64,000 nt of DNA. It comes from Stigmatella ashevillena. Lineage in GTDB: Bacteria; Myxococcota; Myxococcia; Myxococcales; Myxococcaceae. The stretch spans positions 6,876,425-6,940,424 of the forward strand of contig NZ_JAQNDM010000002.1 in assembly GCF_028368975.1 (NCBI RefSeq). The letters are read 5' to 3'. The notes beneath the pieces are model-generated. The model did no database searches, was not told the origin of the DNA, and worked only from the letters and a program-made list of their open reading frames with translations. Numbering within the stretch: the first letter of the stretch is position 1; every line of letters begins with the position of its first letter. Below are positions 1 to 64,000 of this stretch, piece after piece. A program made the position numbers and the translations under genes.

Positions 1-2
1 CG

Positions 3-1415
3 CTGGACACGGGCCCCTCCATCCTCCAGTTGCCGGGGGTGCTGGAGCGCATCTTCGTGCGGTCCGGCAAGCGCATCGAGGACTACGTGAAGCTCGTCCC
101 GGTGGACCCGAACACGCGGGTGCACTTCTGGGACGGCACGTTCATGGACACCTCGAAGAACCCGGCGCGCATGGAGGCGGAGCTGGCGAAGCTCAACCCC
201 GCGCTGCCGCGGGCGCTGAAGGCGTGGATGGAGGAGGGGAAGGAGAAGTACGCCATCGCCTACGAGAAGTTCATCGCCACGAACGCGGGCAGCCTGGGGT
301 ACTACGCGCCGTGGCGGTTGGCCTCCACGCTGCGCTTCAAGCCGTGGCAGACGTTGTACCGGCACCTGGACGCGTTCTTCCACGATGACCGGGTGACGTA
401 CGCGCTGGCGTACCCCTCGAAGTACCTGGGGCTGCACCCCACGACGTGCTCCTCGGTGTTCGGGGTGATTCCGTTCCTGGAGCTGGCCTTCGGGGTGTGG
501 CACGTGGACGGGGGCTTCCGGGCGCTGGCGCAAGGGATGAAGCGCTGCGCGGAGGACCTGGGGGCCACCTTCCGCATGGGCGAGGCGGTGGAGCAGGTGC
601 TGGTGGATGGGGGACGGGCGGTGGGGGTGCGGCTGGCCGACGGGAAGCGGCTGGAGGGGGACGCGGTGGTGGTGAACGCGGACCTGGCGTACGCGGCGCA
701 GAGCCTCATTCCAGCGGACATCCGTGAGGGCACGCGCCTGTCGGACGCGTCGCTGGAGCGGGCGAAGTTCTCGTGCAGCACGTTCATGGCCTACTACGGC
801 CTGGACACGGTGTACTCGGAGCTGCCGCACCACCTCATTTATATGTCGGAGAACGCTCGGCGCACGGACCGGGAGGCGCTGGAGGACCGGGTGTTGGACC
901 TGGAGGATCCGCCCTTCTACGTGTGTAACCCGTGCGTGACGGACCCGTCGGGAGCGCCGGAGGGCCACTCCACGCTGTATGTGCTGGTGCCCACGCCCAA
1001 CACGTCGCAGCCGGTGGATTGGGCGGCCACGGAGCGGGTGCTGCGCGAGCGGATTCCGGACATGCTGACCAAGGTGGGGCTGAAGGACGTGCGTCGGCAC
1101 ATCCGCGCGGAGCGCTACTTCACGGCGGAGACGTGGCGGGATGACTTCCACGTGTTCCGGGGGGCGGTCTTCAACCTCTCGCACACGTGGATGCAGCTGG
1201 GGCCCTTGCGCCCGAAGGTGAAGAGTCCGGATGTGCAGGGGCTGTACTGGGTGGGGGGCGGAACGCACCCGGGCAGCGGGCTGCTCACCATCATGGAGAG
1301 CGCGAACATCGCGGCGGATTACCTCACGCGCGAGGCGGGCAAGGGGCCGCTGCCGCAGTGGCCCTATGTCCCGCCGCTGGAGGAGGCCCCGGTGACACAG
1401 GCTCAGGTGGGCTGA
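3..1415 (+). CDS. crtI: Phytoene desaturase (CrtI-type), 5' end outside window
   Basis: This is a flavoprotein amine-oxidase-type desaturase of carotenoid synthesis that introduces double bonds into phytoene at the membrane. The reading frame is open from the window edge, so the N-terminus and the FAD-binding Rossmann motif are missing; 470 codons remain. The visible start reads DTGPSILQLPGVL, typical of the region just after the CrtI FAD motif. Near the C-terminus is WVGGGTHPGSGLLTIMES, the FAD-contact signature shared by CrtI-type desaturases and isomerases. An alternative is CrtD or another CrtI paralogue, since myxobacteria carry two such desaturases. The gene converges on the DUSAM gene and overlaps its end by 13 bp. 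Confidence 0.88.
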   Translation: MDTGPSILQLPGVLERIFVRSGKRIEDYVKLVPVDPNTRVHFWDGTFMDTSKNPARMEAELAKLNPALPRALKAWMEEGKEKYAIAYEKFIATNAGSLGYYAPWRLASTLRFKPWQTLYRHLDAFFHDDRVTYALAYPSKYLGLHPTTCSSVFGVIPFLELAFGVWHVDGGFRALAQGMKRCAEDLGATFRMGEAVEQVLVDGGRAVGVRLADGKRLEGDAVVVNADLAYAAQSLIPADIREGTRLSDASLERAKFSCSTFMAYYGLDTVYSELPHHLIYMSENARRTDREALEDRVLDLEDPPFYVCNPCVTDPSGAPEGHSTLYVLVPTPNTSQPVDWAATERVLRERIPDMLTKVGLKDVRRHIRAERYFTAETWRDDFHVFRGAVFNLSHTWMQLGPLRPKVKSPDVQGLYWVGGGTHPGSGLLTIMESANIAADYLTREAGKGPLPQWPYVPPLEEAPVTQAQVG

Positions 1416-2023
1416 ACGGGTGCCGGGAGCGGCTCGTCCAAGCCCGCCAGGTTTTCCTCGGCGGCACGGCGGTACATCGGTACGGTCTCCACGGCAAGCA
1501 AGTCGCGCATCTGCTGACGTGCCCCTTCGAGGTCACCCGCTTCCCGGAGGTCAAGCATCCGCGAGATGGCGCGCTCGGACAGCTTCGGATCCACGCGCCC
1601 ACTTTTCGCGACTTTTTGCAGCCGGACGATCCTGGCCAGTTTGCGTGCTCTCTCCAGGTCCCCAACATCTTGCAAGCGTCGGGCGCGGTGCTCAGCGAGC
1701 ATCCACCGCCACGCCCCATCCTCGATGCGTTTGCGGATCTTCCGGAGCAGGGGCTTGGCTGTGCGGAGACTGCGGAGCGCTTGCTGGACGTTCTCGGCAG
1801 GGATGGCCACTTCGCGAGCAGAACGCCGCAATAAGGTTCGCACGTCGGCCGTGAGTTCCAGGGGCTCGCCCTGCCAGATCGCGGGGTGTTGAAGCTCAAG
1901 CCGCCACAGCCAGCCAAGAGAGCCAGGCACCTGCCGCGCCCCGCCTGGGAAGGCGGCTGGGCCGGGCAGGCGTGTGTCTGCTGGAGATGAAAGGCTTCTG
2001 CGCCGGCTCGGTGTGCGGCTCAT
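1403..2023 (-). CDS. DUSAM domain-containing protein
   Basis: This is a 206-residue protein of the myxobacterial DUSAM family (DUF2379 paralogous family), whose molecular role is unknown. Family hallmarks are the central EPLELTADVRTLLRRSAREV block and the C-terminal DLEGARQQMRDLLAVE segment followed by VPMYRRAAEENLAGLDE. The same blocks recur in the second DUSAM protein at 35.1-35.5 kb. ATG 2023 is preferred, with GGGGAG three bases upstream; a GTG at 2047 is also possible. The protein is predicted cytoplasmic, helical and rich in charged residues. It is convergent with crtI and divergent from the reductase starting at 2125, so it is probably transcribed alone. Confidence 0.75.
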   Translation of the reverse strand: MSRTPSRRRSLSSPADTRLPGPAAFPGGARQVPGSLGWLWRLELQHPAIWQGEPLELTADVRTLLRRSAREVAIPAENVQQALRSLRTAKPLLRKIRKRIEDGAWRWMLAEHRARRLQDVGDLERARKLARIVRLQKVAKSGRVDPKLSERAISRMLDLREAGDLEGARQQMRDLLAVETVPMYRRAAEENLAGLDEPLPAPVQPT

Positions 2024-2124
2024 GGGCTCCCCGTCAGCCTCCCTCACCTCCCGCTCTGCTCCCGCCCGCTACGCCCAAGAGGGCTCCTGTCCTTCCTATG
2101 CTCCCGTCGTGGTACATCAGCGCC

Positions 2125-2679
2125 ATGGGCCTCTTGACCTTCGGACTCAACGTGACGCTGGACGGGTGCTGCGACCATCGCGAGGGGATCGCGGACGACG
2201 AGCTGCACGACTACTTCACGCAGCTGATGGACGCAGCCGGGGCGATGCTGTGGGGGCGCGTCACGTACGAGCTCATGGAGAGCGCCTGGCCGGCGGTGGC
2301 GCGCGACGAGAACGCGCCACGCGCGATGCGGGAGTGGGCGCGCAAGCTGGAGGCCAAGCCGAAGTATGTGGTCTCGGCCTCGCGCCGCGACTTCCCGTGG
2401 AACAACACCTTCCGCGTCGAGGGGGATTTGCGTGAGGCCGTGACGCAGCTGAAGGAGAAGACCCCGCAAGGCGTGCTAGTGGGCAGTCCCACGCTCTCGG
2501 CGGCGCTCGAGCGGCTGGGGCTGATCGATGAGTACCGTCTCGTTGTCCACCCCGTCTTCGCCGGCCACGGGCCGACGTTGTTTCAGGGCCTGGAGCCCTC
2601 GCGGCGCCTCGAGCTCGTCTCGACGAACCGGCTGAAGTCCGGGCAGGTGGCGATGCATTACCGCCGCAAGGAGGGATGA
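2125..2679 (+). CDS. Dihydrofolate reductase family protein (RibD C-terminal-like)
   Basis: This 184-residue protein resembles the small RibD-C/DHFR-like reductases that bind NADPH; the physiological substrate of these stand-alone members is generally unknown. It starts MGLLTFGLNVTLDG, the usual N-terminal strand of the family. It contains LWGRVTYELME, PKYVVSASRRDFPWNNT and the nucleotide-binding stretch GVLVGSPTLSAALERLGLIDEY, followed by HPVFAGHGPTLFQGL. The frame stays open upstream (ATG 2098 and an earlier one at 1972), but homology to the family begins at MGLL, so 2125 is chosen. It is divergent from the DUSAM gene. No operon partner is visible downstream, where a degraded regulator lies on the other strand. 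Confidence 0.85.
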   Translation: MGLLTFGLNVTLDGCCDHREGIADDELHDYFTQLMDAAGAMLWGRVTYELMESAWPAVARDENAPRAMREWARKLEAKPKYVVSASRRDFPWNNTFRVEGDLREAVTQLKEKTPQGVLVGSPTLSAALERLGLIDEYRLVVHPVFAGHGPTLFQGLEPSRRLELVSTNRLKSGQVAMHYRRKEG

Positions 2680-2804
2680 CCCGATCAGGCCGAGCGGTTC
2701 CTATCTGTCTTAGAACCTGGAATCTGTAGAGCCAGCGCGTGTCCAGGCTCGCATGCTGGCTCGGTAGAAGCCCGCCAGGATGGCGGCCCCGCAGCCCTTG
2801 GCGT

Positions 2805-3129
2805 TCAGCGCCCCGGCAGAAGTAAGGCGACCCACCGCGCCAGTGCCTTGATCCTCGGACTGTCCAGGCGAGCGAGGCGGCGCAAGAGGCGGCGCTTCTC
2901 GGGCGTGTCACTCAGGCCGGGGGGCATCGTGTTTGCCCCGGGGGCGCTCTGCCCCGGCTCCACCTCGGCAAACCCCATCAGTTCATGGGAGCCGCTGCCG
3001 AGAATCAGGCACATGCGCAACAGCGTTGGAACGCTCGGCAGCACGCCCCCCCCGCTCCATGCGCCCGTACACCTCGGGAGCGATGCCGATGCCCTTGGCT
3101 GCTTCTGCAATGAAGGCCAGTCGTGCTGC
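2805..3129 (-). pseudogene. Truncated, frameshifted XRE-type HTH regulator
   Basis: Directly after the stop codon of the upstream immunity gene, the same frame continues as AARLAFIAEAAKGIGIAPE then VYGRMERGG. This is the second half of an XRE helix-turn-helix domain, without its start codon or first helices. At a run of eight C (3046-3053 on the plus strand) the frame shifts, and the homology continues as VLPSVPTLLRMCLILG and then a tail ending at 2805. So the gene lacks its 5' end and carries a homopolymer frameshift. The missing 5' end cannot be a sequencing error; the frameshift could be. It lies immediately downstream of toxin/immunity pair 1. Confidence 0.6.
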
Positions 3130-4050
3130 TCACTGGCAGAGCCGTCGCAGCCAACGGTGCATGTTCTCCTTGTTCAACGAGAACCAGCCGGTGCTCTCCT
3201 CATAGAGGAAAGGCTCCAGCAGATGCGCTAGCGCACGGTATGGGGGGGGGATTGGAGCTTTCTCGGTATCGATGGCATCGGGCCACTCGCCCACGCTGAT
3301 CAGCAGTCGCTCGCCCGCCAACGGCTGAAGCGACATCTCCGGAAAGCGGAGCTTGTCGCCAAGGCCCTCGACACCGCCCAACTGGCCCAGCAGCGGCTGG
3401 CCCAGAAACGTGAGCCAGTAGGCACCTCGCGCGCGGGTGCCAATGACCCGACTCGTGTCCTCCATGCGATAGAGATCCATGCCCAGGTAGCGGCACAGTG
3501 GAGCGAAGAGTTGCTGACGAACTCCATACCAAGACCCACGCGGGCACACGAAGGCGAGGCTGGCGTAGCCGAAGCTGAAGGGCAACTCGCGAGCGATCTC
3601 AAGAGCCAGCGTACGCAGCTGGGCGGGGCCATGCTCCAGGAGATACTCAGTGGGAAAGGAGAAGGTCACCCCACACGTGGAGTCCTCGTCGTGAGAGAAG
3701 ATCGGGGCATTGAGCCGTCGGCCTCGGTACTCGAAGTTGTAGCCGCTCACTTCGCTTGCGTCTTCCTCCAAATCGACAGTGCAGGCATCAACCCAAGTTC
3801 GCTCCAGAATTTGCCAGCGGATGTACGCCCAGCCCTTATCGTCGAGCGGCAGGGTGTCCCCATCGTCCGAGCCATACCAGCCCAGCGAGTTGGGGGGAAT
3901 GGCACTGCGGTAGATCTGTAAGGCTCGCCAAACGGCAGAGGCCACCTCTGCATGAGAACGGCGCATGAAAAAGCAGATCACGACGCCGTCGCGAGTCATC
4001 AAAATGCCGGTGTCGGTCCGCAGTCGGATGACAGGAATGTTTTCCCTCAT
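3130..4050 (-). CDS. DUF3396 / type VI immunity family protein (immunity of pair 1)
   Basis: This 306-residue protein matches the DUF3396 (TsiV-like 'type VI immunity') family, common in myxobacteria beside nuclease-type toxins. The conserved stretches are VTFSFPTEYLLEHGPAQLR, LPFSFGYASLAFVCPRG, the YLGMDLY segment, RGAYWLTFLGQPLLGQLGG and a C-terminal YRALAHLLEPFLYEE. There is no signal peptide, so it is predicted cytoplasmic, as expected for protection against a nuclease. Its ATG overlaps the TGA of the lipoprotein toxin upstream (ATGA at 4047-4050), which indicates translational coupling and supports a cognate pair. Family assignment is by recalled motifs; the pairing is inferred from the overlap. 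Confidence 0.8.
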   Translation of the reverse strand: MRENIPVIRLRTDTGILMTRDGVVICFFMRRSHAEVASAVWRALQIYRSAIPPNSLGWYGSDDGDTLPLDDKGWAYIRWQILERTWVDACTVDLEEDASEVSGYNFEYRGRRLNAPIFSHDEDSTCGVTFSFPTEYLLEHGPAQLRTLALEIARELPFSFGYASLAFVCPRGSWYGVRQQLFAPLCRYLGMDLYRMEDTSRVIGTRARGAYWLTFLGQPLLGQLGGVEGLGDKLRFPEMSLQPLAGERLLISVGEWPDAIDTEKAPIPPPYRALAHLLEPFLYEESTGWFSLNKENMHRWLRRLCQ

Positions 4051-4868
4051 GGGGTCATCCCCACGTGTGGCGAGATGATCACAGCCTCGCCTCCCAGAGC
4101 TGCCTTATAGATCTGGCCCTGGGTGAAGTCGGCATAAGCGCTGGTCTCTCCGTATTTCGTCCACCGTGGCTTGTTGGTGCTGGGGCAGGGAAATTTGTAG
4201 TCCAGGATGAGCACGGCTCGCAGCAGGTGGCCATCCGCGTGCAGCACGATGTCCGGCTTGATCGTGCGCCAGAGTTCCCGAGTACAGCCCTGAGCGAGGA
4301 GGCGCGCCTCCTCCTCTCGGCTGACCGCCTCGACGAACCGGGCGTTGGGATAGTAGCGGTAGCGCTGCTCAATGCTGAAGGGAGCAGGCCAGAGTTGCTC
4401 CAGCACCTCACGCGCGCATTGCAGGGTCAGAGCATGCTTCTGCTGCCCCAACAGCATCGCCCGGGTGATGGGCTTCGCGCAGCCGTCTACCTCTACTTCC
4501 TCGCCGCACTCTTTACGCGTAGGCGAGCGGTTGCCGAAGTGCGTGGAGTTCACCTGCCGCTCGGCCAACCGGGCGCACTCCACCAAGCGCTTCTCAAATT
4601 CCCCCACCGCGTTATCACTTTGGAGCAACGACAGTAGGAGCGGCACGGACTGGCCCAGGGTGGAAGCCATCACCGCGCCTGTAGCCGGCGCCACGGTGCT
4701 GGCACCCTGGCCCAAGGCAGCGGCGTGGCGGATCCGGCTGGCGGTCTCCGTGTCGAGACGTAAGTCCCCGCGCGAGGCGCGTTGAGGGCTGCTGGCACAG
4801 GCGGCCAACAACGCGCTCAGCAGCGCCAAGCATGTGGATTTCCAACGTATGCTTCGACGAGCGGACAT
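4047..4868 (-). CDS. Lipoprotein toxin candidate with C-terminal PD-(D/E)xK nuclease-like domain (pair 1)
   Basis: This is a 273-residue lipoprotein. ATG 4868 has AGGAAAAG just upstream and opens a type II signal ending LLAAC with Cys24. The middle part is rich in Ala/Ser/Thr (residues 40-90). The C-terminal 70 residues contain KPDIVLH (204-210), then LILDYKFPC with Asp223 and Lys225, then QGQIYKAALGGEAVIISP. That D...(D/E)xK order fits a PD-(D/E)xK nuclease fold. A surface-anchored lipoprotein carrying a nuclease domain and coupled to an immunity gene matches the SitA polymorphic toxins, which myxobacteria pass between kin by outer-membrane exchange. The SitA assignment is inference. The frame stays open upstream to 5054, but that part lacks a signal and looks non-coding. 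Confidence 0.68.
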   Translation of the reverse strand: MSARRSIRWKSTCLALLSALLAACASSPQRASRGDLRLDTETASRIRHAAALGQGASTVAPATGAVMASTLGQSVPLLLSLLQSDNAVGEFEKRLVECARLAERQVNSTHFGNRSPTRKECGEEVEVDGCAKPITRAMLLGQQKHALTLQCAREVLEQLWPAPFSIEQRYRYYPNARFVEAVSREEEARLLAQGCTRELWRTIKPDIVLHADGHLLRAVLILDYKFPCPSTNKPRWTKYGETSAYADFTQGQIYKAALGGEAVIISPHVGMTP

Positions 4869-5108
4869 CTCTTTTCCTGGGAACAGGGCACCCGAGCCTA
4901 GAACGAGAGAGGATGAGGCCCAGCATGAAATCAGGGCCTGAACAAGGCAGCACCGCGCCCCTGAGTCTGGAGCGCGGTGCCATCTATCCTTGCGGACCTG
5001 ATCCGTCAGCTCCGCCGCCTCCTCTGGCCACGGCTTGCTGGATGCGCGCTCCACTCACAGAAGCTATCGGTGCCAGCCATGGCGGTCCCAAGAGGAAGGT
5101 GTCCTCGG

Positions 5109-5250
5109 AGGCGGCGGGTTTCGAACCCGCATCAAGGCGGAAGCAAACCGCCAAGCAGGTCGCGCTGTTACCGGCTAATGCCTTGCTCTCTCATCGGTTC
5201 GTTCTGCTGCCCCATCCCGTCTCGTCCCGTCTCGTCCCGTTCTCATCCGC
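5109..5250. repeat. tRNA-3'-end-like repeat with decamer array (copy A)
   Basis: On the minus strand this contains a T-arm-like stem (GCGGGTTCGAAACCCGC) followed by an acceptor-like CGCCTCC and preceded by a variable-arm-like segment starting at CTGCTT. This resembles the 3' half of a tRNA-Ser-type gene; the 5' half is absent. Next to it (5215-5241) are tandem copies of about CGTCCCGTCT. Copies at 7.3 and 11.8 kb share the arrangement. Such a layout fits an attachment site beside integrase arm-binding repeats. It lies just upstream of toxin pair 1. Confidence 0.5.
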
Positions 5251-5310
5251 GCTGGAGGGGCACACTGGGGGCACATGCGGCCCAACAGGGGCAATTTGCT
5301 TGGACACAAG

Positions 5311-5450
5311 CGGACTGAGTTTCCCCGGTCTCCCAGGGCTCACGAGAACCCCGTGGGAGGCGGACAGTAGGGTGTGCCCTGGCAAGGTGTGGCAGGGGAG
5401 GAGCGGGTGGAGGAGCGCGGGTGGGCGTACCCGAGAAGTCGACGAGCGCG
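5311..5450 (+). mobile_element. Remnant of IS91-like element 5' region
   Basis: About 70 bp here (5376-5446) align, with roughly 80% identity by eye, to 27507-27570, where the sequence leads into an IS91-family-like transposase N-terminus. Both contain a CCCTGGC(A/G)AG(G/A)TGTGGC start and a GGTGG(A/G)GGAGC core. Only the 5' fringe survives, and it is cut off by the esterase gene end. It is non-functional. Confidence 0.4.
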
Positions 5451-5456
5451 CCCGCT

Positions 5457-6338
5457 TCAAGGCGCCGGCGTCGCGGCCGCGAGGCCGGCGGCGGCCCGCC
5501 CGATCCGCTCCAAGATCTCGCCCTCTTCCTCGTCAGAGATGTCGTGCTCGACCCCGGCGTACTCGCGCAGCTCCGCGGTGTACCCGGCGCGCCGCAGCTC
5601 GGCGATCGAGGCGCGCGCGCCTCGGGTCGGCACCGCCAGGTCGGAGGCGCCGTGGAAGGCCGCGACCGGCGGGAGTGTCGCCGGGCGCGGCCCCGAGCTG
5701 AGCGCCACCGACGGGTAGAGCGACGGCGGGAGCAGGCCGCTGATGGGGAAGGCGGCCACCAGCGCCTCGGGGTGGGTGACCGCCAGGGCGAAGGTCATGA
5801 TGCCGCCCTGCGAGAAGCCGGTGACGAGGGGCTTGCCGACGGTGGGGCGGGCGGCTACCAGGGCGGCGAGCGCAGCGGCGATCCGATCGGCTTCCCGCGT
5901 AACCAGGGGCGCTGCGACGTCGTCGCGGACGGAGTCGTACCAGATGTACATGCCGCCGCTCGGGTGGCCATACGGGAGGATGAGGCGGGCGCGGCGGCGG
6001 TAGCGCCGGAGCAGCTGGAGGAAGTCCGCGGGGTCCCCGCCCATGGGGTGCAGCGCGACGATCATCGGCACCCGCTCGTCAGGTCGCGCCCCGCCCGTCA
6101 TGTGCTCGAGGTAGCGCACGCCCGCGATCTCGCCCCGGGTGGTGCTCCCCGGCTCTCCCGCCGGCGGCAGAGGCGCGACCGGCCCCGCTGACGGCGTCTC
6201 CGACGGCGGACGCACGGCCGCCGACCCTGCGGGCGGCGCCGACGCCGGCTTGCAGCTGCACCCAGGCCCCGCTAGGAGGACCACGCCGATGGAGAGGAGC
6301 AGGCGCAAGGGAAAGGGATCGGCCGACGGGTGGCGCAT
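5457..6338 (-). CDS. Alpha/beta hydrolase, phospholipase/carboxylesterase family, exported
   Basis: This 293-residue alpha/beta hydrolase resembles the phospholipase/carboxylesterase (Abhydrolase_2) family of small esterases. The catalytic nucleophile sits in GFSQGGIMTFALA, the acid is probably Asp in HGASDLAVP and the His is in GVEHDIS. ATG 6338 starts MRHPSADPFPLRLLLSIGVV, an N-terminal export signal. It ends GPGCSC, a poor but possible lipobox, followed by a Pro/Ala-rich linker. The frame is open further upstream, but that part has no family homology. The substrate cannot be told. It is followed downstream by repeat A and IS scraps, and it probably belongs to the accessory region. Confidence 0.8.
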   Translation of the reverse strand: MRHPSADPFPLRLLLSIGVVLLAGPGCSCKPASAPPAGSAAVRPPSETPSAGPVAPLPPAGEPGSTTRGEIAGVRYLEHMTGGARPDERVPMIVALHPMGGDPADFLQLLRRYRRRARLILPYGHPSGGMYIWYDSVRDDVAAPLVTREADRIAAALAALVAARPTVGKPLVTGFSQGGIMTFALAVTHPEALVAAFPISGLLPPSLYPSVALSSGPRPATLPPVAAFHGASDLAVPTRGARASIAELRRAGYTAELREYAGVEHDISDEEEGEILERIGRAAAGLAAATPAP

Positions 6339-6406
6339 CGGTACAACATCATTACGTAAAGTGCTCCATACCAGGATGAACAGCCGTACCCGGAGCTTGT
6401 CGAGAG

Positions 6407-7072
6407 CTAACTGCCCTTGCTCGGTTCGGGTTGAAGAACCAGCTCCGCATCGATGGAGATCTCGATGTTGTCTCCCACGACGACACCGGCTCCCTCGCCC
6501 GGGAATTCCCAACGAAGGCCAAAGTCCTTCCGATTGACGGCTCCGGTGGCCTCGACCGCGCGGCGTATGCCTCCGGCATGATTGAACGGGGGCGAAAGTG
6601 TGACAGCGAGAGTCACCGGCTTGGTGATGCCGTGCATGGTCAGGTTGCCCATCATCGCGTACGAGGTGGCGCCCGACTTACTTACGCTGGTTGAAGCAAA
6701 GGTGATTCCCGGGAACTTGGCAACGTCGAAGAAGTCTGGACTCTTGAGGTGCGCGTCACGCTCCTCCACGCCCGTCGTGATGGTGCTCACATCAATGGTC
6801 GCGTTGGCCCTGGTATTGGCGAGGTTTCCTTCATCCAGGGTGAGGGTTCCGGAAGGCTTGTGAAACATGCCGCGCACGTTGGTGAACACGTGTTTGCAGG
6901 AGAACTGCGCCGAAGAGTTTTCTGGGTCCAGCACCCAATTCGAGGTCTGAGGAACAGCTGGGACTGAAAGTTTGTCCGTGGCCGTGGGGGCTGCACGGGC
7001 GGGCGCGGGGTCTCCGGAGCTGCAGGCAGAGATTAACAATAGAGAGATCACGGCGAGTGCTGAGGGGTGCAT
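6407..7072 (-). CDS. YceI family lipoprotein
   Basis: This is a 221-residue YceI-like lipocalin-fold protein that in other bacteria binds isoprenoid lipids in the periplasm. The N-terminus MHPSALAVISLLLISAC is a lipoprotein signal ending ISAC. The YceI body starts WVLDPENSSAQFSCKHVF and includes the characteristic HLKSPDFFDVAKFPGITFAS and GNLTMHGITKPVTLAV motifs, with the final RKDFGLRWEFP. ATG 7072 is chosen over an upstream in-frame start at 7120 because it begins the signal peptide. It lies 68 bp upstream of the esterase gene on the same strand, so the two may be co-transcribed. Confidence 0.9.
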   Translation of the reverse strand: MHPSALAVISLLLISACSSGDPAPARAAPTATDKLSVPAVPQTSNWVLDPENSSAQFSCKHVFTNVRGMFHKPSGTLTLDEGNLANTRANATIDVSTITTGVEERDAHLKSPDFFDVAKFPGITFASTSVSKSGATSYAMMGNLTMHGITKPVTLAVTLSPPFNHAGGIRRAVEATGAVNRKDFGLRWEFPGEGAGVVVGDNIEISIDAELVLQPEPSKGS

Positions 7073-7295
7073 AGGAAGAGCCTCTGCAGGCAAGTGACAC
7101 AGGCCTGCCTGGGGTTTCATTTCTCTTGCTGAGAGAAATTCCCGCCGGCCTCATGGAGGTGGCTCTCGTGCCGGTGCTGGCGGGCGTGGAGGGTACGCCG
7201 CGGTGACTGGGCCGCGTGAGGACGCCAAACTGCAGGCGAAGCCACAGTCTCCTGGCGACAGCTACCCCTTTAAGATTGCTGGGCTTCTCGGGATG

Positions 7296-7471
7296 GAGGC
7301 GGCGGGATTCGAACCCGCGCCGGGCGGTGCGAAACCTCTAGCAGAATCGCGCCCATACCTCGTAACCGCCCGGAATGACTTGGAGTCGATATCCCGCCGC
7401 GTCCCGTTTCGTCCCGTCCTGTCCCACCCCATTCCGCAGGCTCCTGCGACATACGTGCAACATGGCGGAGG
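7296..7471. repeat. tRNA-3'-end-like att repeat R1 (left of toxin pair 2)
   Basis: On the minus strand this contains a tRNA T-arm (GCGGGTTCGAATCCCGC) and acceptor-like CGCCTCCA, preceded by TTCTGCTAG and a long variable-arm-like segment. That fits the 3' half of a class II (Ser-like) tRNA. It continues into CGTCCCGTTTCGTCCCGTCC repeats and ends with CGACATACGTGCAACATGG, which encodes the DIRAT-type integrase tail. About 170 bp match R2 at 11819-11990 in the same orientation with high identity. R1 and R2 bracket the toxin pair 2 region. Confidence 0.6.
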
Positions 7472-7620
7472 CCGAACCCTCGCGTCCACGGGGCATACGC
7501 GGCCCCTGTCCCGCGGCTTTCGGCAACGACCTGAAGGCGTGTACCTCGCCCCCTGCGCGGGCCTTTGCGCCAGCCTGCCCGAGCTCGTGTCGTGCGAGGG
7601 AGCAACCTACGGCCATGCAG

Positions 7621-8343
7621 TCACCCTGTCAGCCAGGGCTGCAATGGCCGCAGCAGCCCGGCCCGGTCCAGCAGTTCGTGGACGCGAGCGGCCAGTGCAA
7701 CGTGCTCCGGGTTGGAAGCGCTGAACCGCTCGGGAGTGAGTATGACGAGGGTGCCCTTGTCCTCGACGGGCTCGATCCGAACGGGGGCGGGCAGGGGGGG
7801 CACCGTGCCACGCAGTCGCGAGAAGTACATCATCCAGCCTACGAAGGTGCCTGGATGTGGGAACCCCTTCACCGCCATCTGCCGGTGCGCCTCGGATGTA
7901 GACACTCCCCATTCTGGGTCCCAGGCCAGGGCCATGGCGCGCAACACCTCGGTCATCACGGGAGCGGTCAGCACCCGCTCCCCAATGAGCCCCTCATCGT
8001 AAGGCCTGAGCACGCAGGTGGACGGAAGGTGGAGGGAGGAATGACCGCAGTTGCCATCAACGCCGGATGTCTCCTCCAGGCTGTCGCCTGTCCACAGGTG
8101 GAAGGAGAAGCCATCACCTATCCGATGCTCCTTCTGTGCGAACAGCTTCTGGAAGTTCTCCGCATCTGTGGTGAACAGGCGTTCGCGTGCTTTCTCGAAG
8201 GAACCTGCCGGCTCATACCAGCGGGTCCACGCTGGGTCGCAGCGCCCCAGGAGGTGGAAGAACCGCTCCGCGCTCCGCGCGCAAGCCTCGGCGGATTCAG
8301 GCCGGTCGAGCCAGTAGGAGCCAGCGTAATACGTTTCTATCAT
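7621..8343 (-). CDS. Immunity 52 (Imm52) family protein (immunity of pair 2)
   Basis: This 240-residue cytoplasmic protein is of the Imm52 family, which protects against polymorphic toxins with restriction-endonuclease folds. The N-terminus IETYYAGSYWLDRPESAEAC, then FFHLLGRCDPAWTRWYEP and GDGFSFHLWTG, are typical, as is the C-terminal MYFSRLRG segment. ATG 8343 is preceded by GAGGAG about nine bases upstream and begins the family homology. A GTG at 8361 overlapping the toxin stop is an alternative start. The gene lies directly downstream of the SitA5-like toxin with 14 bases or less between them, so it is inferred to neutralise that toxin. Confidence 0.83.
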   Translation of the reverse strand: MIETYYAGSYWLDRPESAEACARSAERFFHLLGRCDPAWTRWYEPAGSFEKARERLFTTDAENFQKLFAQKEHRIGDGFSFHLWTGDSLEETSGVDGNCGHSSLHLPSTCVLRPYDEGLIGERVLTAPVMTEVLRAMALAWDPEWGVSTSEAHRQMAVKGFPHPGTFVGWMMYFSRLRGTVPPLPAPVRIEPVEDKGTLVILTPERFSASNPEHVALAARVHELLDRAGLLRPLQPWLTG

Positions 8344-8357
8344 CGGAGGGCTACTCC

Positions 8358-9797
8358 TCACGGGAGTGGGGTCGGGGGAACATGGACGACCTCGATAGGG
8401 AGACCGGCGCCCTCGAACATCTTCCTGAGTGCACCTGCGAACTTCTCCTCAGCGACGATCCACCGGATGGGCGTCCCATGGGCGACCTTGAGCTGGCGCC
8501 TCGCCTGATCCAGCAGCTTGTGACGACCCTCGAAGATCTCGAGAAAGTTCAGCCTCTTGTCGACCCATTTCGCGTAACCGGTGGCTTTGACCTCGAGGAG
8601 AACCCCCTGGTCGAAGCCATCGAAGTCCACCTCCTCGCTACCCACCTTGACGCGGTAGGCATAGCCCTTGGGCGCCCCCGTCATCTGGGATTGATAGGTC
8701 CGGGCGCTCTCGGACATGGACTCGTCCGCCTGGACCCATTTCCCCGGGGCACCAGAGCTGGGCGGCGCAGCCTGAGCACCTGCATTACCGCCGGAGCTGC
8801 CTCCCGCCGCCATGGCCACGGCGTTGGGGGCCAGCGCGATGGTGACGCCCTCGGCAGTGATGGCGGCCGACTCCACCTGAGCCAAAGCTGGGGCCGTCCA
8901 GCGGATGTTCAGCTGCGTCTCGGCCACCACCGCCGCCTGCCCGGCCCCAGGCAACTTCGGCAGCGTCGCCGCCATGCCCGAAGCCGTGTTCCCCAGGGCC
9001 ACCGTGCCCAGCATGACGAAGGCTCGTGCTGCCTTCTCCCCCATCGTGTCCCCGAACTTCTCTCCGGAGGCGTAGATGCCATCGAAGGTGCTGGCCTTGT
9101 CCACTTCCTTTATCAGCACCAGCCACCCATCAATGAGGCGCCACACCGTGTCCCACCCCAGGTACCCGATGGCCCCCAACGTCAACAGAGCAGCCACACC
9201 CTTGCTGACGGGCTCGGGCAGTGCGAGCAAGATCGCGTACAGGGTCAGGCCGCCCACCACTGTCGCTACCACCGCCTGGGGGTTCACCATCCGCCCGAGT
9301 TCTTCCTTCATGGCTCCCAGCACCTTGCTGTGAGCAATGGCCATCGCCAACGCGTACTTGGCATCCCCATCCAGGAAGGGCTTGTCCACCAGCAGGCGCA
9401 GGCAATCTCCGCCTCCCCACGTGTGCTCACACCACAGCAGGTAGCGGCGCTTCAGCTCCTCGTTTTCGGGCAACAGGCGCAGGTTCCTGGTGCTCCCCGG
9501 CTCCGAGACAAGGAGCCGTCGGCTTCTCCCCTCGTAGCTGTACCAGCCGCTTCGCTCGGGCACTCCGAACAACTGCCGGGCGTGCTCCAGGGGCCGCTCA
9601 ACCGGAGGCACGGAGGGGGCATGTTGCGCGACGGCCTTCTTGAACTCCTTTTCGCTCACCGCCACTGGGGTCACGTCTCGGCGCGGAGTGTGGACGATGG
9701 GGTCGCCCTGGCCTGTGTCCAAGCGGACCACCCCCTTCCTTGAGGCGCTGCACCCAGAGAGCAACACGAACAGCAGCAGGACCGCCGAGCGTGGCAT
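8358..9797 (-). CDS. SitA5-like polymorphic lipoprotein toxin with Tox-REase-5 domain (pair 2)
   Basis: This 479-residue protein resembles the SitA5 family of myxobacterial toxins exchanged through the outer membrane. Start ATG 9797 follows an AGGAGG ribosome site. The type II signal ends LLSGC with Cys16. The conserved delivery part has VVRLDTGQGDPIVHTPR (23-39), ARQLFGVPERSGWYSYEGRS and two hydrophobic segments (about 175-193 and 199-215). A low-complexity Ala/Gly linker (about 340-363) leads to the toxin domain. There, VDFDGFDQG (390-398) and LLEVKA (Glu402, Lys404) give the D...ExK core of a restriction-endonuclease fold, close to Tox-REase-5. The Imm52 gene follows at once. Family and domain names are recalled from motifs, not from a search. 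Confidence 0.82.
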   Translation of the reverse strand: MPRSAVLLLFVLLSGCSASRKGVVRLDTGQGDPIVHTPRRDVTPVAVSEKEFKKAVAQHAPSVPPVERPLEHARQLFGVPERSGWYSYEGRSRRLLVSEPGSTRNLRLLPENEELKRRYLLWCEHTWGGGDCLRLLVDKPFLDGDAKYALAMAIAHSKVLGAMKEELGRMVNPQAVVATVVGGLTLYAILLALPEPVSKGVAALLTLGAIGYLGWDTVWRLIDGWLVLIKEVDKASTFDGIYASGEKFGDTMGEKAARAFVMLGTVALGNTASGMAATLPKLPGAGQAAVVAETQLNIRWTAPALAQVESAAITAEGVTIALAPNAVAMAAGGSSGGNAGAQAAPPSSGAPGKWVQADESMSESARTYQSQMTGAPKGYAYRVKVGSEEVDFDGFDQGVLLEVKATGYAKWVDKRLNFLEIFEGRHKLLDQARRQLKVAHGTPIRWIVAEEKFAGALRKMFEGAGLPIEVVHVPPTPLP

Positions 9798-9986
9798 GTG
9801 GAGCCTCCTGGCCATGGCTCCCGCGCGCCAGGAGCACGACCCGAGATTACAGGGGAGCCATCACATGCCCGTCAATCATGGGGGCTCGCGGACACCTGGA
9901 ACCAGCACGGGCAACTCACGCCCGCCATGGCCTATGAGCGCTGCACCGGCTGCCTCCCAGGCATTCAAGGTGCTCCGGCCTGCTCC

Positions 9987-10113
9987 GGCGTGCGACATAC
10001 GTGCAACACGGATGGAGGAAGCCACTAACCATCCATGACTACGGAGTTAAAAAGGGGAGGTGGCGGGAATCGAACCCGCCGCTCGGATCTTCTGGCGAGA
10101 GCGCTCCCACTCC
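9987..10113. repeat. Integrase 3'-tail remnant plus att-like tRNA T-arm repeat
   Basis: The plus strand encodes ATRMEEATNHP then a stop (to 10037), matching the ATRVEGATNHP end of the intact integrase at 26127-27344; the rest of this integrase is gone. It is followed by a minus-strand T-arm-like stem at 10059-10080, then CTCGGATCTTCTGGCGAGAG. The 46 bp at 10062-10107 match 27367-27412 with three differences. The site therefore looks like the right end of an earlier insertion. It lies just upstream of toxin pair 2. Confidence 0.6.
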
Positions 10114-10114
10114 A

Positions 10115-10265
10115 GTGCCGGACGGCGTTTTCGTTCCGGGCGAAGACGGCGTGCGCTTCGAGGCGTTGCCGCCGCCCACGCAAGGAGAGGTGGAGCGGTT
10201 GCTGAGGGTGGTGCGCCACCGGGTGCAGCGGCTCTTGCGTCTTCGCTCCGGGCGCGCAACTGCGG
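10115..10265 (+). pseudogene. IS91-like transposase internal fragment
   Basis: The plus-strand frame reads VPDGVFVPGEDGVRFEALPP, then PTQGEVERLLRVVRHRVQRL. This is a mid-protein segment of IS91-family-like transposases, which carry a similar DGVFV...PPPT block. No start, catalytic Tyr region or C-terminus remains. Its relatives in the window are the N- and C-terminal scraps at 27.5-27.8 and 29.4-29.7 kb. Confidence 0.5.
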
Positions 10266-10454
10266 CCATTTCCGGTCCTCCAAGCAGGAGTGGAGGAGGC
10301 GAGTGGACGGTGGGAACATGCTCCCCCTCCCCGTCCAACCTGGATCGCCGTCCCCTCGGGTAGCATCACATACACTGGATGCATTGATGACGCACACCTG
10401 CCGCTGCGCCCGCGAACCGCATGGGCCCGCAGCCTACCCCAAGGACCCTGTCCC

Positions 10455-11660
10455 ATGACCTCCACCCCTGGAGCGCCGTCCTCGCTTGCCCTGTTCCTCC
10501 TGGCTCCCGCCCTGCTCCTGGCGTGCGGCAGCGGCTCCCAAGGCGGCACCCCGTGCGGGAACACGCTCGCCCCTCCCACCACGGCCTATGCCTTCACCGA
10601 CAACGTGGCACCTTCCGCCCACCCGCCGCGAGGGCTCCAGCCCAGCCAGGTGCCACAGTTCGTGAGCATCAGCTGGGACGACAACAGCCGCGAGGATGGC
10701 ATGGCGTGGGCGCTCGAGCTGGCCGCGGCGCGGAAGAACCCGGATGGGACTCCCGTGAACATGACGTTCTTCATGACCACGAAGTTCATCGCGCGGGACG
10801 CCATCACCGATCCGAAGGCGCTCAAGAAGATCTGGCGCGAGGCCCTGGCCGCGGGCCACGAGGTGGCGCTCCACAGCGTGACCCACGAGACGAGCAAGAG
10901 CGCGGACGCGAACCGTTGGACCGAAGAGCTCACCGGCACCCTTGACGCGCTCACGAAGGACTACGACGCGAACGAGGAGCCTTGGGACACGTCGCTGAAG
11001 AGCGGTCCGGGGCTCCCGAGAGAGCCGCTGGTCGGCTAGCGCACGCCGGTGCTCGCGACGAACGATCTGCTCATGCCCGTCCTGAAGGCCCACGGGGTCT
11101 GGTACGACTCCAGCCTGGAGGAAGGCTTCCAGGACGACCAGGATGGGACCGACTTCCTCTGGCCCTACACGCTGGACAGCGGCTCTCCGGGGGACGCGTT
11201 CCTGGCGGCGCAGGGCGTCCAAGACACGAAGGCCCCCATCACCCGGCATGCGGGCCTCTGGGAGCTGCCGGTCTACACCTTCATCACCCCGCCAGAGATC
11301 CGGGCGGCGCTCAAATACCGCGTGAGCTGGTTCGACGACAAGAGCGGAAAGATCACGGGCTTCGACTTCAACCTGCTCACCCACTCCATGTTCCAGATGA
11401 ACAAGGCAGAGTTCCTGGCGACGCTCAAATACACGCTGGATCAGCGGCTCCGGGGCAACCGCGCGCCCTTCCTCATCACCTTGCACTCTGACTACTACTC
11501 GCCCGAGTTTACGTATGCGCCCAACATCACCAGCGCTGAGCGCCGGGCCGCGATCGAGGAGTTCCTCGACTACGCACTCAGCAAGCCAGAAGTCCGGGTC
11601 CGCTCCTACAAGGAGATCTTCGACTGGATGCGCAGCCCCGCTGCGATGGAGTGCCACTAG
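10455..11660 (+). pseudogene. Polysaccharide deacetylase-like lipoprotein with in-frame amber codon
   Basis: A reading frame of 401 codons is interrupted only by TAG at 11037-11039 (codon 195). ATG 10455 starts MTSTPGAPSSLALFLLAPAL with a lipobox LLLAC. The NodB-like fold is visible: VPQFVSISWDDNS replaces the usual TFDDG, followed by NMTFFMTTKF and GHEVALHSVTHE. After the stop the same frame reads RTPVLATNDLLMPVLKAHG then VWYDSS, the segment that normally follows G(F/Y)RTP. So a TAC (Tyr) to TAG change is the simplest explanation. Downstream parts look intact (ITLHSDYYSPEF). It is either a recent pseudogene, a read-through case or a base error. It lies between the att-like site and repeat R2. 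Confidence 0.72.
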
Positions 11661-11739
11661 CGAGCGCGAATGTCCTGCGCCTTTCTATGCGCCCTTCCTA
11701 TGCGTTTACGCGCCACGCCGGATTGGGTCCGCCAAGAAC

Positions 11740-11838
11740 CGATTGGGTCCCAAAATGTAAGCCCCGCCCCCTTTCTCAGAGGGAGGACGCTTGAGAGCGG
11801 CGGGTTGCTCTGCTTGGGAGCGGCGGGTTTCGAACCCG
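11740..11838. repeat. Direct repeat with 29813-29911 (left copy)
   Basis: From ATTGGGTCCC through CTTTCTCAGAG to GCGGCGGGTTGCTCTGCTTG and the T-arm-like end TCGAACCCGC, this stretch matches 29813-29911 in the same orientation with about 80% identity by eye. It runs directly into repeat R2. The two copies lie 18 kb apart and enclose the kinase operon, the prophage and pgk. Confidence 0.6.
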
Positions 11839-11991
11839 CGTCGGGCGGTGCGAAACTCCCAGCGGTATCGCGCCCTTACCTCGTAACCGCCCGGAACGAC
11901 TTGGATTCGATATCCCGCCGCGTCCCACGTAGTCCCGCCCCGTTCCAGTTCGTTCCGCACTCTCACGCAACATAGACGCAACATGGCGGAG
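11819..11991. repeat. tRNA-3'-end-like att repeat R2 (right of toxin pair 2)
   Basis: This is the second copy of R1, in the same orientation. The minus strand carries T-arm GCGGGTTCGAAACCCGC and acceptor-like CGCTCCCA, with the long variable-arm-like segment. It is followed on the plus strand by CGATATCCCGCCGCGTCCC, degenerate decamers, and GCAACATAGACGCAACATGG, which resembles an integrase tail. R1 and R2 differ mostly in the acceptor end, suggesting insertion at related tRNA genes. Confidence 0.6.
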
Positions 11992-12076
11992 CCCTCCATC
12001 ATTGCGCAGTAGAAGGGACGGAAGACCCTCCGCCCCCACAAGCCCCGCTCGATTAGGACTTCACTCACCTTGGTTT

Positions 12077-12637
12077 TCAGCCGATACCGGCAACTTGGCG
12101 TAAGGTGTTCGAATCGGTCGACTCCGCAGTGAGTTGCCGCGTATGCGGGTGATAGCTCCAAGCGGTGTCAGCCCCAATGAGGGCTCCCCAGATGGGGTAG
12201 TTCGGCAAGCCCAGGCCAGAGAATTCCGCACCGTATAAGCTACTCAAAAGCGCGAAATCTGCTTGGCTCGGCAACTGCATTCCGACACTGGCGCACAGAT
12301 TGACCGCGTTCTGCCAAGTCGAGCCTTGCCTTGCCAGGAACTCCAGGCCCCTGATCCCTTTCACCGTCAACATATAATGAGTGTCACTGCCAGCAGTTCC
12401 CAGTGCAGTGATGGTGCTCTGACCGTTACGCAACACCGTCACCATGCCTTGTGCATCAACTCTCGCGACAGATTCATCGCTGCTGCTGTAGTTTGTTGCG
12501 CCCGGAGAGGGCCGCGAGAAACTCAAGAAACTCGGCAACTGCACAGGCAGCCTGATTTCACCATGAAGGTAAACCGCCATGAATCGGTGCGCCGTCAAAT
12601 CGAGTTCATAGGCGGCACCATCAGTCACATCGCTCAT
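12077..12637 (-). CDS. Ig-like (Big_2) plus C-type-lectin-like domain protein
   Basis: This 186-residue protein looks foreign: its GC content is well below that of its neighbours. ATG 12637 follows ACAGGAG eight bases upstream. Residues about 15-95 fit a bacterial Ig-like fold (YSSSDESVARVDAQGMVTV then STITALGTA). Residues 95-186 resemble the intimin/invasin C-type-lectin-like module (W..AV.LC...GMQLPSQADF..LSSLYG). There is no signal peptide. The protein ends about where repeat R2 begins, so the C-terminus may be truncated. Intimin-like modules of this kind also occur on phage tail and injection-device proteins; the role here is unknown. Confidence 0.6.
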   Translation of the reverse strand: MSDVTDGAAYELDLTAHRFMAVYLHGEIRLPVQLPSFLSFSRPSPGATNYSSSDESVARVDAQGMVTVLRNGQSTITALGTAGSDTHYMLTVKGIRGLEFLARQGSTWQNAVNLCASVGMQLPSQADFALLSSLYGAEFSGLGLPNYPIWGALIGADTAWSYHPHTRQLTAESTDSNTLRQVAGIG

Positions 12638-13081
12638 CTGGGAAACTCCTGTGATAACTCACCCGACGCCATCATGACTCGGGGGCTTGGGTTGAACGGG
12701 AGAACAAAACTAGGTCCGCTACGACTATGACGCAAAGGCAAAGCCGCTGGGGCGCAGTGCGGTAATATCACGATGCCCAAATCTCCCCCTGCGACCATCT
12801 TCGCGGGCCCTGTGGTGTTTGCATAGGCGCCCCCGCGTGCGAAGTCTTGTCATTCTCAGTTACGCCCAATAAACGACAGCAATCGATACCGTGACGGGCG
12901 AAGAGTGAGCCGACTCCCTTTCGGCGAAAGGAAGCCGACACCGAGCGTAACTCAGACCGTACTGATGGTGTCTGCGTCCTGCTCGCGACGACGAAGGCGC
13001 CTCAAGCCCAGCGCGATAAGGGCTTCGTTTCTTACTGGCTGCTGAGCCCCTCAAAGCATCAAGGGCCAGCAAGGGGGGCGG
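12638..13081. other. Intergenic, 444 bp, no gene seen
   Basis: This lies between the kinase-like gene (ending at 13082) and the Ig/lectin-like gene, and presumably holds the latter's promoter. A 70-codon minus-strand frame (12860-13072) has no recognisable protein and no ribosome site. Confidence 0.5.
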
Positions 13082-14221
13082 CTACGCCGTGGTGTTCTCA
13101 CCTAGAGAATGCTGTAGCTCCGTCCCAGCCATCCTTCTTCCAGCCTCATCCATGACGCTCATCAGTTCCGCGACCACATCTTCAGGGTTGAACGTCAACT
13201 CTCCGAGCCAGCGGCTCAAATCCGCCACCAGCGCCCCTGCCGTCTGGTAGCGCTCTCCGGGCATGGGATGAAGAAGCTTGCGGAGCGTGATGCGAAGGCC
13301 CTCATAGAGGTTTGCCGTCAACCGATCCACGTCCGCTTGCGTGTAGGTCGCCGCGCGCCAGATCGCATCCTCCAGCAGAGGGCTGCACCTCGAAAGCTGC
13401 GCCCGTTGGATGGCACGCATGACTCGGCGAAGCTGTGAGGGATTGAGGGACGCCTTCACCTCTTCGGTCACCTCATCCGGGGCATAGAGAAGATTATTGC
13501 CCGTGGACATTTCGAGCATGAGAACGCCCAGGGAGAAGAGATCCGAGCGTGCGTCAACGCGCTTGCCCAGAAGCATTTCCGGCGAGGAATAGAAGCCATC
13601 CCCTTGCAGGCGACGAGCAGTGGAAGGCACGCGCCCCGGCAAGGTGGAAAGTGCGAGGCCGAAATCAGAAACTCGAACGATTCCGTTCCAGTCCAGGAAG
13701 ACGTGATCCGCATCGATGGCGCGGTGAACGATCTTCAAGGGGCGCTGCCATTGCTCGCCTTTTACACCGTGCGCGAACGCCAATACATCTGCGATCCGGG
13801 CACCGACAAACATCGTGAAATGAGGCGAATACCACCGTCGGCACTCCCCCACGAGCGTCAGCAGAGAACTCAAGCTATTACCGCTCGGATACTCGCTGAT
13901 CACGTACCAAGTCCCCTCAACCTTTTTCAGCCCATGGACTTCAAGAATCCCCGGGTGGGCAAGAAACTTTGAGAGGCGCACCTGCTCTTCCAGCCTCACC
14001 CGAGCCCGCTTGATTCTCGATATCGGCGTGGTCGTAGCACTCGAAGGGCCAACCGCCTTGATCAGCACCTTATCTTGGGGCCGCCCTCCTTCACGTCGCC
14101 AAGCCAAAAGGAGGTGAACCCCCTGGTGAATCTCCCCCAAGTCTTCGCGGAACTCGTACTGAAAACCGTTCTCCTCGAAGAGAATCGCCCCTTTTGGAAC
14201 TCCAAAACCGGTTGCTGACAT
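13082..14221 (-). CDS. Protein kinase-like protein lacking the catalytic Asp (probable pseudokinase)
   Basis: This is a 379-residue Hanks-type kinase fold. ATG 14221 follows GGAGGG. The VAIK-type Lys is present (VLIKAV, Lys55) and the metal-binding DFG is intact (SDFGLAL, 186-188). The catalytic loop reads HRAIDADHV (166-174) where active kinases have HRDxKxxN, so Asp, Lys and Asn are all changed. The glycine loop (LGEIHQGV) is also poor. The activation-segment end SPEMLLGKR and the helical lobe DLFSLGVLMLEMSTG are normal. There is no transmembrane segment. The gene follows the receptor kinase by 160 bp on the same strand. It may be a regulatory pseudokinase of that kinase; this is inference. 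Confidence 0.75.
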   Translation of the reverse strand: MSATGFGVPKGAILFEENGFQYEFREDLGEIHQGVHLLLAWRREGGRPQDKVLIKAVGPSSATTTPISRIKRARVRLEEQVRLSKFLAHPGILEVHGLKKVEGTWYVISEYPSGNSLSSLLTLVGECRRWYSPHFTMFVGARIADVLAFAHGVKGEQWQRPLKIVHRAIDADHVFLDWNGIVRVSDFGLALSTLPGRVPSTARRLQGDGFYSSPEMLLGKRVDARSDLFSLGVLMLEMSTGNNLLYAPDEVTEEVKASLNPSQLRRVMRAIQRAQLSRCSPLLEDAIWRAATYTQADVDRLTANLYEGLRITLRKLLHPMPGERYQTAGALVADLSRWLGELTFNPEDVVAELMSVMDEAGRRMAGTELQHSLGENTTA

Positions 14222-14380
14222 GTTCGTCCCTCCGCTCGCGTGGCACCGAGCCGACGCGACGCAGGGGAATATTACCCGCAGGATTGGGAAAAAGGGAACT
14301 ACCCCCCAGGTCATCCGATGTTGCTCGAGCGAGCGGGCGAAAATCTGAGCCTACCTGTCACGTCCCCCCGGCACATGTTC

Positions 14381-16126
14381 TCAGGGCCAGCGGTCCACAA
14401 CGGTACCTTCGTTAAAGTTGCTAGCCTGCACGCGACCGTCCTTGAACCCATAGGAGCGGCTCTCCACCACGAAGCAAACAGGTCTCTCGTCCTGCCCAGG
14501 GAGCTTCACGCGGTCGTACCGCACCACAAGCGCAGGCCCGTCCGCGCGGCCCATCTTGTCCGAGAGGTAGTAAGCCTTCCCGTAGAAGCGGGTCCCAGGG
14601 GGGGCCACTTCGAGCTGCCTCCGATAATGCCCCTTCCCCTTCGGGACAACCCCCACCACTTCTGAGCCAGGGGTGAACCAGATCTGCTCATCTCTGCCGT
14701 GCCGGTCGTCGAGGACGAGCGAGAAGCGGTCGAAGTATCTCCAGTGAAGATCATTCACCATGGCACTCTCAGCGCCGTCCGGACAGGTGAAGGACTCGGG
14801 CCGGATCTGAGAACTGGGGCAGCCCGCTGCCAGTGCCGCAACAAGGGACAGCGCCGCGCATTCGGTAGCACTGACCTTGTTCCGAACGCGCGTGGGGCGC
14901 CCTTGGATCGAGACTTCGGGTGACGGCATCTTCACGGTTGAACCTTCCTTCTGGCCAGCGTCCGTCGCCGAGGGGAGGACCATCGGCGCGAGACTCGGGA
15001 GGGACATATCAAGGGGGGAGGTCATCGGCGGTGCGGAATGGTCCAGAATCGGGGAGGGAGCGTCTCCAGAGACGTGCCAGAAGGTCACAGCCGCAGTCAG
15101 GGCTATCACCAGTGCGGCGCCTGCGGCGAGCGCCCTTGAGGCCCTTCTGGGCGGCGTAAGGCCGTTGGAAGGCACCCCAGGAGGTCCCCCAACCCCGGAA
15201 GGCTCGGACGGCCACTGCTCGGAGGGGGCATGGGCGGGCACCATGTACTCGGCCCCCGAGCGCTCCAGGTGCTCTTCCAACTCGCGACGCAGGGCATCGG
15301 TGTCAACGGGGCGCTTGGAGGGATCCCGGGAAAGAATCCTCTCGACCAACTCGCTGAGCGCCAAGGGTATTCGGGGATTCACCCTCCGTACAGGAGGAGG
15401 TGGCATCAAGGGGTTGTTCGGGGCGATGCGCGGTCTGTTTTCCGCAGGTCGTGGGTCCGTCAGCAGTTCATAGAGCATGACTCCCAGCGCGAAGATCTCG
15501 TCGGCCACCTTGAAGGCATATCGTGCTCGGTGCTCGTTCTTGTGCTCGCGCAGGAACTTGAATTGCTCGGGTGCTCGGAAGCGCTCGGTCCCCGGTGGCA
15601 ACCCTTCTTCCGTCAAGTCTTCGGCCAGTGTGTAGGTCGCGCAGCCGAAGTCGATGATGATGGGCTCCCCATCGCTCTTTCGGATCAGGACGTTGACCAG
15701 CTTCAAATCCCGATGAAGTACGCCTCGCTCATGCATGTACGACAGCGCGGACGCGAGCTTGACGAAGACTCGCAAAATCTCGTGGATCGTGGGGTGCTTG
15801 CGCTCCTTCCACTCCGCCAGCGTCCAGCCGTCCACATATTCCAACGCGACATACATATTGCCCGTTTCCGCGTATCCATGTCCTTGCGGTCGGATGATGT
15901 TGGGATGGTTTAGCATGAGGAGTGTTGTCGCCTCACGCACCATCCGTGCATGCGTCTGCTTGTCATCCCCGCTGGCTTCGCGGTGGCGCGCCATCTTGAG
16001 CGCATAAGGCTTGCCGTTCTTCTCCACCAAGTAGACGACGGCAAACCCACCGTTGCCGAGTTCCCTTGAAACATGCCAGCCGTCAACAAGGGCACCAGAT
16101 GGCAGCCTCAGCAGATTCGATGTCAT
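14381..16126 (-). CDS. Transmembrane Ser/Thr protein kinase (PknB-like)
   Basis: This 581-residue receptor-type kinase has a cytoplasmic catalytic domain (about 16-290). Its glycine loop is GNGGFAVVY (24-32), followed by ALK with Lys44, HRDLK (138-142), DFG (159-161) and APE (185-187), all intact. A Pro/Gly-rich juxtamembrane region and one transmembrane helix (about 332-350) lead to a periplasmic C-terminal region with no recognised domain. Its ATG overlaps the stop of the DUF2381 gene upstream (ATGA at 16123-16126). DUF2381 proteins next to kinases are a recurring myxobacterial arrangement; a sensor-plus-kinase pair is inferred. The target is unknown. Confidence 0.9.
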   Translation of the reverse strand: MTSNLLRLPSGALVDGWHVSRELGNGGFAVVYLVEKNGKPYALKMARHREASGDDKQTHARMVREATTLLMLNHPNIIRPQGHGYAETGNMYVALEYVDGWTLAEWKERKHPTIHEILRVFVKLASALSYMHERGVLHRDLKLVNVLIRKSDGEPIIIDFGCATYTLAEDLTEEGLPPGTERFRAPEQFKFLREHKNEHRARYAFKVADEIFALGVMLYELLTDPRPAENRPRIAPNNPLMPPPPVRRVNPRIPLALSELVERILSRDPSKRPVDTDALRRELEEHLERSGAEYMVPAHAPSEQWPSEPSGVGGPPGVPSNGLTPPRRASRALAAGAALVIALTAAVTFWHVSGDAPSPILDHSAPPMTSPLDMSLPSLAPMVLPSATDAGQKEGSTVKMPSPEVSIQGRPTRVRNKVSATECAALSLVAALAAGCPSSQIRPESFTCPDGAESAMVNDLHWRYFDRFSLVLDDRHGRDEQIWFTPGSEVVGVVPKGKGHYRRQLEVAPPGTRFYGKAYYLSDKMGRADGPALVVRYDRVKLPGQDERPVCFVVESRSYGFKDGRVQASNFNEGTVVDRWP

Positions 16127-16992
16127 TTTTCTCCTCCCCTGACATACTTCGGGAAGCGCACGTCCGGAACCCGAAGACTGCGGCCATCGTTTCCACGCAG
16201 CTCAAGTGTGAAGTGCGTGTCAGTGTTCAGAATTGGTGCGTCCACTACGGCAATCACTTGCCCAAATTCTCCTGGATCGATCATGCCATCACCGTCCACC
16301 ACCAGCCGCGCCCGCAGCACCAAGCCTAGCGTCCCCGTGAACGTTGCTTCTTGCGGTGCCCACTTGAGCTGTCTGGATTGATTTGTAATCTGCATCGACA
16401 CCAGCGCCCAGCCCGTCCCGCGATAGAAGAGCCCTGAGTTTGCTTTAAGGCCCTGCGCTATATCTACAACCTCCTTGAGGGGTACGACTGACACGCCCGC
16501 TTTATCCACATAGCCGAGCAACACGAAATCCTCCGGTAGCGGCACGCGGGGCTGAGTTTCGTCTGGGCAGGGCGCGGTGGGCAGCTCGGGGCGCTGTACA
16601 TCGATCCGGATGTCCACCTCGGCGGGGTCTGTCACCAGCACGAATGCCGCCCGCGACGGCGCCCGTCCATCGGCGAAGAAGACCCCGATCTCGTGGCGCT
16701 CGCCTTCCTGAAGGTCCGTCACGGCTTGAACGATCACCGAGAGTTCCCCTGCGTCCAGCACGCGGATCCGGGACTCCTCAAAGGTGAGGGTCTTCTTCTG
16801 GATCGGAGCTGGAAAGAAGAGCAGCGTCATCGTGCCTTGCGCCACGTGAACCTCGGGCAGTGGCTCAGCGGGGTTACCAGTGACGGTAACGGCTCGTGTG
16901 CGCTCTACGCGCCCCCCAGGCGTCGGCTCAGCTCGTGCCGCAGTCCCCCAGAGGAGCACGAGCGCCAGGGACAATCTAAGCGGTTGGAACAA
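16123..16992 (-). CDS. DUF2381 family exported protein
   Basis: This 289-residue member of the myxobacterial DUF2381 (TIGR02268) family is coupled to the kinase downstream. Translation appears to start at TTG 16992, because AGGAGG stands ten bases upstream and the sequence MFQPLRLSLALVLLWGTAARA is a Sec signal peptide. Family features are HVAQGTMTLLFFPAPI, the segment RIRVLDAGELSVIVQAVTDL, GERHEIGVFFADG and the later W.L.....N. The protein is predicted periplasmic. It may act as the external partner of the receptor kinase, but no direct evidence exists for DUF2381 function. Its 5' edge borders prophage debris. Confidence 0.82.
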   Translation of the reverse strand: MFQPLRLSLALVLLWGTAARAEPTPGGRVERTRAVTVTGNPAEPLPEVHVAQGTMTLLFFPAPIQKKTLTFEESRIRVLDAGELSVIVQAVTDLQEGERHEIGVFFADGRAPSRAAFVLVTDPAEVDIRIDVQRPELPTAPCPDETQPRVPLPEDFVLLGYVDKAGVSVVPLKEVVDIAQGLKANSGLFYRGTGWALVSMQITNQSRQLKWAPQEATFTGTLGLVLRARLVVDGDGMIDPGEFGQVIAVVDAPILNTDTHFTLELRGNDGRSLRVPDVRFPKYVRGGEK

Positions 16993-17019
16993 TGGTGGGT
17001 GACCTCCTGGATGGTCACG

Positions 17020-17649
17020 CTACCATCGTGAGCACTCACGCAGGGGGCCCAAATCCCACAGTCCGGGAGCTGCGGCGGCGTTCTGCCGGTACACCTTGCC
17101 GCCCCACAGGAAGGCGCCCCCGACAAGCGGCACGTTGTAAGCGGCGACCGGGCCGGTGGGCAGGAGGTACGCGACGAGCAGCTCGTTCTCCCAGCCACCC
17201 GGGCGGCCCTGCATCCAGTCCGGATCCAGTGTGCGCCCGTCTCCCACTGCAATGGCGCGGCAGTTCCCCTCACGTCCGGCCCTAACGTGAACGCCCGGAC
17301 GGTGAGAGTGCCCAAAGGCGACTGTAAACCCCGGGCCTCCCCAGTCGTCAGCGACCTTCGCGGCGTGGTGCTTGGGGAACTGCTTCGCGACTTGGTGGCC
17401 GTGTAGAAGCCGCAGGTTCCCGTGCTTGAGCGGCTGTGACTTCTCGGGCACCCACTTGCTCCCCAGCGAGTCGCAGTCGAGGTCTTGGGCGAAGCGCTTC
17501 TAGAACCCGGAGACCAGAGACGGGGCGCTTCGGGAGAGCATCCGCAGAACGGCGCTGTCGTGGTTCCCTTCCAAGACGGTGAGCTTCGCGCGGGGGCAGG
17601 TCTTCCGCATGCTCTGTGCGAACTGCCCCCGTGTCAGCTTGGCGGGGGG
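17020..17649 (-). pseudogene. Phage-type metallophosphoesterase, N-terminally deleted and with amber codon
   Basis: Immediately after the capsid stop, the same frame reads AKLTRGQFAQSMRKTCPRAK then LTVLEGNHDSAV, containing the GNHD motif of calcineurin-like phosphoesterases. It hits a TAG at about 17502-17504 after SLVSGF and continues as KRFAQDLDCDSLGSKW, LRLLHGHQVAKQF and TVAFGHSHRPGVHV, containing the second metal-binding GHxH motif. The start and the first metal-binding motifs are missing. Both lesions make it non-functional. The deletion joins it directly to the capsid gene. Confidence 0.7.
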
Positions 17650-18735
17650 TTAGTAGGTGATGCAGCTGAACGCCTTCGGCTGGCGCAGCTTGAAGTCGGC
17701 CTTCACGATCGCGCGGATGGTCGTCTCGTCGTACTCGGCGCGCGTGTCGTGCTCGGACAGGCTCAATTCCTCGTCGATCCCGTAGATGAATTGGCGCCAA
17801 TCGGCACAGAACGTGATCCGCGTCACGGGGACCCGCGTCGTCATGACGAACGGGAAGCCGCGGATGGTTCCCTTGTCGAGCATTTCCTGACGGAAGATGA
17901 AGATGCCTGAATCCTTGAGCTGCATCAGCGCGGTCGCCCGGGTCGGGTGCAGAACCCAGCCGGCAGTGCCCATGCGAACGTGCGCCGTCATCGGCAGCTC
18001 GACCGCCTTGTCGATGTCGGCGAGGTAGGCCACAGCGGTCGTGCCTGTGTTCGCGAAGGTGTGCGCGCTGCCGAGCTGCACGAAGAGACCCTTCGGCGTG
18101 GCCCCCGTGCCATCACCGTTGAACCCGGCGTCGTCGAGCCCATCGGCCACGGTGGCGCGGAGGTCCTCCCCGACACCCGCGTCGCCGACCCCCGGCGTGC
18201 GCAGCAGGTCGTTACTGATATCGGTCAGCACCATCCCCTTGTGCGCCTTGAGTACAATCTTCCCGTACTTCGGCGCGCTTTTCGGAACAGTCTCCCCCTC
18301 GCCCACCCACTTGAAGACCGAAGTCCCCGTCTGCGTGCCCATGTGCAACTCGCCCTTGAACGCCTGTGTGCGCACGCCGAGCTTGAGCAGGGCGGCGTCG
18401 GGCCGCAGGAACTCGATCACCTCGCCGCTCTGCTGGATGGGTACGAGCACGCCTGCCGAGTCGAACTTGCTGAGCTGAACCGCCTTTTGCACGTCGGCGT
18501 TGCCGAAGCGCTTCGCGGCGTCGAGCAGATCGGCCGCGCCCGTGCGGCGCCCCAAGGCGACGACGCTCTTCGTGAACGCGCCGAAGTTCGCGACGCTCGC
18601 GTACACGCAGCCCTCGCGCGTCGCCCTATCTGTACCCACGCGGCCTGGCGCGCTGCGCACTGCGGAATCGACCAGCTCCCGCGCAACTTCCGGGCCCAGC
18701 GCTTTCACCATCTCCGCCATCTGATTGCGAGTCAT
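17650..18735 (-). CDS. Phage major capsid protein (HK97 fold)
   Basis: This 361-residue protein matches HK97-type major capsid proteins. It has an N-terminal helical segment that would be removed by the prohead protease, then FLRPDAALLKLGVRTQAFKG, GTSVFKWVGEGETVPKS and LKAHKGMVLTDISNDLLRTPG. It also has ATVADGLDDAGFNGDGTGAT, with a pocket-lining GdG/P stretch, and the C-terminal TFCADWRQFIYGI. The frame is complete with no lesions. It overlaps the protease gene by 4 bp (18732-18735). Its presence with protease and portal defines a head module on the minus strand. Confidence 0.9.
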   Translation of the reverse strand: MTRNQMAEMVKALGPEVARELVDSAVRSAPGRVGTDRATREGCVYASVANFGAFTKSVVALGRRTGAADLLDAAKRFGNADVQKAVQLSKFDSAGVLVPIQQSGEVIEFLRPDAALLKLGVRTQAFKGELHMGTQTGTSVFKWVGEGETVPKSAPKYGKIVLKAHKGMVLTDISNDLLRTPGVGDAGVGEDLRATVADGLDDAGFNGDGTGATPKGLFVQLGSAHTFANTGTTAVAYLADIDKAVELPMTAHVRMGTAGWVLHPTRATALMQLKDSGIFIFRQEMLDKGTIRGFPFVMTTRVPVTRITFCADWRQFIYGIDEELSLSEHDTRAEYDETTIRAIVKADFKLRQPKAFSCITY

Positions 18736-19595
18736 TGCCTTGACACTCCTTGGATGTAAACCTTGAACGCCTCGACGAAGCCCTTCGCGGTTTCGGCGGC
18801 GTCGAGCCCCTTCGCCTTTTCGTCTTCCTCGTCATCCGCCTTCGGCGCATCAGCGGATGTCGGCTCGCCCGTACTGGGCTTGCTCTCGTCTGCGGGCGCA
18901 TCACCGTTGCCGGTGGTCTGCTCTTCGCCCGCGTTAGGTTTGTCATCGTCCTTGTCGGACGCCTTCTGTTCGGCGTGGTTGCCGAGCAGCTCAGCGACCC
19001 ACGTTGCGATGCGCTCGACAAGCTCGTCGTCTTCGAGTGCCTTCGAGCGCACGGCTCGCGCGTTGCCCGGAATCGTCACGATCGAGACCTCCAGCAATTC
19101 CTGAGCGTCACAGTCGAAGCCGCCCCGCTCGTTCTGCCGGTACTGCCCGGGGAGCATGAGGTAGCGGACGGAGACGGCGTTCAGGATGCCCTTCGCGACC
19201 TTGCGCTCGATCCGCTTGGCGAAGTCGTCGTCATCGTCGAACTCAACGTCGATCATCAACGCGTTGTTCTCGATGTAGACGCGCCCCTTGCCGATAGGCA
19301 GCGCGGGCGCCGCTCCTGTCCACGCGGCGTGCGCACCGTCGTCATGGTTGAAGAGAACGACACCGTTCGCGTTGTAAGCGTCGGTGCGCCATCCCTTGAC
19401 GCTCAGCCGGTCGGAGTAGCGGTCAAAGTCACCGTCGCTTGCCTTGAACGTGTAGACACGGCTGGTGCTGTCAGCTTCGACGGGGGTCAGTGCTGCCGCA
19501 TCCTTCCTCACGGCGGCGAGTTGCAAAGAGCGTGTGAGCGGCTTTTTCATTCCTACCGAGTAAATGAGTGCGGAATTTGCCCGTGGCTCAGTCAT
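18732..19595 (-). CDS. HK97-family prohead protease
   Basis: This 287-residue prohead serine protease acts during capsid maturation. The body is VYTFKASDGDFDRYSDRLS, then VVLFNHDDG with the likely catalytic His, then GILNAVSVRYL with the likely Ser, and LLEVSIVTIPGNARAV. The last 90 residues are an acidic Glu/Asp/Lys-rich tail, as in scaffold-bearing proteases. ATG 19595 overlaps the portal stop (ATGACTGA) with a GAGG upstream and is preferred. ATG 19550 is possible but has its GGTAGGA too close. The frame is intact. Confidence 0.87.
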   Translation of the reverse strand: MTEPRANSALIYSVGMKKPLTRSLQLAAVRKDAAALTPVEADSTSRVYTFKASDGDFDRYSDRLSVKGWRTDAYNANGVVLFNHDDGAHAAWTGAAPALPIGKGRVYIENNALMIDVEFDDDDDFAKRIERKVAKGILNAVSVRYLMLPGQYRQNERGGFDCDAQELLEVSIVTIPGNARAVRSKALEDDELVERIATWVAELLGNHAEQKASDKDDDKPNAGEEQTTGNGDAPADESKPSTGEPTSADAPKADDEEDEKAKGLDAAETAKGFVEAFKVYIQGVSRQ

Positions 19596-20931
19596 TTTTC
19601 GCGGCCTCGGTGTTCGCTTCCGCCGAGCTGCCCGCGGCTGGCGTGGGCGTCTCTTGGGGCTTGCTTGGCTTCTGTCCAGGCAGCAGCTCGGCAAAGCCCT
19701 GGCGCTCGGGGTGAGGCTTGAATCCGGCTTCGGTGCGCCATTCGTCGAAGGTGAACGCACTCGGCAGCGTTCCCATCACGCGCAGGCGGTGCTCGCGGTC
19801 TGCGGGAACGGGCGAGTCGTAGGAAAGGATCACGTCGTCTTGAAAGCGCGGTGCCAAGTGCTTCTGCATGGCTGCCAGGAACACTTCGGCGCGCGGCTTG
19901 GTGGCCTGCTCGGCAAGGTGTTCCCGTGCGGCGTAGCTCGTCGCTTTATTGCTATTCGTCACGTCGCCGACGATCTCGGGCGGCACGCGATAGACCATCC
20001 GCACGAAGTCCATGAGGAAGCGGCGCAGGTCGATGAGCTGCATATCCTTGAAGGGCGTATCCAGGCGCGCGAACGTGGTCCGGCCACTGGTGATCATGAC
20101 GCGCCCTGCGTTGGCGGGCCCCCCATACTCGCGGGCCAACGACTCCTTGAACGCCTTCGCTGGCCCCGCTTGGCTCTCGCTGAACCCCTCGATCGAGATG
20201 ACGGCGCCAGGCAGCATGTTGTTGTAAAAGGCATTCTTCGTGTAGCGCGCCGCGTGCTCGTCCGTGTCGACCTCATCACCCAGCGCGTAGGCGATGCCGA
20301 TCCCGCGGCCGAGCGGGTCCGCCGGGTTCAGGCGCTTCACGTAGAGCACGCTCGGTGCTGGAAGCGTGAACAGGCGCCCGCCCGCCGTGATCGTGAAAGT
20401 GCGCTCGGGCTTCGGCTTGCTCAGGTCGGGAAGTGCGAGCACACAGTCGGGCGGAACCGGCCACAGGCCCACCGGCACCCCAGCGACTTCCTCGACGACC
20501 GCGAAGAACTCGCCCGTCAGGTCGTAGTGCGTGCAGAAGAGTTTCGCGAAGTCGCGGCCCGTCATGTAGTCGTTCGGATCCGCCAGTAGCCGCAGAAGGG
20601 GATGGTCGATCAGCTCGACTGCACCCGCCACGTTGACGAGCGCCTTCAAGCGCTCGCGGCGCACGTCCCCACCGGCCCGGCGAAGGGAGATGTCGACGAG
20701 CGACTTCTGCGTCACGGGGTCGCGTCGCTGAAAGGCGCGCCACGTCACATCCGCAAAGGCATCCCCTACGGTGTCCACGATCGCCCCAAGCCAGGGCATC
20801 TCAGCGTAGGAGGCCAGCAGCGCGGGCACCTCCCGCCGTGGTGGGGCCGACGTCCAACGGCTGAGTTCCAAGCCGGTCCCCTTGCGCTTGCCGCCTCTCA
20901 GCACGGCGCGCACCTTGTCGAGCATTCCCAT
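19588..20931 (-). CDS. Phage portal protein
   Basis: This 447-residue portal protein forms the dodecameric vertex through which DNA enters the head. Recognisable parts are WLGAIVDTVGDAFADVTWRA, the FYNNMLPGAVISIEGF segment, IDLRRFLMDFVRMVYRVPPE, SNKATSYAAREHLAEQA and the C-terminal FDEWRTEAGFKPHPERQGFA. ATG 20931 is preceded by GTGAGG. The frame is open throughout. It sits just downstream of the broken large terminase and overlaps the protease by 8 bp. Confidence 0.9.
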   Translation of the reverse strand: MGMLDKVRAVLRGGKRKGTGLELSRWTSAPPRREVPALLASYAEMPWLGAIVDTVGDAFADVTWRAFQRRDPVTQKSLVDISLRRAGGDVRRERLKALVNVAGAVELIDHPLLRLLADPNDYMTGRDFAKLFCTHYDLTGEFFAVVEEVAGVPVGLWPVPPDCVLALPDLSKPKPERTFTITAGGRLFTLPAPSVLYVKRLNPADPLGRGIGIAYALGDEVDTDEHAARYTKNAFYNNMLPGAVISIEGFSESQAGPAKAFKESLAREYGGPANAGRVMITSGRTTFARLDTPFKDMQLIDLRRFLMDFVRMVYRVPPEIVGDVTNSNKATSYAAREHLAEQATKPRAEVFLAAMQKHLAPRFQDDVILSYDSPVPADREHRLRVMGTLPSAFTFDEWRTEAGFKPHPERQGFAELLPGQKPSKPQETPTPAAGSSAEANTEAAKND

Positions 20932-20940
20932 TGCGTAGCC

Positions 20941-21473
20941 TCACCCTGCGAAGAACTGTTCAGCGAAAACCAAGTCGTGGATACCCCAGCAGAAGGCATC
21001 GATGCGGTCGTCACGGCGACGCCGTTCGGCCACGTCACGCGACGCTTGAAGGGCTCATAGCGCAGCGTGAAGCCGAGAGGAGACAGGGCCAAGAGCCCGG
21101 AGGGTCCCCGGATCATCGTGTCACGCACGTCTGCTGCGGTCGGGCCGATGAGCGCTCCGGCGCTCTTCGCCTGCCACACCTTTTTGATGACCCACCGGGC
21201 ACCGCGCCACGTCTTCCCGAAGCTGCGGCCAGCCATCACGAAGCACGTCGAGAACTTGTCGGGCGGCACCTGTTCGCGGCGGGCCCAGAAGTCCAGGTCG
21301 AAGACGAACAGCTCGACCTCTTTGTCTTCGAGCCCGCCGAAGAGCTTCGCGAGCTGAGCGCGGGAACCAACCGCGTTGACCATTCGCGACGCAGGTAACT
21401 CGTGGGGCGCGAGCCCTTCGGCGAACTGTACCCACCAGGACCCGCGTGTCAGGACCCTACGCATGGGAGGCAC
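20941..21473 (-). pseudogene. Phage terminase large subunit with large internal deletion
   Basis: The N-terminal part is a clear large terminase: FDLDFWARREQVPPDKF, the Walker A MAGRSFGKTWRGARW, LIGPTAADVRDTMIRG and YEPFKRRVTWPNGVAV. There the homology stops. In a different frame the next bases read DDRIDAFCWGIHDLVFAEQF then FAG and a stop at 20941, the usual extreme C-terminus of a terminase. So about 300 residues, including Walker B and the whole nuclease domain, are deleted, with a frame change at the joint. The packaging motor cannot work. The start overlaps the small terminase end by 17 bp. Confidence 0.82.
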
Positions 21474-21945
21474 CCTTGTCGTCGGCCTGCTCGGACGTGG
21501 CGCAATACTCTGCGGCGGGCACGGGCACGGGCACGGGAGGCTCGTCTGGCAGGAACTTGCTCAGGCGGTCGAGCAGCAGTTCACGTAGCGCAGCTGTATC
21601 GGCGGCTTGGTCCTCGGGATTCTTCGCCTCGACGTTGTCGCGTCGGCCGTACAGCTCCGGGAAGCGTCGGCTCAGAAGCCACTGGACGTGTTTCGGGTTC
21701 GAGGTGGAGGCGGCCTGTAGGGTTTCGGTCGCTTCCTGCATGAACTCCGCTTCGGCGCGGTTCACGGCAACGTGGAACTCACGATAGAGCCCACGGGCTT
21801 CACTGGCCCCCCGGTGATACCAACGGGAAAGGGTCTGCTCGTCGACGCCAACAAGACCGGCCGCAGCACGGCGGAAAAGACCCGAACTCAGATGCTCGCA
21901 AATAACCTTTTGGACGTCGGGGGTAAGTTTGGTTGGGCGGGCCAC
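21457..21945 (-). CDS. Phage terminase small subunit-like DNA-binding protein
   Basis: This 162-residue protein has an N-terminal helix-turn-helix (KLTPDVQKVICEHLSSGLF, AAAGLVGVDEQTLSRWYHRG) and a helical region FHVAVNRAEAEFMQEATETL with HVQWLLSRRFPELYG, as in small terminases of HK97-like phages. The start is GTG 21945. A conserved CCGCACTCATTTA element lies directly upstream and recurs upstream of the protease gene. Being first in the minus-strand head operon fits a TerS role. Confidence 0.75.
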   Translation of the reverse strand: MARPTKLTPDVQKVICEHLSSGLFRRAAAGLVGVDEQTLSRWYHRGASEARGLYREFHVAVNRAEAEFMQEATETLQAASTSNPKHVQWLLSRRFPELYGRRDNVEAKNPEDQAADTAALRELLLDRLSKFLPDEPPVPVPVPAAEYCATSEQADDKGASHA

Positions 21946-22354
21946 ATACCCTAAATGAGTGCGGATTTTACGAGTGGCCCACCGATCGGTTCAGATTTTA
22001 GGCCCCGCCCCCAACGAAACTCCGCAGCGCGTTTTTTCTCAAAATTTTCTGAGCGTGTGCGCACTCCGGGCAAGGTTTGATTTCACCTTTGACAGAAAAG
22101 CCGAGCCGGGGGCGCCTATCTCTTCTGTCGCACCTGACCACTTTGGCCCACTTTCATCCACATGCTACCCGAAAACCTCACCCTGCCCAGTCAAGGAAAG
22201 TAGAGTCGACTACCCAGCTCAAATATTGACCATCCCGTCAACGAAGCTGAAAACCTCTGTTTAGGACGGCCAGCGACAGGCAGGAACAGGACGGTTATTG
22301 CGGCCACTTTCTCACCATTGCCTACAGGGACACACAATCTTGCGAGGACTCATA
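21946..22354. other. Divergent control region, phage head operon / kinase
   Basis: These 409 bp separate the minus-strand head operon from the plus-strand kinase gene. Base composition falls toward the kinase. At 22032-22047 a CTCAAAATTTTCTGAG near-palindrome follows a T6 run. A TTGACA at 22089-22094 has no well-spaced -10 box. No gene is seen. Confidence 0.45.
21952..21979. promoter_or_regulatory. Shared upstream element of terS (copy 2 at 19562-19588)
   Basis: On the minus strand CCGCACTCATTTA lies eight to ten bases before the terS start. At 19562-19574 the identical 13-mer lies about a dozen bases before the internal protease ATG 19550. The flanks (CCAC ... upstream) also match. It may be an operator, promoter core or translation element; function is not known. 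Confidence 0.4.
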
Positions 22355-23545
22355 ATGACCAGCAACGATGAGGCTCCCGAAGAGTACGTGGAACACTTCA
22401 AGCGGCACAATCTGTCGATCGGTAGACGAATTGGCAGCGGAGCATCTGGAAGCGTTTATCGCGCAAATCAACCAAAACTGGGGCGTGATCTTGCAATCAA
22501 GTTATTCGATCACACTAGCGGTAAATCTGACACCCTTAGCCGAAAACGCTTTGAGCGCGAGGCCAGACTTCTCGCCAAAGCGCAGCACCCATCCATTCCC
22601 TTCGTGCTCTCGTGCGGCGACGTGCCCTGCAGTTCAGGGAATTCGACGCCGTATATTATTATGCAACTCATTGAGGGCAATCGCCTCGACGCAATCATTG
22701 CAAAAGAAAGATCAACGCCCAAAACCGCCATATTCTACATGAAACAAATCTTGGCCGCACTGGCTTGCGCGCATCAGCACAACATCATCCATCGAGATGT
22801 CAAACCCGAAAACATACTCGTATCAAACGCAGGGTCGGGACACTGCTATCTTATAGATTTCTCGGTAGGCGTTAGCTTGGTTTCCACTCCTGGATTGACA
22901 CGTGTAACGGGAGACAAGCGCCCTCCTGGTACATGGCTTTATGCTGCGCCGGAGCAACTTGAAGGGAAAGAAGTCGATCAACGAGCCGATCTTTTCTCAG
23001 CGGGCCTTGTTCTTTTTGAGTTGTTGACGGGTCGAAGAATCACCAAGCCCGAACTTTCAGAAGTCGAACTATCCTTGCTCTCTCCTTCCCTAAAACCTCT
23101 TCTACAGAAGGCATGTCATCCCAACCTGCCCCAACGATTCCAAAGCGCCAATGACTTTCGGGCAGAACTTGAGCGCTTAGAATTTGCAGGAATCAGCTTG
23201 GAGTTTGCAGGAATTAATCGCGTAACATCCAGAGACGCGTTATGTCTGAACTTTAGATGTCCGGGCACTCGGTGGGGGATGAAAGGCTGGTATGAAGGTC
23301 CCAATATCATCATCGATACCACCAAATCTTTTTGCAAAGACTGCGGAAATAGTTTGGTCTATCCATGCGCACATTGTGGCGCGCCATTCTCTGATAGCCA
23401 GTACTGCCCAGACTGCGGGCACACGCACTATGAAAAGCCCTTCTGCGAGAAATGCTTCACCATACTGAACAAGCGCGACAGGTACACGAATACAGTCAAA
23501 AATGGCTGCGCTAGCTGCAAGGCTGATGACGACATACCATTCTAG
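22355..23545 (+). CDS. Ser/Thr protein kinase fused to a Cys-rich zinc-ribbon array (prophage cargo)
   Basis: This 396-residue protein has an unusually low GC content for the window. ATG 22355 follows GAGGA. The kinase domain (about 20-272) has GSGASGSV (27-34), AIK with Lys49, HRDVKPEN (146-153) and APE (198-200). The magnesium motif reads DFS (168-170) instead of DFG. There follow a duplicated LEFAGI (275-280 and 283-288) and a C-terminal region with Cys pairs at 297/302, 327/330, 338/341, 351/354, 364/367 and 385/388, enough for three zinc ribbons. It has no transmembrane helix. It is transcribed against the prophage genes, as carried-in cargo genes often are. Kinases such as Stk2 and PglW act in phage defence; such a role here is inference. 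Confidence 0.82.
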   Translation: MTSNDEAPEEYVEHFKRHNLSIGRRIGSGASGSVYRANQPKLGRDLAIKLFDHTSGKSDTLSRKRFEREARLLAKAQHPSIPFVLSCGDVPCSSGNSTPYIIMQLIEGNRLDAIIAKERSTPKTAIFYMKQILAALACAHQHNIIHRDVKPENILVSNAGSGHCYLIDFSVGVSLVSTPGLTRVTGDKRPPGTWLYAAPEQLEGKEVDQRADLFSAGLVLFELLTGRRITKPELSEVELSLLSPSLKPLLQKACHPNLPQRFQSANDFRAELERLEFAGISLEFAGINRVTSRDALCLNFRCPGTRWGMKGWYEGPNIIIDTTKSFCKDCGNSLVYPCAHCGAPFSDSQYCPDCGHTHYEKPFCEKCFTILNKRDRYTNTVKNGCASCKADDDIPF

Positions 23546-23614
23546 CGTACTCTTGTGGTTAAAAATCCAATTTAATATATCGACAATTTCCTCACTCCCC
23601 CATGCGATCTGAGA

Positions 23615-23971
23615 TCACACAAAGTTGGCAGCGACTTCACGTTCGCAACTGAGTGACTCGACTCGGTCACGCTGATTTTTGCCTGTCGACACAGGACACC
23701 TGAGTCTGTATCCCAACGCATCCGCGCATCGAGTAGTCCAGCAGCGGTGCTGCCGCCCCTGTGGCTCTTGCCCCCTGTGTCCACTTTGGAGGCTCACGCC
23801 GCACAGCTCACACGTCATCGCGTACAGGCTCTGCCGACGAGTCGCATCGCGTTCAGAGCAGGCCATGTGACGCGGCCCGACCGCGTGTTCGTAGGTGATG
23901 ATCTCGCCCTCCTCGCTGGGAAGGGAGCACGACGCACAAGGCCCCCGCCGCTTCGCGACGATCGTTGGCAT
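23615..23971 (-). CDS. Small Cys-rich phage protein, unknown function
   Basis: This is a 118-residue protein. The N-terminal half has CASC (12-15) and HMAC, a pattern seen in small phage zinc-binding proteins that begin with a basic strand and a CxxC. A CELC follows. The rest is not recognised. ATG 23971 lies 1 bp from the end of the broken sigma gene, so it was the next gene of that operon. The C-terminal third is not obviously protein-like and may be frame-damaged. Confidence 0.45.
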   Translation of the reverse strand: MPTIVAKRRGPCASCSLPSEEGEIITYEHAVGPRHMACSERDATRRQSLYAMTCELCGVSLQSGHRGQEPQGRQHRCWTTRCADALGYRLRCPVSTGKNQRDRVESLSCEREVAANFV

Positions 23972-23972
23972 G

Positions 23973-25044
23973 TCATCCCCCCTGTGTGGTGAGCAGCTCG
24001 CGCAGCTCGGTGAGAGACAGCACGAGCATCCGGTCGACCCTGCTTTTGGGTACCCCCCCAGGCTTCCGCCACCGAGCGCACCGACTGCGCCGACTGGTTG
24101 ATGCCGTAGACCCGGGAGACCAGCTCACGCTTTACTGGAGCCAACCGGCGCACGGCATTGAAGACGCGGGCGCGGCGTTCTTCCGCCAGCAGGGCCTGCT
24201 CGGGGCTCTCGGCTTCTGCCTCCCGGCTCGTGAAGGTGCGAAAGGCTGCCTCGAACTCAACAGCCCCGCGTGACTGTTCCGATGATGGCTCTTCGCTGGC
24301 GGGCGCGACTGCGTCGGTGCTCTCAATCCGAATCGTGCCGCTTTCCCCATTCGCTGAATGCAAAGTGCGCCCCTTGTGAGCCCAGTCGCTCAGATGCACG
24401 TCGCTCGCATGCATGCGCGCAAATTATTCACAAGCCGTCCGGGCGCGGAAGTAAGGGGCTGTCGCAAAATAAGTATAATGAAAGTGATAGCGAGCCCACC
24501 AGGCAAGCAGCCATGGGGTTGGCCGTAACATGATGCGTACGGGATTGCAGGTTCGGGCGAATCTGGGCCTGCAGGAATCACTTTCATGGGCAGTGGACCA
24601 CTCGCTCTCTCCGAGGCGGCAAGCAAGCGTCCGGCTGATGAAACAATTTCACTTATTTTGCGACAGCCCCTAAGCCACCTCCCCGAACGACTGCCCGCCC
24701 CTCGTAGGGTCGTACTTATCGATCGTGCAGAGGACGGCGATCGACGCAACCTGTTCGAGGTCTTTGGACAACGGCGAGTCCGCGAACGGCTTGCTACAAT
24801 TCACAACCCTCTTGATGATTTGACACACGGAAGCAAGCAGTTCTGCGGATAGGGCCTTCTCGGCAACCGTGTCTCCTGTTTCTCGTGCAAACATGATTCG
24901 CGCGACAAGTGCGGCTTGTTGTTCCGACCGGGTAGTCTTCGACTCTCGTACATCGCTCACCGCTTCTTCGGCCCCAGTGTGTGTGGGGGCGTGAGACATC
25001 ATCGGACTGTCACTCCAGCAATCACGGCCAACCCTGGCCACCAT
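23973..25044 (-). pseudogene. Sigma-70-like factor gene broken by MITE, stop codon and frameshift
   Basis: Three segments form one ancestral gene. The first (25044 to 24674) ends DLEQVASIAVLCTIDKYDPTR then GGQSFGEVA, a sigma region 2. Removing the MITE and one TAA duplicate lets the frame continue YFRARTACE, meets a TAA at 24424-24426 (from GAA by one change), and continues FARMHASDVHLSDWAHKG. The third part reads RVFNAVRRLAPVKRELVSRV then YGINQSAQSVRSVAEAWG. A run of seven C (24053-24059) shifts the frame; with six, it reads VPKSRVDRMLVLSLTELREL to a TGA at 23973. The tail resembles a region 4 helix-turn-helix. Confidence 0.75.
24455..24670. mobile_element. 216-bp MITE with 20-bp perfect terminal inverted repeats
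   Basis: Both ends read GGGGCTGTCGCAAAATAAGT inward. Flanking TAA triplets (24452-24454 and 24671-24673) are the target duplication. Inside, ATGAAAGTGAT (24479-24489) and its reverse complement (24578-24588) form a nested inverted repeat. No transposase is coded. A TNA-type 3-bp duplication suits mobilisation by an IS5-group transposase; that link is inference. Confidence 0.85.
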
Positions 25045-25355
25045 GGTTCACGTTCAGGCGCACGGAGCCCGTTACCGTCCACGCGACGCCGCGACGGTCT
25101 CCGTGCTGAGCGACCTCGTCGCCCGACCTGTAAATGCGTGCGACTTCTTAATTTGGCCCACTGACACTGCTGGGTTGGCTAGGTACCTACTGACCTGACC
25201 TCATGGGTGAGCGTCAGTCTCGGCGGCTCACTTTGATAGGGGTCGTAGAAGTATCTAAACGCGCCCATCTCATATATGTTCCTATACTCCTTTATACTAC
25301 TCCTACCTCACCTTTCTCTTAAAGGGTTTAAGGAATAGAGAAGAGACGGCTTGAT
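25045..25355. promoter_or_regulatory. AT-rich divergent control region of the prophage
   Basis: These 311 bp lie between the sigma-like gene (minus) and the xis/int operon (plus). At 25270-25335 the sequence is AT-rich, with CTATACTCC and TTATACTACTCC near-repeats, TATATG and TTTAAGG. This is a plausible lysogeny control region with operators. I could not fix a promoter with good spacing. Confidence 0.4.
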
Positions 25356-25901
25356 GTGGGCCGCGCTGCGGTGCCGTTTGGGCCATCGCAGAAAACCGCA
25401 CCCATTTACCCTGCTGTGCCCCCTTCCTCTCGACCCGTCCCTTCGATCCCCGACATTGCCGGAAGCTACACGGCTCGCGTCCGTGCGCTCCTCGTGGCTC
25501 GCGGCGAGCACATGACCGCGGTCGAAATCACCGAGGCTCTCGGCTGCAATGAGCGGCCTGTGCGTGAAACCCCCGACCGGCTCGTGTCCCAGATTTACAT
25601 GGCGGGAAAGAGCAAAGGCGGTTCGAAAGACTTGATCGAGCTTGCAGGCATCGTCGGGCGTGTATCCTGCGCTCGCGGTGCGTCCTTCGAGGCGAGCTAC
25701 CTCCCGCGCGAATGGAGGGGCACCCTCGACGGTGGCGTCATGGAGGAGCGCATCAAGGGCCGCATCAACGAGCGTCCGGTCGAGAGGGCTCGCGTCCGGC
25801 TCCCGCGTGCGGCGGACAAGCAGCACAACGTCTGGGACGCGGCCGGGGTTGGTCTTCACGCAGTGGGACGGCTCGCGCCGCGAAAGGTCTTCCCGCGATG
25901 A
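25356..25901 (+). CDS. Putative winged-helix phage protein
   Basis: This is a 181-residue protein with a GTG start at 25356 and weak ribosome site. Residues about 37-90 (YTARVRALLVARGEHMTAVE, ITEALGCNERPVRETPDRLV) fit a winged helix-turn-helix with a wing near IYMAGKSKGG. The remainder is basic and unrecognised. Its TGA overlaps the excisionase ATG (25898-25901), which supports it being translated. An open frame on the opposite strand over the same region was judged a shadow. A role as regulator of excision is a guess. Confidence 0.5.
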   Translation: MGRAAVPFGPSQKTAPIYPAVPPSSRPVPSIPDIAGSYTARVRALLVARGEHMTAVEITEALGCNERPVRETPDRLVSQIYMAGKSKGGSKDLIELAGIVGRVSCARGASFEASYLPREWRGTLDGGVMEERIKGRINERPVERARVRLPRAADKQHNVWDAAGVGLHAVGRLAPRKVFPR

Positions 25902-26137
25902 AGGGCGAGGTCACCATGCCCCCGGAGGAAGGCCCCCAGGTGCCCGAGTTCCTCACCGACGAAGCCGCGGCTCTTCTGCGCGTGAACCGGAAAACGCTCT
26001 ATGAGTCGATTCGGCTCGGACAGGTGCCGGGGATCGTCCGCATCGGGAAATCGCTGCGCATCCGCCGGGCTGCATTGCTAGAGTTCTCCCCCGGGAAGGG
26101 CCGCGATCCCGCGCTTCGAGGTCACAATGAGCGTTAG
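25898..26137 (+). CDS. xis: Excisionase-like helix-turn-helix protein
   Basis: This 79-residue MerR-like DNA-binding protein is of the excisionase class. VPEFLTDEAAALLRVNRKTL, YESIRLGQVPGIVRIGKSL and RIRRAALLEF match the standard HTH_17 pattern: helix-turn-helix, then a G(K/R)xxRI wing. It begins at ATG 25898 inside the previous stop and ends 11 bp inside the integrase gene, so the three genes form a tight operon. It would bend the att DNA and set the direction of recombination. Confidence 0.8.
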   Translation: MKGEVTMPPEEGPQVPEFLTDEAAALLRVNRKTLYESIRLGQVPGIVRIGKSLRIRRAALLEFSPGKGRDPALRGHNER

Positions 26138-27344
26138 AGCGCGGAAGTGGACGAACAAGGCCGGGAAGGTCGAGGAGCGCTGGACAGTGGACATCGTGTT
26201 TCAGCACGCAGACGGACGGGAAGAGCGGGTGACGAAGGTGTCGCCTGTTCAGACCCGTCGTGGTGCTGAGCAATACGAGCGCGAGCTGCGCAATGCTCTC
26301 CTGAACGGGACTTTCGGAAAGGAGAAGAAGAACGAGGCGCGCGTCACGTTGGCGGAATTCGCCGCGCGGTTCCTCACCTACAGCGAGAACAACAACAAAT
26401 ATTCGAGTGTCATCACCAAGCAGCAGATCTTGAAGGACCACATTCTGCCGTTCTTCGGTGAAATGGCGCTTGCGAGTATCGGCCCGGCTGAGATCGAAGA
26501 CTTCAAAGCGCTTATGCGTAAGAAGAAGTCTGCGGCTCGGGCCCGGAAGGAAGACCCCACGCAGGCCGCCATCCTCAAGCGGGCGGAAGTCGAGCCGAAG
26601 CCCCTGAGCTTCAAGACCATCAACAACGTTCTATGCGCGTTGAGCAAGTTGTTGAACCTCGCTGAAGAGCAACGGGTCATCCGGCAGGCTCCGCGCGTGA
26701 AGCTCTTCGGAAAGCTCCCCAAGCCCAAGTTTGACTTCCTCACCTTCGCGGAGGTCGAGCGGCTGATCGACGCGACTGAGCCAGAATGGCGAACGCTGAT
26801 ACTCGTGGCGCTCAAGACGGGCCTGCGACAGGGGGAACTGATTGGGCTCCAGTGGGCTGATCTTGACCTGTCACGCGGCATGATGACCGTGCGTCGGTCG
26901 GTCTGGCGCGGGGTTACGGACGTGCCCAAGGGTGGACGCGAGCGGGCGGTCGAGCTGCCTAGCTCGGCGGTGGATGCTCTCAAGGCACACCGGCACCTCC
27001 GGGGCCGCTTCGTCTTCTGTCAGGACGACGGTCAGCCGCTCACGGCGGGCAAGATGGAACGACCGCTGCGCCGCGCTCTCAAGCGGGCGGACATTGACCG
27101 GGAGGAGGGGCGGATCGGCTGGCACGACCTGCGCCACACCTACGGCAGCCACCTCGCAATGAAGGGCGTCCCGCTCAAGGTCATTCAGGAGCTGATGGGG
27201 CACGGCACGATCGACATGACGATGCGCTACGCTCACCTGAGCCCCGACACGCGGCGAGATGCGGTCGCGGTGCTCGACGCGCCCCTTGCACCGGCACGCA
27301 ACACTGACGCAACACGGGTGGAAGGGGCTACTAACCACCCGTAA
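26127..27344 (+). CDS. int: Tyrosine recombinase / phage integrase
   Basis: This complete 405-residue integrase has an N-terminal arm-binding part, a SAM-like core-binding domain with TLAEFAARFLTYSENNNKYS, and a catalytic domain. The catalytic residues are visible: Arg in KTGLRQGELIGLQW (about 233), HxxR in WHDLRHTYGSH (about 332-335), His in LMGHGTIDMT (about 358) and the nucleophile Tyr in MRYAHLSPD (about 367). The C-terminal tail ATRVEGATNHP stops 22 bp before a tRNA-T-arm-like att repeat. An almost identical tail remnant with att lies at 10 kb. Of the prophage genes, this one looks fully functional. Confidence 0.93.
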   Translation: MSVRARKWTNKAGKVEERWTVDIVFQHADGREERVTKVSPVQTRRGAEQYERELRNALLNGTFGKEKKNEARVTLAEFAARFLTYSENNNKYSSVITKQQILKDHILPFFGEMALASIGPAEIEDFKALMRKKKSAARARKEDPTQAAILKRAEVEPKPLSFKTINNVLCALSKLLNLAEEQRVIRQAPRVKLFGKLPKPKFDFLTFAEVERLIDATEPEWRTLILVALKTGLRQGELIGLQWADLDLSRGMMTVRRSVWRGVTDVPKGGRERAVELPSSAVDALKAHRHLRGRFVFCQDDGQPLTAGKMERPLRRALKRADIDREEGRIGWHDLRHTYGSHLAMKGVPLKVIQELMGHGTIDMTMRYAHLSPDTRRDAVAVLDAPLAPARNTDATRVEGATNHP

Positions 27345-27365
27345 TCACGGCTTAAAAATGTAGAC

Positions 27366-27413
27366 GCGGCGGGTTTCGAACCCGCCGCTCGGAGCTTCTG
27401 GCGAGAGCGCTCC
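27366..27413. repeat. att-like tRNA T-arm repeat beside integrase
   Basis: The minus strand gives GGAGCGCTCTCGCCAGAAGC followed by TCCGAGC and the perfect stem-loop GCGGGTTCGAAACCCGC. 46 bp match 10062-10107 with three differences. Its place 22 bp after int, and the tRNA-like T-arm, indicate the attachment site (attR or attL). The acceptor-like end (CGCGTCTACA) differs from the other copies. Confidence 0.65.
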
Positions 27414-27499
27414 AACTCGGCCGAGCTCAGGTCCCATAGGGCTTCCAGGCACGGCACTCCCAGGGCGGGCTTGGCGAAACTCTGTGGGTACCCATCGAT

Positions 27500-27790
27500 A
27501 GTGGGTGCCCTGGCGAGATGTGGCTGGGGAGGGTCAGGTGGGGGAGCACGGGTGGGAGTACCGGCGCAGGCGGCCGGAGGGGACGGTGCTGTATGAGACG
27601 GTAAGGGACCATCTCGCTACGTTGCTGGCGGACGTGTTTGAGTGCGTCAGGTGCGGGGGCAGGCGGCGAGTGCTGTCGTACCTGACGGCTCCCGGTGGGG
27701 TACGTGCCATTCTGGAGCACTTGGAACTGCCCACGCGGCCTGCTCAGCTGGCTGCGGCGCAGGGGCCCCCGCAGTTGGCGTGGTGGTGAG
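27500..27790 (+). pseudogene. Internally deleted IS91-like transposase
   Basis: The frame reads [20 protein letters not shown] then LATLLA, the N-terminus of IS91-family-like transposases. It is joined directly to [19 protein letters not shown] and [16 protein letters not shown], the C-terminal zinc-ribbon/helix end. The whole catalytic middle is missing. From 27631 to about 27777 the DNA is almost identical to 29521-29667. Confidence 0.6.
27631..27777 (+). repeat. Direct repeat flanking pgk (left copy)
   Basis: About 147 bp of transposase 3' end, with one difference noticed by eye from 29521-29667, in the same orientation. The pair encloses pgk in a 1.9-kb unit. Confidence 0.75.
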
Positions 27791-27846
27791 CCCCAAGCAG
27801 CAGGTGCTCACAGGCCCAACCCCTCTGCCATCCCCTCCTGCGAGGA

Positions 27847-27898
27847 CAGCCTGGGCAGGGGTGTGCCCAAAGGGGGCTGCACCGCCTCTGCACCGGCC
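27847..27898 (+). repeat. Inverted repeat flanking pgk (arm 1)
   Basis: This starts CAGCCTGGGCAGG and ends CACCGGCC; its reverse complement recurs at 29268-29319 with about 83% identity. The arms sit inside the transposase-end direct repeats, on either side of pgk. Confidence 0.55.
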
Positions 27899-27995
27899 TG
27901 GGGCACTGCCCAGCAGCCACTCCTCAGCGGCTCTCCTCGGCCCCTCTGTTCCAGCCCTCACCCTCAACCAGCCTCCTATTCGTCCTTCTATACGT

Positions 27996-29168
27996 CTACT
28001 TCCTGCCGCGCTCTTCCAGCATCGCCACCGCGGGCAGGATCCTGCCCTCCACGAACTCCAGGAACGCGCCGCCGCCTGTGGAGATATAGGAGATCTTGTT
28101 CGCGATGCGGAACATGTCGATGGCCGCCAGCGTGTCACCGCCCCCCGCGATGGAGAACGCCTTGCTCTCGGCGATGGCCTGGGCCACGAGCTTCGTGCCC
28201 GTGCGGAAGTTGGGAAACTCGAACACGCCCACCGGGCCATTCCAGAGGATCGTCTTCGCATGCTTGAGGATCATCGCCACCCTCTCGGCGGACTCGTTGC
28301 CCATGTCCAGAATCAGCTCGTTGTCCTTGATCTCCCGCACGGACTTCAGCGTCTCGGCGGCGGTATCGGAGAACTCCGTGCTCACGTACGCATCGGACTG
28401 AACCACGATCTTGTCCTTGTATTTCTCCAGGAGCTTCTTCGCATCGGGGACTAAGTCCGACTCGTACAGGCTCTTGCCCACCTTGTAACCGAGGGCGGAG
28501 ATGAAGGTGTTGGCGATGCCGCCACCCACGATCATCGAGTCGGAGATCTCCATCAGCTTGCCGAGCAAGTTGAACTTGGTGGACACCTTGGAGCCGCCCA
28601 CGACGGCGACCATCGGGCGCGCGGGGTTCGCCAGCGCCTTGCCTAGGGCATCCAACTCGGCGCACAGCAAGCGACCCGCGCAGGCCACGGGCGCGAACTT
28701 GCCCACGCCGTGGGTGGAAGCCTCCGCGCGGTGCGCCGTCCCGAAGGCATCCATCACGAAGACATCACAGAGCGCCGCGTACTTCTTGGACAGCTCCTCG
28801 CTGTCCTTCTTCTCGCCCTTGTTGAAGCGCACGTTCTCCAACACCACCAGTTCGCCCGTCCCCACCTCGACGCCGCCCAGGTAGTTCTTCTCCAGACGCA
28901 CCTGGTGGCCGGACAACTTCTCCCGGAGGGAGTCCGCCACGGGCTTGAGAGAGAACTCCTCGTTGTACTCGCCCTCGGTCGGACGGCCCAGGTGGGAGGT
29001 GACCATCACCTTGGCACCCTGCTTGAGCGCCGCGTCGATGGTGGGCAGCGTCGCGCGGATGCGGGCATCGGACGCCACGCGGCCATCCTTGACCGGCACA
29101 TTCAAGTCCGCGCGAATGAGGACGCGCTTGCCCGCCAGATCCAGATCAACCATCTTGATGACACTCAT
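27996..29168 (-). CDS. pgk: Phosphoglycerate kinase
   Basis: This 390-residue glycolytic enzyme converts 1,3-bisphosphoglycerate and ADP to 3-phosphoglycerate and ATP in the cytoplasm. It has the substrate-binding [38 protein letters not shown]-type [40 protein letters not shown] and the nucleotide-binding [10 protein letters not shown]. The start is ATG 29168 with GAGAGG nine bases upstream; frame further upstream is non-coding. Length is normal. Unusually for this gene, there is no gap or tpiA beside it and it is hemmed in by mobile-element remnants on both sides. Confidence 0.97.
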
Positions 29169-29267
29169 TGGCACGGCCTCTCGTGGATGCTCCGAGGCGG
29201 CCGTGCCTAGCACGCCGGGATCGGAGGCCAAGCGCCCTTGTCGGGAGTGTTGGCTGGACGACACGCC

Positions 29268-29319
29268 GGCCGGTGGACAGGCCGCGCAGCCCCCTTGGGG
29301 GACACGCCTGCCCAGGCTG
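29268..29319 (-). repeat. Inverted repeat flanking pgk (arm 2)
   Basis: This is the partner of 27847-27898 in opposite orientation, 100 bp upstream of the pgk start. It holds CCCCCTTGGGG, a short stem by itself. Confidence 0.55.
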
Positions 29320-29385
29320 CGCTCCCATCCAGTACATGGCAGGGGCTTGGGCCCCTTGGCTGTCTGAAGTGCTGGACCCCGTCGC

Positions 29386-29700
29386 TTGAGGAAGCTCCCC
29401 CAGGAGGGGGAGGGGGCGGCAAGAGAGGCGCCAGAGGCAGCGGCGAGGCAGGAGACGAAGAAGAAGCGGACGCCGCGACTGGACTGGCCTGGATTGCTGC
29501 GCAGGACATTCGCGCTGGACGTGTTTGAGTGCGTCAGGTGTGGGGGCAGGCGGCGAGTGCTGTCGTACCTGACGGCTCCCGGTGGGGTACGTGCCATTCT
29601 GGAGCACTTGGAACTGCCCACGCGGCCTGCTCAGCTGGCTGCGGCGCAGGGGCCCCCGCAGGCGCTGCGTCAGCGTCCTGCACGCCCTGTCCCCACTCTG
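29386..29700 (+). pseudogene. IS91-like transposase C-terminal fragment
   Basis: The frame reads [20 protein letters not shown] then [20 protein letters not shown] and [19 protein letters not shown]. This is the last third of the transposase, with the CxxC ribbon. 29521-29667 is the right copy of the direct repeat around pgk. No start or catalytic part remains. Confidence 0.6.
29521..29667 (+). repeat. Direct repeat flanking pgk (right copy)
   Basis: This matches 27631-27777 nearly base for base, in the same orientation, up to GGGGCCCCCGCA, after which the two copies diverge. Confidence 0.75.
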
Positions 29701-29812
29701 AGGGAACCGGACTGTCCGTCTGGCTTCTCATGAGCGGTAGACTTCCATTGGCACGGGGCAGGCTCAGGCTGGGCGCGGCTCGTGATTTGGTCCTTTTTTG
29801 GTCCCCAAAGAC

Positions 29813-29930
29813 CCAATTGGGTCCCCACATGCAGGCCCCATCACCTTTCTCAGAGGATGCAAGACTGGAAGCGGCGGGTTGCTCTGCTTGGAAGCGGCGG
29901 CAATCGAACCCGCCGCCTCCATCGCGGGTC
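29813..29930. repeat. Direct repeat with 11740-11838 (right copy), with tRNA-3'-like end
   Basis: This shares the ATTGGGTCCC...CTTTCTCAGAG...GCGGCGGGTTGCTCTGCTTG core with the copy at 11.7 kb. It then continues into a minus-strand GGCGGGTTCGATTGCCGCCG T-arm-like stem preceded by GCTACAGCAG. The two copies could be the ends of an 18-kb island. From 29931 to 30077 nothing further is seen. Confidence 0.55.
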
Positions 29931-30077
29931 TGCTGTAGCAATCAATGTGGCAAAGCACGTCACAGAGGCCCTGGAAGGGGGCAATCTGGCTCACACGCGC
30001 GACGAGAGACACCCGCCCCCCCGTTCAGGCCAGGCTCCGGACGCAAACCCTCCCCGCGTCCGGAGCCCGCCCGTGAA

Positions 30078-31298
30078 TCACGGCGTGTACGTCACTTCGA
30101 GATGCGGGCGCTTGGATGCGTCCTCGACCTCGCGTGAGTGGTAGTAGCTGATGTACCCGGGGCTGAAAATCCGCAAGGAGATGCGCCGGTCGATGGCATC
30201 CGAGGCCCCCTGCACCGCGGGGATCAGGTCCGGACTGTCATTGACGCCCACCTTCTCGTTCGGCTCGCTGGCATTGCCAGGGAACCAGAGGAACCACGCG
30301 CCCAGCGGCGCCCCGGAGAGGGCCGGCTGGTTGTCGAAGGTCAGGCTGTATTCACCCCAGGAATTGTCGGGCACGAGGTACGTGTAGGTGTTTCCGTCAC
30401 CACCGGGAGACGCACCTCGCGTCGCGGTGGCGGAGAACTTCACGGACTGGATGACCGCGCCCGGGGGGATGCTCCCCAGGTTGAAGCGCAGGAACGAAGT
30501 CTCGGGCCACCCGTAGTAGATGCCCAGCTCGTGCGAACCGCCGAAGTTGGAGGCGTGCTCCCAGAAACTCCCGCTGACCCGGGCGTCCGCCTCTGGCTCA
30601 AGAACCGTGACGACGTCACCCAGCTCGTATTGGATGACGAGCTTCGGACGCTGGTTGGCATTGGAGTACTCCCGCGAGCGGTAGCGCGTCTTGTAGCCCG
30701 GTGAGTGCAGCCGGAAGCTCAACTGCTTGTCGCCATCCAACTCACCCTGCACGACGGGGATGAGCGCCGGGTTGGCGTTGACGCCCAGCTTGTCCTCGGG
30801 CGTGAGGTTGTACCAGAGGAACCACTCGCCCGACGGGGTGCCCGAGGGCGCGGGCCGGTTGTTCCAGGTGATGCCTGTCTCCGACCACGAATCGTCAGCG
30901 ACGAAGCTCGTGTAGACATTGCCATCCCCGCCGTAGGCGTAGCCGTCGTAGGCCAACGCCGAGAAGGTGACGGATGTGATGATCGCGTTCGAAGGAAGGC
31001 TGCTCAGGTCGAACTTGAGGTAGGCCTCGGCGTACTGACGATTCACGAGCCACGCCGTGTTGAGCCCGAAGTTCGAGCCCGGAGCGTCGGGAGTAACGTA
31101 TGCATCCGCCACGGGCAAGAGCGTCACGGTGCCGGTTTGCACCGCCGCGACCTGTGTCGAAACAGGAGCGCCGCCTTCCGGTGAGGGTTGCTCTGTCGCG
31201 GGAGCCGCGCCGCACCCCACGACCGCCAGCGCCAGCAGGGTCGACAGCGAAGGGGGATATCCCCTGGATACTGCGAAATGGTTCAAAATATTCATCAA
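30078..31298 (-). CDS. DNRLRE domain-containing lipoprotein
   Basis: This 406-residue surface lipoprotein has a signal ending LALAVVGC. Two tandem DNRLRE-type beta domains follow. The first (about 60-225) starts LLPVADAYVTPDAPGSNFGL and the second (about 230-405) starts EPEADARVSGSFWEHASNFG. Each has a YLKFDLSSLPS / FLRFNLGSIPP strand, a SWSETGITWNNRPAPSG / NQPALSGAPLGAWFLW turn and a closing RSREYSNANQRPKLVIQYE / HSREVEDASKRPHLEVTYT strand. DNRLRE domains occur in secreted wall-bound and fibre-like proteins. The start is ATG 31298 or 31295. Function beyond a structural or adhesive role is unknown. Confidence 0.85.
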   Translation of the reverse strand: MMNILNHFAVSRGYPPSLSTLLALAVVGCGAAPATEQPSPEGGAPVSTQVAAVQTGTVTLLPVADAYVTPDAPGSNFGLNTAWLVNRQYAEAYLKFDLSSLPSNAIITSVTFSALAYDGYAYGGDGNVYTSFVADDSWSETGITWNNRPAPSGTPSGEWFLWYNLTPEDKLGVNANPALIPVVQGELDGDKQLSFRLHSPGYKTRYRSREYSNANQRPKLVIQYELGDVVTVLEPEADARVSGSFWEHASNFGGSHELGIYYGWPETSFLRFNLGSIPPGAVIQSVKFSATATRGASPGGDGNTYTYLVPDNSWGEYSLTFDNQPALSGAPLGAWFLWFPGNASEPNEKVGVNDSPDLIPAVQGASDAIDRRISLRIFSPGYISYYHSREVEDASKRPHLEVTYTP

Positions 31299-31430
31299 GT
31301 CTGCCTTTGTGCGAAAGAGCGTGGTGGCTCTTCCTCAACACGGACAGGCCCCTCTCGGCCCTTATTCAGGCGGGTTTGAATCATGGGTGCCCCCTCGGGA
31401 CAGGGAGGTCTCCAACAGGGCTCGCGGGGT

Positions 31431-33728
31431 TCAGGGCGTGTACACCTCTGCCGAGGTGAGGTGGCCGCTCGCGCTGGTTCCTCCTGAAACGAGGACCTTG
31501 CCGGTGCTCAGCAGCGTTGCTGTATGGAAGTAGCGAGGCGAAGCCATGGAGGCGGTAGCACTCCAGGTGCCCGAGCCCGGATCGTACATCTCCGCCGCTG
31601 CGGGGTAGCCACCATTGTATCCCCCCGAGATCAGCACGGTGCCATGGTTCAGCAGCGTCGCCGTGGGGCCGGAACGAGGCGAGGCCATCGAGGCGGCAGC
31701 GCTCCAGGTGCCCATGGCTGGGTCATACACCTCCGCCGACGCAAGGGAGCTGCTCCCGGTGGAGCCTCCCGCGACGAGCACCTTGCCATGGGGCAGCAGC
31801 GTCGCCGTGTGGTGGTTGCGAGCCGTGGCCAGGGAGGCGGTCGTGCTCCAGGTGCCCGAGGCTGGATCGTACACCTCGGCCGTCGCGAGGGTGGCGGTCG
31901 CATTCACGTTGGTGGATCCCCCCGCGACGAGCACCTTGCCGTTGGGCAGCAGCGTCGCCGTGTGGAGGTCGCGAGCCGAGGCCAGGGAGCCCGTCGCGTT
32001 CCAGGTGCCCGAGGCCGGATCGTACAACGCCGCCGTCGTCAGGGGGCCCGTGGTCCATCCCCCCGCGACGAGCACCTTGCCGTTGGGCAGCAGCGTCGCC
32101 GTGTGAGAGCCTCGACCCGAGGGCATGGAGCCGGTGGCGCTCCAGGTGCCCGTGGTCGGGTCGTAGAGCTCTGCCGTCGCTGCGCCACCGGGGTAGCCTC
32201 CTGCGATGAGGACCTTGCCATTGTTCAGCAGCGTCGCCGTGGGGCCCGAGCGAGCCGCGGCCATGGATCCGGTGGCGCTCCAGGTGCCCGTTGCCGGGTC
32301 GTACAACGCCGCCGATGCGAGATAGCCCCCGTTGTATCCCCCCGTGATGAGCACCTTGCCGGAGGGGAGCAGGGTGGAGGTGTGGCCCTGTCGCCCTGGA
32401 ACCAGGGTGCCCGCGGTGGCCCAACTGGCCACGCACGCGTTCAGGCTGGAGAGGGAGAAGGCCTGGGAGGCCGACAGGCCAAAGGCATTGGTGACGGTGG
32501 CGGTGACAGTCGGGGTGATACCTGCCTGAGTGCAGGCCGGAGCCGTCCAGACGATGTGGCTGATGGTGGCGGTGTTCTGCGCTGTGGCCAGCGAGCCCGT
32601 GTTGGCAGACCAGGCGAACGTCAGCGAGCTGGACTGCGGGTCCATGGCGGTGACGTCAAAGGAGATCGTCTGGTTCGGGGAGGCAGCGGTGGCGGACTGG
32701 TAGAAGTTGGTGACGAGGGGAGGGAAGCGGTGGGTGGAAGCGGAGGTGATGCAGAGGCTCAGAGAGCCGGTGTTCTGCCCGCCGCGTCCGTCACGGACGG
32801 TGACGGTGAGCTGGCAGTTGTTGCAGACGCTGGCGGGGACCGAGGAGGGGACGAAGGAGGCGGAACGGGAGGTGGCGTGGGTCCAGGTACCTGGGCAGGT
32901 GGCGGCCCATTGATAGGAGAGGGTGTCGCCATCCGCATCGGATGCGTTCGCGGAGACCGCGGTGGATTGTTCCACGTCCAGACGGTTGAGGGAGGCCGAC
33001 ACCTTGGAGACGACGGGGACGAGGTTGAAGGAGATGTTGACGGCGGCGTTGCCGGTGGAGGTACCCGAGACGACGTTGACTACCAGAGAGACAGATGCCG
33101 CAGCGCCCTGGGAGTCGGTCACGGTGAAGGTGAGGGTTTGAACGCCGATGGACGAAGGCGCCGTCCAGGAAGTCGTCGCGGCTGTGGGATCGGAAAAGGT
33201 GCCACCAGAGGCCGTCCACGCCAGGCTGAGGGTGTCGCCCGCGTTGGGATCATGAACCGTGGTCGTCAGGGAGAGGGAGGAGCCCGTCTGGACGGAGGTG
33301 GAGGAGGCCACGAGGGAGTCAATGACGGGAGCCTCATTGGCGTAGGGGGGAGGGAGAGCCATCTCCTGGAGGGTGATGGCGACAGCGGTGGTCTGGTGGG
33401 CGGAGAGGGTGACGCCAGAAGTCTGTCCCTGGAAGCGCTGAGTATGGGAGGAGTCGAAGGCTTCGGCGAGGAAGGAGCGGTCGGTGCCGGCGGGAATGTT
33501 GCCGATGAGGCCACCCCAGGAACCATTGGACTTGGCCAACTCCACGACCAGGGAAGACATATCCGCAGCGGAGACGGTCACCTTGACGCGGGTGATGTCA
33601 CTGGCGGAGAGGGCCTGCTGGGTCGAGGTCGCGAATTGGACGGAGCCGGTGGGCTGAGAGGGTGGAGAGGTGCAGGCTGCGAGGCAGAGCAGCAGCAGGG
33701 CGGCGAATGAGGAGAGACGTGGCTGCAT
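31431..33728 (-). CDS. PKD/Ig-like and kelch-repeat lipoprotein
   Basis: This 765-residue lipoprotein starts at ATG 33728 (MQPRLSSFAALLLLCLAAC, lipobox LAAC). An N-terminal region is followed by three PKD/Ig-like modules (about 120-430; e.g. PVIDSLVASSTSVQTG, FTVTDSQGAAASVSLVVNVV). The C-terminal half is a seven-bladed kelch propeller: seven copies of (T/S)(A/S)TLLxxGxVLxxGG alternating with (A/E)(L/V/M)YDPxxGTW. Kelch/PKD lipoproteins are very numerous in myxobacteria and probably act in surface binding; no specific partner is known. The repetitive DNA makes the region prone to expansion or contraction. It is 132 bp upstream of the DNRLRE gene, on the same strand. Confidence 0.9.
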   Translation of the reverse strand: MQPRLSSFAALLLLCLAACTSPPSQPTGSVQFATSTQQALSASDITRVKVTVSAADMSSLVVELAKSNGSWGGLIGNIPAGTDRSFLAEAFDSSHTQRFQGQTSGVTLSAHQTTAVAITLQEMALPPPYANEAPVIDSLVASSTSVQTGSSLSLTTTVHDPNAGDTLSLAWTASGGTFSDPTAATTSWTAPSSIGVQTLTFTVTDSQGAAASVSLVVNVVSGTSTGNAAVNISFNLVPVVSKVSASLNRLDVEQSTAVSANASDADGDTLSYQWAATCPGTWTHATSRSASFVPSSVPASVCNNCQLTVTVRDGRGGQNTGSLSLCITSASTHRFPPLVTNFYQSATAASPNQTISFDVTAMDPQSSSLTFAWSANTGSLATAQNTATISHIVWTAPACTQAGITPTVTATVTNAFGLSASQAFSLSSLNACVASWATAGTLVPGRQGHTSTLLPSGKVLITGGYNGGYLASAALYDPATGTWSATGSMAAARSGPTATLLNNGKVLIAGGYPGGAATAELYDPTTGTWSATGSMPSGRGSHTATLLPNGKVLVAGGWTTGPLTTAALYDPASGTWNATGSLASARDLHTATLLPNGKVLVAGGSTNVNATATLATAEVYDPASGTWSTTASLATARNHHTATLLPHGKVLVAGGSTGSSSLASAEVYDPAMGTWSAAASMASPRSGPTATLLNHGTVLISGGYNGGYPAAAEMYDPGSGTWSATASMASPRYFHTATLLSTGKVLVSGGTSASGHLTSAEVYTP

Positions 33729-34130
33729 TGGCAAGATGTGTCCTTGAAGCTGGTGGGGGCGTTTGTGAGGGGACTCAAGCTGAGAACGGGCTACGGCGCT
33801 TTCAGTGGCAAGCTAAGGTGAGTCGGCAAGTCGGGCAAATAAGGGCATCCATGCTTCCAACATGACCTCCTTCCCCTCTTGACCGCATCGCGCCTGCTTT
33901 GGCAGCGGGGCTGAACCTGGTGACCGGGGCACTTCACGTTGAAGGTCGCGCCCGACGGTCACTTCGAGGTGGACAGCAATCGATCCGCCACGCTGCGCGG
34001 CTACGAACCGCACCTCGCACGACCGGCAGGAGACGACGCTGACGCTGTGGCCCGCGGGTGCGCAGACCGTGTTCCCCCTGGCCGATGGGGCTCTGATTCT
34101 GCGCGCGTTCGTGGCGCGTCATGAAGGCGT
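33729..34130. other. Intergenic, 400 bp, possible coding debris
   Basis: A plus-strand stretch (33939-34050) encodes VAPDGHFEVDSNRSATLRGY and, in another frame, TTLTLWPAGAQTVFPLADGA. These look protein-like but frame-broken. I do not recognise the family. Confidence 0.35.
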
Positions 34131-34400
34131 TCAAGCTCGACGCTCTCGATTCACGCGGCGGGCTGCAGGGCATTGGTTCGTCGACTCAAACACCCACTGA
34201 GCGCTGAACCAGCCGGTGTGGCCCAGTCCCGCCTGCACCCCGCCGAGTTCGTTCTCCATGTGCAGGAGGTAGGGATTGTTGGGCCACCGGGACTGGATGT
34301 TGAAATAGGCGGGGTCCCCGGTCTGGGGGAGCGACCATTGCATCGAATGCCAGGCGGAATTGAGCGGACCATACTGGACCTCGCCGGTCTGTCCCTCCAA
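34131..34400 (-). pseudogene. Fragment with two aromatic-rich (ricin/trefoil-like) repeats
   Basis: The frame encodes VQYGPLNSAWHSMQWSL and, about 50 residues later, VQAGLGHTGWFSAQWVFE, separated by FNIQSRWPNNPYLLHMENE. This unit recurs at the C-termini of myxobacterial secreted hydrolases as a putative carbohydrate-binding trefoil repeat. There is no signal or catalytic domain, so it is probably the 3' remnant of a larger gene. Family is uncertain. Confidence 0.4.
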
Positions 34401-34504
34401 GTAAGTGCAGGTTCGTCCTCGTCCTGTCGGTCCGCGGTGCCACAGATCAACAGGTCTTCAATCCTTGCTAGTGTCTATACAGCGGTAGGACGAGGGGGCT
34501 CCAA

Positions 34505-34945
34505 ATGCAAAGCAGGGCGCAGGGATGGACGAACAGGGTCGTGAGCGCAGGGTTGGGTCTTTGGCTGGCCGTTGGCTGTGGCCAAACCACCGCTGCGGGG
34601 GAAGGGCAGGCGGCGCGCACCTCGTCCCTGGGGGTCGCTTCGGCGCAAGCGCGTATCGCCGCAGCGGCAAGCCATTCCTTGGCGGTGCGCCCAGACGGTA
34701 CGGTGTGGGCCTGGGGAAGCAATTCCTCCGGCCAATTGGGGGATGGCACCACGAGTCAACGCACGGTACCGGGGGCGGTGCCAGGCTTGAGCGGTGGGGT
34801 GGCCGTGGCGGCGGGCGTCTCCCACTCGCTGGCGGTGCGCTCGGACGGCACGGCGTGGGCCTCGGGAGCCAACTCCAACGGCCAGATCGGCGATGGAGGG
34901 CCCATCAACTTCGTCAGCACTCCCACGCTCTCCTTGCTGTACTGA
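34505..34945 (+). CDS. Short RCC1-repeat lipoprotein, probably truncated
   Basis: This 146-residue protein starts at ATG 34505 with a signal ending LAVGC. It holds only two RCC1-like repeats: AAAASHSLAVRPDGTVWAWG with SNSSGQLGDGTT, and VAAGVSHSLAVRSDGTAWAS with GANSNGQIGDGG. RCC1 lipoproteins in myxobacteria usually have seven or more repeats forming a propeller, so a two-repeat product cannot close one. The stop at 34943 follows LSLLY, and no RCC1 homology is seen after it. It is either a decayed gene or the left end of a rearranged one. Confidence 0.65.
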   Translation: MQSRAQGWTNRVVSAGLGLWLAVGCGQTTAAGEGQAARTSSLGVASAQARIAAAASHSLAVRPDGTVWAWGSNSSGQLGDGTTSQRTVPGAVPGLSGGVAVAAGVSHSLAVRSDGTAWASGANSNGQIGDGGPINFVSTPTLSLLY

Positions 34946-35078
34946 GGAGGCGGGGCTGCTCTCGGAGGCTGCGGGCGCGGCCCTTGCCCCGGCTCCGAGC
35001 CAGGCATGGCCATCCTCGATGGCTCTACTGCGGCGGCCTACGTCGTTGACGCCTTCCGTTGAGCCGTCCCTGAGGAAC

Positions 35079-35474
35079 TCACGACGACAGGTCGTCGAGT
35101 TTCGCGATCTCCCCCTCGGCAATCTCCCGGTAGAGCGGCACGACCTCGACGGCGAGGACGTCCTGCATCTGCTGGCGTGCCCCCTTGAGATCCCCGGCAT
35201 CCTGGAGTGCGTACATGCGTATGAGCGCATCGTTGACTCGATGCGAACCCTCGCGGATCCGTTTCCGAATCTCCAGGAGAAGGGCGGTGGCACTCGCGAC
35301 ACTGGCAAGGGCCGCTTCCGCGTCGGCACTGCTGAGCGCCACCGTGGGGGCGGCAGATAGCAAGAGAGAGCGCATTCTCCCAGAGAGTTCCAGCGTCTCA
35401 CCGTGGTTGATCCGATCTTCGAGCCCCCACAGATGATCCCAGAGCGCATCCAACTCCTCATCCTGGAGTGTCAT
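35079..35474 (-). CDS. DUSAM domain-containing protein
   Basis: This compact 131-residue DUSAM protein contains LWGLEDRINHGETLELSGRM, LLLEIRKRIREGSHRV and DLKGARQQMQDVLAVEVVP with LYREIAEGEIAKLDD, clearly paralogous to the protein at 1403-2023. ATG 35474 is preceded by GAGGTGAG. It starts only 4 bp after the stop of the Cys-rich lipoprotein gene, so the two are one operon. The biochemical role of DUSAM is unknown. The coupling to an exported lipoprotein resembles that of immunity genes, but there is no proof. Confidence 0.8.
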   Translation of the reverse strand: MTLQDEELDALWDHLWGLEDRINHGETLELSGRMRSLLLSAAPTVALSSADAEAALASVASATALLLEIRKRIREGSHRVNDALIRMYALQDAGDLKGARQQMQDVLAVEVVPLYREIAEGEIAKLDDLSS

Positions 35475-35478
35475 GGAC

Positions 35479-35970
35479 TCACCTCGTGCGCGAGTCGGGT
35501 TTGCACAGAGAGATAGGCCATTCCCGTTGCCCTTCACAACGCCGGAGACAGTTGTCGCATTTGCCCTTCCAACCCTTGTCCTTGCACGCATAATAGGACT
35601 TGATGCATCGCTGCTTCCACTCCGGAAGGTCGGCAATGCTGGTCCAATCTTCCGCCTGCTCCACCTCGGCTACATCTGCCTCCGCTGCATCCTTTGCCTC
35701 GGGATGCGCGGTCGCGTAGAGGCTCTCGAAAGTCTTGAGGATGTTTGCGACCTTGGCGGGGTCTGCGCCACAACTCTGTACTGCCGTGAGGGGGAATCTC
35801 TGGACGCAGCAGCTCACTGTGTCCCAGCAGGTGGCGTGCGCAAGGTAGATCGGTGGGTTCGACTTGGGCGGACGGCTCGCGGTGGAGTGTGCTCCCGAGG
35901 AGCATCCCGTCATGAGGCCCATGAGGACAACCGGTAACCAGCGGATATGAGCGCGGACCGATGATTTCAT
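35479..35970 (-). CDS. Cys-rich lipoprotein, unknown function
   Basis: This 163-residue protein has a signal ending LMGLMTGC. After a short linker come CWDTVSCCVQRF (residues 48-59), a helical acidic middle (AKDAAEADVAEVEQAEDW) and a Cys-rich end CIKSYYACKDKGWKGKCDNC, then LRRCEGQREWPISLCKP. The ten cysteines imply several disulfides outside the cytoplasm. I believe related C-terminal modules occur in other myxobacterial lipoproteins but cannot name the family with certainty. It is the first gene of a two-gene operon with the DUSAM gene, so a toxin/immunity-like pair is possible. Confidence 0.65.
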   Translation of the reverse strand: MKSSVRAHIRWLPVVLMGLMTGCSSGAHSTASRPPKSNPPIYLAHATCWDTVSCCVQRFPLTAVQSCGADPAKVANILKTFESLYATAHPEAKDAAEADVAEVEQAEDWTSIADLPEWKQRCIKSYYACKDKGWKGKCDNCLRRCEGQREWPISLCKPDSRTR

Positions 35971-36247
35971 GAATTCTAAGATAGAGCATTAGAGACCGCG
36001 AGGCGGGTCGTATCGGCTGGGCCGTTGTCAGGCCCAAAAAACATGTTTCAGTCGCCATGGGTTGCTCCGGGGAGTTGCTCCGGGACCTCAACCGTGAGGT
36101 GGCCTGCCCCTGCGCGCGCAAACGGTGAGGTGAAGAAGATTGCTGGTTTTGGGGTTCGCCCCCGTCCGCGTCTCCCCCCGGTCCGGATAGAATTCATCGC
36201 CCTGAGTGGGCGTTCCGTTCAGAGTCCTTGAGAGGAGGAGTGTTCGC

Positions 36248-37081
36248 ATGCCCATCTTTCTTCCGGTGGCCTTGGGTGGGCTGGCGCTCACGGCGCTGGG
36301 GCTCGGGGTAAAACGGGTCCTGGACGAGGTCTCCGCTCGGTCGCCCTACGCCGAGGGCTCCTCGGCCGCGGAGGCGATGGCACGGCATCAGGAGCGGGTG
36401 GCGGCGCTGCGGGCCGTCCGGCAGCGCGTGAAGGAGCGGATGCACGCCTACGGCGAGCGCCAGGAGCGCACGCGGCGCGAGACCGTGGAGCCCTTCCTCA
36501 CGCTGCTGGCGAGGCTGGAGCGCTGGGGACAAGCGAGCGCGGCGGAGGTGTTGACCGGCTCCGGGCGGGACGCCCTGGCCGCGCTGCCCAAGGGGCCAGT
36601 GCTCCGGGGCTCGCGCCATGCCTGGGCCCTCCTGGGGGTGAGCGGAGAGGAGCCGCCGCAAGCCTGGGAAGGCATGCTGGAATGGCTCGACCGGGGACTC
36701 CTGACGGAGGACGCGCGGGTAGAGGTGGCGGGCGTGTCCTTGTACCCGGCGGCGGCCTGCCGCCCCGTGTCGGAGCATGAGCTCGAGGTGGTGCGCGCAT
36801 TCGAGCAGGCGGGTGAATCGTTGCGTCAGGTGGAGTCCTTCCTGGAGGCAGTGCACGCCCGGTTGGAGGCCCTCGACGGGCGCGTGGGAATGCTCCAGGG
36901 CCGTGCCTCGGCCCAACTCGCCTACCTGGATCCCGCGAGCTTCGAGGCGGAGCGCCCGGAGCCGCGCGAGCGCCTGCGGCGGCTCGGGGCCCTCATGGGA
37001 GAACTGGCCGAGGCGTTGCGGCAGCCCGTGCTCTTGCAGGACGGAGGGCTTGCTCCCCTGCCAGTCCCCCTGTCCGGGTAA
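36248..37081 (+). CDS. Membrane-anchored helical protein, unknown function
   Basis: This is a 277-residue protein. ATG 36248 follows AGAGGAGGAG. The first 22 residues (MPIFLPVALGGLALTALGLG) form a membrane anchor. The rest is mostly helical and charged, with likely coiled coils at about 40-90 (RHQERVAALRAVRQRVKERM) and 175-215 (ELEVVRAFEQAGESLRQVES). No catalytic motif is seen. Similar short anchored helical proteins are common in myxobacteria without assigned roles. It is probably monocistronic. Confidence 0.7.
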   Translation: MPIFLPVALGGLALTALGLGVKRVLDEVSARSPYAEGSSAAEAMARHQERVAALRAVRQRVKERMHAYGERQERTRRETVEPFLTLLARLERWGQASAAEVLTGSGRDALAALPKGPVLRGSRHAWALLGVSGEEPPQAWEGMLEWLDRGLLTEDARVEVAGVSLYPAAACRPVSEHELEVVRAFEQAGESLRQVESFLEAVHARLEALDGRVGMLQGRASAQLAYLDPASFEAERPEPRERLRRLGALMGELAEALRQPVLLQDGGLAPLPVPLSG

Positions 37082-37198
37082 GCAGGCGCAAGGGGGGCAA
37101 GCAGTCAGACGACCTCTTCACCCCTGTCACGCGGCGCCGACGTGCGCACCTTTCCTCCACACACAGAGCGGAACGCTGCTCCTTCCAGGAGGCACACC

Positions 37199-37393
37199 AT
37201 GGGTGAGTGGAACGACAAGCTGAAGGGCAAGATCAAGGAGACGGCGGGCGTGGCGACCGGTGACCGGAAGCTGGAGGCCGAAGGGAAGGCCGACACCTTC
37301 AAGGGCCACGTGAAGGAGAAGATCGAAGACGCCAAGCGCGTCATCAAGGATGCGGTGGACCCGGATCGCCGTTCGGATCAACCCAAGCCGTAG
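37199..37393 (+). CDS. CsbD family stress-response protein
   Basis: This 64-residue hydrophilic protein of the CsbD family starts at ATG 37199 (MGEWNDKLKGKIKETAGVAT, then GDRKLEAEGKADTFKG). The family's KxxGxxKExxGxxxGDxxLxxxGxxxxxxG pattern is complete. CsbD proteins are induced by general stress; the molecular role is unknown. AGGAGGC lies about eight bases before the start. A strong hairpin terminator follows 20 bp after the stop. Confidence 0.93.
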   Translation: MGEWNDKLKGKIKETAGVATGDRKLEAEGKADTFKGHVKEKIEDAKRVIKDAVDPDRRSDQPKP

Positions 37394-37415
37394 CGGGCTG
37401 TCCCGCGTGAGACTT

Positions 37416-37463
37416 GAAGGGAAAGGCCGCGAGGAACTCTGTTCCTCTCGGCCCTTCGCTTTT
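37416..37463 (+). terminator. Rho-independent terminator after csbD-like gene
   Basis: GGCCGCGAGGAAC (37425-37437), loop TCT, then GTTCCTCTCGGCC (37441-37453) forms a 13-bp stem with one mismatch, extended by GAAG/CTTC outside. It is followed by CGCTTTT. Confidence 0.8.
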
Positions 37464-37904
37464 CAACGCTCGCGGTGACACGCCACCTCGAGGAACGTGG
37501 TGGACTTGCCACTGACAAGCACCCAGAGGCAGCGCACCACACAGCTGGCGCCGAACTCCCGGTAGATCAGCCCCAGGTTGGAGACCACCTCACGTCCTGT
37601 GATGACTCCGCGCATAACGCCGCCCCCATCGTCCCAGGCTGGCTGCTCCGCCCATCTGGGAAGTGGTGATCCGTCCTTGCAAAGGTCTGGCCGAACGCCT
37701 GCACGCCGTTGTGAGGCAGTGAACGGTTCAAGGAATCGATTCCCCGTGAACGTTGGGAGGCCGGTCGGGGGGCAGGTGGGATGTCAACCCGTCATCCCTG
37801 AATTTTTTCCAGCATTCGAAGGGAATGCGCGGCCGGATTCGCCAACCGCGAGTCCCCGGGCAGGACAGGCGGGGGCGGTCGGGCTGGGTTAGTAACAGCG
37901 CATC
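37464..37904. other. Intergenic, 440 bp, no gene seen
   Basis: This lies between the terminator and the ABC transporter and presumably holds its promoter. Short open frames have no recognisable product. Confidence 0.5.
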
Positions 37905-39758
37905 GTGCGTCCCCCGGCTTCTGAGTCCTCCGCGCTTCCCCTCAAGACCCGCCTGAAGAACGTGGGCAGTCTCTTCAAACAATTACCGGGTACCTTTCAT
38001 CTCTTCTGGCGGGCCAGTCCGGCGCTGGCGGTGCTGCTGGGAGCGCTGACGCTGGTGGGAGCGGTGCTGCCGGCGGCCATCGCCTACGTGGGCAAGCTCA
38101 TCGTGGATGGGGTGGTGGCGGCGCAGAAGGGCGATGCAGGGCTGCAACTGGAGGTGATGAAGTGGGTGGGGGTGGAGTTCGGGCTGATGCTGGGCTCGAC
38201 GCTGGTGGACCGGAGCCTGGCGCTCACGCGCGAGCTGCTGCGGGCCAACCTGGGCAACCTGCTCAATGAGCGCATCCTCCAGAAGGCCCTGCAACTGGAG
38301 CTGCGGCACTTCGAGGACTCGGACACCTACGACAAGATGCAGAACGCGCGGCGCGAGGCGAACAGCCGGCCGCTGTCGCTGGTGATGCAGGCGTTCTCCA
38401 TCGCGCGCAACACGGTGACGCTGTCCACGTATGCGGTGCTGCTGGTGTCGCTGTCTCCGTGGAGCGTGGGGGTGCTGGTGTTGGCGTCCATTCCGGCCTT
38501 CGTCGCCGAGGCGCGGCTGGCGGCGGCGGGGTTCCGGTTGTACTCGTGGCGGGCGCCGGAGGGGCGCAAGCTCAACTACCTGGAGTGGGTGCTCACGCGG
38601 GACAACCACGTGAAGGAGGTGAAGCTGTTCGGGCTGGGGCCGCTGGTGCTGGGGCGCTACCGGACGCTGTTCCAGAAGTTCTTCCGGGAGGACCGGGCGC
38701 TGGCGTTGCGGCGGATGGGGTGGGGGTTGGGGCTGGGGGTGCTGTCGCTGGGGGCGTTCTACGGTTGCTATGCCTTCGTGGCGGGGCGGGCGGCGAGCGG
38801 AGGCATCACCGTGGGAGACATGGTGCTGTACCTCTCGGTGTTCCGGCAGGGGCAGTCGGCGTTCCAGGGCATCCTGACGAGCATCGGCTCCATGTATGAG
38901 GACGCGCTCTTCATGACCAACCTGTTCGCGTACCTGGACATCCCCACGGGGGCGGAGGTGCCGCGGGTGCTCCCGGCGAAGTCCCCGCCGAGGGGGCGCG
39001 CCAACGCCATCGAGCTGAAGGACGTGTCGTTCCGCTACCCGGGCAAGGAGGCGTGGGCGCTGCGCGGGGTGAACCTGACGCTGCGGCCGGGGCAGAAGCT
39101 GGCGCTGGTGGGAGAGAACGGGGCGGGGAAGAGCACTCTGGTGAAGCTGCTGCTCCGCCTGTACGAGCCGACGGAGGGGCGCATCCTGTATGGGGGCGTG
39201 GACCTCCGGGACATGGAGGCAGAGGACCTGAGGAGCCGGTTCGGGGCGGTGTTCCAGGACTTCGTGCGCTACCAGTTCAACGTGGCGGAGAACATCGGCC
39301 TGGGGCACGTGGAGGCGCTGGAGGACCGGGGACGGATCGTCCGGGCGGCGGACCTGGGCGGGGCAAGCCCGGTGATTTCCGCGCTGCCGCAGCAGTACGA
39401 CACGATGCTGGGCGGGTGGTTCGAGAAGGGGCAGGAGCTGAGCGCGGGGCAGTGGCAGAAGCTGGCGGTGGCGCGGGCGTTCATGCGGGAGGACGCGGAG
39501 GTGCTCATCCTGGACGAGCCGACGGCGAGCATCGACGCGGAGGCGGAGCACGCGCTGTTCGAGCGGTTCCAGGCGCTGGCGGCGGACCGGATCGCCATCG
39601 TGATTTCACACCGGTTCTCGACGGTGCGGATGGCGGACCAGATCGCCGTGCTGCACAACGGCCAGGTGGAAGAGCTGGGCAGCCATGAGGCGCTGATAGC
39701 GAAGGACGGGCGGTACGCGCACCTGTTCCACCTCCAGGCCCGCGGCTACCGGGACTGA
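37905..39758 (+). CDS. ABC exporter, fused permease and ATPase
   Basis: This is a 617-residue half-transporter. GTG 37905 is the start. Six hydrophobic segments lie within residues 30-320. The nucleotide-binding domain has Walker A GENGAGKST (about 402-410), a Q-loop FGAVFQDFVRYQFN, signature LSAGQWQKLAVARAF (canonical LSGGQ with Ala), Walker B VLILDEPTAS and the switch His in VISHRFSTVR. It would work as a homodimer in the inner membrane. The substrate cannot be told from sequence; relatives export lipids, peptides or drugs. There is no partner gene nearby. Confidence 0.92.
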   Translation: MRPPASESSALPLKTRLKNVGSLFKQLPGTFHLFWRASPALAVLLGALTLVGAVLPAAIAYVGKLIVDGVVAAQKGDAGLQLEVMKWVGVEFGLMLGSTLVDRSLALTRELLRANLGNLLNERILQKALQLELRHFEDSDTYDKMQNARREANSRPLSLVMQAFSIARNTVTLSTYAVLLVSLSPWSVGVLVLASIPAFVAEARLAAAGFRLYSWRAPEGRKLNYLEWVLTRDNHVKEVKLFGLGPLVLGRYRTLFQKFFREDRALALRRMGWGLGLGVLSLGAFYGCYAFVAGRAASGGITVGDMVLYLSVFRQGQSAFQGILTSIGSMYEDALFMTNLFAYLDIPTGAEVPRVLPAKSPPRGRANAIELKDVSFRYPGKEAWALRGVNLTLRPGQKLALVGENGAGKSTLVKLLLRLYEPTEGRILYGGVDLRDMEAEDLRSRFGAVFQDFVRYQFNVAENIGLGHVEALEDRGRIVRAADLGGASPVISALPQQYDTMLGGWFEKGQELSAGQWQKLAVARAFMREDAEVLILDEPTASIDAEAEHALFERFQALAADRIAIVISHRFSTVRMADQIAVLHNGQVEELGSHEALIAKDGRYAHLFHLQARGYRD

Positions 39759-39949
39759 GAGTGGGAGCCTATGAGGTTGCTTGTCTGCTTCAGCACAGTG
39801 CTTCGGACGCTAGGGCAGGAGGCGGCCGACCTGTAAGGGACCTGGAAGGTAGGACAGCCGCTCATTTCGGGCGGAGCCCACGTCGGCCGCTCGTGGAGCG
39901 AGGCCGAAATGGCCTATCCTTCGTCCTCCCGGCCCGGGGCCGCCCCTGA

Positions 39950-41788
39950 ATGATTCGTTCCATGGTCCATCGCTTGAAGCTGTTCTGGAAGCTGGCGCTG
40001 ATCGCCATGCTCATTCCGGCGTCCATCAGTGCGATGCTGATCGTGGCCTTGCTGGGCACGGGCTCGCTGAAGGCCAAGTACGACAACCTCTACGGCTTCA
40101 TGCTCCTGCCGGTCATGACGCTCGGCCAGGGCCACACCGAGGCCGAGGCGCTGTCAGGCAAGCTGCGGCTGCTGGCGCGGGCCCCCATGTCCCCGGAGGA
40201 GCGGGCGGCGCGGGTCCTCGAGGTCCAGGAGCACGACCGGAAGATGCGCGAGAACATGACGTTCTATGCGCGCGAGTGGGTCACCTCAATGAGCTCTGAG
40301 TTCACCGACGACCTCTCCGCGGCCGACCGAGAGTCGCTGCGCAAGGAAGAGCTCGCCGCGGTGCAGCTCTTCGAGCTGGCGTATGCCGGGTACATCCCGG
40401 TGCGGGACCGGATCCTCACCGGGGCTTCCGTGGACGTGGAGCTGCTGGAGGATGCGCTGGGGCGCATTGACGCGGCGATGGACGCGCTGGTGAAACTCAA
40501 CCGGCGCATCGCCGAGCTGTCCAACGCGAACGCCCAGTCCTCCCTGCTGTGGATGCAGGCGTCCCTGGCGCTCCTGGCGCTCTTGCTCAGCGGGGTGGGC
40601 ATCGCGGTGGCCTGGCGGCTCTCGCGCATCATCATCCGGCCCATCTCCCGGCTCACCCGGATGACGCTGCGCCTGTCCCGGGGCGATGTGGAGATCCTGG
40701 AAGAGGGCGAGCAGTCGCTGGCGCTGGACCCCGATACGAAGGACGAGATTGGCCTGCTGCTGCGGGCCACCTTGGACATGGTCCACTCCACGCAGCAGAT
40801 GGTCTCCGCGGCGGTGAGCATCTCCCACGGGGACCTGACGGTGCGGGTTCAACCCCGCTCACCCAAGGACGCGTTGGGCATCGCGCTGGGCCAGATGGTG
40901 GCGCAGCTCACGAAGATCGTCACCCAGGTGCGGCTCGGCTCGTCCTCGCTGGCGTCCGCCTCGGCCATGCTGGCCTCCGAGACGCAGGGGCTGGCCCTCG
41001 ATGCGCGCGAGCAGGCCGCCGCCGTGGATGAGAACGCGCAGACGCTCAAGGAGATCAGCGCCTCGGTGATGCGCAACGCCGAGAGCTGCCACCAGATGGA
41101 GGACATGGCGCGGCTGGGGGCCCAGGACGCCCAGGCCAGTGGCCAGGCGGTGGGGCAGACGGTGGAGGCCATGCGGCGCATCTCCGCCAACGTCTCGCTC
41201 ATCGAGGAGCTGGCCCACCAGACGAACATGCTGGCGCTCAACGCGGCCATCGAGGCCATTCGCGCCGGCGAGCACGGCAAGAGCTTCAACGTGGTGGCGG
41301 GCGAGGTGCGTCGGCTGGCCAACCGCAGCAAGGGGGCCGCGCGGGAGATTGGCGAGCTGGCCATCTCCAGCATGGGCGTGGCGGAGCAGTCCGGGCGGCT
41401 GCTGAAAGACCTGGTGCCGGCCATTCAGCGCACGGCGGACGTGGTGCACGAGGTGGCTTCCTCGACGCGCGAGCAGTCCACGAGCGTGGAGCTGATGAGC
41501 CACGCGATGTCCCAGGTGAAGCAGGCCACGGGCGGCAACGCGACGTCCGCCGGGCAACTCGCGGGCTCGGCGGAGCAACTCGCCGCCCAGGCGGACTCCT
41601 TGCGGCGGCTCATGGGCTTCTTCCGTGTAGCGGATGGCGAGCCCCCCCGCAGCCTCGTCGAGAACGCCGAGCCTCCCCCCACGGCCGAGCCGGTCGAGCC
41701 GCTGTCCACCGCCCACCTGACGCAAGGGGTGCCAGGGCTGGAGGAAGCGCTCGCGCGCGAGCTGGCGGGCGAATTCAAGGCCTCCTGA
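39950..41788 (+). CDS. Methyl-accepting chemotaxis protein
   Basis: This 612-residue chemoreceptor has TM1 at about 14-36, a periplasmic four-helix-like sensor domain to about 195, TM2 at about 198-222, then HAMP (RPISRLTRMTLRLSRGD) to about 285 and a cytoplasmic signalling domain. The hairpin tip reads EELAHQTNMLALNAAIEA then IRAGEHGKSFNVVAGEVRRL; canonical MCPs have E(A)ARAGE, so IRAGE is a small variant. The C-terminal 45 residues are a Pro-rich linker and tail, with no NWETF-type CheR site. No che genes are adjacent. It couples to a distant CheA/CheW cluster, presumably for gliding control. Confidence 0.93.
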   Translation: MIRSMVHRLKLFWKLALIAMLIPASISAMLIVALLGTGSLKAKYDNLYGFMLLPVMTLGQGHTEAEALSGKLRLLARAPMSPEERAARVLEVQEHDRKMRENMTFYAREWVTSMSSEFTDDLSAADRESLRKEELAAVQLFELAYAGYIPVRDRILTGASVDVELLEDALGRIDAAMDALVKLNRRIAELSNANAQSSLLWMQASLALLALLLSGVGIAVAWRLSRIIIRPISRLTRMTLRLSRGDVEILEEGEQSLALDPDTKDEIGLLLRATLDMVHSTQQMVSAAVSISHGDLTVRVQPRSPKDALGIALGQMVAQLTKIVTQVRLGSSSLASASAMLASETQGLALDAREQAAAVDENAQTLKEISASVMRNAESCHQMEDMARLGAQDAQASGQAVGQTVEAMRRISANVSLIEELAHQTNMLALNAAIEAIRAGEHGKSFNVVAGEVRRLANRSKGAAREIGELAISSMGVAEQSGRLLKDLVPAIQRTADVVHEVASSTREQSTSVELMSHAMSQVKQATGGNATSAGQLAGSAEQLAAQADSLRRLMGFFRVADGEPPRSLVENAEPPPTAEPVEPLSTAHLTQGVPGLEEALARELAGEFKAS

Positions 41789-41793
41789 GGCGC

Positions 41794-42141
41794 TCAGGCC
41801 GAGGGGGGCAGGTGCTCCCGGATGACGCCGAGCCAGTAGTCCCGGCCGTAGTACTGGCTCATCTTCCCCAGCAGCTTTCCGTCCCGGAACAGCAGGAAGG
41901 TGGGAATGCCGAAGAGGCCGAAGCGCCGCGCCAGCTCCTCGTCCTGGTAGGCGTTCACCTTCACCACGCGCATGCGCGCCCCTTCCAGCTCGGCCAGCAG
42001 GGCGGGCTCGGCCGCCGCGTACACCTCGCAGTTCGGACAGCCCTCGCCCCAGAAGTCCACCACCACCAGTTCGCCCGGGGGCTGGAGCACCAGCGCGTCA
42101 AAGGTTTCCTGGGTGGCTTCGTAGGTGGTGGGGTGGGGCAT
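41794..42141 (-). CDS. Thioredoxin family protein
   Basis: This 115-residue thioredoxin-fold protein has active site WGEGCPNCEVYA (CPNC in place of the usual CGPC) and the cis-Pro in FGIPTFLLFRDGK. There is no signal peptide, so it is predicted cytoplasmic. It starts 6 bp after the CotH-protein stop and so forms an operon with it. A CPNC site suggests altered redox potential; the partner is unknown. It is convergent with the chemoreceptor gene, with 5 bp between the stops. Confidence 0.9.
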   Translation of the reverse strand: MPHPTTYEATQETFDALVLQPPGELVVVDFWGEGCPNCEVYAAAEPALLAELEGARMRVVKVNAYQDEELARRFGLFGIPTFLLFRDGKLLGKMSQYYGRDYWLGVIREHLPPSA

Positions 42142-42147
42142 GGGTCC

Positions 42148-43944
42148 TCAGGGAGAGACGGGCCGGCGCTCGAAGTCCTCGCTGCCGCGCGTCTTGCGGC
42201 CATACACCTGACCGGCGGGCAGGGGGCCATAGTAGACGGCATCTTCCGGCGCGTACACGAGCGGCTTGCCCGTCTGGGACACCCGCCGCGCGTCGAAGAG
42301 GCCCACTTCGCCTCCCTGGCGTGAGAGGGTGATGGGCAGGTGGTCCGGCCCCGCCGCCGTGTTCCCGTCGGCGATGATCCGCACGCGCTGGTCGGGCGCC
42401 AGGGTGAGGGCTGGCAGCCGGTACCGCGGGGTGCCGCGCAGGTCGGCCGTCAGCTCATAGTGCTCCAGGGACACGGGGGTATTTCCCCGGTTGTGCAGCT
42501 CCACGTAGCCCGCGCTGCCCGCGGCCACCTCGTGGATGACGAGGGGGCTGGTGCCGTGCGCCCTCAAGGTCTTCAGGGTCTTGAGCAGGAAGGCGCGGCG
42601 GTCGCGCACGTACTTCTTGAGCGAGTCGCGGGCGCGCGCCACGTGCGTGGGCGAGACATACGGGTCCGTGGCCAGCTCCGGGCTCGCCACGGCCCACAGC
42701 GCGTCGATGTGGGCGTTCGCCTTGGCCTCCGAGAAGGGCCCCTCGAGCGCCTGCTCCAGCTTCGCCAGCACCCGCTCCCTCAGGGCGGGCCGATCCCAGA
42801 CGCGGGTGGCCAGGAGGCTCCAGGTAGGGCGCTGGTTGGGACGGTCCTCCTGGCGCTGCTCCCACAGTTGCTGCACCTCTGGGTCATACAAGGTGAAGGC
42901 CTGGGGCCAGCGGTTGGAGATGATGGAGTAGGTCTCGTCCCACGTGCGCCAGTAGAGCATCCGCGCGTTGTTGAGATCCCACGGCACGTACATCCACTGG
43001 TCCCTCAGGTGCTCGTGGATCCAGTAGCTGCGCGAGTCCTCGACGATGTTGTTGGAGATGAGCGCGTCCAGGGCGAGGTTGCCCAGGTACGCCTCCACGT
43101 TCACGAAGCGCTCCAGCTTCGCCTCGAACTCGGCGTCATCGGAGCGGTTCACCCACGTGAGGAAGGTGTCGAGGTCCGCGCGGCTGACGTCCTCGTTGGT
43201 CTTCTTCTCGAAGTCCCCCTGGTAGGAGCCGCCGGGTTGGAGCGTCATCTCGCAGTTGCGGTGGCCGCAGCGGTAGACGGAGGCGTTGCGCTCCCGGCCG
43301 TGGCGCTGGAGGTACTCCTTGCCCACGTGCTCCATGTCCACGTAGAGCCCGTTGTCCTTTCCGTTGAGGCTCACCCGGACATACTGGGCGCCCGGCACGG
43401 GAAGCCCCATCGCCGTGTACAGGTCCACCGCGAACTTCTCTGTCAGCTTTCCGCCATCGTTCCAGCTGGCCAGCAGGTTGAAGTGGTCCCGGTCGTCCAG
43501 GTCATGGCCGGAGTCCAGTTCGATCTTGAAGCTCTTCTGCGGCAGCGTGCGGGTGCTCGCGCCGCGGTAGCGGACCTGCCCGCGGGCGCTTTGGCCGTCG
43601 AGCACCACCACCACCGGCACCGTGTCATCCGAGGTGGGATTGGCGTCCAGCTTGGCCAAGTCTTCGGGAGCGATGGACAGCTCGAAGCGGGGCAGCCGAG
43701 TCTGAACCGGCGGAAACTCGCCCAGCCGGGGCCCCGCGTCGGGAATGCCCGCGTCCAGTCCCCCATCCGGTGAGGAAGGCCCTCCGTCTGGGCCCTTCTG
43801 CGGAGGGGACGGCAGCTCGGGGTTGCCGGGCAGCGGGTCGACTCCCGTCCCGTTTGTGCCAGGCGGTTCCACGAAAACAGGCGCGGGCCCACACGCCAGC
43901 AACCCCACCATCGCCACCACCCACCACCCGCACCGTTGGGGCAT
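42148..43944 (-). CDS. CotH kinase-family lipoprotein with lamin-tail domain
   Basis: This is a 598-residue protein. ATG 43944 follows GGGAGGG and begins MPQRCGWWVVAMVGLLACG, a lipoprotein signal. A Pro/Gly-rich linker leads to the CotH domain (about 85-440). It contains RYRGASTRTLPQKSFKIELD, NGLYVDMEHVGKEYLQRHG and SYWIHEHLRDQWMYVPWDL then NNARM, the D-x-N metal-binding segment of this atypical protein-kinase fold. The C-terminal part (about 480-585) is a lamin-tail-like beta fold (LVIHEVAAGSAGYVELHNRG). CotH proteins phosphorylate surface or coat proteins in Bacillus; in myxobacteria the target is unknown. Confidence 0.88.
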   Translation of the reverse strand: MPQRCGWWVVAMVGLLACGPAPVFVEPPGTNGTGVDPLPGNPELPSPPQKGPDGGPSSPDGGLDAGIPDAGPRLGEFPPVQTRLPRFELSIAPEDLAKLDANPTSDDTVPVVVVLDGQSARGQVRYRGASTRTLPQKSFKIELDSGHDLDDRDHFNLLASWNDGGKLTEKFAVDLYTAMGLPVPGAQYVRVSLNGKDNGLYVDMEHVGKEYLQRHGRERNASVYRCGHRNCEMTLQPGGSYQGDFEKKTNEDVSRADLDTFLTWVNRSDDAEFEAKLERFVNVEAYLGNLALDALISNNIVEDSRSYWIHEHLRDQWMYVPWDLNNARMLYWRTWDETYSIISNRWPQAFTLYDPEVQQLWEQRQEDRPNQRPTWSLLATRVWDRPALRERVLAKLEQALEGPFSEAKANAHIDALWAVASPELATDPYVSPTHVARARDSLKKYVRDRRAFLLKTLKTLRAHGTSPLVIHEVAAGSAGYVELHNRGNTPVSLEHYELTADLRGTPRYRLPALTLAPDQRVRIIADGNTAAGPDHLPITLSRQGGEVGLFDARRVSQTGKPLVYAPEDAVYYGPLPAGQVYGRKTRGSEDFERRPVSP

Positions 43945-44294
43945 GTGCCCTCCCATCAAGGGCGAGGTGGCGTGCACTGGACGTGCCTTACCCATGTGTC
44001 GGGTACTGGATGCAGGGGGGGCGGGAGGCACCCTGGATGGGGAACGGATGCGCCGGGTTGGGAACGCGGGTTCCCTGCGTGGGGAGCTTGCGGGAGTGAA
44101 CGGGGAAATGCCCGGAAGCGCCCAGAGGCGTCCAGGTGAGGGAAGTTTGCGCCGACAGAGGGGTGGGCCGGTGTAAAACACGGGAAGGTCTGAAGAAGCC
44201 CCCCTGGGCAGCGGGTGCGTGAATGTGGACAGTGGCACTGCGCAGTGGTGGGGTATGGGCGCCTGAAGGTGGGCGCCGCTGAAGTGGAGGGGCC
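43945..44294. other. Divergent intergenic region, 350 bp, no gene seen
   Basis: This lies between the CotH gene (minus) and the SMI1-like gene (plus) and must contain both promoters. No convincing box was found. An in-frame extension of the CotH gene to 44316 is not protein-like. Confidence 0.45.
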
Positions 44295-45626
44295 ATGCAC
44301 GAGTGGTTGGAGACACTGCAGAAGTCGGCGAAGACGACAGCTCCGGGAGCGGCTGCCGAGGAGTTGCGGAGGACGGAGACGGAGTTCGGCGTCCCGTTGC
44401 CGGGAGAGCTGGGAGACCTGTACGCGGCCCTCAATGGCGGCACGTTCGAGGGCGAGGTGGTGCTCTACCCGCTGTCGGCGGAGGACGAGCTGCCCAGCGT
44501 GCTGCAGAAGACGCGGAAGATGCTGGTGGGCCTGCCGGTGTCAGGCGTGTGGCGCTTCGGCCTGAAGGGGCCGCACCGCCACCTGTTCGCGGCGCGCAAG
44601 TCGGCCATGGTGGAGCAGGGGGACGGAGGGGGGCCACTGCCCGAGTGGGTGCAGGCGCTGGGGAATGAGGACTGGCTCTATGGCACCTGGGATGAGGAGC
44701 AGAAGGAGATGCGCCTCTACCGGGCGCTGTCGCAGATGCTCCCCGTGCTGGTTCCGCCTGTGGAGCACGAGGATTTCGGAGACCGCACCTTCGCTCGCGC
44801 CATCGCCGCCGTGGAAGGCGCGCTGAGTGAGCTGACCGAGGAAGAGGCGGAGGACGAGGCGGCCGAAGAGGACGAGGTGGCTTCGGACGACGAAGATGAA
44901 GCGGCCTCGGAGGAGGAAGACGAGGCAGCCGAAGAGGACGAGGCGGCCGAGGAGGAAGAGGCCGCTGAGGAAGTGCAGGACCTCCAGTATGAATATGAGG
45001 AGGAGCAGGTGTCTCCGTCTGGGAAGTCCTCTTCGTCCGAGGAGCTTCAGAAGCCTGCCGTGCTGGCCGCCGAGCGGCGCGTGAAGAGCATCAAGAAGAA
45101 GCCCACGCGGAAAGAAGTCGTGAGGCCCGAGGTGCCCTCGAAGCCCACGGGAGCAAGCCTCGACCAGCCCGCGGTGATTGCCGCTGAGCGGCGTGTGAAG
45201 GGGCTCAAGGCGCCAGCGGCGCCGGAACCCGCGAAGAGCGAAGTGCCACGCCAGAAGGCGGCGGCCCGGACTGCGGCCAGGAAGACTCTTCCGGCGAAGC
45301 AGGCGTCAGAAAAGCCCAGTGCCGTGAGCTCCCAGCGCGCGGCGCCGAAGGCGGCTTCGAAGAAAGGCCCCCCCGCCAAGAAGGCGGCCCCGAAGAAGAG
45401 CGCCGTGAAGAAGGCTCCTGCCAAGAAGGTGGCCGCGAAGAAGGGCGCCGCGAAGAAGGGCGCCGTGAAGAAGGCCCCTGCCAAGAAGGTGGCTGCGAAA
45501 AAGGCTCCCGCCAAGAAGGTGGCCGCGAAGAAGGGCGCCGTGAAGAAGGCTCCTGCCAAGAAAGCGGCTGCCAAGAAGAGCCCGGGGAAGAAAGCTCCCG
45601 CGAAGAAGACGGGCGCACGGAGGTAA
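44295..45626 (+). CDS. SMI1/KNR4-like domain with acidic segment and histone-H1-like Lys/Ala tail
   Basis: This 443-residue protein has three parts. Residues about 1-155 resemble a SMI1/KNR4 (SUKH) domain (EELRRTETEFGVPLPGELGD, LYAALNGGTFEGEVVLYPL). Residues about 175-235 are almost pure Glu/Asp/Ala. Residues 250-443 are basic. Two copies of PAV(L/I)AAERRVK are followed by about fifteen KKAPAKK/KKVAAKK-type repeats like histone H1 or bacterial Hc1/AlgP tails. The tail should bind DNA or polyphosphate without sequence preference. The SMI1 part in bacteria is often immunity-like or protein-binding. Acidic-plus-basic architecture recalls CarD of myxobacteria, but the domains differ. Its role is unknown. 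Confidence 0.78.
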   Translation: MHEWLETLQKSAKTTAPGAAAEELRRTETEFGVPLPGELGDLYAALNGGTFEGEVVLYPLSAEDELPSVLQKTRKMLVGLPVSGVWRFGLKGPHRHLFAARKSAMVEQGDGGGPLPEWVQALGNEDWLYGTWDEEQKEMRLYRALSQMLPVLVPPVEHEDFGDRTFARAIAAVEGALSELTEEEAEDEAAEEDEVASDDEDEAASEEEDEAAEEDEAAEEEEAAEEVQDLQYEYEEEQVSPSGKSSSSEELQKPAVLAAERRVKSIKKKPTRKEVVRPEVPSKPTGASLDQPAVIAAERRVKGLKAPAAPEPAKSEVPRQKAAARTAARKTLPAKQASEKPSAVSSQRAAPKAASKKGPPAKKAAPKKSAVKKAPAKKVAAKKGAAKKGAVKKAPAKKVAAKKAPAKKVAAKKGAVKKAPAKKAAAKKSPGKKAPAKKTGARR

Positions 45627-45649
45627 GCTTCTCAGACGCCCAGCGGGAC

Positions 45650-46777
45650 TCAATGCTGCGGGCCGGGAGCGTCCTCACCCTCTCTGTCGGGTGGGTGGGG
45701 AGAGACCGGCTCGGCGGTGGGGACCTGTCCCTGCGCGATCCACCGCTCGTGGCGCCGGGCGAGACGGTCCTGGGCCACGACCTGAACGGCCCCCGCCACG
45801 GGCAAGGCCAGGAGCGCGCCGAGCACTCCCGCGAATGCGGTGCCCACCAGCATGGCCAGCGCGATGAGCAGGGGGCTCATCCGCAGCGTGTGGCGCTGGA
45901 TGATGGGCTGGAGCAGGTGGTTCTCCACCTGCTGGTACAGCAGGAAGACGCCGAGCGCGATGAGGCCCACGCGGCTGCCACCCGAGGCATACGCGGTGGC
46001 GACCACCAGCATTCCGCCGAGCAAGGGGCCCAGGAACGGAATGAGGCCCAGCACCGCCATGGCCAGCCCGAGCGGAACGAAATAGGGCACGCCCAGGAGC
46101 AGCAGCGTCACCATCGTCACCCCGCCGCCGATGAGCGAGATGCAGAACGCGCCAGCCACATAGCTGCCCACGTTGTGGTGCATCCGCAGCGCCAGCCCAT
46201 GCCAATAGCCCCGCTCTGGAGGAGGAAGCCACAGCAGGGCCTTGTCGAACACATCCTTGCCGAAGCAGAGGAAGAAGAGCGTCAGGACCACCACGGTGAT
46301 GAAGGCCGCCAGGTGGTGGAGGATGTCCGTCACCACCCCCAGCATGGGCATCGCGGCGCCGGGCAACCGCTGCCGCATCTCCGCCGAGATGCGCGCGATG
46401 ACATCATAGCGCTCGTCCAATTGCTCGACCCACCGCTGGTGCTTCAACTGCTCGATGTAGTCCGGCGCCTCGCGGACCAGGGACTGGCCCTGTTGCACGA
46501 GCATGGGGACGAACGTCGTCAGCAGGGCCGCGACCAGACCCAGGCCCGTCAGGAACACCAGGGCCACGGCCACACCGCGCCGCAAGCCCTTGCGCTGCAA
46601 CCAGGACACCAGGGGGCTGGCCGCCAGGGCCAGGAACAGCGCCACCAGCACCCAGGACAGGACCCCACTGGCGGCGCGCACCAGCAGCAACAGCCCAAGG
46701 ATCGCCAGGATGTTCAGCCCCACCGTCCAGACCGTGCGGGGGGATATCTGGGAGCGTGATCCCGAGGCTGTGCTCAC
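45650..46777 (-). CDS. AI-2E family transporter (PerM/TqsA-like)
   Basis: This 375-residue membrane protein has seven to eight hydrophobic segments and the family's RRGVAVALVFLTGLGLVAAL, LFFLCFGKDVFDKAL, GLIPFLGPLLGGMLVVATAY and VENHLLQPIIQRHTLRMSPL motifs. Members have been linked to AI-2, sodium/proton or other small-solute export; the substrate here is unknown. ATG 46777 lies 3 bp after the stop of the small acidic protein, so both form an operon. The C-terminus is a short hydrophilic tail (DREGEDAPGPQH). Confidence 0.9.
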   Translation of the reverse strand: MSTASGSRSQISPRTVWTVGLNILAILGLLLLVRAASGVLSWVLVALFLALAASPLVSWLQRKGLRRGVAVALVFLTGLGLVAALLTTFVPMLVQQGQSLVREAPDYIEQLKHQRWVEQLDERYDVIARISAEMRQRLPGAAMPMLGVVTDILHHLAAFITVVVLTLFFLCFGKDVFDKALLWLPPPERGYWHGLALRMHHNVGSYVAGAFCISLIGGGVTMVTLLLLGVPYFVPLGLAMAVLGLIPFLGPLLGGMLVVATAYASGGSRVGLIALGVFLLYQQVENHLLQPIIQRHTLRMSPLLIALAMLVGTAFAGVLGALLALPVAGAVQVVAQDRLARRHERWIAQGQVPTAEPVSPHPPDREGEDAPGPQH

Positions 46778-46780
46778 TCC

Positions 46781-47053
46781 CTACCCCTCCGGGAGCTGTT
46801 CACGGTCGATGAGACGCATCTCCTCGCGGGGACGGGCGGTCCACCCGTCCTCATCGTCCTCGGCCGTCTCCCCCCGGAACGACTGGATCTGATCCGGGAG
46901 GATGTCCCGGAAGTCCGGCTCGTCTTCCAGGGGCGGCGTGGCCACAAGCTCCTGGTCCGTCAGGTTGATCTCCTCTTCGCCCGTGACCGGGTTCACGTGG
47001 CGCAGCGAGGACGCCTCGCCCACATCCTCAGTACCCAGCTTCTTGAAGCGCAT
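46781..47053 (-). CDS. Small acidic protein, unknown
   Basis: This is a 90-residue hydrophilic protein. ATG 47053 follows GGAGGATG. It starts MRFKKLGTEDVGEASSLRHV then NPVTGEEEINLTDQELVA and ends EEMRLIDREQLPEG. It has no cysteines and no membrane segment. It is the first gene of an operon with the AI-2E transporter. I do not recognise a family. Confidence 0.6.
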   Translation of the reverse strand: MRFKKLGTEDVGEASSLRHVNPVTGEEEINLTDQELVATPPLEDEPDFRDILPDQIQSFRGETAEDDEDGWTARPREEMRLIDREQLPEG

Positions 47054-47164
47054 GATCCATCCTCCGGGGAGCACGGTGGCTCGGCTGCTCTCGCCTCTAA
47101 CAGTGCGGCGTCCTGGGAGATGCGGCAACGGATGCAGCCCGCCTGCCTGCCCCCATCCAGGCGC

Positions 47165-47839
47165 TCAGCGCTCCGGAACGGGCGAAGGCAGGGAGGAGGC
47201 GGGCTCCAAGTCCATCAGGACCATGAGCAAGGCGAGCACCCGGGAGAACGTCTCGCGCAGGACGTAGCGCCGGGTCGAAGGGCGGCCCTCGTCGGCCGCC
47301 ACGCCCCAGGCATCCATGCCCACCGAGTTGGCGATGTAGAGCGCGCGGGGCAGGTGGAAGCGCTGGGTCACCAGCAGGGCGCGGCGCATGCCGAAGACGG
47401 AATAGGCCCGCACGCAGCTGTCGTAGGTGGACAGGCCCGCGTTGTCGCCCTTCACCGCCGCCTCGGGCAGGCCCCGCTCCAGCAGGTAACGGCGCATGGC
47501 GCGCGTCTCGTCGTGGAACCGGTCGGAGTTGTCCCCGCTGACCAGCACCTCTTCCACCTTCTTCTCCCGCCACAGGGCGATGGCCGTGTCCAGCCGCTGG
47601 GCCAGCACGGGGGAGGGCACCCCCCCGGGCGCCAGGCCCGCGCCGAACACGAGCGCCATGGGGGCCTCGGGCGCCCCCTGCCGGGGCAGGATGCGGTCCG
47701 CGTAGCGCACCTGGACGAAGCGGGACAGGGCCAGCACCCCGAGCAGGCTCAGTGCTCCGGCCAGCATCCCTCTGCGCATCCAGACACCCAGCACGCCGCA
47801 ACGCCCCATGGCTAAGGAAGACCGTGGACAGGGGGTCAT
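47165..47839 (-). CDS. SanA/YdcF-like DUF218 membrane protein
   Basis: This 224-residue protein has an N-terminal membrane anchor (MLAGALSLLGVLALSRFVQV) followed by a DUF218 domain: MALVFGAGLAPGGVPSPVLA, RLDTAIALWREKKVEEVLVS with GDNS, DSCVRAYSVFG and LLVTQRFHLPRALYI. SanA of enterobacteria affects envelope integrity; the biochemical reaction is not established. ATG 47839 is preferred because GGGAG lies five bases upstream. ATG 47779, directly before the anchor, is possible. The gene is divergent from atpG. Confidence 0.85.
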   Translation of the reverse strand: MTPCPRSSLAMGRCGVLGVWMRRGMLAGALSLLGVLALSRFVQVRYADRILPRQGAPEAPMALVFGAGLAPGGVPSPVLAQRLDTAIALWREKKVEEVLVSGDNSDRFHDETRAMRRYLLERGLPEAAVKGDNAGLSTYDSCVRAYSVFGMRRALLVTQRFHLPRALYIANSVGMDAWGVAADEGRPSTRRYVLRETFSRVLALLMVLMDLEPASSLPSPVPER

Positions 47840-47894
47840 TGTCTCCCGGCCCCTCGCCGCCTGGAAGGGGGGCTGTCTTCTTGAGAAGCGAGGG

Positions 47895-47923
47895 TTGACC
47901 GGCTGGCGCACCGCTTATATAGG
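47895..47923 (+). promoter_or_regulatory. Sigma-70-like promoter of atpG
   Basis: TTGACC (47895-47900) and TATAGG (47918-47923) are spaced by 17 bases; TATATA overlaps at 15. It lies about 60 bp before the atpG ATG, where no other gene intervenes. Confidence 0.5.
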
Positions 47924-47983
47924 GGGCGCCGCTCACCCTATTGCTCCCTCGTCTCCAGGGTTCGTAGCAGGAGCTAGAGGCCC

Positions 47984-48877
47984 ATGGCGTCCCTTCGCGA
48001 TATCCGCAAGCGCATCCGCTCGGTGAAGAACACGCGGCAGATCACCAAGGCCATGAAGATGGTGGCCGCCGCGAAGCTGCGCAAGGCGCAGGACTCCATC
48101 ATCGCCGCCCGCCCCTACGCGCAGACGCTGGACCAGATCATCGCCGATCTGGCGGCCCGCTCGGGGGACCAGGAGCTGGCGCACCCGCTGCTGGTGAGCC
48201 GTCCCGTCAAGCGCGCCGAGGTGGTGCTGCTGACCTCGGACCGCGGCCTGGCCGGTGGTTTCAACTCCAACGTCATCCGCCGCGCCAACCGCTTCCTCTA
48301 CGAGAACGCCGGGCTGGAACACATCCAGCTGTCCACGGTGGGGCGCAAGGGCCACGACTTCTTCCGCCAGCGCGGCCAGACCATCCGCAAGGACTACGGC
48401 GGCCTCTACCAGCGGCTGAACTACCTGGCCGCCCGGGAGATGGCCCAGGAGCTCACCGCTGGGTTCCTGAAGGGCGAAGTGGACGCCGTCTACATCGTCT
48501 ACAACGAGTTCATCTCCGCCATCAGCCAGAAGATCACCGTGGAGCAGCTCCTGCCGCTGCAGACCTTCGGGCCCGCGGCGGGCACGCCGGCCGCCACGGC
48601 CACCACGGCCACGTCGCTGGTGGACTTCGAGTACGAGCCGGGCCGCCAGGACGTGCTGGACCAACTGGTGCCGCAGGCCATCTCCATCAAGCTGTACCGC
48701 GCGCTGCTGGAGAGCGTGGCCAGCGAGCACGGCGCCCGCATGAGCGCCATGGAGAACGCCACCCGCAACGCCAGCGACATGATCGCGGACCTGTCCCTGC
48801 ACTACAACCGCACGCGCCAGGCCGTCATCACCAAGGAGCTCTCGGAGATCGTCTCCGGCGCCGAGGCCCTCAAGTAG
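47984..48877 (+). CDS. atpG: F1Fo ATP synthase gamma subunit
   Basis: This 297-residue rotor-shaft subunit of F1 starts [20 protein letters not shown] then [16 protein letters not shown], the classic N-terminal helix. It ends [20 protein letters not shown] followed by [21 protein letters not shown] low-complexity insert [16 protein letters not shown] (about 195-210) lies in the middle. Unlike the usual atpAGDC order, no atpA precedes it; the upstream neighbour is a divergent unrelated gene with a promoter-like sequence between. An aldo/keto reductase gene on the other strand separates it from atpD. Confidence 0.97.
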
Positions 48878-48902
48878 GCCTCGGCCGCGCGGGAGGCGCC
48901 CG

Positions 48903-49832
48903 CTACGCTGCTTCGGCGGCGATGCGGGCCCGGAGCTTCTCGTCGGGCAGTCGGCCACGGCCGGCCTTCATGTTGTCGCGCAGGTGGCTGACCTTCGACG
49001 TTGCGGGGATCGCGCACGTCACGGCCGGGTGCGAAATCACGAACTTCAGTAGCAACTGGGCCCAGCTCTCGCAATCGAGCTCGGACGCCCACGGGGGCAG
49101 GGGCTTGCGCTTGAGCCGCTGAAGAAGGCCTCCGCCGGCGAAAGGCCGGTTCGCGATGACGGCGACCCCCTTGTCGCGGGCGACGGAGAGCAGCCGCTGG
49201 TCGGCCTCCCGCTCCCCCACGGAGTAGTTGATCTGCACGAAGTCCACCGGCCGGGAGAGCAGGAGCTTCGCCACGGCCTCGTGGGCGCTGGCGGTGTAGT
49301 GGGTGACGCCCACATAGCGGACGCGTCCCTGCTCCTTCCAGGCCCGCAAGGTGTCCAGGTGCGTGGCGGCGTCGACGAGGTTGTGGACCTCCATCAGATC
49401 GACGCGCTGCGTGCGCAGCTTGCGCAGAGAGTCCTCCATCTGCCGGATGCCTTCCTCCTTCCCCGAGGTCCACACCTTCGTGGCGGTGAAGAGCTTGGAC
49501 TGGAGGCCCGTCTTGACGGCAAGCGCGCCGAGGACCTCCTCGGACTGGCCATACATGGGCGAGGAATCGACGAGGGTACCCCCCAGCGTGACGAACGCGC
49601 GAAGCACCTCCTCCAGCGGCGCGCGCTCCTCCGCCCCCGCGCCGACGTCGAAGGTCTGCCAGGTGCCCATGCCGATGACGGGAAGGGCTTCCTGGGTGCT
49701 GGGGATGGGTCGGGTGAGCATGGAGGGAGTCTCCGGGGGAGTGGCCCAGGCCCGTCCCGCCACGGTGGCGGCGAGGGCAAGGCCCGAGGTCTGGAGGAAT
49801 GCGCGCCGGTCAAATGGGCTCAAACGGCTCAA
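48903..49832 (-). CDS. Aldo/keto reductase, Tat-exported
   Basis: This 309-residue NADPH-type oxidoreductase fold starts with a Tat signal (DRRAFLQTSGLALAATVAG). The catalytic tetrad is visible: Asp and Tyr in LVDSSPMYGQSEEV, Lys in FTATKVWT, His in LMEVHNL. QINYSVGEREADQRLL and AIPATSKVSHLRDNM follow. The Tat signal indicates folding with cofactor before export to the periplasm. It lies between atpG and atpD on the opposite strand, convergent with atpG at 26 bp. The substrate is unknown. Confidence 0.9.
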   Translation of the reverse strand: MSRLSPFDRRAFLQTSGLALAATVAGRAWATPPETPSMLTRPIPSTQEALPVIGMGTWQTFDVGAGAEERAPLEEVLRAFVTLGGTLVDSSPMYGQSEEVLGALAVKTGLQSKLFTATKVWTSGKEEGIRQMEDSLRKLRTQRVDLMEVHNLVDAATHLDTLRAWKEQGRVRYVGVTHYTASAHEAVAKLLLSRPVDFVQINYSVGEREADQRLLSVARDKGVAVIANRPFAGGGLLQRLKRKPLPPWASELDCESWAQLLLKFVISHPAVTCAIPATSKVSHLRDNMKAGRGRLPDEKLRARIAAEAA

Positions 49833-50012
49833 TAGGGGCCTCTTCGGAAGGAACAGGCGAGGCTCTTAACCCTTCACCTGCCCCGTGTCTGGCTGCCTTC
49901 TCGCCCTCCAACCGCCACCCAGGCCCTTGAATTCACCCTGGAACAGCCGGGGTTATAAGGAAAAGGGATGGGTTCTTCCCCCGGCCCCAGCCCAGTCCGC
50001 CGCAAGGCTTGA

Positions 50013-51560
<1,548 letters not shown>

Positions 51561-51588
51561 GGCTCCCGCCTCGTTTGGAGGGGCTTCC

Positions 51589-52140
51589 ATGCGCCTCATC
51601 CTGTCCCTGATGCTGCTCGGGGTGGCGCTCTCGGCTCTGTCCGCGGAGCGCGCCAGCAAGGCGCGCGTGAGCGCCAATGGCGCCTTCAGCGTGCGGTTGG
51701 TGGAGACGGCCCCAGGCCAGTGCCGGGTGGAGATGCTCCAGGAGAGCGGCCTGGTGTGGCAGTTCGCCGGGTGCATCGGCTCGGTGAACGACCTGTACTT
51801 CGCCTCGAACGACGGGGAGCGCCTCTGGGTGCTGGTGCCGCTGGTGGAAAAGGGCAAGCGCTCCACGGTGGAGAAGCAGGGCAAGCGCAAGGTGCGAGTG
51901 CCGGCCTGGGCCAACACCACCGTGGCGGCGCTGTACGGCCGCACCGGAGAGAAGCTGAAGGAGATGCGGCTGCCGGAGTTGATGAGCGCCCGGCAGTGGG
52001 GTGAGGTGCGGCAGATGCAGGGCCACTTCAAGTGGCTCGAAGGGACGCTGGGCATCCCGGGGACGGGCCCTCGCCTGACGGACGACGAGAAGGTGGAGTT
52101 CGAGCCGGTGGGAAGCAAGACCCAGCGGCTCTCATTCTGA
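51589..52140 (+). CDS. Exported protein of the atpD-atpC operon, unknown
   Basis: This 183-residue protein starts at ATG 51589 after GGAGGGG, with a Sec signal MRLILSLMLLGVALSALSA. The body has SANGAFSVRLVETAPGQCRV, GLVWQFAGCIGSVNDLYFAS then NDGERLWVLVPLVE, possibly a small beta-propeller or PQQ-like fragment with one disulfide. No known ATP synthase subunit matches. Its place between atpD and atpC is unusual and suggests a linked role or merely shared expression. Confidence 0.75.
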   Translation: MRLILSLMLLGVALSALSAERASKARVSANGAFSVRLVETAPGQCRVEMLQESGLVWQFAGCIGSVNDLYFASNDGERLWVLVPLVEKGKRSTVEKQGKRKVRVPAWANTTVAALYGRTGEKLKEMRLPELMSARQWGEVRQMQGHFKWLEGTLGIPGTGPRLTDDEKVEFEPVGSKTQRLSF

Positions 52141-52164
52141 AGCAGAGCGGTACCCGAGGAACTC

Positions 52165-52569
52165 ATGGCCAAGCTGACCGTGGAGATTGTCACCCCAGAG
52201 AAGCGCATCCTGTCCGTGCAGGCGGACGAGGCCATCGTCCCGGGAAGCCGCGGCCTCTTCGGCGTGCGCCCCGGCCACGCGCCCTTCCTGTCGCTGGTGG
52301 AGCCCGGGGCGTTGACCCTGATCGACGCCGGTCGGCGCGAGACCTTCTTCATCGCGGGCGGCTTCGTCGAGGTGGGCAACGACAAGGTGCTGGTGCTGGC
52401 CGATGGCGCCGAGCCGGTGGCGGGCATCGACGTGGAGGCGGCCCGCAAGCGCCTGGCGGAGGCGCAGGATCGCCTCAAGGGCCTGTCCACCGAGGATGCC
52501 CGGTATCAGGTGGAGCAGGCCGCGGTGCGCCGCGAGACGGCGCGCATGAACGTCGCGGGCGCACGCTAG
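52165..52569 (+). CDS. atpC: F1Fo ATP synthase epsilon subunit
   Basis: This is a 134-residue subunit with the N-terminal beta-sandwich (MAKLTVEIVTPEKRILSVQA, GSRGLFGVRPGHAPFLSLVE, GGFVEVGNDKVLVLAD) and a C-terminal helical hairpin (VEAARKRLAEAQDRLKGL). It links rotor to c-ring and can inhibit ATP hydrolysis. It is the last gene of the atpD operon. A 20-bp inverted repeat CCACTGCTCGCGAGCGGTGG follows at 52583-52602. Confidence 0.96.
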   Translation: MAKLTVEIVTPEKRILSVQADEAIVPGSRGLFGVRPGHAPFLSLVEPGALTLIDAGRRETFFIAGGFVEVGNDKVLVLADGAEPVAGIDVEAARKRLAEAQDRLKGLSTEDARYQVEQAAVRRETARMNVAGAR

Positions 52570-52582
52570 TCCTCTTCGAGGG

Positions 52583-52602
52583 CCACTGCTCGCGAGCGGT
52601 GG
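52583..52602 (+). terminator. Hairpin after atpC
   Basis: CCACTGCTC/GAGCGGTGG forms a strong stem with one T-G pair, 14 bp after the atpC stop. There is no U-run, so it may be a 3' stabiliser or part of a factor-dependent terminator. Confidence 0.4.
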
Positions 52603-52801
52603 TGAATCGGGGGCGAGACAGCGACACGTAGCTTTGTGTGAGGCTTGCCCCGCGGCCTCGGAGTACGGTACCAAACCCGCCCCCCACTGCCTTGCAGCGT
52701 TGATGCGAGGACGGCCCTGAAGAGGATGCGGATGCTCGACGCTGGCGTGCTGCTTGATTCGGCTGGTCCTCTCCTGAGCCTCGGCTAATCTCGCGCTTCC
52801 G

Positions 52802-53827
52802 ATGCCGCTGACTCCCTCCGAGCGCCAGGACAGGTTCCACGCGGCGTTCCTGGGGCTCGCCATCGGGGATGCCCTGGGGTTTCCCCTGCGGGGTGTTCCT
52901 CCGGCGAGCCTCACGCGGCTCACCCACCTGGCGGATGACTTCGCCCCGCGTCCGCGCGGCAAGTTCGCCAAGGGGCAGTTCTCCGACGACACGCAGATGC
53001 TCCTGGCTGCCAGCGAGAGCGTCATCCGCGAGGGCAAGGTGGATGGGCGCAGCGCCGCGGCGCACTTCGCGTGGCTGTGGCAGGAAGGCGTCATCCTCCA
53101 GCCGCCCAAGGGGCTCTCCGAGGCACTCCAGCGGCTGGCCGGGGGCTCGCCGTGGATGAGCGCCGGGGCGCCGCTGGGCCTCAAGTGTCCCTCGGTGCTC
53201 AGCCGGGCCATGGTGGTGGGCCTCTTCGAGGGCCGCCGCGCGCGCCTGCCCCATGATGCGGGCGTGCTCTCGGTGGTGACGCACAAGGATCCCACCTGTG
53301 CCGCCGCGGCCGCCGCGTTCGCGCAGGCGGTGGCGCTGGGCATGGAGGAGGAGGCGCTCACGGCGGCGGCCTTCTGCGAGTCCCTGGCGCTGGCGGCAGC
53401 GGTGCACGACAAGACGCTTGCGGAAGAGCTGCGGCACCTGCCCCGGCTGCTCACGTGGGATGTCTCCCGCGCGCTGGGCGCGCTGCGCAAAGTGGGCGTG
53501 CCGCGCTCGGAACTCGTGGGGGTGGACGGGCTGCCGTCACACGTGGTGCCCGTGCTGCTCACCTCGCTGTACGCGACGCTGAAGATGCCGCACGACTTCC
53601 GCGAGGCGGTGGCGCTGGTGCTGCGCTGCGGCGGCGAGGTGGACGTGGCCGCGGCGGTGACGGGCGCGCTGCTCGGGGCCCACCTGGGCACGCGGGCCCT
53701 GCCGGCACGGCTGCGCAAGCAGGTGCTGTACGCGGAGAACCTGCTGGACACGGCGGATCGCCTCTTCCAGGCCCGGCAGGTGCGCGAGACGCTCGTCACG
53801 GCGCTGGCCCTGCACCGCCGGCGCTGA
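52802..53827 (+). CDS. ADP-ribosylglycohydrolase family protein
   Basis: This 341-residue protein of the DraG/ARH family removes ADP-ribose from protein side chains in known members. The N-terminal AFLGLAIGDALGFPLRG and the first metal site GQFSDDTQMLLA are normal. The second metal site, usually GGDxDT, reads CGGEVDVAAAVTGALLG, so both key positions differ (Asp to Glu, Thr to Val). It may have altered metal binding or activity. It is probably monocistronic. Confidence 0.85.
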   Translation: MPLTPSERQDRFHAAFLGLAIGDALGFPLRGVPPASLTRLTHLADDFAPRPRGKFAKGQFSDDTQMLLAASESVIREGKVDGRSAAAHFAWLWQEGVILQPPKGLSEALQRLAGGSPWMSAGAPLGLKCPSVLSRAMVVGLFEGRRARLPHDAGVLSVVTHKDPTCAAAAAAFAQAVALGMEEEALTAAAFCESLALAAAVHDKTLAEELRHLPRLLTWDVSRALGALRKVGVPRSELVGVDGLPSHVVPVLLTSLYATLKMPHDFREAVALVLRCGGEVDVAAAVTGALLGAHLGTRALPARLRKQVLYAENLLDTADRLFQARQVRETLVTALALHRRR

Positions 53828-53985
53828 GCCTGGCTGCTCCCAGCACGCCCTCCGTCCAGGGCGAGTAGGCAGGCAGCCCACGGGACGCGGTTCGGGCGGA
53901 CTTCTCCATACACCGGTCCCTCCCCACCTTCCATCCAGGGCGGGGCCCCTGACGCGGTGGGACGCGGTGGGGGCTCCTGTGAAGC

Positions 53986-54405
53986 ATGGGAGGCGGAGAC
54001 GTGGACCTCGAATCGGAACGCCTGGAGCGAAGCCAACTGGAGACGCTGACCACCGCCGAGCTCATTCGGCACGCCTTTGCGGAAGCAAGGCTGCTGGTGA
54101 AGGCGGAGGTCCTGCATGCCAAGAAGGAACTGCGTGAGGAAGTGAAGGCCGCGCGAACCGGCGGCATCCTGTTGGGAGCCGCCCTGGTCCTGGGGCTCTG
54201 TGGGCTGGCGGCCCTCTTCGTCGCGCTGGGGCTGGTGCTGCCCGTGGCCTCCTCGCTGGGCGTGCTGCTGGTGGGGGTGGCCATCCTGCTCATCGCCGGC
54301 GGGCTGGCGTGGTTTGGCAAGAAGAAGCTGCCCACGAAGCCCCTGAACCACACCCAGGAGCGCCTCAAGGCGGACTTCGACATGGCGCGGGAGACACTTC
54401 AATGA
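53986..54405 (+). CDS. Phage-holin-superfamily (Actinobacteriophage holin-like, PF07332) membrane protein
   Basis: This is a 139-residue protein. TTAELIRHAFAEARLLVKAE then VLHAKKELREEVKAA forms an amphipathic helix, followed by two transmembrane segments (about 56-80 and 82-104) and a short basic tail. Chromosomal members of this family are thought to act in envelope stress or as membrane anchors, not in phage lysis. The start is ATG 53986, or GTG 54001, which has a better GGAGGCGGAG site. It overlaps the DUF3618 gene by ATGA. Confidence 0.8.
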   Translation: MGGGDVDLESERLERSQLETLTTAELIRHAFAEARLLVKAEVLHAKKELREEVKAARTGGILLGAALVLGLCGLAALFVALGLVLPVASSLGVLLVGVAILLIAGGLAWFGKKKLPTKPLNHTQERLKADFDMARETLQ

Positions 54406-54884
54406 ACGAGCGTGATTCGCTGGTGACGAAGGACGAGCCGACGCACGTCCTGTCCAGCCAGAGCGCGCGGGAGCAGGTGGAGCACACCGCCGATCGCATC
54501 CGCGACGAGCTGTTGCTGACCCTCGGAGAGCTGGAGCGGCGGCGGGAGCGCGTGATGGACGTGCGCTACCAGGCCTCGCAGCACCAGGGCTTTCTCATCG
54601 GGGTGGGCGTGGCCGCCGTCACGCTGGTGGGCTTGGGCGTGGGCATTGGCGTGTGGCGCGCGCGCCACCGGGATCAGCTCCTCGCGAAGAAGCGGCGGCT
54701 GGCCGTTCAGCGCGCGTGGCAGAACCCAGATCGGCTGGCCACCCGTGCTGAGCACAGCCCCTTGAGCGTGGAGATGGGGCGCAAGCTCGTCCTCATCTTC
54801 GGCACGGCCCTGGCCACCGCGGTGGCCAAGAATGCCGTTCAGGGGCTGGTGCCCCAGCGCAGCGTCGCGCCCGCGAAGAAGTGA
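54402..54884 (+). CDS. DUF3618-like membrane protein
   Basis: This is a 160-residue protein. Residues 22-45 (SAREQVEHTADRIRDELLLT, LGELERRRERVMDV) fit the DUF3618 motif, followed by a hydrophobic segment (about 65-85) and a basic region, then a second hydrophobic stretch (LVLIFGTALATAVAKNAV). DUF3618 genes commonly follow holin-like PF07332 genes, as here, and the start overlaps the previous stop by 4 bp. The pair probably forms a membrane complex. Function is unknown. Confidence 0.8.
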   Translation: MNERDSLVTKDEPTHVLSSQSAREQVEHTADRIRDELLLTLGELERRRERVMDVRYQASQHQGFLIGVGVAAVTLVGLGVGIGVWRARHRDQLLAKKRRLAVQRAWQNPDRLATRAEHSPLSVEMGRKLVLIFGTALATAVAKNAVQGLVPQRSVAPAKK

Positions 54885-54890
54885 GCCCGC

Positions 54891-56480
54891 TCAGGCCACC
54901 TGGTAGCGCGCATCGAAGGGGGTCGGCCCCTCGGTGCGCGACACCCCATGGTCCGGATTGGCCGCCAGGTGCTCCAGCACTTGGAAGACCGTCTCCACCT
55001 CGTCCGGCGCGCTGATGGCGGTGGCCAGCTCCTCTGCCGTCTTCGCCTGGCCCCGCTTGCCGCGCAGCTGGGAGAGCACCTTGCGCTGCAGCTCCAGCAC
55101 GGTCCCAGCGGCCTTCTTACCCGCCTCGACGCCGGGCTGGTGGTAGGCGTTGATGTGGACGAGCTGGGCGTACAGGCCCACCGCGCGCTCATAGAGGGCG
55201 ATCAGGGCGCCCAGCGTGCGCGGGCTCACGTCCGGGACGGTGAGCAGGATCGACTCGCGGTCCTTCTCGTAGAGGGCGCGGCGCGTGCCCAGCAGGAAGC
55301 CCACCAGATAGTCCCCGCTGGTGGCATCCTCCTCGACGTCCTGGGAGGGGCCCTCCCGGTCCTTGAGCACCTCCACGAAGGTGACGAAGAAGTTGTGCAC
55401 CCCCTCGCGCAGCTGCTGCACGTAGGCGTGCTGGTCCGTGGAACCCTTGTTCCCGTAGACGGCGAGGCCCTGGTTGACCACCTTGCCGTCCAGCGACAGC
55501 TCCTTGCCCAGCGACTCCATGACGAGCTGCTGGAGGTACTTGGAGAGCAAGAGCAGCCGGTCCTTATAGGGCAGGATGACCATGTCGTGGGTGCCGCGCC
55601 CGTTGCCGGCGTGGAACCACATCAGCGCGAGCAGCGCCGCCGGGTTGTGGGCCAGCTCCCGCTGCCGCGTCTGCCGGTCCATTTCCCGCGCGCCCGTCAA
55701 GAGCCCATCCACGTCCAGCCCCTGGAGCCGCGCGGGCAGCAGGCCCACCGTGGAGAGCACCGAGGTGCGTCCGCCGATCCAGTCCCACATGGGGAAGGTG
55801 CGCAGCCAGCTGTTCTTCTTCGCGTACCGGTCCAACTCGCTGTTGTCGCCCGTGACGGCCACCGCGTGCGCGCTGAACTCGAGCCCGCGCGCCTTGTAGG
55901 CCCGCTCGGCCTCCAGCATGCCGTTGCGCGTCTCCTTCGTTCCACCCGACTTGCTGATGACCAGGGTGAGCGTCTCCGGCAGCTTGTCTCCCACCTGGGC
56001 GAGCACCCGGTCCATGCCGTCCGGGTCCGTGTTGTCGAAGAAGAACAGCTTCATCGGGTCCGCGGGCCCGCCCAGCGCGTCCGCCACCAGTTGGGGCCCC
56101 AGCGCCGAGCCGCCAATGCCGATGACCAGCAGTTGCGTGAAGCGCTCGGCCGTCTGCGGGCCGATCCGCCCCGCGTGAATCTCCTCGGCGAACCAGTGCA
56201 CGTCCGCCAGCGTGTCGCGGATGGCCCGGCCGATCCCCGCCTCGGGGGACAGCTCCGAGGCGCGCAGCCAGTAGTGGCCCACCTGGCGCTTCTCGTCCGG
56301 GTTGGCGATGGCGCCCTTCTCCAGCTCCTCCATGGCGTCGAAGGCCGCCTTGAGCGGCTCGCGCATTCGGTCCAGGAAGGCCTCGGTGAACTTCATCCGC
56401 GAGATGTCGAGCGAGAAGCCCAAGGACGGGCTGACACACAGATAACGCTTGTACCGCTCCCACAGCTCCCGCTGGCTCAT
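54891..56480 (-). CDS. pgi: Glucose-6-phosphate isomerase
   Basis: This 529-residue enzyme interconverts glucose 6-phosphate and fructose 6-phosphate. ATG 56480 follows GGAGG. Landmarks are [20 protein letters not shown], the [20 protein letters not shown] segment, signature [16 protein letters not shown] and [17 protein letters not shown] with the catalytic His. Length is normal for bacterial Pgi. It is convergent with the DUF3618 gene, with 6 bp between the stops. Confidence 0.97.
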
Positions 56481-56618
56481 CGTTCCTCCGCACACCGAGT
56501 ATCTCGCTGTCCTAGCGCTTCGCCCCCAGCGGGAAAAGGCGCCTGACACGTTCCTTGCGCGAAGGTAGGGGAGCGTCCGACATGAACCTTCCCTGGGGGA
56601 CGGGCTGAACCCCGGATT

Positions 56619-57500
<882 letters not shown>

Positions 57501-57511
57501 GGGAGACCTCT

Positions 57512-58171
57512 CTAGGACTGGGCGCGGGACTGCCGCCGGTGCCGGGTGAAACTGCGGTGGACGAAGCGGATGAGCACCTGCCGCATTCGCCGCAGGGCGG
57601 GGTGGTGGGGCCGGGCCACGCGCGCGATGGCACCCCCTTGCACCGCGTCGATGATCAGCTCGACGACGGCCTCGAAGTCCGGGTGCTCGGCGGCCTCGGG
57701 GAACAGCCCGCGCGCCACGCGCACGAGGTTGTTGCGGTGGGGGCCCTCCACGGTGGCCAGCGCCGCTTGGAACTCGGGCTCCGTGCGGGCCGCCACATAC
57801 AGCTCGACGGCGGCCAGCATCTCCGGGCGCTCGAAGACGGCCCACAACATCTCCACCGCGGCGCCAATGCGATCCCGCCCACTGGGCAGTCCCCCATAGC
57901 CGGCGAGGTAGTCCTGGATGAGCCGGGGAAAGAGGTGCTCGACGGCGGCCACCAGCAGCTCCGCCTTGGTCTCGAAGTGGGTGAAGATCGCGCCCTGGGA
58001 AACGCCCGCCCGCCGGGCGACCTCGACCGTGGTGAGCCGCGCGTAGCCCTGCTCGACCAGCACGCCAATGGTGGCATCCAGCAGCCGCCGACGCGTCTCT
58101 TCGCGCCGCTCCTGTTGGGTGCGGCGTGAGCGCGCCGTGGCTTCTTCCGCAGATGCCTTTCGCGGGGGCAT
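57512..58171 (-). CDS. TetR family transcriptional regulator
   Basis: This 219-residue regulator has an N-terminal helix-turn-helix (TRRRLLDATIGVLVEQGYAR, LTTVEVARRAGVSQGAIFTH, FETKAELL) and a helical ligand domain. It is first in an operon with the sterol desaturase and probably represses it and itself. A palindrome 27-40 bp before its ATG is a likely operator. The inducer may be a lipid; this is inference. Confidence 0.92.
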   Translation of the reverse strand: MPPRKASAEEATARSRRTQQERREETRRRLLDATIGVLVEQGYARLTTVEVARRAGVSQGAIFTHFETKAELLVAAVEHLFPRLIQDYLAGYGGLPSGRDRIGAAVEMLWAVFERPEMLAAVELYVAARTEPEFQAALATVEGPHRNNLVRVARGLFPEAAEHPDFEAVVELIIDAVQGGAIARVARPHHPALRRMRQVLIRFVHRSFTRHRRQSRAQS

Positions 58172-58198
58172 GAGGGGATTGTAACGTCACATATAAAA

Positions 58199-58212
58199 AG
58201 TGACCAGTCACT
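58199..58212. promoter_or_regulatory. TetR operator-like palindrome
   Basis: AGTGACCAGTCACT has arms AGTGAC/GTCACT around a 2-bp centre, in AT-rich flanks (ATATAAAA and TATATGG), just upstream of the tetR start. TGAC(N2)GTCA operators are common for TetR proteins. Confidence 0.6.
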
Positions 58213-58371
58213 ATATGGAGAAGTGCTCAAGGGTGTAAGAGAAGCTTGCCGCGATGCGGCATGGCAGCGGACAAGGGCAGGCTCTGGACGGTGGTAGGCC
58301 GGCCTGGCGCGAGCGAAAAAGTCACATGGAATAGGCTCTGCACTTCCCTCCGTTGAGAGGCAGCCCTACAC

Positions 58372-59145
58372 ATGATCCTTTCAACCCTCCTGGTCCTTGC
58401 GTCCGTTCCAGCGGTTTCCCCCAACACCCTCTCGGAGGTCCCGGAAGTCGGTGTCCCGTTTGCCTGTGGGCGTATCCACACGGTGAGCCAGGGGCACGAC
58501 ACGGGCAGTCACAAGTCCAACGACACCTATGCCTGGGACTTCCGCATGTCCGAAGGCACACCCATCGTCGCCGCCAAGGATGGCGTGGTGCGCATGGCGC
58601 GCGGTGACAGCACGGAAGGGGGATGTGATGAGAGGTACGCCCCCCAGGCCAACTACGTCGTCATCTCCCACGTGGATGGATTGGAGACGCAGTACCTCCA
58701 CTTCAGCGCGGTGGTGGTGAAGCCCGGCGAGCAGGTGAAGCAGGGACAGCTCATTGGGTTCTCGGGAGCGACGGGCTGGTCGTGTGGCCCGCACCTGCAC
58801 TTCAAGGTGGCGCGCCAGACGGGGCGGGGGTGGAACAACCCCTCCATTCCCGCGCGGATTGTCGGCTACGGAGATCCGGTGCGTGACACGCGCGTGGCGG
58901 CGCCGCTGTGCCGCGAGTCGCGCGACAACATGGTGGCCGCGCAGGACCGGTCCCGCGCGGGCGAGGCGGTCGTCGCGCTCTCACCGTCGGAGGAGGCTCA
59001 GCAGTCCGCGAGCGGCCTCCCGCCCGGGGCGAAGGCTGTCCTCGACAGCCTCTCCGAGGCGCCCGCTCAGGGTGGCGAGGGTCTGCGTAAACCGGTCCTT
59101 CCCCGCTCGGTGAGCGGCACGGCCAGCGCCCGTGAGACTCGCTGA
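58372..59145 (+). CDS. M23 family (LytM) metallopeptidase
   Basis: This 257-residue exported endopeptidase acts on peptidoglycan cross-links or bacterial proteins. A signal peptide (MILSTLLVLASVPAVS) leads to the M23 domain (about 27-170). It contains GSHKSNDTYAWDF (His47 and Asp51 as zinc ligands), YVVISHVDGLETQYLHFS and GPHLHFKV (His141, His143). The catalytic set is complete. The last 55 residues are disordered-looking, and 165 bp of the gene overlap the end of the convergent GTPase gene. Confidence 0.88.
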   Translation: MILSTLLVLASVPAVSPNTLSEVPEVGVPFACGRIHTVSQGHDTGSHKSNDTYAWDFRMSEGTPIVAAKDGVVRMARGDSTEGGCDERYAPQANYVVISHVDGLETQYLHFSAVVVKPGEQVKQGQLIGFSGATGWSCGPHLHFKVARQTGRGWNNPSIPARIVGYGDPVRDTRVAAPLCRESRDNMVAAQDRSRAGEAVVALSPSEEAQQSASGLPPGAKAVLDSLSEAPAQGGEGLRKPVLPRSVSGTASARETR

Positions 59146-60684
59146 GGCCAGCAGCGCCCCGGCCCCCGCGAGCAGGACGAAGAGCGCGCCCGCGTTGAGG
59201 AAGTAGTCCCCGCCCAGCAAGGGGCCCTCCACGTAGGCGCGCACCACGCGGTACCCCACGTGCCCCAGCAGTGCGAACAGGGGCAGGTTGATGAGCGGCA
59301 GCACCCCCCAGCGGGCCACGCGCCACCAGCCCGCAACGGCCTCGGCGATCGCCGTGGTGACGGTGTAGCGCCAGGTCTGGGCGCGCGCTGCTTGCAGCTC
59401 CGCCAGCAGCGCTGGTGTATCGGGAAGCCCGAGCATTCGAGGATCCAGCCCGCTCGCATGCGAGAAGGCGCGGGCCTCGGTGAGCGCGGCGCGCGCGGCG
59501 GCCTCCACCGTGAGGTCGTCCTCGAAGGGCTCCACCACCAACGTCTCTGCGGCCCGGGCCCGGGTCTTGTCCCGTACGGCGTCCAGTGCGGTGGAGGCGG
59601 CCGCCACCGCCAGCCCCACGGGGAGGCTTTGCCGGGCGAACAGGGCCGCCGCGCCCATGCCGCCCGTTCCCCAGGGAGACAGGCGCAGGCCCCAGGCAGC
59701 CGGACCCCAGAAGCGGCTCGCGGCTTGTCGGCGCACTTCGGCGGCGAGGTGGCCCTGGGCCAGGGTCAGGCGCGTGTCGAAGTCCTTGATCAGCCCTTCA
59801 CTGGCGCGGCCCAGCCCCGTCTCCAGGGCGGCGCGGGTGCGGGACAGCACCGCTTCGGTCTCCTTGAGCGCGGCGTCCACGCGGGTGGCCACCTCTTCCA
59901 GGGCGCCGAGCGCGTTGCTCCGGCGCACCCGGGAGGCCACCGCCTGGGTGGCCAGCTCCCGGAGGTGGAAGAGGAAGGTGCCGAATTCACCCGAGACATC
60001 CTTTCCGTCGCGGGCCGCACGGGCGCTGATGGCGAAGGCGGGGACCTGCTCCTGGGCCAGGTCGAACTGCTCGGAGGTGAGTCGGCGGGCCTGGGCCTTG
60101 AGCGTCTCTCTGGAGTCCGGCGACAGCTCGTCCGCGAAGTTGACGAGCAGGACGAGCGCCCGGCGCTGGGCAAACCCGGCGAGGAACTCCACCTGGGTGG
60201 CTTCGGCCACGCTGCCGCGGTGCATCACCACGAGGGCCACATCCGCCAACTCCAGCGCGGCGCGAGCCACCTCGCGGTGGGCGGTGGCCACGCTGTTGAG
60301 GTCCGGAGTGTCGATGAAGATCTGGCCAGACCAGAGACCATGAGCCCCGGCCGCATAGCGCACGACGGCAAGGCCCGCGCGCTCCAGGGGCCCCAACTCG
60401 GCGTCAGAGGGGGCGAAGACGGTGGCAGTGGTGCTGGTCGGGCGGTTCTCGCCCTCGCGGGAGAGAGACTGTCCGGCCAAGGCATTGAGCAGGGTGGACT
60501 TGCCAGCGCCCGTGGCCCCCACGAGGGCGACGGTGAGGGGCGCGTCCTTGCGAGCGACTCCCCGGGCATAGTCTTCGCGCAGCCGCTCCAGCCGGGAGGC
60601 ATGTGGCGCGAGTGCTGGCAGCGTCTGAGCGCTGGTGAGCAGGCGGTGAAGGGCTTCAGGGTCGGGCAGGTTCGTCGCGTCCAC
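58981..60684 (-). CDS. Dynamin-like / YfjP-type GTPase with C-terminal membrane segments
   Basis: This is a 567-residue GTPase. The G domain has G1 GATGAGKST (56-64), switch region RPTSTTATVFAP, G3 FIDTPDLNS and G4 LVNFADE (in place of NKxD). A long helical region (about 250-350) follows, then hydrophobic segments at about 345-365 and in the last third (GVLPLINLPLFALLGHVGYR, AGALFVLLAGAGALLASASL). It probably assembles on the inner membrane for remodelling or repair, as dynamin-like proteins do. Exact role is unknown. Confidence 0.82.
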   Translation of the reverse strand: MDATNLPDPEALHRLLTSAQTLPALAPHASRLERLREDYARGVARKDAPLTVALVGATGAGKSTLLNALAGQSLSREGENRPTSTTATVFAPSDAELGPLERAGLAVVRYAAGAHGLWSGQIFIDTPDLNSVATAHREVARAALELADVALVVMHRGSVAEATQVEFLAGFAQRRALVLLVNFADELSPDSRETLKAQARRLTSEQFDLAQEQVPAFAISARAARDGKDVSGEFGTFLFHLRELATQAVASRVRRSNALGALEEVATRVDAALKETEAVLSRTRAALETGLGRASEGLIKDFDTRLTLAQGHLAAEVRRQAASRFWGPAAWGLRLSPWGTGGMGAAALFARQSLPVGLAVAAASTALDAVRDKTRARAAETLVVEPFEDDLTVEAAARAALTEARAFSHASGLDPRMLGLPDTPALLAELQAARAQTWRYTVTTAIAEAVAGWWRVARWGVLPLINLPLFALLGHVGYRVVRAYVEGPLLGGDYFLNAGALFVLLAGAGALLASASLTGAGRAAHRAGKDRFTQTLATLSGRLGEAVEDSLRPGREAARGLLSLLRR

Positions 60685-60823
60685 GTGGGGCGAGCCTCAC
60701 CGAGACGCGCGTCCAAGGCCAGCGTTGGATGCGGCGAGCTTCCGCCACCGTGCACTCCGGTGGCCCACGGCGACGTCCGATTCTGGCGAGCGGCCGGTGC
60801 CGGGATGCGGTTAATTGCAGCCC

Positions 60824-62308
60824 ATGGCCACCCACGACACGCTGGATCAGGACCTCTGCCACCGGGCCCTTGTGGGGCGAGATGCCCGGTTCGACGGCCG
60901 CTTCTTCGTCTGCGTCAAGACGACCCGCATCTATTGTCGCCCGGTGTGCCCCGCGCGGACGCCGAAGCGGGAGAACTGTGCCTTCGTTCCCAGCGCGGCC
61001 GCCGCCGAGGCCCTGGGGTATCGCTCCTGCTTGCGCTGCCGTCCGGAGTCGGCCCCGGGGACGCCCGCGTGGGCGGGGACCGAGGCGAGCGTGGCCCGGG
61101 CCCTGAAGTTGATCGACGAAGGTGCCCTCGACGAGGGCTCGGTCGGACAGCTCGCCGCGCGGTTGGGCATGGGCGAGCGGCAGCTTCACCGGGTCTTCGT
61201 GAGGCACCTGGGCGCGAGCCCCCAGGCGGTGGCGAGCAACCGGCGGTTGCTGGTGGCCAAGCAGCTCATCACGGAGACCCGGCTGCCGTTGAGCGGCGTG
61301 GCGGCCGCGGCGGGCTTCCGGAGCCTTCGCCGCTTCAATGACGCCGTGCGGATCGCCTACCAGCGAAGTCCGAGCGAGCTGCGCCGCTCCTCCCAGGATC
61401 CTCACGCTCAGGCTCCCGCGGCCATTTGCCTGCGCCTGAGCTATCGCCCACCGTTCGACTGGGAGGGGGTGCTCACCTACCTCGCTGGGCGGGCCCTTCC
61501 CGGCATCGAGAGGGTGGAGGCGCAGGTCTACCGCCGGACTTACCGGCTTGGTGACAGCACGGGGATCCTCGAGGTGTCGCACCAGCCCGAGCGCAGGGCG
61601 CTGTCGGTTCGAATCGAGGGAGAAGGCCCTCTCCCCGTGCGCCCGCTCGTGGCGAGGGTCCGCAGGCTGTTCGATCTGGACGCGGATCCCGCGGCGCTGG
61701 CCCTGGCGCTCGGAGGAGATCCCCTCATCGGACCTCGCCTCGCGCGCGCGGGCGGAGTGCGTGTTCCCGGCGCCTTCGAGCCCTTCGAGCTGGCGGTCCG
61801 CGCCATCCTGGGCCAGCAGGTGTCCGTGAAGGGTGCCACGACGCTCGCGGGGCGGGTGATTCAGCGCTGCGGAACACCAGCCCCCCGGACGCGCGACGGG
61901 CTGACCCATCTCTTTCCCTCTGCGCAAGCGCTGGCCCAGGCGGACCTGTCCGGGCTTGGGCTCACGGGCGGACGCATCGTGGCGCTGAAGGGCTTGGCGG
62001 CGGCGTGTGCCGCGGGCACGTGTGACTTGAGGCCGGGCGCGAGCCTGGAAGACAGCGTCGCTCGGCTCGTCGCACTGCCGGGGATCGGCGAGTGGACCGC
62101 GCACTACATCGCTTTGCGGGCACTGGGAGAACCCGACGCCTTTCCCGCGTCGGACCTGGGGCTGCGCAAGGCCGCGGGAGGTGGCACCGTCATGGCGGCT
62201 CCCGCGCTCGAGCGGATGGCGGAGGCCTGGAGACCCTGGCGCGGCTACGCGGCGCTGCTGCTCTGGACAGAACCCTTTCCTGCCGTGGCCGTGAGCACGG
62301 CCGCTTGA
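60824..62308 (+). CDS. alkA: Ada-AlkA fusion: AraC-type regulator and DNA-3-methyladenine glycosylase II
   Basis: This 494-residue protein combines three modules. The Ada zinc domain has Cys38, Cys42, Cys69 and Cys72 (IYCRPVCP, SCLRC) at exactly the E. coli Ada positions, so it can sense methyl phosphotriesters. An AraC helix-turn-helix follows (about 82-185). The AlkA part (about 200-490) has the helix-hairpin-helix LPGIGEWTAHYIALRAL and the catalytic Asp in FPASDLGLRKA. It senses DNA alkylation, activates repair genes and excises 3-methyladenine. ATG 60824 is chosen over TTG 60815. The ogt gene follows 15 bp downstream. Confidence 0.93.
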   Translation: MATHDTLDQDLCHRALVGRDARFDGRFFVCVKTTRIYCRPVCPARTPKRENCAFVPSAAAAEALGYRSCLRCRPESAPGTPAWAGTEASVARALKLIDEGALDEGSVGQLAARLGMGERQLHRVFVRHLGASPQAVASNRRLLVAKQLITETRLPLSGVAAAAGFRSLRRFNDAVRIAYQRSPSELRRSSQDPHAQAPAAICLRLSYRPPFDWEGVLTYLAGRALPGIERVEAQVYRRTYRLGDSTGILEVSHQPERRALSVRIEGEGPLPVRPLVARVRRLFDLDADPAALALALGGDPLIGPRLARAGGVRVPGAFEPFELAVRAILGQQVSVKGATTLAGRVIQRCGTPAPRTRDGLTHLFPSAQALAQADLSGLGLTGGRIVALKGLAAACAAGTCDLRPGASLEDSVARLVALPGIGEWTAHYIALRALGEPDAFPASDLGLRKAAGGGTVMAAPALERMAEAWRPWRGYAALLLWTEPFPAVAVSTAA

Positions 62309-62323
62309 GCTGAGGACCCACGC

Positions 62324-62842
62324 ATGAAGATCCATCTGACAGAGGCATTGGCCACGGCGCGCCTTCAGACGCCCATCGGCGAGCTGCGGCTTGCCGCGAG
62401 CGATGAAGGCCTTCGCACGGTGTTGTTCGAAACGGATTCGGCAGAGCTCCCGGCGGCGAGGGGCTCTGGAATCGCACGCTCGCATCTGGCGAGTGCCTGC
62501 ACCGCGCTCGAAGAGTACTTCACCGGACGGCGCAAGACGTTCGAGGGGGTGACCTTGGCGGCCCGGGGCACGGAGTTCCAGTGCCAGGTGTGGCGTGCCT
62601 TGAGCCTTCTGCCCTTTGGCCAGACGGTCAGCTACGCGACTCTGGCGCAGCGGATCGGTCGGCCGACGGCTGTACGGGCGGTGGGGCTGGCGAATGGCCA
62701 GAACCCCCTTCCGCTCATCGTGCCGTGCCATCGCGTAATTGGGTCCAACGGCGCGCTCACCGGCTTCGCGGGGGGTCTTCCCGCCAAGAAATGGCTCCTG
62801 GAATTCGAAGGGGCGCTGAGCCCCCGCCTGCTGCCCAGGTGA
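62324..62842 (+). CDS. ogt: Methylated-DNA--protein-cysteine methyltransferase
   Basis: This 172-residue suicide enzyme removes O6-alkyl groups from guanine. The acceptor Cys (about 137) is in PLIVPCHRVIGSNGALTGFA, and the Arg finger and helix-turn-helix are in TEFQCQVWRALSLLPFGQT with VSYATLAQRIGRP. Length is normal. It forms an operon with the Ada-AlkA gene and is probably induced by it under alkylation stress. Confidence 0.96.
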   Translation: MKIHLTEALATARLQTPIGELRLAASDEGLRTVLFETDSAELPAARGSGIARSHLASACTALEEYFTGRRKTFEGVTLAARGTEFQCQVWRALSLLPFGQTVSYATLAQRIGRPTAVRAVGLANGQNPLPLIVPCHRVIGSNGALTGFAGGLPAKKWLLEFEGALSPRLLPR

Positions 62843-62988
62843 GGGAGCATGCACCTGGGAGGGCAGGCACCTACATTCGGGGCAAGGGCTGTAAGTGCCT
62901 GACGGAACAGGGGGGAGGCGAGCGTTTGCCGGTGCCGTGTCACGGCCGCGTTCGCTGGTTCGTCTTCCCGGCGAAAAGGAGCTGAACC

Positions 62989-64000
62989 ATGCGCGTCATC
63001 ATCCTTGGAGGCGGTTATGCAGGTCTGGTCTGTGCGTTGCGCCTCGCGAGGCGGGCCCGTGGACAGGTGGCCATCACCCTGGTGAGTGAGAATGAACACT
63101 TCGTGGAGCGCATCCGGCTTCACGAGTGGGCGGCTGGACACAAGCCGTCGCAGAAGGCGCTCAAGGAGATGGTGGCGGGCACGGACATCACGCTGAAGCG
63201 GGGCCGCGTCACCCGGATTGATCCCCAGGGGGAAGTGACTGTCGGGCAGGAGCGGTTGTCGTTCGACCGGCTGGTGGTGGCGCTGGGTTCTCAGGCCGAT
63301 ACGCGGAGCGTGCCTGGCATCCGCGAGCATGCCTTCACGCTTGAGCCCGCGTCCGCGGCCGAGCTGGCCTCGAAGCTTCCTGCGCTCGCCGCGCGGGGTG
63401 GGCGTGTGGTCGTCATCGGCGGAGGGCTCACCGGCATCGAGGGCGCCACGGAGTTCGCGGAGTCCTACCCGGGCCTCAAGGTGAGCCTGCTGACCTCGAG
63501 CGCTCTGGGCAAGGACTTCCAGGACGTGGGGCGCAAGCACCTGCTCTCATGTCTGGACCGGCTGGGCGTCACCCAAGAGCAAGGGCGCGTGAAGCGGATT
63601 CACGCCGATGCCATCGAGCTGGCGGATCGCACCGTGCCCTTCGATGTCTGTCTGTGGACGGGCGGCTTCACGGTCCCTGCCTTGCTGAGGGAGTCCGGGC
63701 TGCCGGTGAACGAGCGGGGGCAGGTGTTGGTCGATCCGTTCCTGCACGTGCTCGGGCACAAGAACATCATGGCGGTGGGGGACGCGGCCACGCTGGTGGA
63801 TCCGCCTTCCGCCATGGACATGGGCTGCAAGACCGCCCTGCCCATGGGGGCGCACGCGGCGGAGAACCTTGCCCGGATCCTCCGCGGCGAGCCCGAGAAG
63901 CGCCTCGAGTACGTCCACTCGGTGTTCTGCACCAGCTTGGGCAGGAATGACGGGATCATCCAGTTTTACCGGGCAGACGGCTCGAGAGTGCCCTGGGTGG
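62989..64000 (+). CDS. NADH dehydrogenase II-like FAD oxidoreductase, 3' end outside window
   Basis: This flavoprotein belongs to the Ndh/FAD-dependent pyridine nucleotide-disulphide oxidoreductase family; 337 residues are visible and the frame is open at the window end. ATG 62989 follows AAGGAG. It has the FAD Rossmann motif VIILGGGYAGLVCALRLA, the NAD-binding VVVIGGGLTGIEGATEFA and the second FAD contact KNIMAVGDAATLV. It likely passes electrons from NAD(P)H to quinones, or acts as a soluble reductase. Cys in MDMGCKTALPMG is near the flavin. Confidence 0.88.
   Translation, partial: MRVIILGGGYAGLVCALRLARRARGQVAITLVSENEHFVERIRLHEWAAGHKPSQKALKEMVAGTDITLKRGRVTRIDPQGEVTVGQERLSFDRLVVALGSQADTRSVPGIREHAFTLEPASAAELASKLPALAARGGRVVVIGGGLTGIEGATEFAESYPGLKVSLLTSSALGKDFQDVGRKHLLSCLDRLGVTQEQGRVKRIHADAIELADRTVPFDVCLWTGGFTVPALLRESGLPVNERGQVLVDPFLHVLGHKNIMAVGDAATLVDPPSAMDMGCKTALPMGAHAAENLARILRGEPEKRLEYVHSVFCTSLGRNDGIIQFYRADGSRVPWV

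Follow-up and report, generated by a model that had tools for sequence, protein, structure and literature searches.

To our knowledge, few kinase-based phage defenses are understood, and how they recognize infection is mostly open. The locus analyzed here raises both matters for a gene of the myxobacterium Stigmatella ashevillena: does a Ser/Thr kinase with a cysteine-rich C-terminus, encoded amid phage genes, act against phages, and could its tail be the sensor? The gene lies in a 64,000-nt stretch of contig NZ_JAQNDM010000002.1 (assembly GCF_028368975.1; hereafter "the window," to which coordinates refer unless a locus is named). An earlier note, made from the bare sequence, had described it as a candidate phage-defense gene.

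An intact kinase gene with a cysteine-rich tail

The gene and its 2 parts are as follows.

22355–23545, forward strand: kinase–zinc-ribbon gene, 396 aa (ATG at 22355, stop at 23545)
22415–23179, forward strand: PknB-type Ser/Thr kinase domain, residues 21–275 (Pfam Pkinase, PknB matches, and model pLDDT)
23243–23518, forward strand: putative zinc-binding array, residues 297–388 (12 Cys in 6 pairs; DZR match; conservation; shuffles)

An alternative in-frame TTG start is present at 22298; in an alignment with the only full-length relative found, from the genome designated G133 (see below), the start of the relative matches ATG22355. The Pfam Pkinase match covers residues 22–231 (E = 2.9e-38), and PknB is the best PDB sequence match of the kinase domain, with Mycobacterium tuberculosis PknB also holding the top Foldseek rank for the structural model. 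The translation contains GSGASG at residues 27–32, Lys49 (nucleotide 22499), Glu69, HRD at 146–148 (Asp148 at 22796), DFS at 168–170 (22856), and the PE of APE at 199–200 (22949). Translation and Pfam match thus bear out the description in the earlier note of intact Lys49, HRD, and APE motifs with DFS in place of DFG. Asp168 is present, and the Gly of DFG is replaced by Ser in the kinase and in the G133 relative alike; with the Pkinase fold and the catalytic Lys, HRD Asp, and DFG Asp, the protein is a Hanks-type Ser/Thr kinase. In a survey of 162 kinase ORFs from the fetched loci, duplicates included, 12 ORFs could not be parsed; among the remaining 150, DFG occurred in 145 and DFS, an unusual variant, in 5, all 5 being duplicate fetches of these 2 proteins. 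The change from DFG to DFS could reduce catalysis.

A structural model computed with 47 kinase stretches as the alignment reached a pLDDT above 90 along most of the kinase domain, about 60 at residues 325–373 of the tail, and below 50 at residues 174–187 (the activation loop), 288–323, and 374–396. A model computed from the single sequence had a mean pLDDT of 35.5 and was discarded.

The tail cysteines stand at positions 297/302, 327/330, 338/341, 351/354, 364/367, and 385/388, that is, 5 CxxC pairs and 1 C-x4-C pair, and the count of 12 confirms the 6 Cys pairs noted earlier within the last 100 or so residues. Shuffling the last 120 residues yielded 5 CxxC in 14 of 10,000 permutations. The Pfam DZR profile matched the tail alone with 30.2 bits against a cut-off of 27.3 (E = 5.2e-07), scored 25.4 bits, under the cut-off, on the whole protein, and was not listed for the G133 relative at E values up to 0.01. 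A search for solved structures resembling the tail returned none that was convincing (best E values 0.0085 and 0.13). Three ribbons, as proposed in the earlier note, are the natural count for 12 cysteines, although any assignment of pairs to a shared zinc would be tentative at the tail's pLDDT of about 60 or lower. The product is best described as a soluble, probably active Ser/Thr kinase of the PknB type that ends in a putative zinc array.

Composition and genomic setting

The kinase gene has a GC content of 50.1% and a GC3 of 52.4%, against 58%–69% and 66%–93%, respectively, in the 18 other measured ORFs of the window, in agreement with the distinctly low GC content stated in the earlier note. 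Its surroundings include the following phage-related features.

17650–18735, reverse strand: major head protein (PHROG 10, 1.7e-34)
18732–19760, reverse strand: head maturation protease (PHROG 80, 3.9e-13; best match phrog_11321, function unknown, 2.2e-19)
19588–20931, reverse strand: portal protein (PHROG 2662, 2e-58)
20898–21473, reverse strand: terminase large subunit, 191 aa, N-terminal part only (Pfam Terminase_6N positions 3–86 of 215; no PHROG match)
21457–21945, reverse strand: terminase small subunit (PHROG 4102, 8.6e-21)
25712–26137, forward strand: HTH_17/excisionase-like gene (Pfam HTH_17, 1e-09; PHROG HTH/excisionase)
26127–27344, forward strand: tyrosine integrase of the element (Pfam Phage_integrase, 3.4e-35; PHROG integrase)
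27366–27385, no strand assigned: att-like core beside the integrase gene (exact copy at 11820–11839 and 85% copy at 10060–10079; tentative element ends)

The proposed prophage location holds insofar as head and packaging genes lie to the left of the kinase gene and the integrase gene to the right, but the prophage is decayed. The terminase large subunit gene, which abuts the portal gene, is truncated to 191 aa, and the prophage is therefore defective; the truncation, combined with the lack of phage tail genes among the window ORFs scanned, points to a prophage in decay or to what is left of a head-only element. A search with the portal protein in phages gave distant matches only, the best at 26%–33% identity. 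Likewise, the statement that the gene is transcribed against the prophage modules is correct for the head and packaging genes but not for the integrase gene, which runs in the same direction. From composition and position, the kinase gene looks horizontally acquired and housed within a prophage remnant.

The borders of the element are not fixed, because the att-like sequence is widely repeated in the genome: sequence related to the core gave 33 matches in the genome itself at E values up to 1, many of them short, and the related repeat was matched in all 7 members of the genus searched. A repeated sequence of about 65–200 nt with a T-arm-like hairpin occurs at 27257–27560 and 9951–10142, one copy touching the integrase gene. 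Insertion into a tRNA or tmRNA gene was considered and dropped, there being no tRNA in the window and no Rfam match at the core beside the integrase gene; the sole tmRNA match over the cut-off lies at 2.71 Mb, and the core sequence is repeated in the genus. An ARAGORN tmRNA call at another locus (L117) was also dropped, its tag being unidentified.

Several further observations concern the neighborhood. Two copies of a 30-nt direct repeat (83% identical) lie at 19561–19590 and 21952–21981, the latter between the kinase gene and the terminase small subunit gene and directly upstream of the second; a shared operator is a possible explanation. The reverse strand of 23815–25044 carries ORFs in more than one frame that match sigma factors weakly (12–14 bits for the ORF at 24673–25044) and a stretch resembling region 4 by eye, perhaps a broken phage sigma factor. 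At 13082–16992, on the reverse strand, a DUF2381 gene is followed by 2 more kinase genes (581 and 410 aa). Farther left, also on the reverse strand, lie a TsiV-type gene (type VI immunity for VRR-NUC) at 3130–4050 and a gene for a protein with a C-terminal Tox-REase-5 domain at 8358–9815; by these annotations, 3130–9815 appears to be a toxin/immunity region beside the element.

A single full-length relative

The search for the same architecture, which the earlier note had put forward as a check, was carried through Myxococcota genomes, outside genomes, and collections of mobile elements; searches that lack a positive control show little when they come back empty. With the kinase part as the query, S. 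ashevillena itself contained at least 149 other matching places among the 150 scored of 239 candidates. The best other kinase scored 114 bits versus 930 for self; no scored match in this genome extended past query residue 284, and none of these kinases thus bears the tail. The same search listed, at similarly low scores, a number of kinases whose open frames are about 590–650 aa long and which may represent a lineage-specific kinase family.

The full-length profile matched 2 of 195 Myxococcota genomes at 1e-55 (best 9 candidates per genome), namely S. ashevillena and G133, and none of the 6 other genus members searched. The tail alone matched 5 of the 195, including the same 2; the remaining 3 matches were rejected, as their open frames of 113–220 aa are too short and the full-length profile did not match them. 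The sole full-length relative found among these genomes is thus a protein of 410 aa from G133, which belongs to the same family and another genus.

The 2 proteins align end to end at 35% identity and have in common the 12 tail cysteines, the DFS motif, a W..G..GP stretch, and a C-terminal DDxIPF. In a kinase-domain tree of 156 rows they form a pair with 99% SH-aLRT support, in a calculation that gave long-branch warnings for many rows, this pair included. That the design has been retained from end to end at 35% identity, its motifs invariant, argues that the fusion of kinase and tail is an old, selected unit.

Outside Myxococcota, proteins combining kinase and tail were not found in 398, 199, and 198 genomes (795 in all), in samples centered on gammaproteobacterial, acidobacterial, and actinobacterial genomes and searched with the full-length profile at a threshold of 1e-48 among the best 4 to 9 candidates per genome. 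Three matches of this profile in 2 of the outside samples end at the kinase domain. The tail profile matched in 1 of 398, 4 of 199, and 0 of 15 genomes. All of these matches were set aside: 2 are type II/IV secretion ATPases and 2 are proteins with TerB matches below the cut-off (22.1 and 18.6 versus 24.4 bits), none of the 4 matching a kinase family at E values up to 0.01, and the fifth (L095) is interrupted by stops where the tail profile matches and is not recognized by the full-length profile. The 2 TerB-like proteins (L097:1456–2571 and L099:1444–2793, both on the reverse strand) come from a sample centered on a planctomycete genome; judged by profile scores, a link of the zinc array to Ter-type stress systems is possible.

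The phage, plasmid, and viral-contig (IMG/VR) collections yielded no full-length relative, returning either kinase-domain matches with cover below 80% or nothing, and the design is accordingly not common phage cargo in the collections searched. The only tail match there, on a Cupriavidus plasmid, was rejected because the 1129-aa product looks like a cyclase-type protein carrying its ribbon at the N-terminus. A scan of genome contigs (79 loci kept of 196 relatives) showed at least 3 CxxC behind the kinase in none of 146 kinase ORFs. Within what could be searched, the kinase–zinc family is rare.

The relative stands beside a DS-32 pair

On its 7.8-kb contig, the G133 kinase gene ends 55 nt from a convergent 2-gene cluster.

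L094:553–2171, forward strand: DS-32 pair (PRTase-CE and NADAR), of low GC content, beside the G133 kinase relative

Both genes exceed their NCBIfam cut-offs (372.9 versus 250 bits and 271.5 versus 240 bits), and the families are named "phosphoribosyltransferase-like anti-phage protein" (DS32_1) and "NADAR family anti-phage protein" (DS32_2). DS-32 presumably originates in the DefensePredictor work, which mentions other DS systems as well as NADAR and PRTase domains, the string DS-32 being absent from its main text (PMC13092281). The kinase gene of G133 has a GC content of 51.1% and a GC3 of 52%, and the DS32_1 gene a GC content of 51.8%, with 59.6% for the whole contig, which also bears a reverse transcriptase (RVT_1, 9.8e-35) and an IS66 transposase (6.6e-56); recognized prophage genes were not found beside the relative on this contig. 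In the plasmid collection, a profile search detected a kinase ORF within 6 kb of DS-32 at 0 of 3 loci, and DS32_1 had no match in the phage collection or the viral contigs. The plasmid loci indicate that the kinase is no regular component of DS-32; an island common to both was met once, and the adjacency may be a chance co-location in a mobile island.

The search of prophages and defense islands has thus yielded 1 relative beside an anti-phage pair but none in phages, plasmids, or viral contigs. As to the candidacy for phage defense itself, foreign composition, intact catalytic residues, the prophage remnant, and the DS-32 neighborhood of the relative partly sustain it, whereas the 3 plasmid loci do not, nor does a PADLOC assignment that proved non-specific (see below).

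Comparison with known kinase systems

One kinase carried by phages is the 933W-type Stk, which reportedly excludes HK97. The copy in phage JLK-2012 (L142) resembles the Stigmatella kinase in being a prophage-borne Ser/Thr kinase, but the likeness is confined to the kinase part (26% identity), and Stk has HFD and DFG motifs and no Cys-pair tail.

Prophage-encoded KKP kinases are described as defending through kinase toxicity and, in Pf prophages, as controlling prophage production via phosphorylation (PMC11341870). They share with our candidate the combination of a Ser/Thr kinase and a prophage and, as proposed for the candidate, a defense based on phosphorylation, but KKP requires a second kinase and a phosphatase. 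A cluster of 2 kinases and a phosphatase was not recovered, since no phosphatase family exceeded its cut-off among the scanned neighboring ORFs; a fragment at 17023–17451 scored 14 versus 27 bits for Metallophos_2, and the window's 2 further kinases, which accompany the DUF2381 gene, begin 6 kb from the kinase gene. Staphylococcal Stk2 is presented in the same source as a single-kinase defense system; the likeness is by description only, and the description mentions no zinc array (PMC11341870).

PADLOC assigned the kinase to PD-T4-6 with up to 196 bits. We rejected this assignment because all 8 control proteins matched the same models: 4 paralogues from the same genome and 1 acidobacterial kinase (239–432 bits), the G133 relative (209), the 581-aa kinase of the window (173), and the phage Stk (169). 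The match is therefore no evidence of defense. Scores against MAD6 (NCBIfam antiphage_MADS6, cut-off 460) were below the cut-off for both the kinase (120.2 bits) and the G133 relative (149.6 bits).

The earlier note had held that a kinase fused to zinc ribbons is not among the well-described defense systems. This was too strong: such fusions are known from TerY-P triads (PMC11090510) and from actinobacterial GAP1-N2 systems (PMC7159879), in both of which the kinases come with vWA and PP2C genes. For the C-terminal zinc ribbon of the TerY-P Ser/Thr kinase, a role as a metal-sensing switch has been hypothesized, and nucleic-acid binding has been suggested by analogy with an antiphage version that has an OB fold; the triads are associated with restriction-type defense systems, and the same text cites Anantharaman 2012 and, for an antiphage module that is TerY-P-like but has an OB fold as its tail, Gao 2020 (PMC11090510). 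The order of a Ser/Thr kinase followed by a C-terminal zinc ribbon recurs in our kinase, the tails being compared by description only. However, the triads include vWA (TerY) and PP2C partners, whereas the present protein has 6 Cys pairs and stands apparently alone, no vWA or PP2C match having been obtained with Pfam among the scanned ORFs of the window or the 7 other ORFs scanned on the G133 contig. TerY_C (PF15616) gave no Pfam match in the kinase at E values up to 1; a genome search for it found 0 of 184, with the control likewise at 0 of 14. The GAP1-N2 kinases differ in having a beta-rich domain or transmembrane helices and PP2C, vWA, and GTPase genes, none of which was found here. In the titles and abstract openings of the literature searched, a body with subscription papers mostly outside it, no stand-alone zinc-ribbon kinase in phage defense was encountered.

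Proposed function and alternatives

A defense role for the kinase is plausible, and the reading that we favor, tentatively, is that of a mobile, stand-alone kinase of the phage-exclusion type whose zinc array recognizes the trigger or the target. An accessory gene, acquired horizontally and borne by a decayed prophage, would encode a protein whose zinc array recognizes some feature, nucleic acid or protein, of an incoming phage or a phage–host complex, or else serves to dock the kinase on a nucleic acid or a protein. Binding would release or position the kinase, which would then phosphorylate proteins of the host or the phage and so stop the infection, often together with the cell. Kinase activity, zinc binding, the trigger, the targets, and the anti-phage outcome are what we infer from the features described above. 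The prophage KKP kinases and the single-kinase system Stk2 serve as precedents (PMC11341870). Both known copies of the design occupy a mobile or defense setting, the prophage remnant here and the vicinity of DS-32 in G133; with only 2 members known, these settings may be due to chance. The mere presence of a kinase gene says little in a host genome with 150 scored kinase places. A stronger version would place the protein in a new class of stand-alone anti-phage kinases, with a 12-Cys, 3-zinc array as the direct sensor of nucleic acid or protein from the phage and as the switch of a DFS-type kinase that has no vWA or phosphatase partners; we regard this version as doubtful.

Other roles have to be weighed against exclusion of phages. 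The product might instead be a prophage regulatory kinase that phosphorylates regulators of the host or the phage and thereby adjusts lysogeny or silences co-resident elements, with defense secondary. The gene lies between the integrase gene and the oppositely oriented head genes, a position that fits such a role, as does the precedent of KKP in Pf prophages (PMC11341870). We nevertheless consider it unlikely, given that the G133 relative adjoins DS-32, a reverse transcriptase, and an IS66 transposase, not recognized prophage genes, and that the HTH_17 excisionase-like gene is the only regulator identified among the scanned ORFs near the kinase. A general stress, metal, or redox signaling kinase, carried as an accessory trait unrelated to phages and with the array as its sensor of metal or oxidants, would find its model in the TerY-P metal-sensing hypothesis (PMC11090510), and the 2 weak tail-profile matches in TerB-like proteins, if real, would favor Ter-type stress systems over phage sensing. 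Set against this are the lack of a vWA or PP2C match among the scanned ORFs beside either member and the composition and settings, which favor mobile elements, and we hold this role to be improbable.

It is also conceivable that the gene was useful elsewhere and is now inert cargo, functionless in its present host, in a decaying prophage. The truncated terminase and the lack of tail genes among the ORFs scanned agree with this, as do a composition that has not been ameliorated and the failure of the full-length profile to match the 6 other genus members searched. A frame and motifs that are all intact, with conserved residues up to the last codon, speak against it, and inert cargo appears quite unlikely.

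Significance

The design of the protein is conserved and mobile and was once encountered beside an anti-phage pair, which makes the interpretation of the kinase as a phage-exclusion protein reasonable and partly strengthens it. If the interpretation is true, a kinase and a putative sensor joined on a single chain of 396 residues, with a second version available at 35% identity, would offer a small model for kinase-based defense. Should phage protection fail, the gene would still mark a rare, mobile family of kinase–zinc proteins in myxobacteria.
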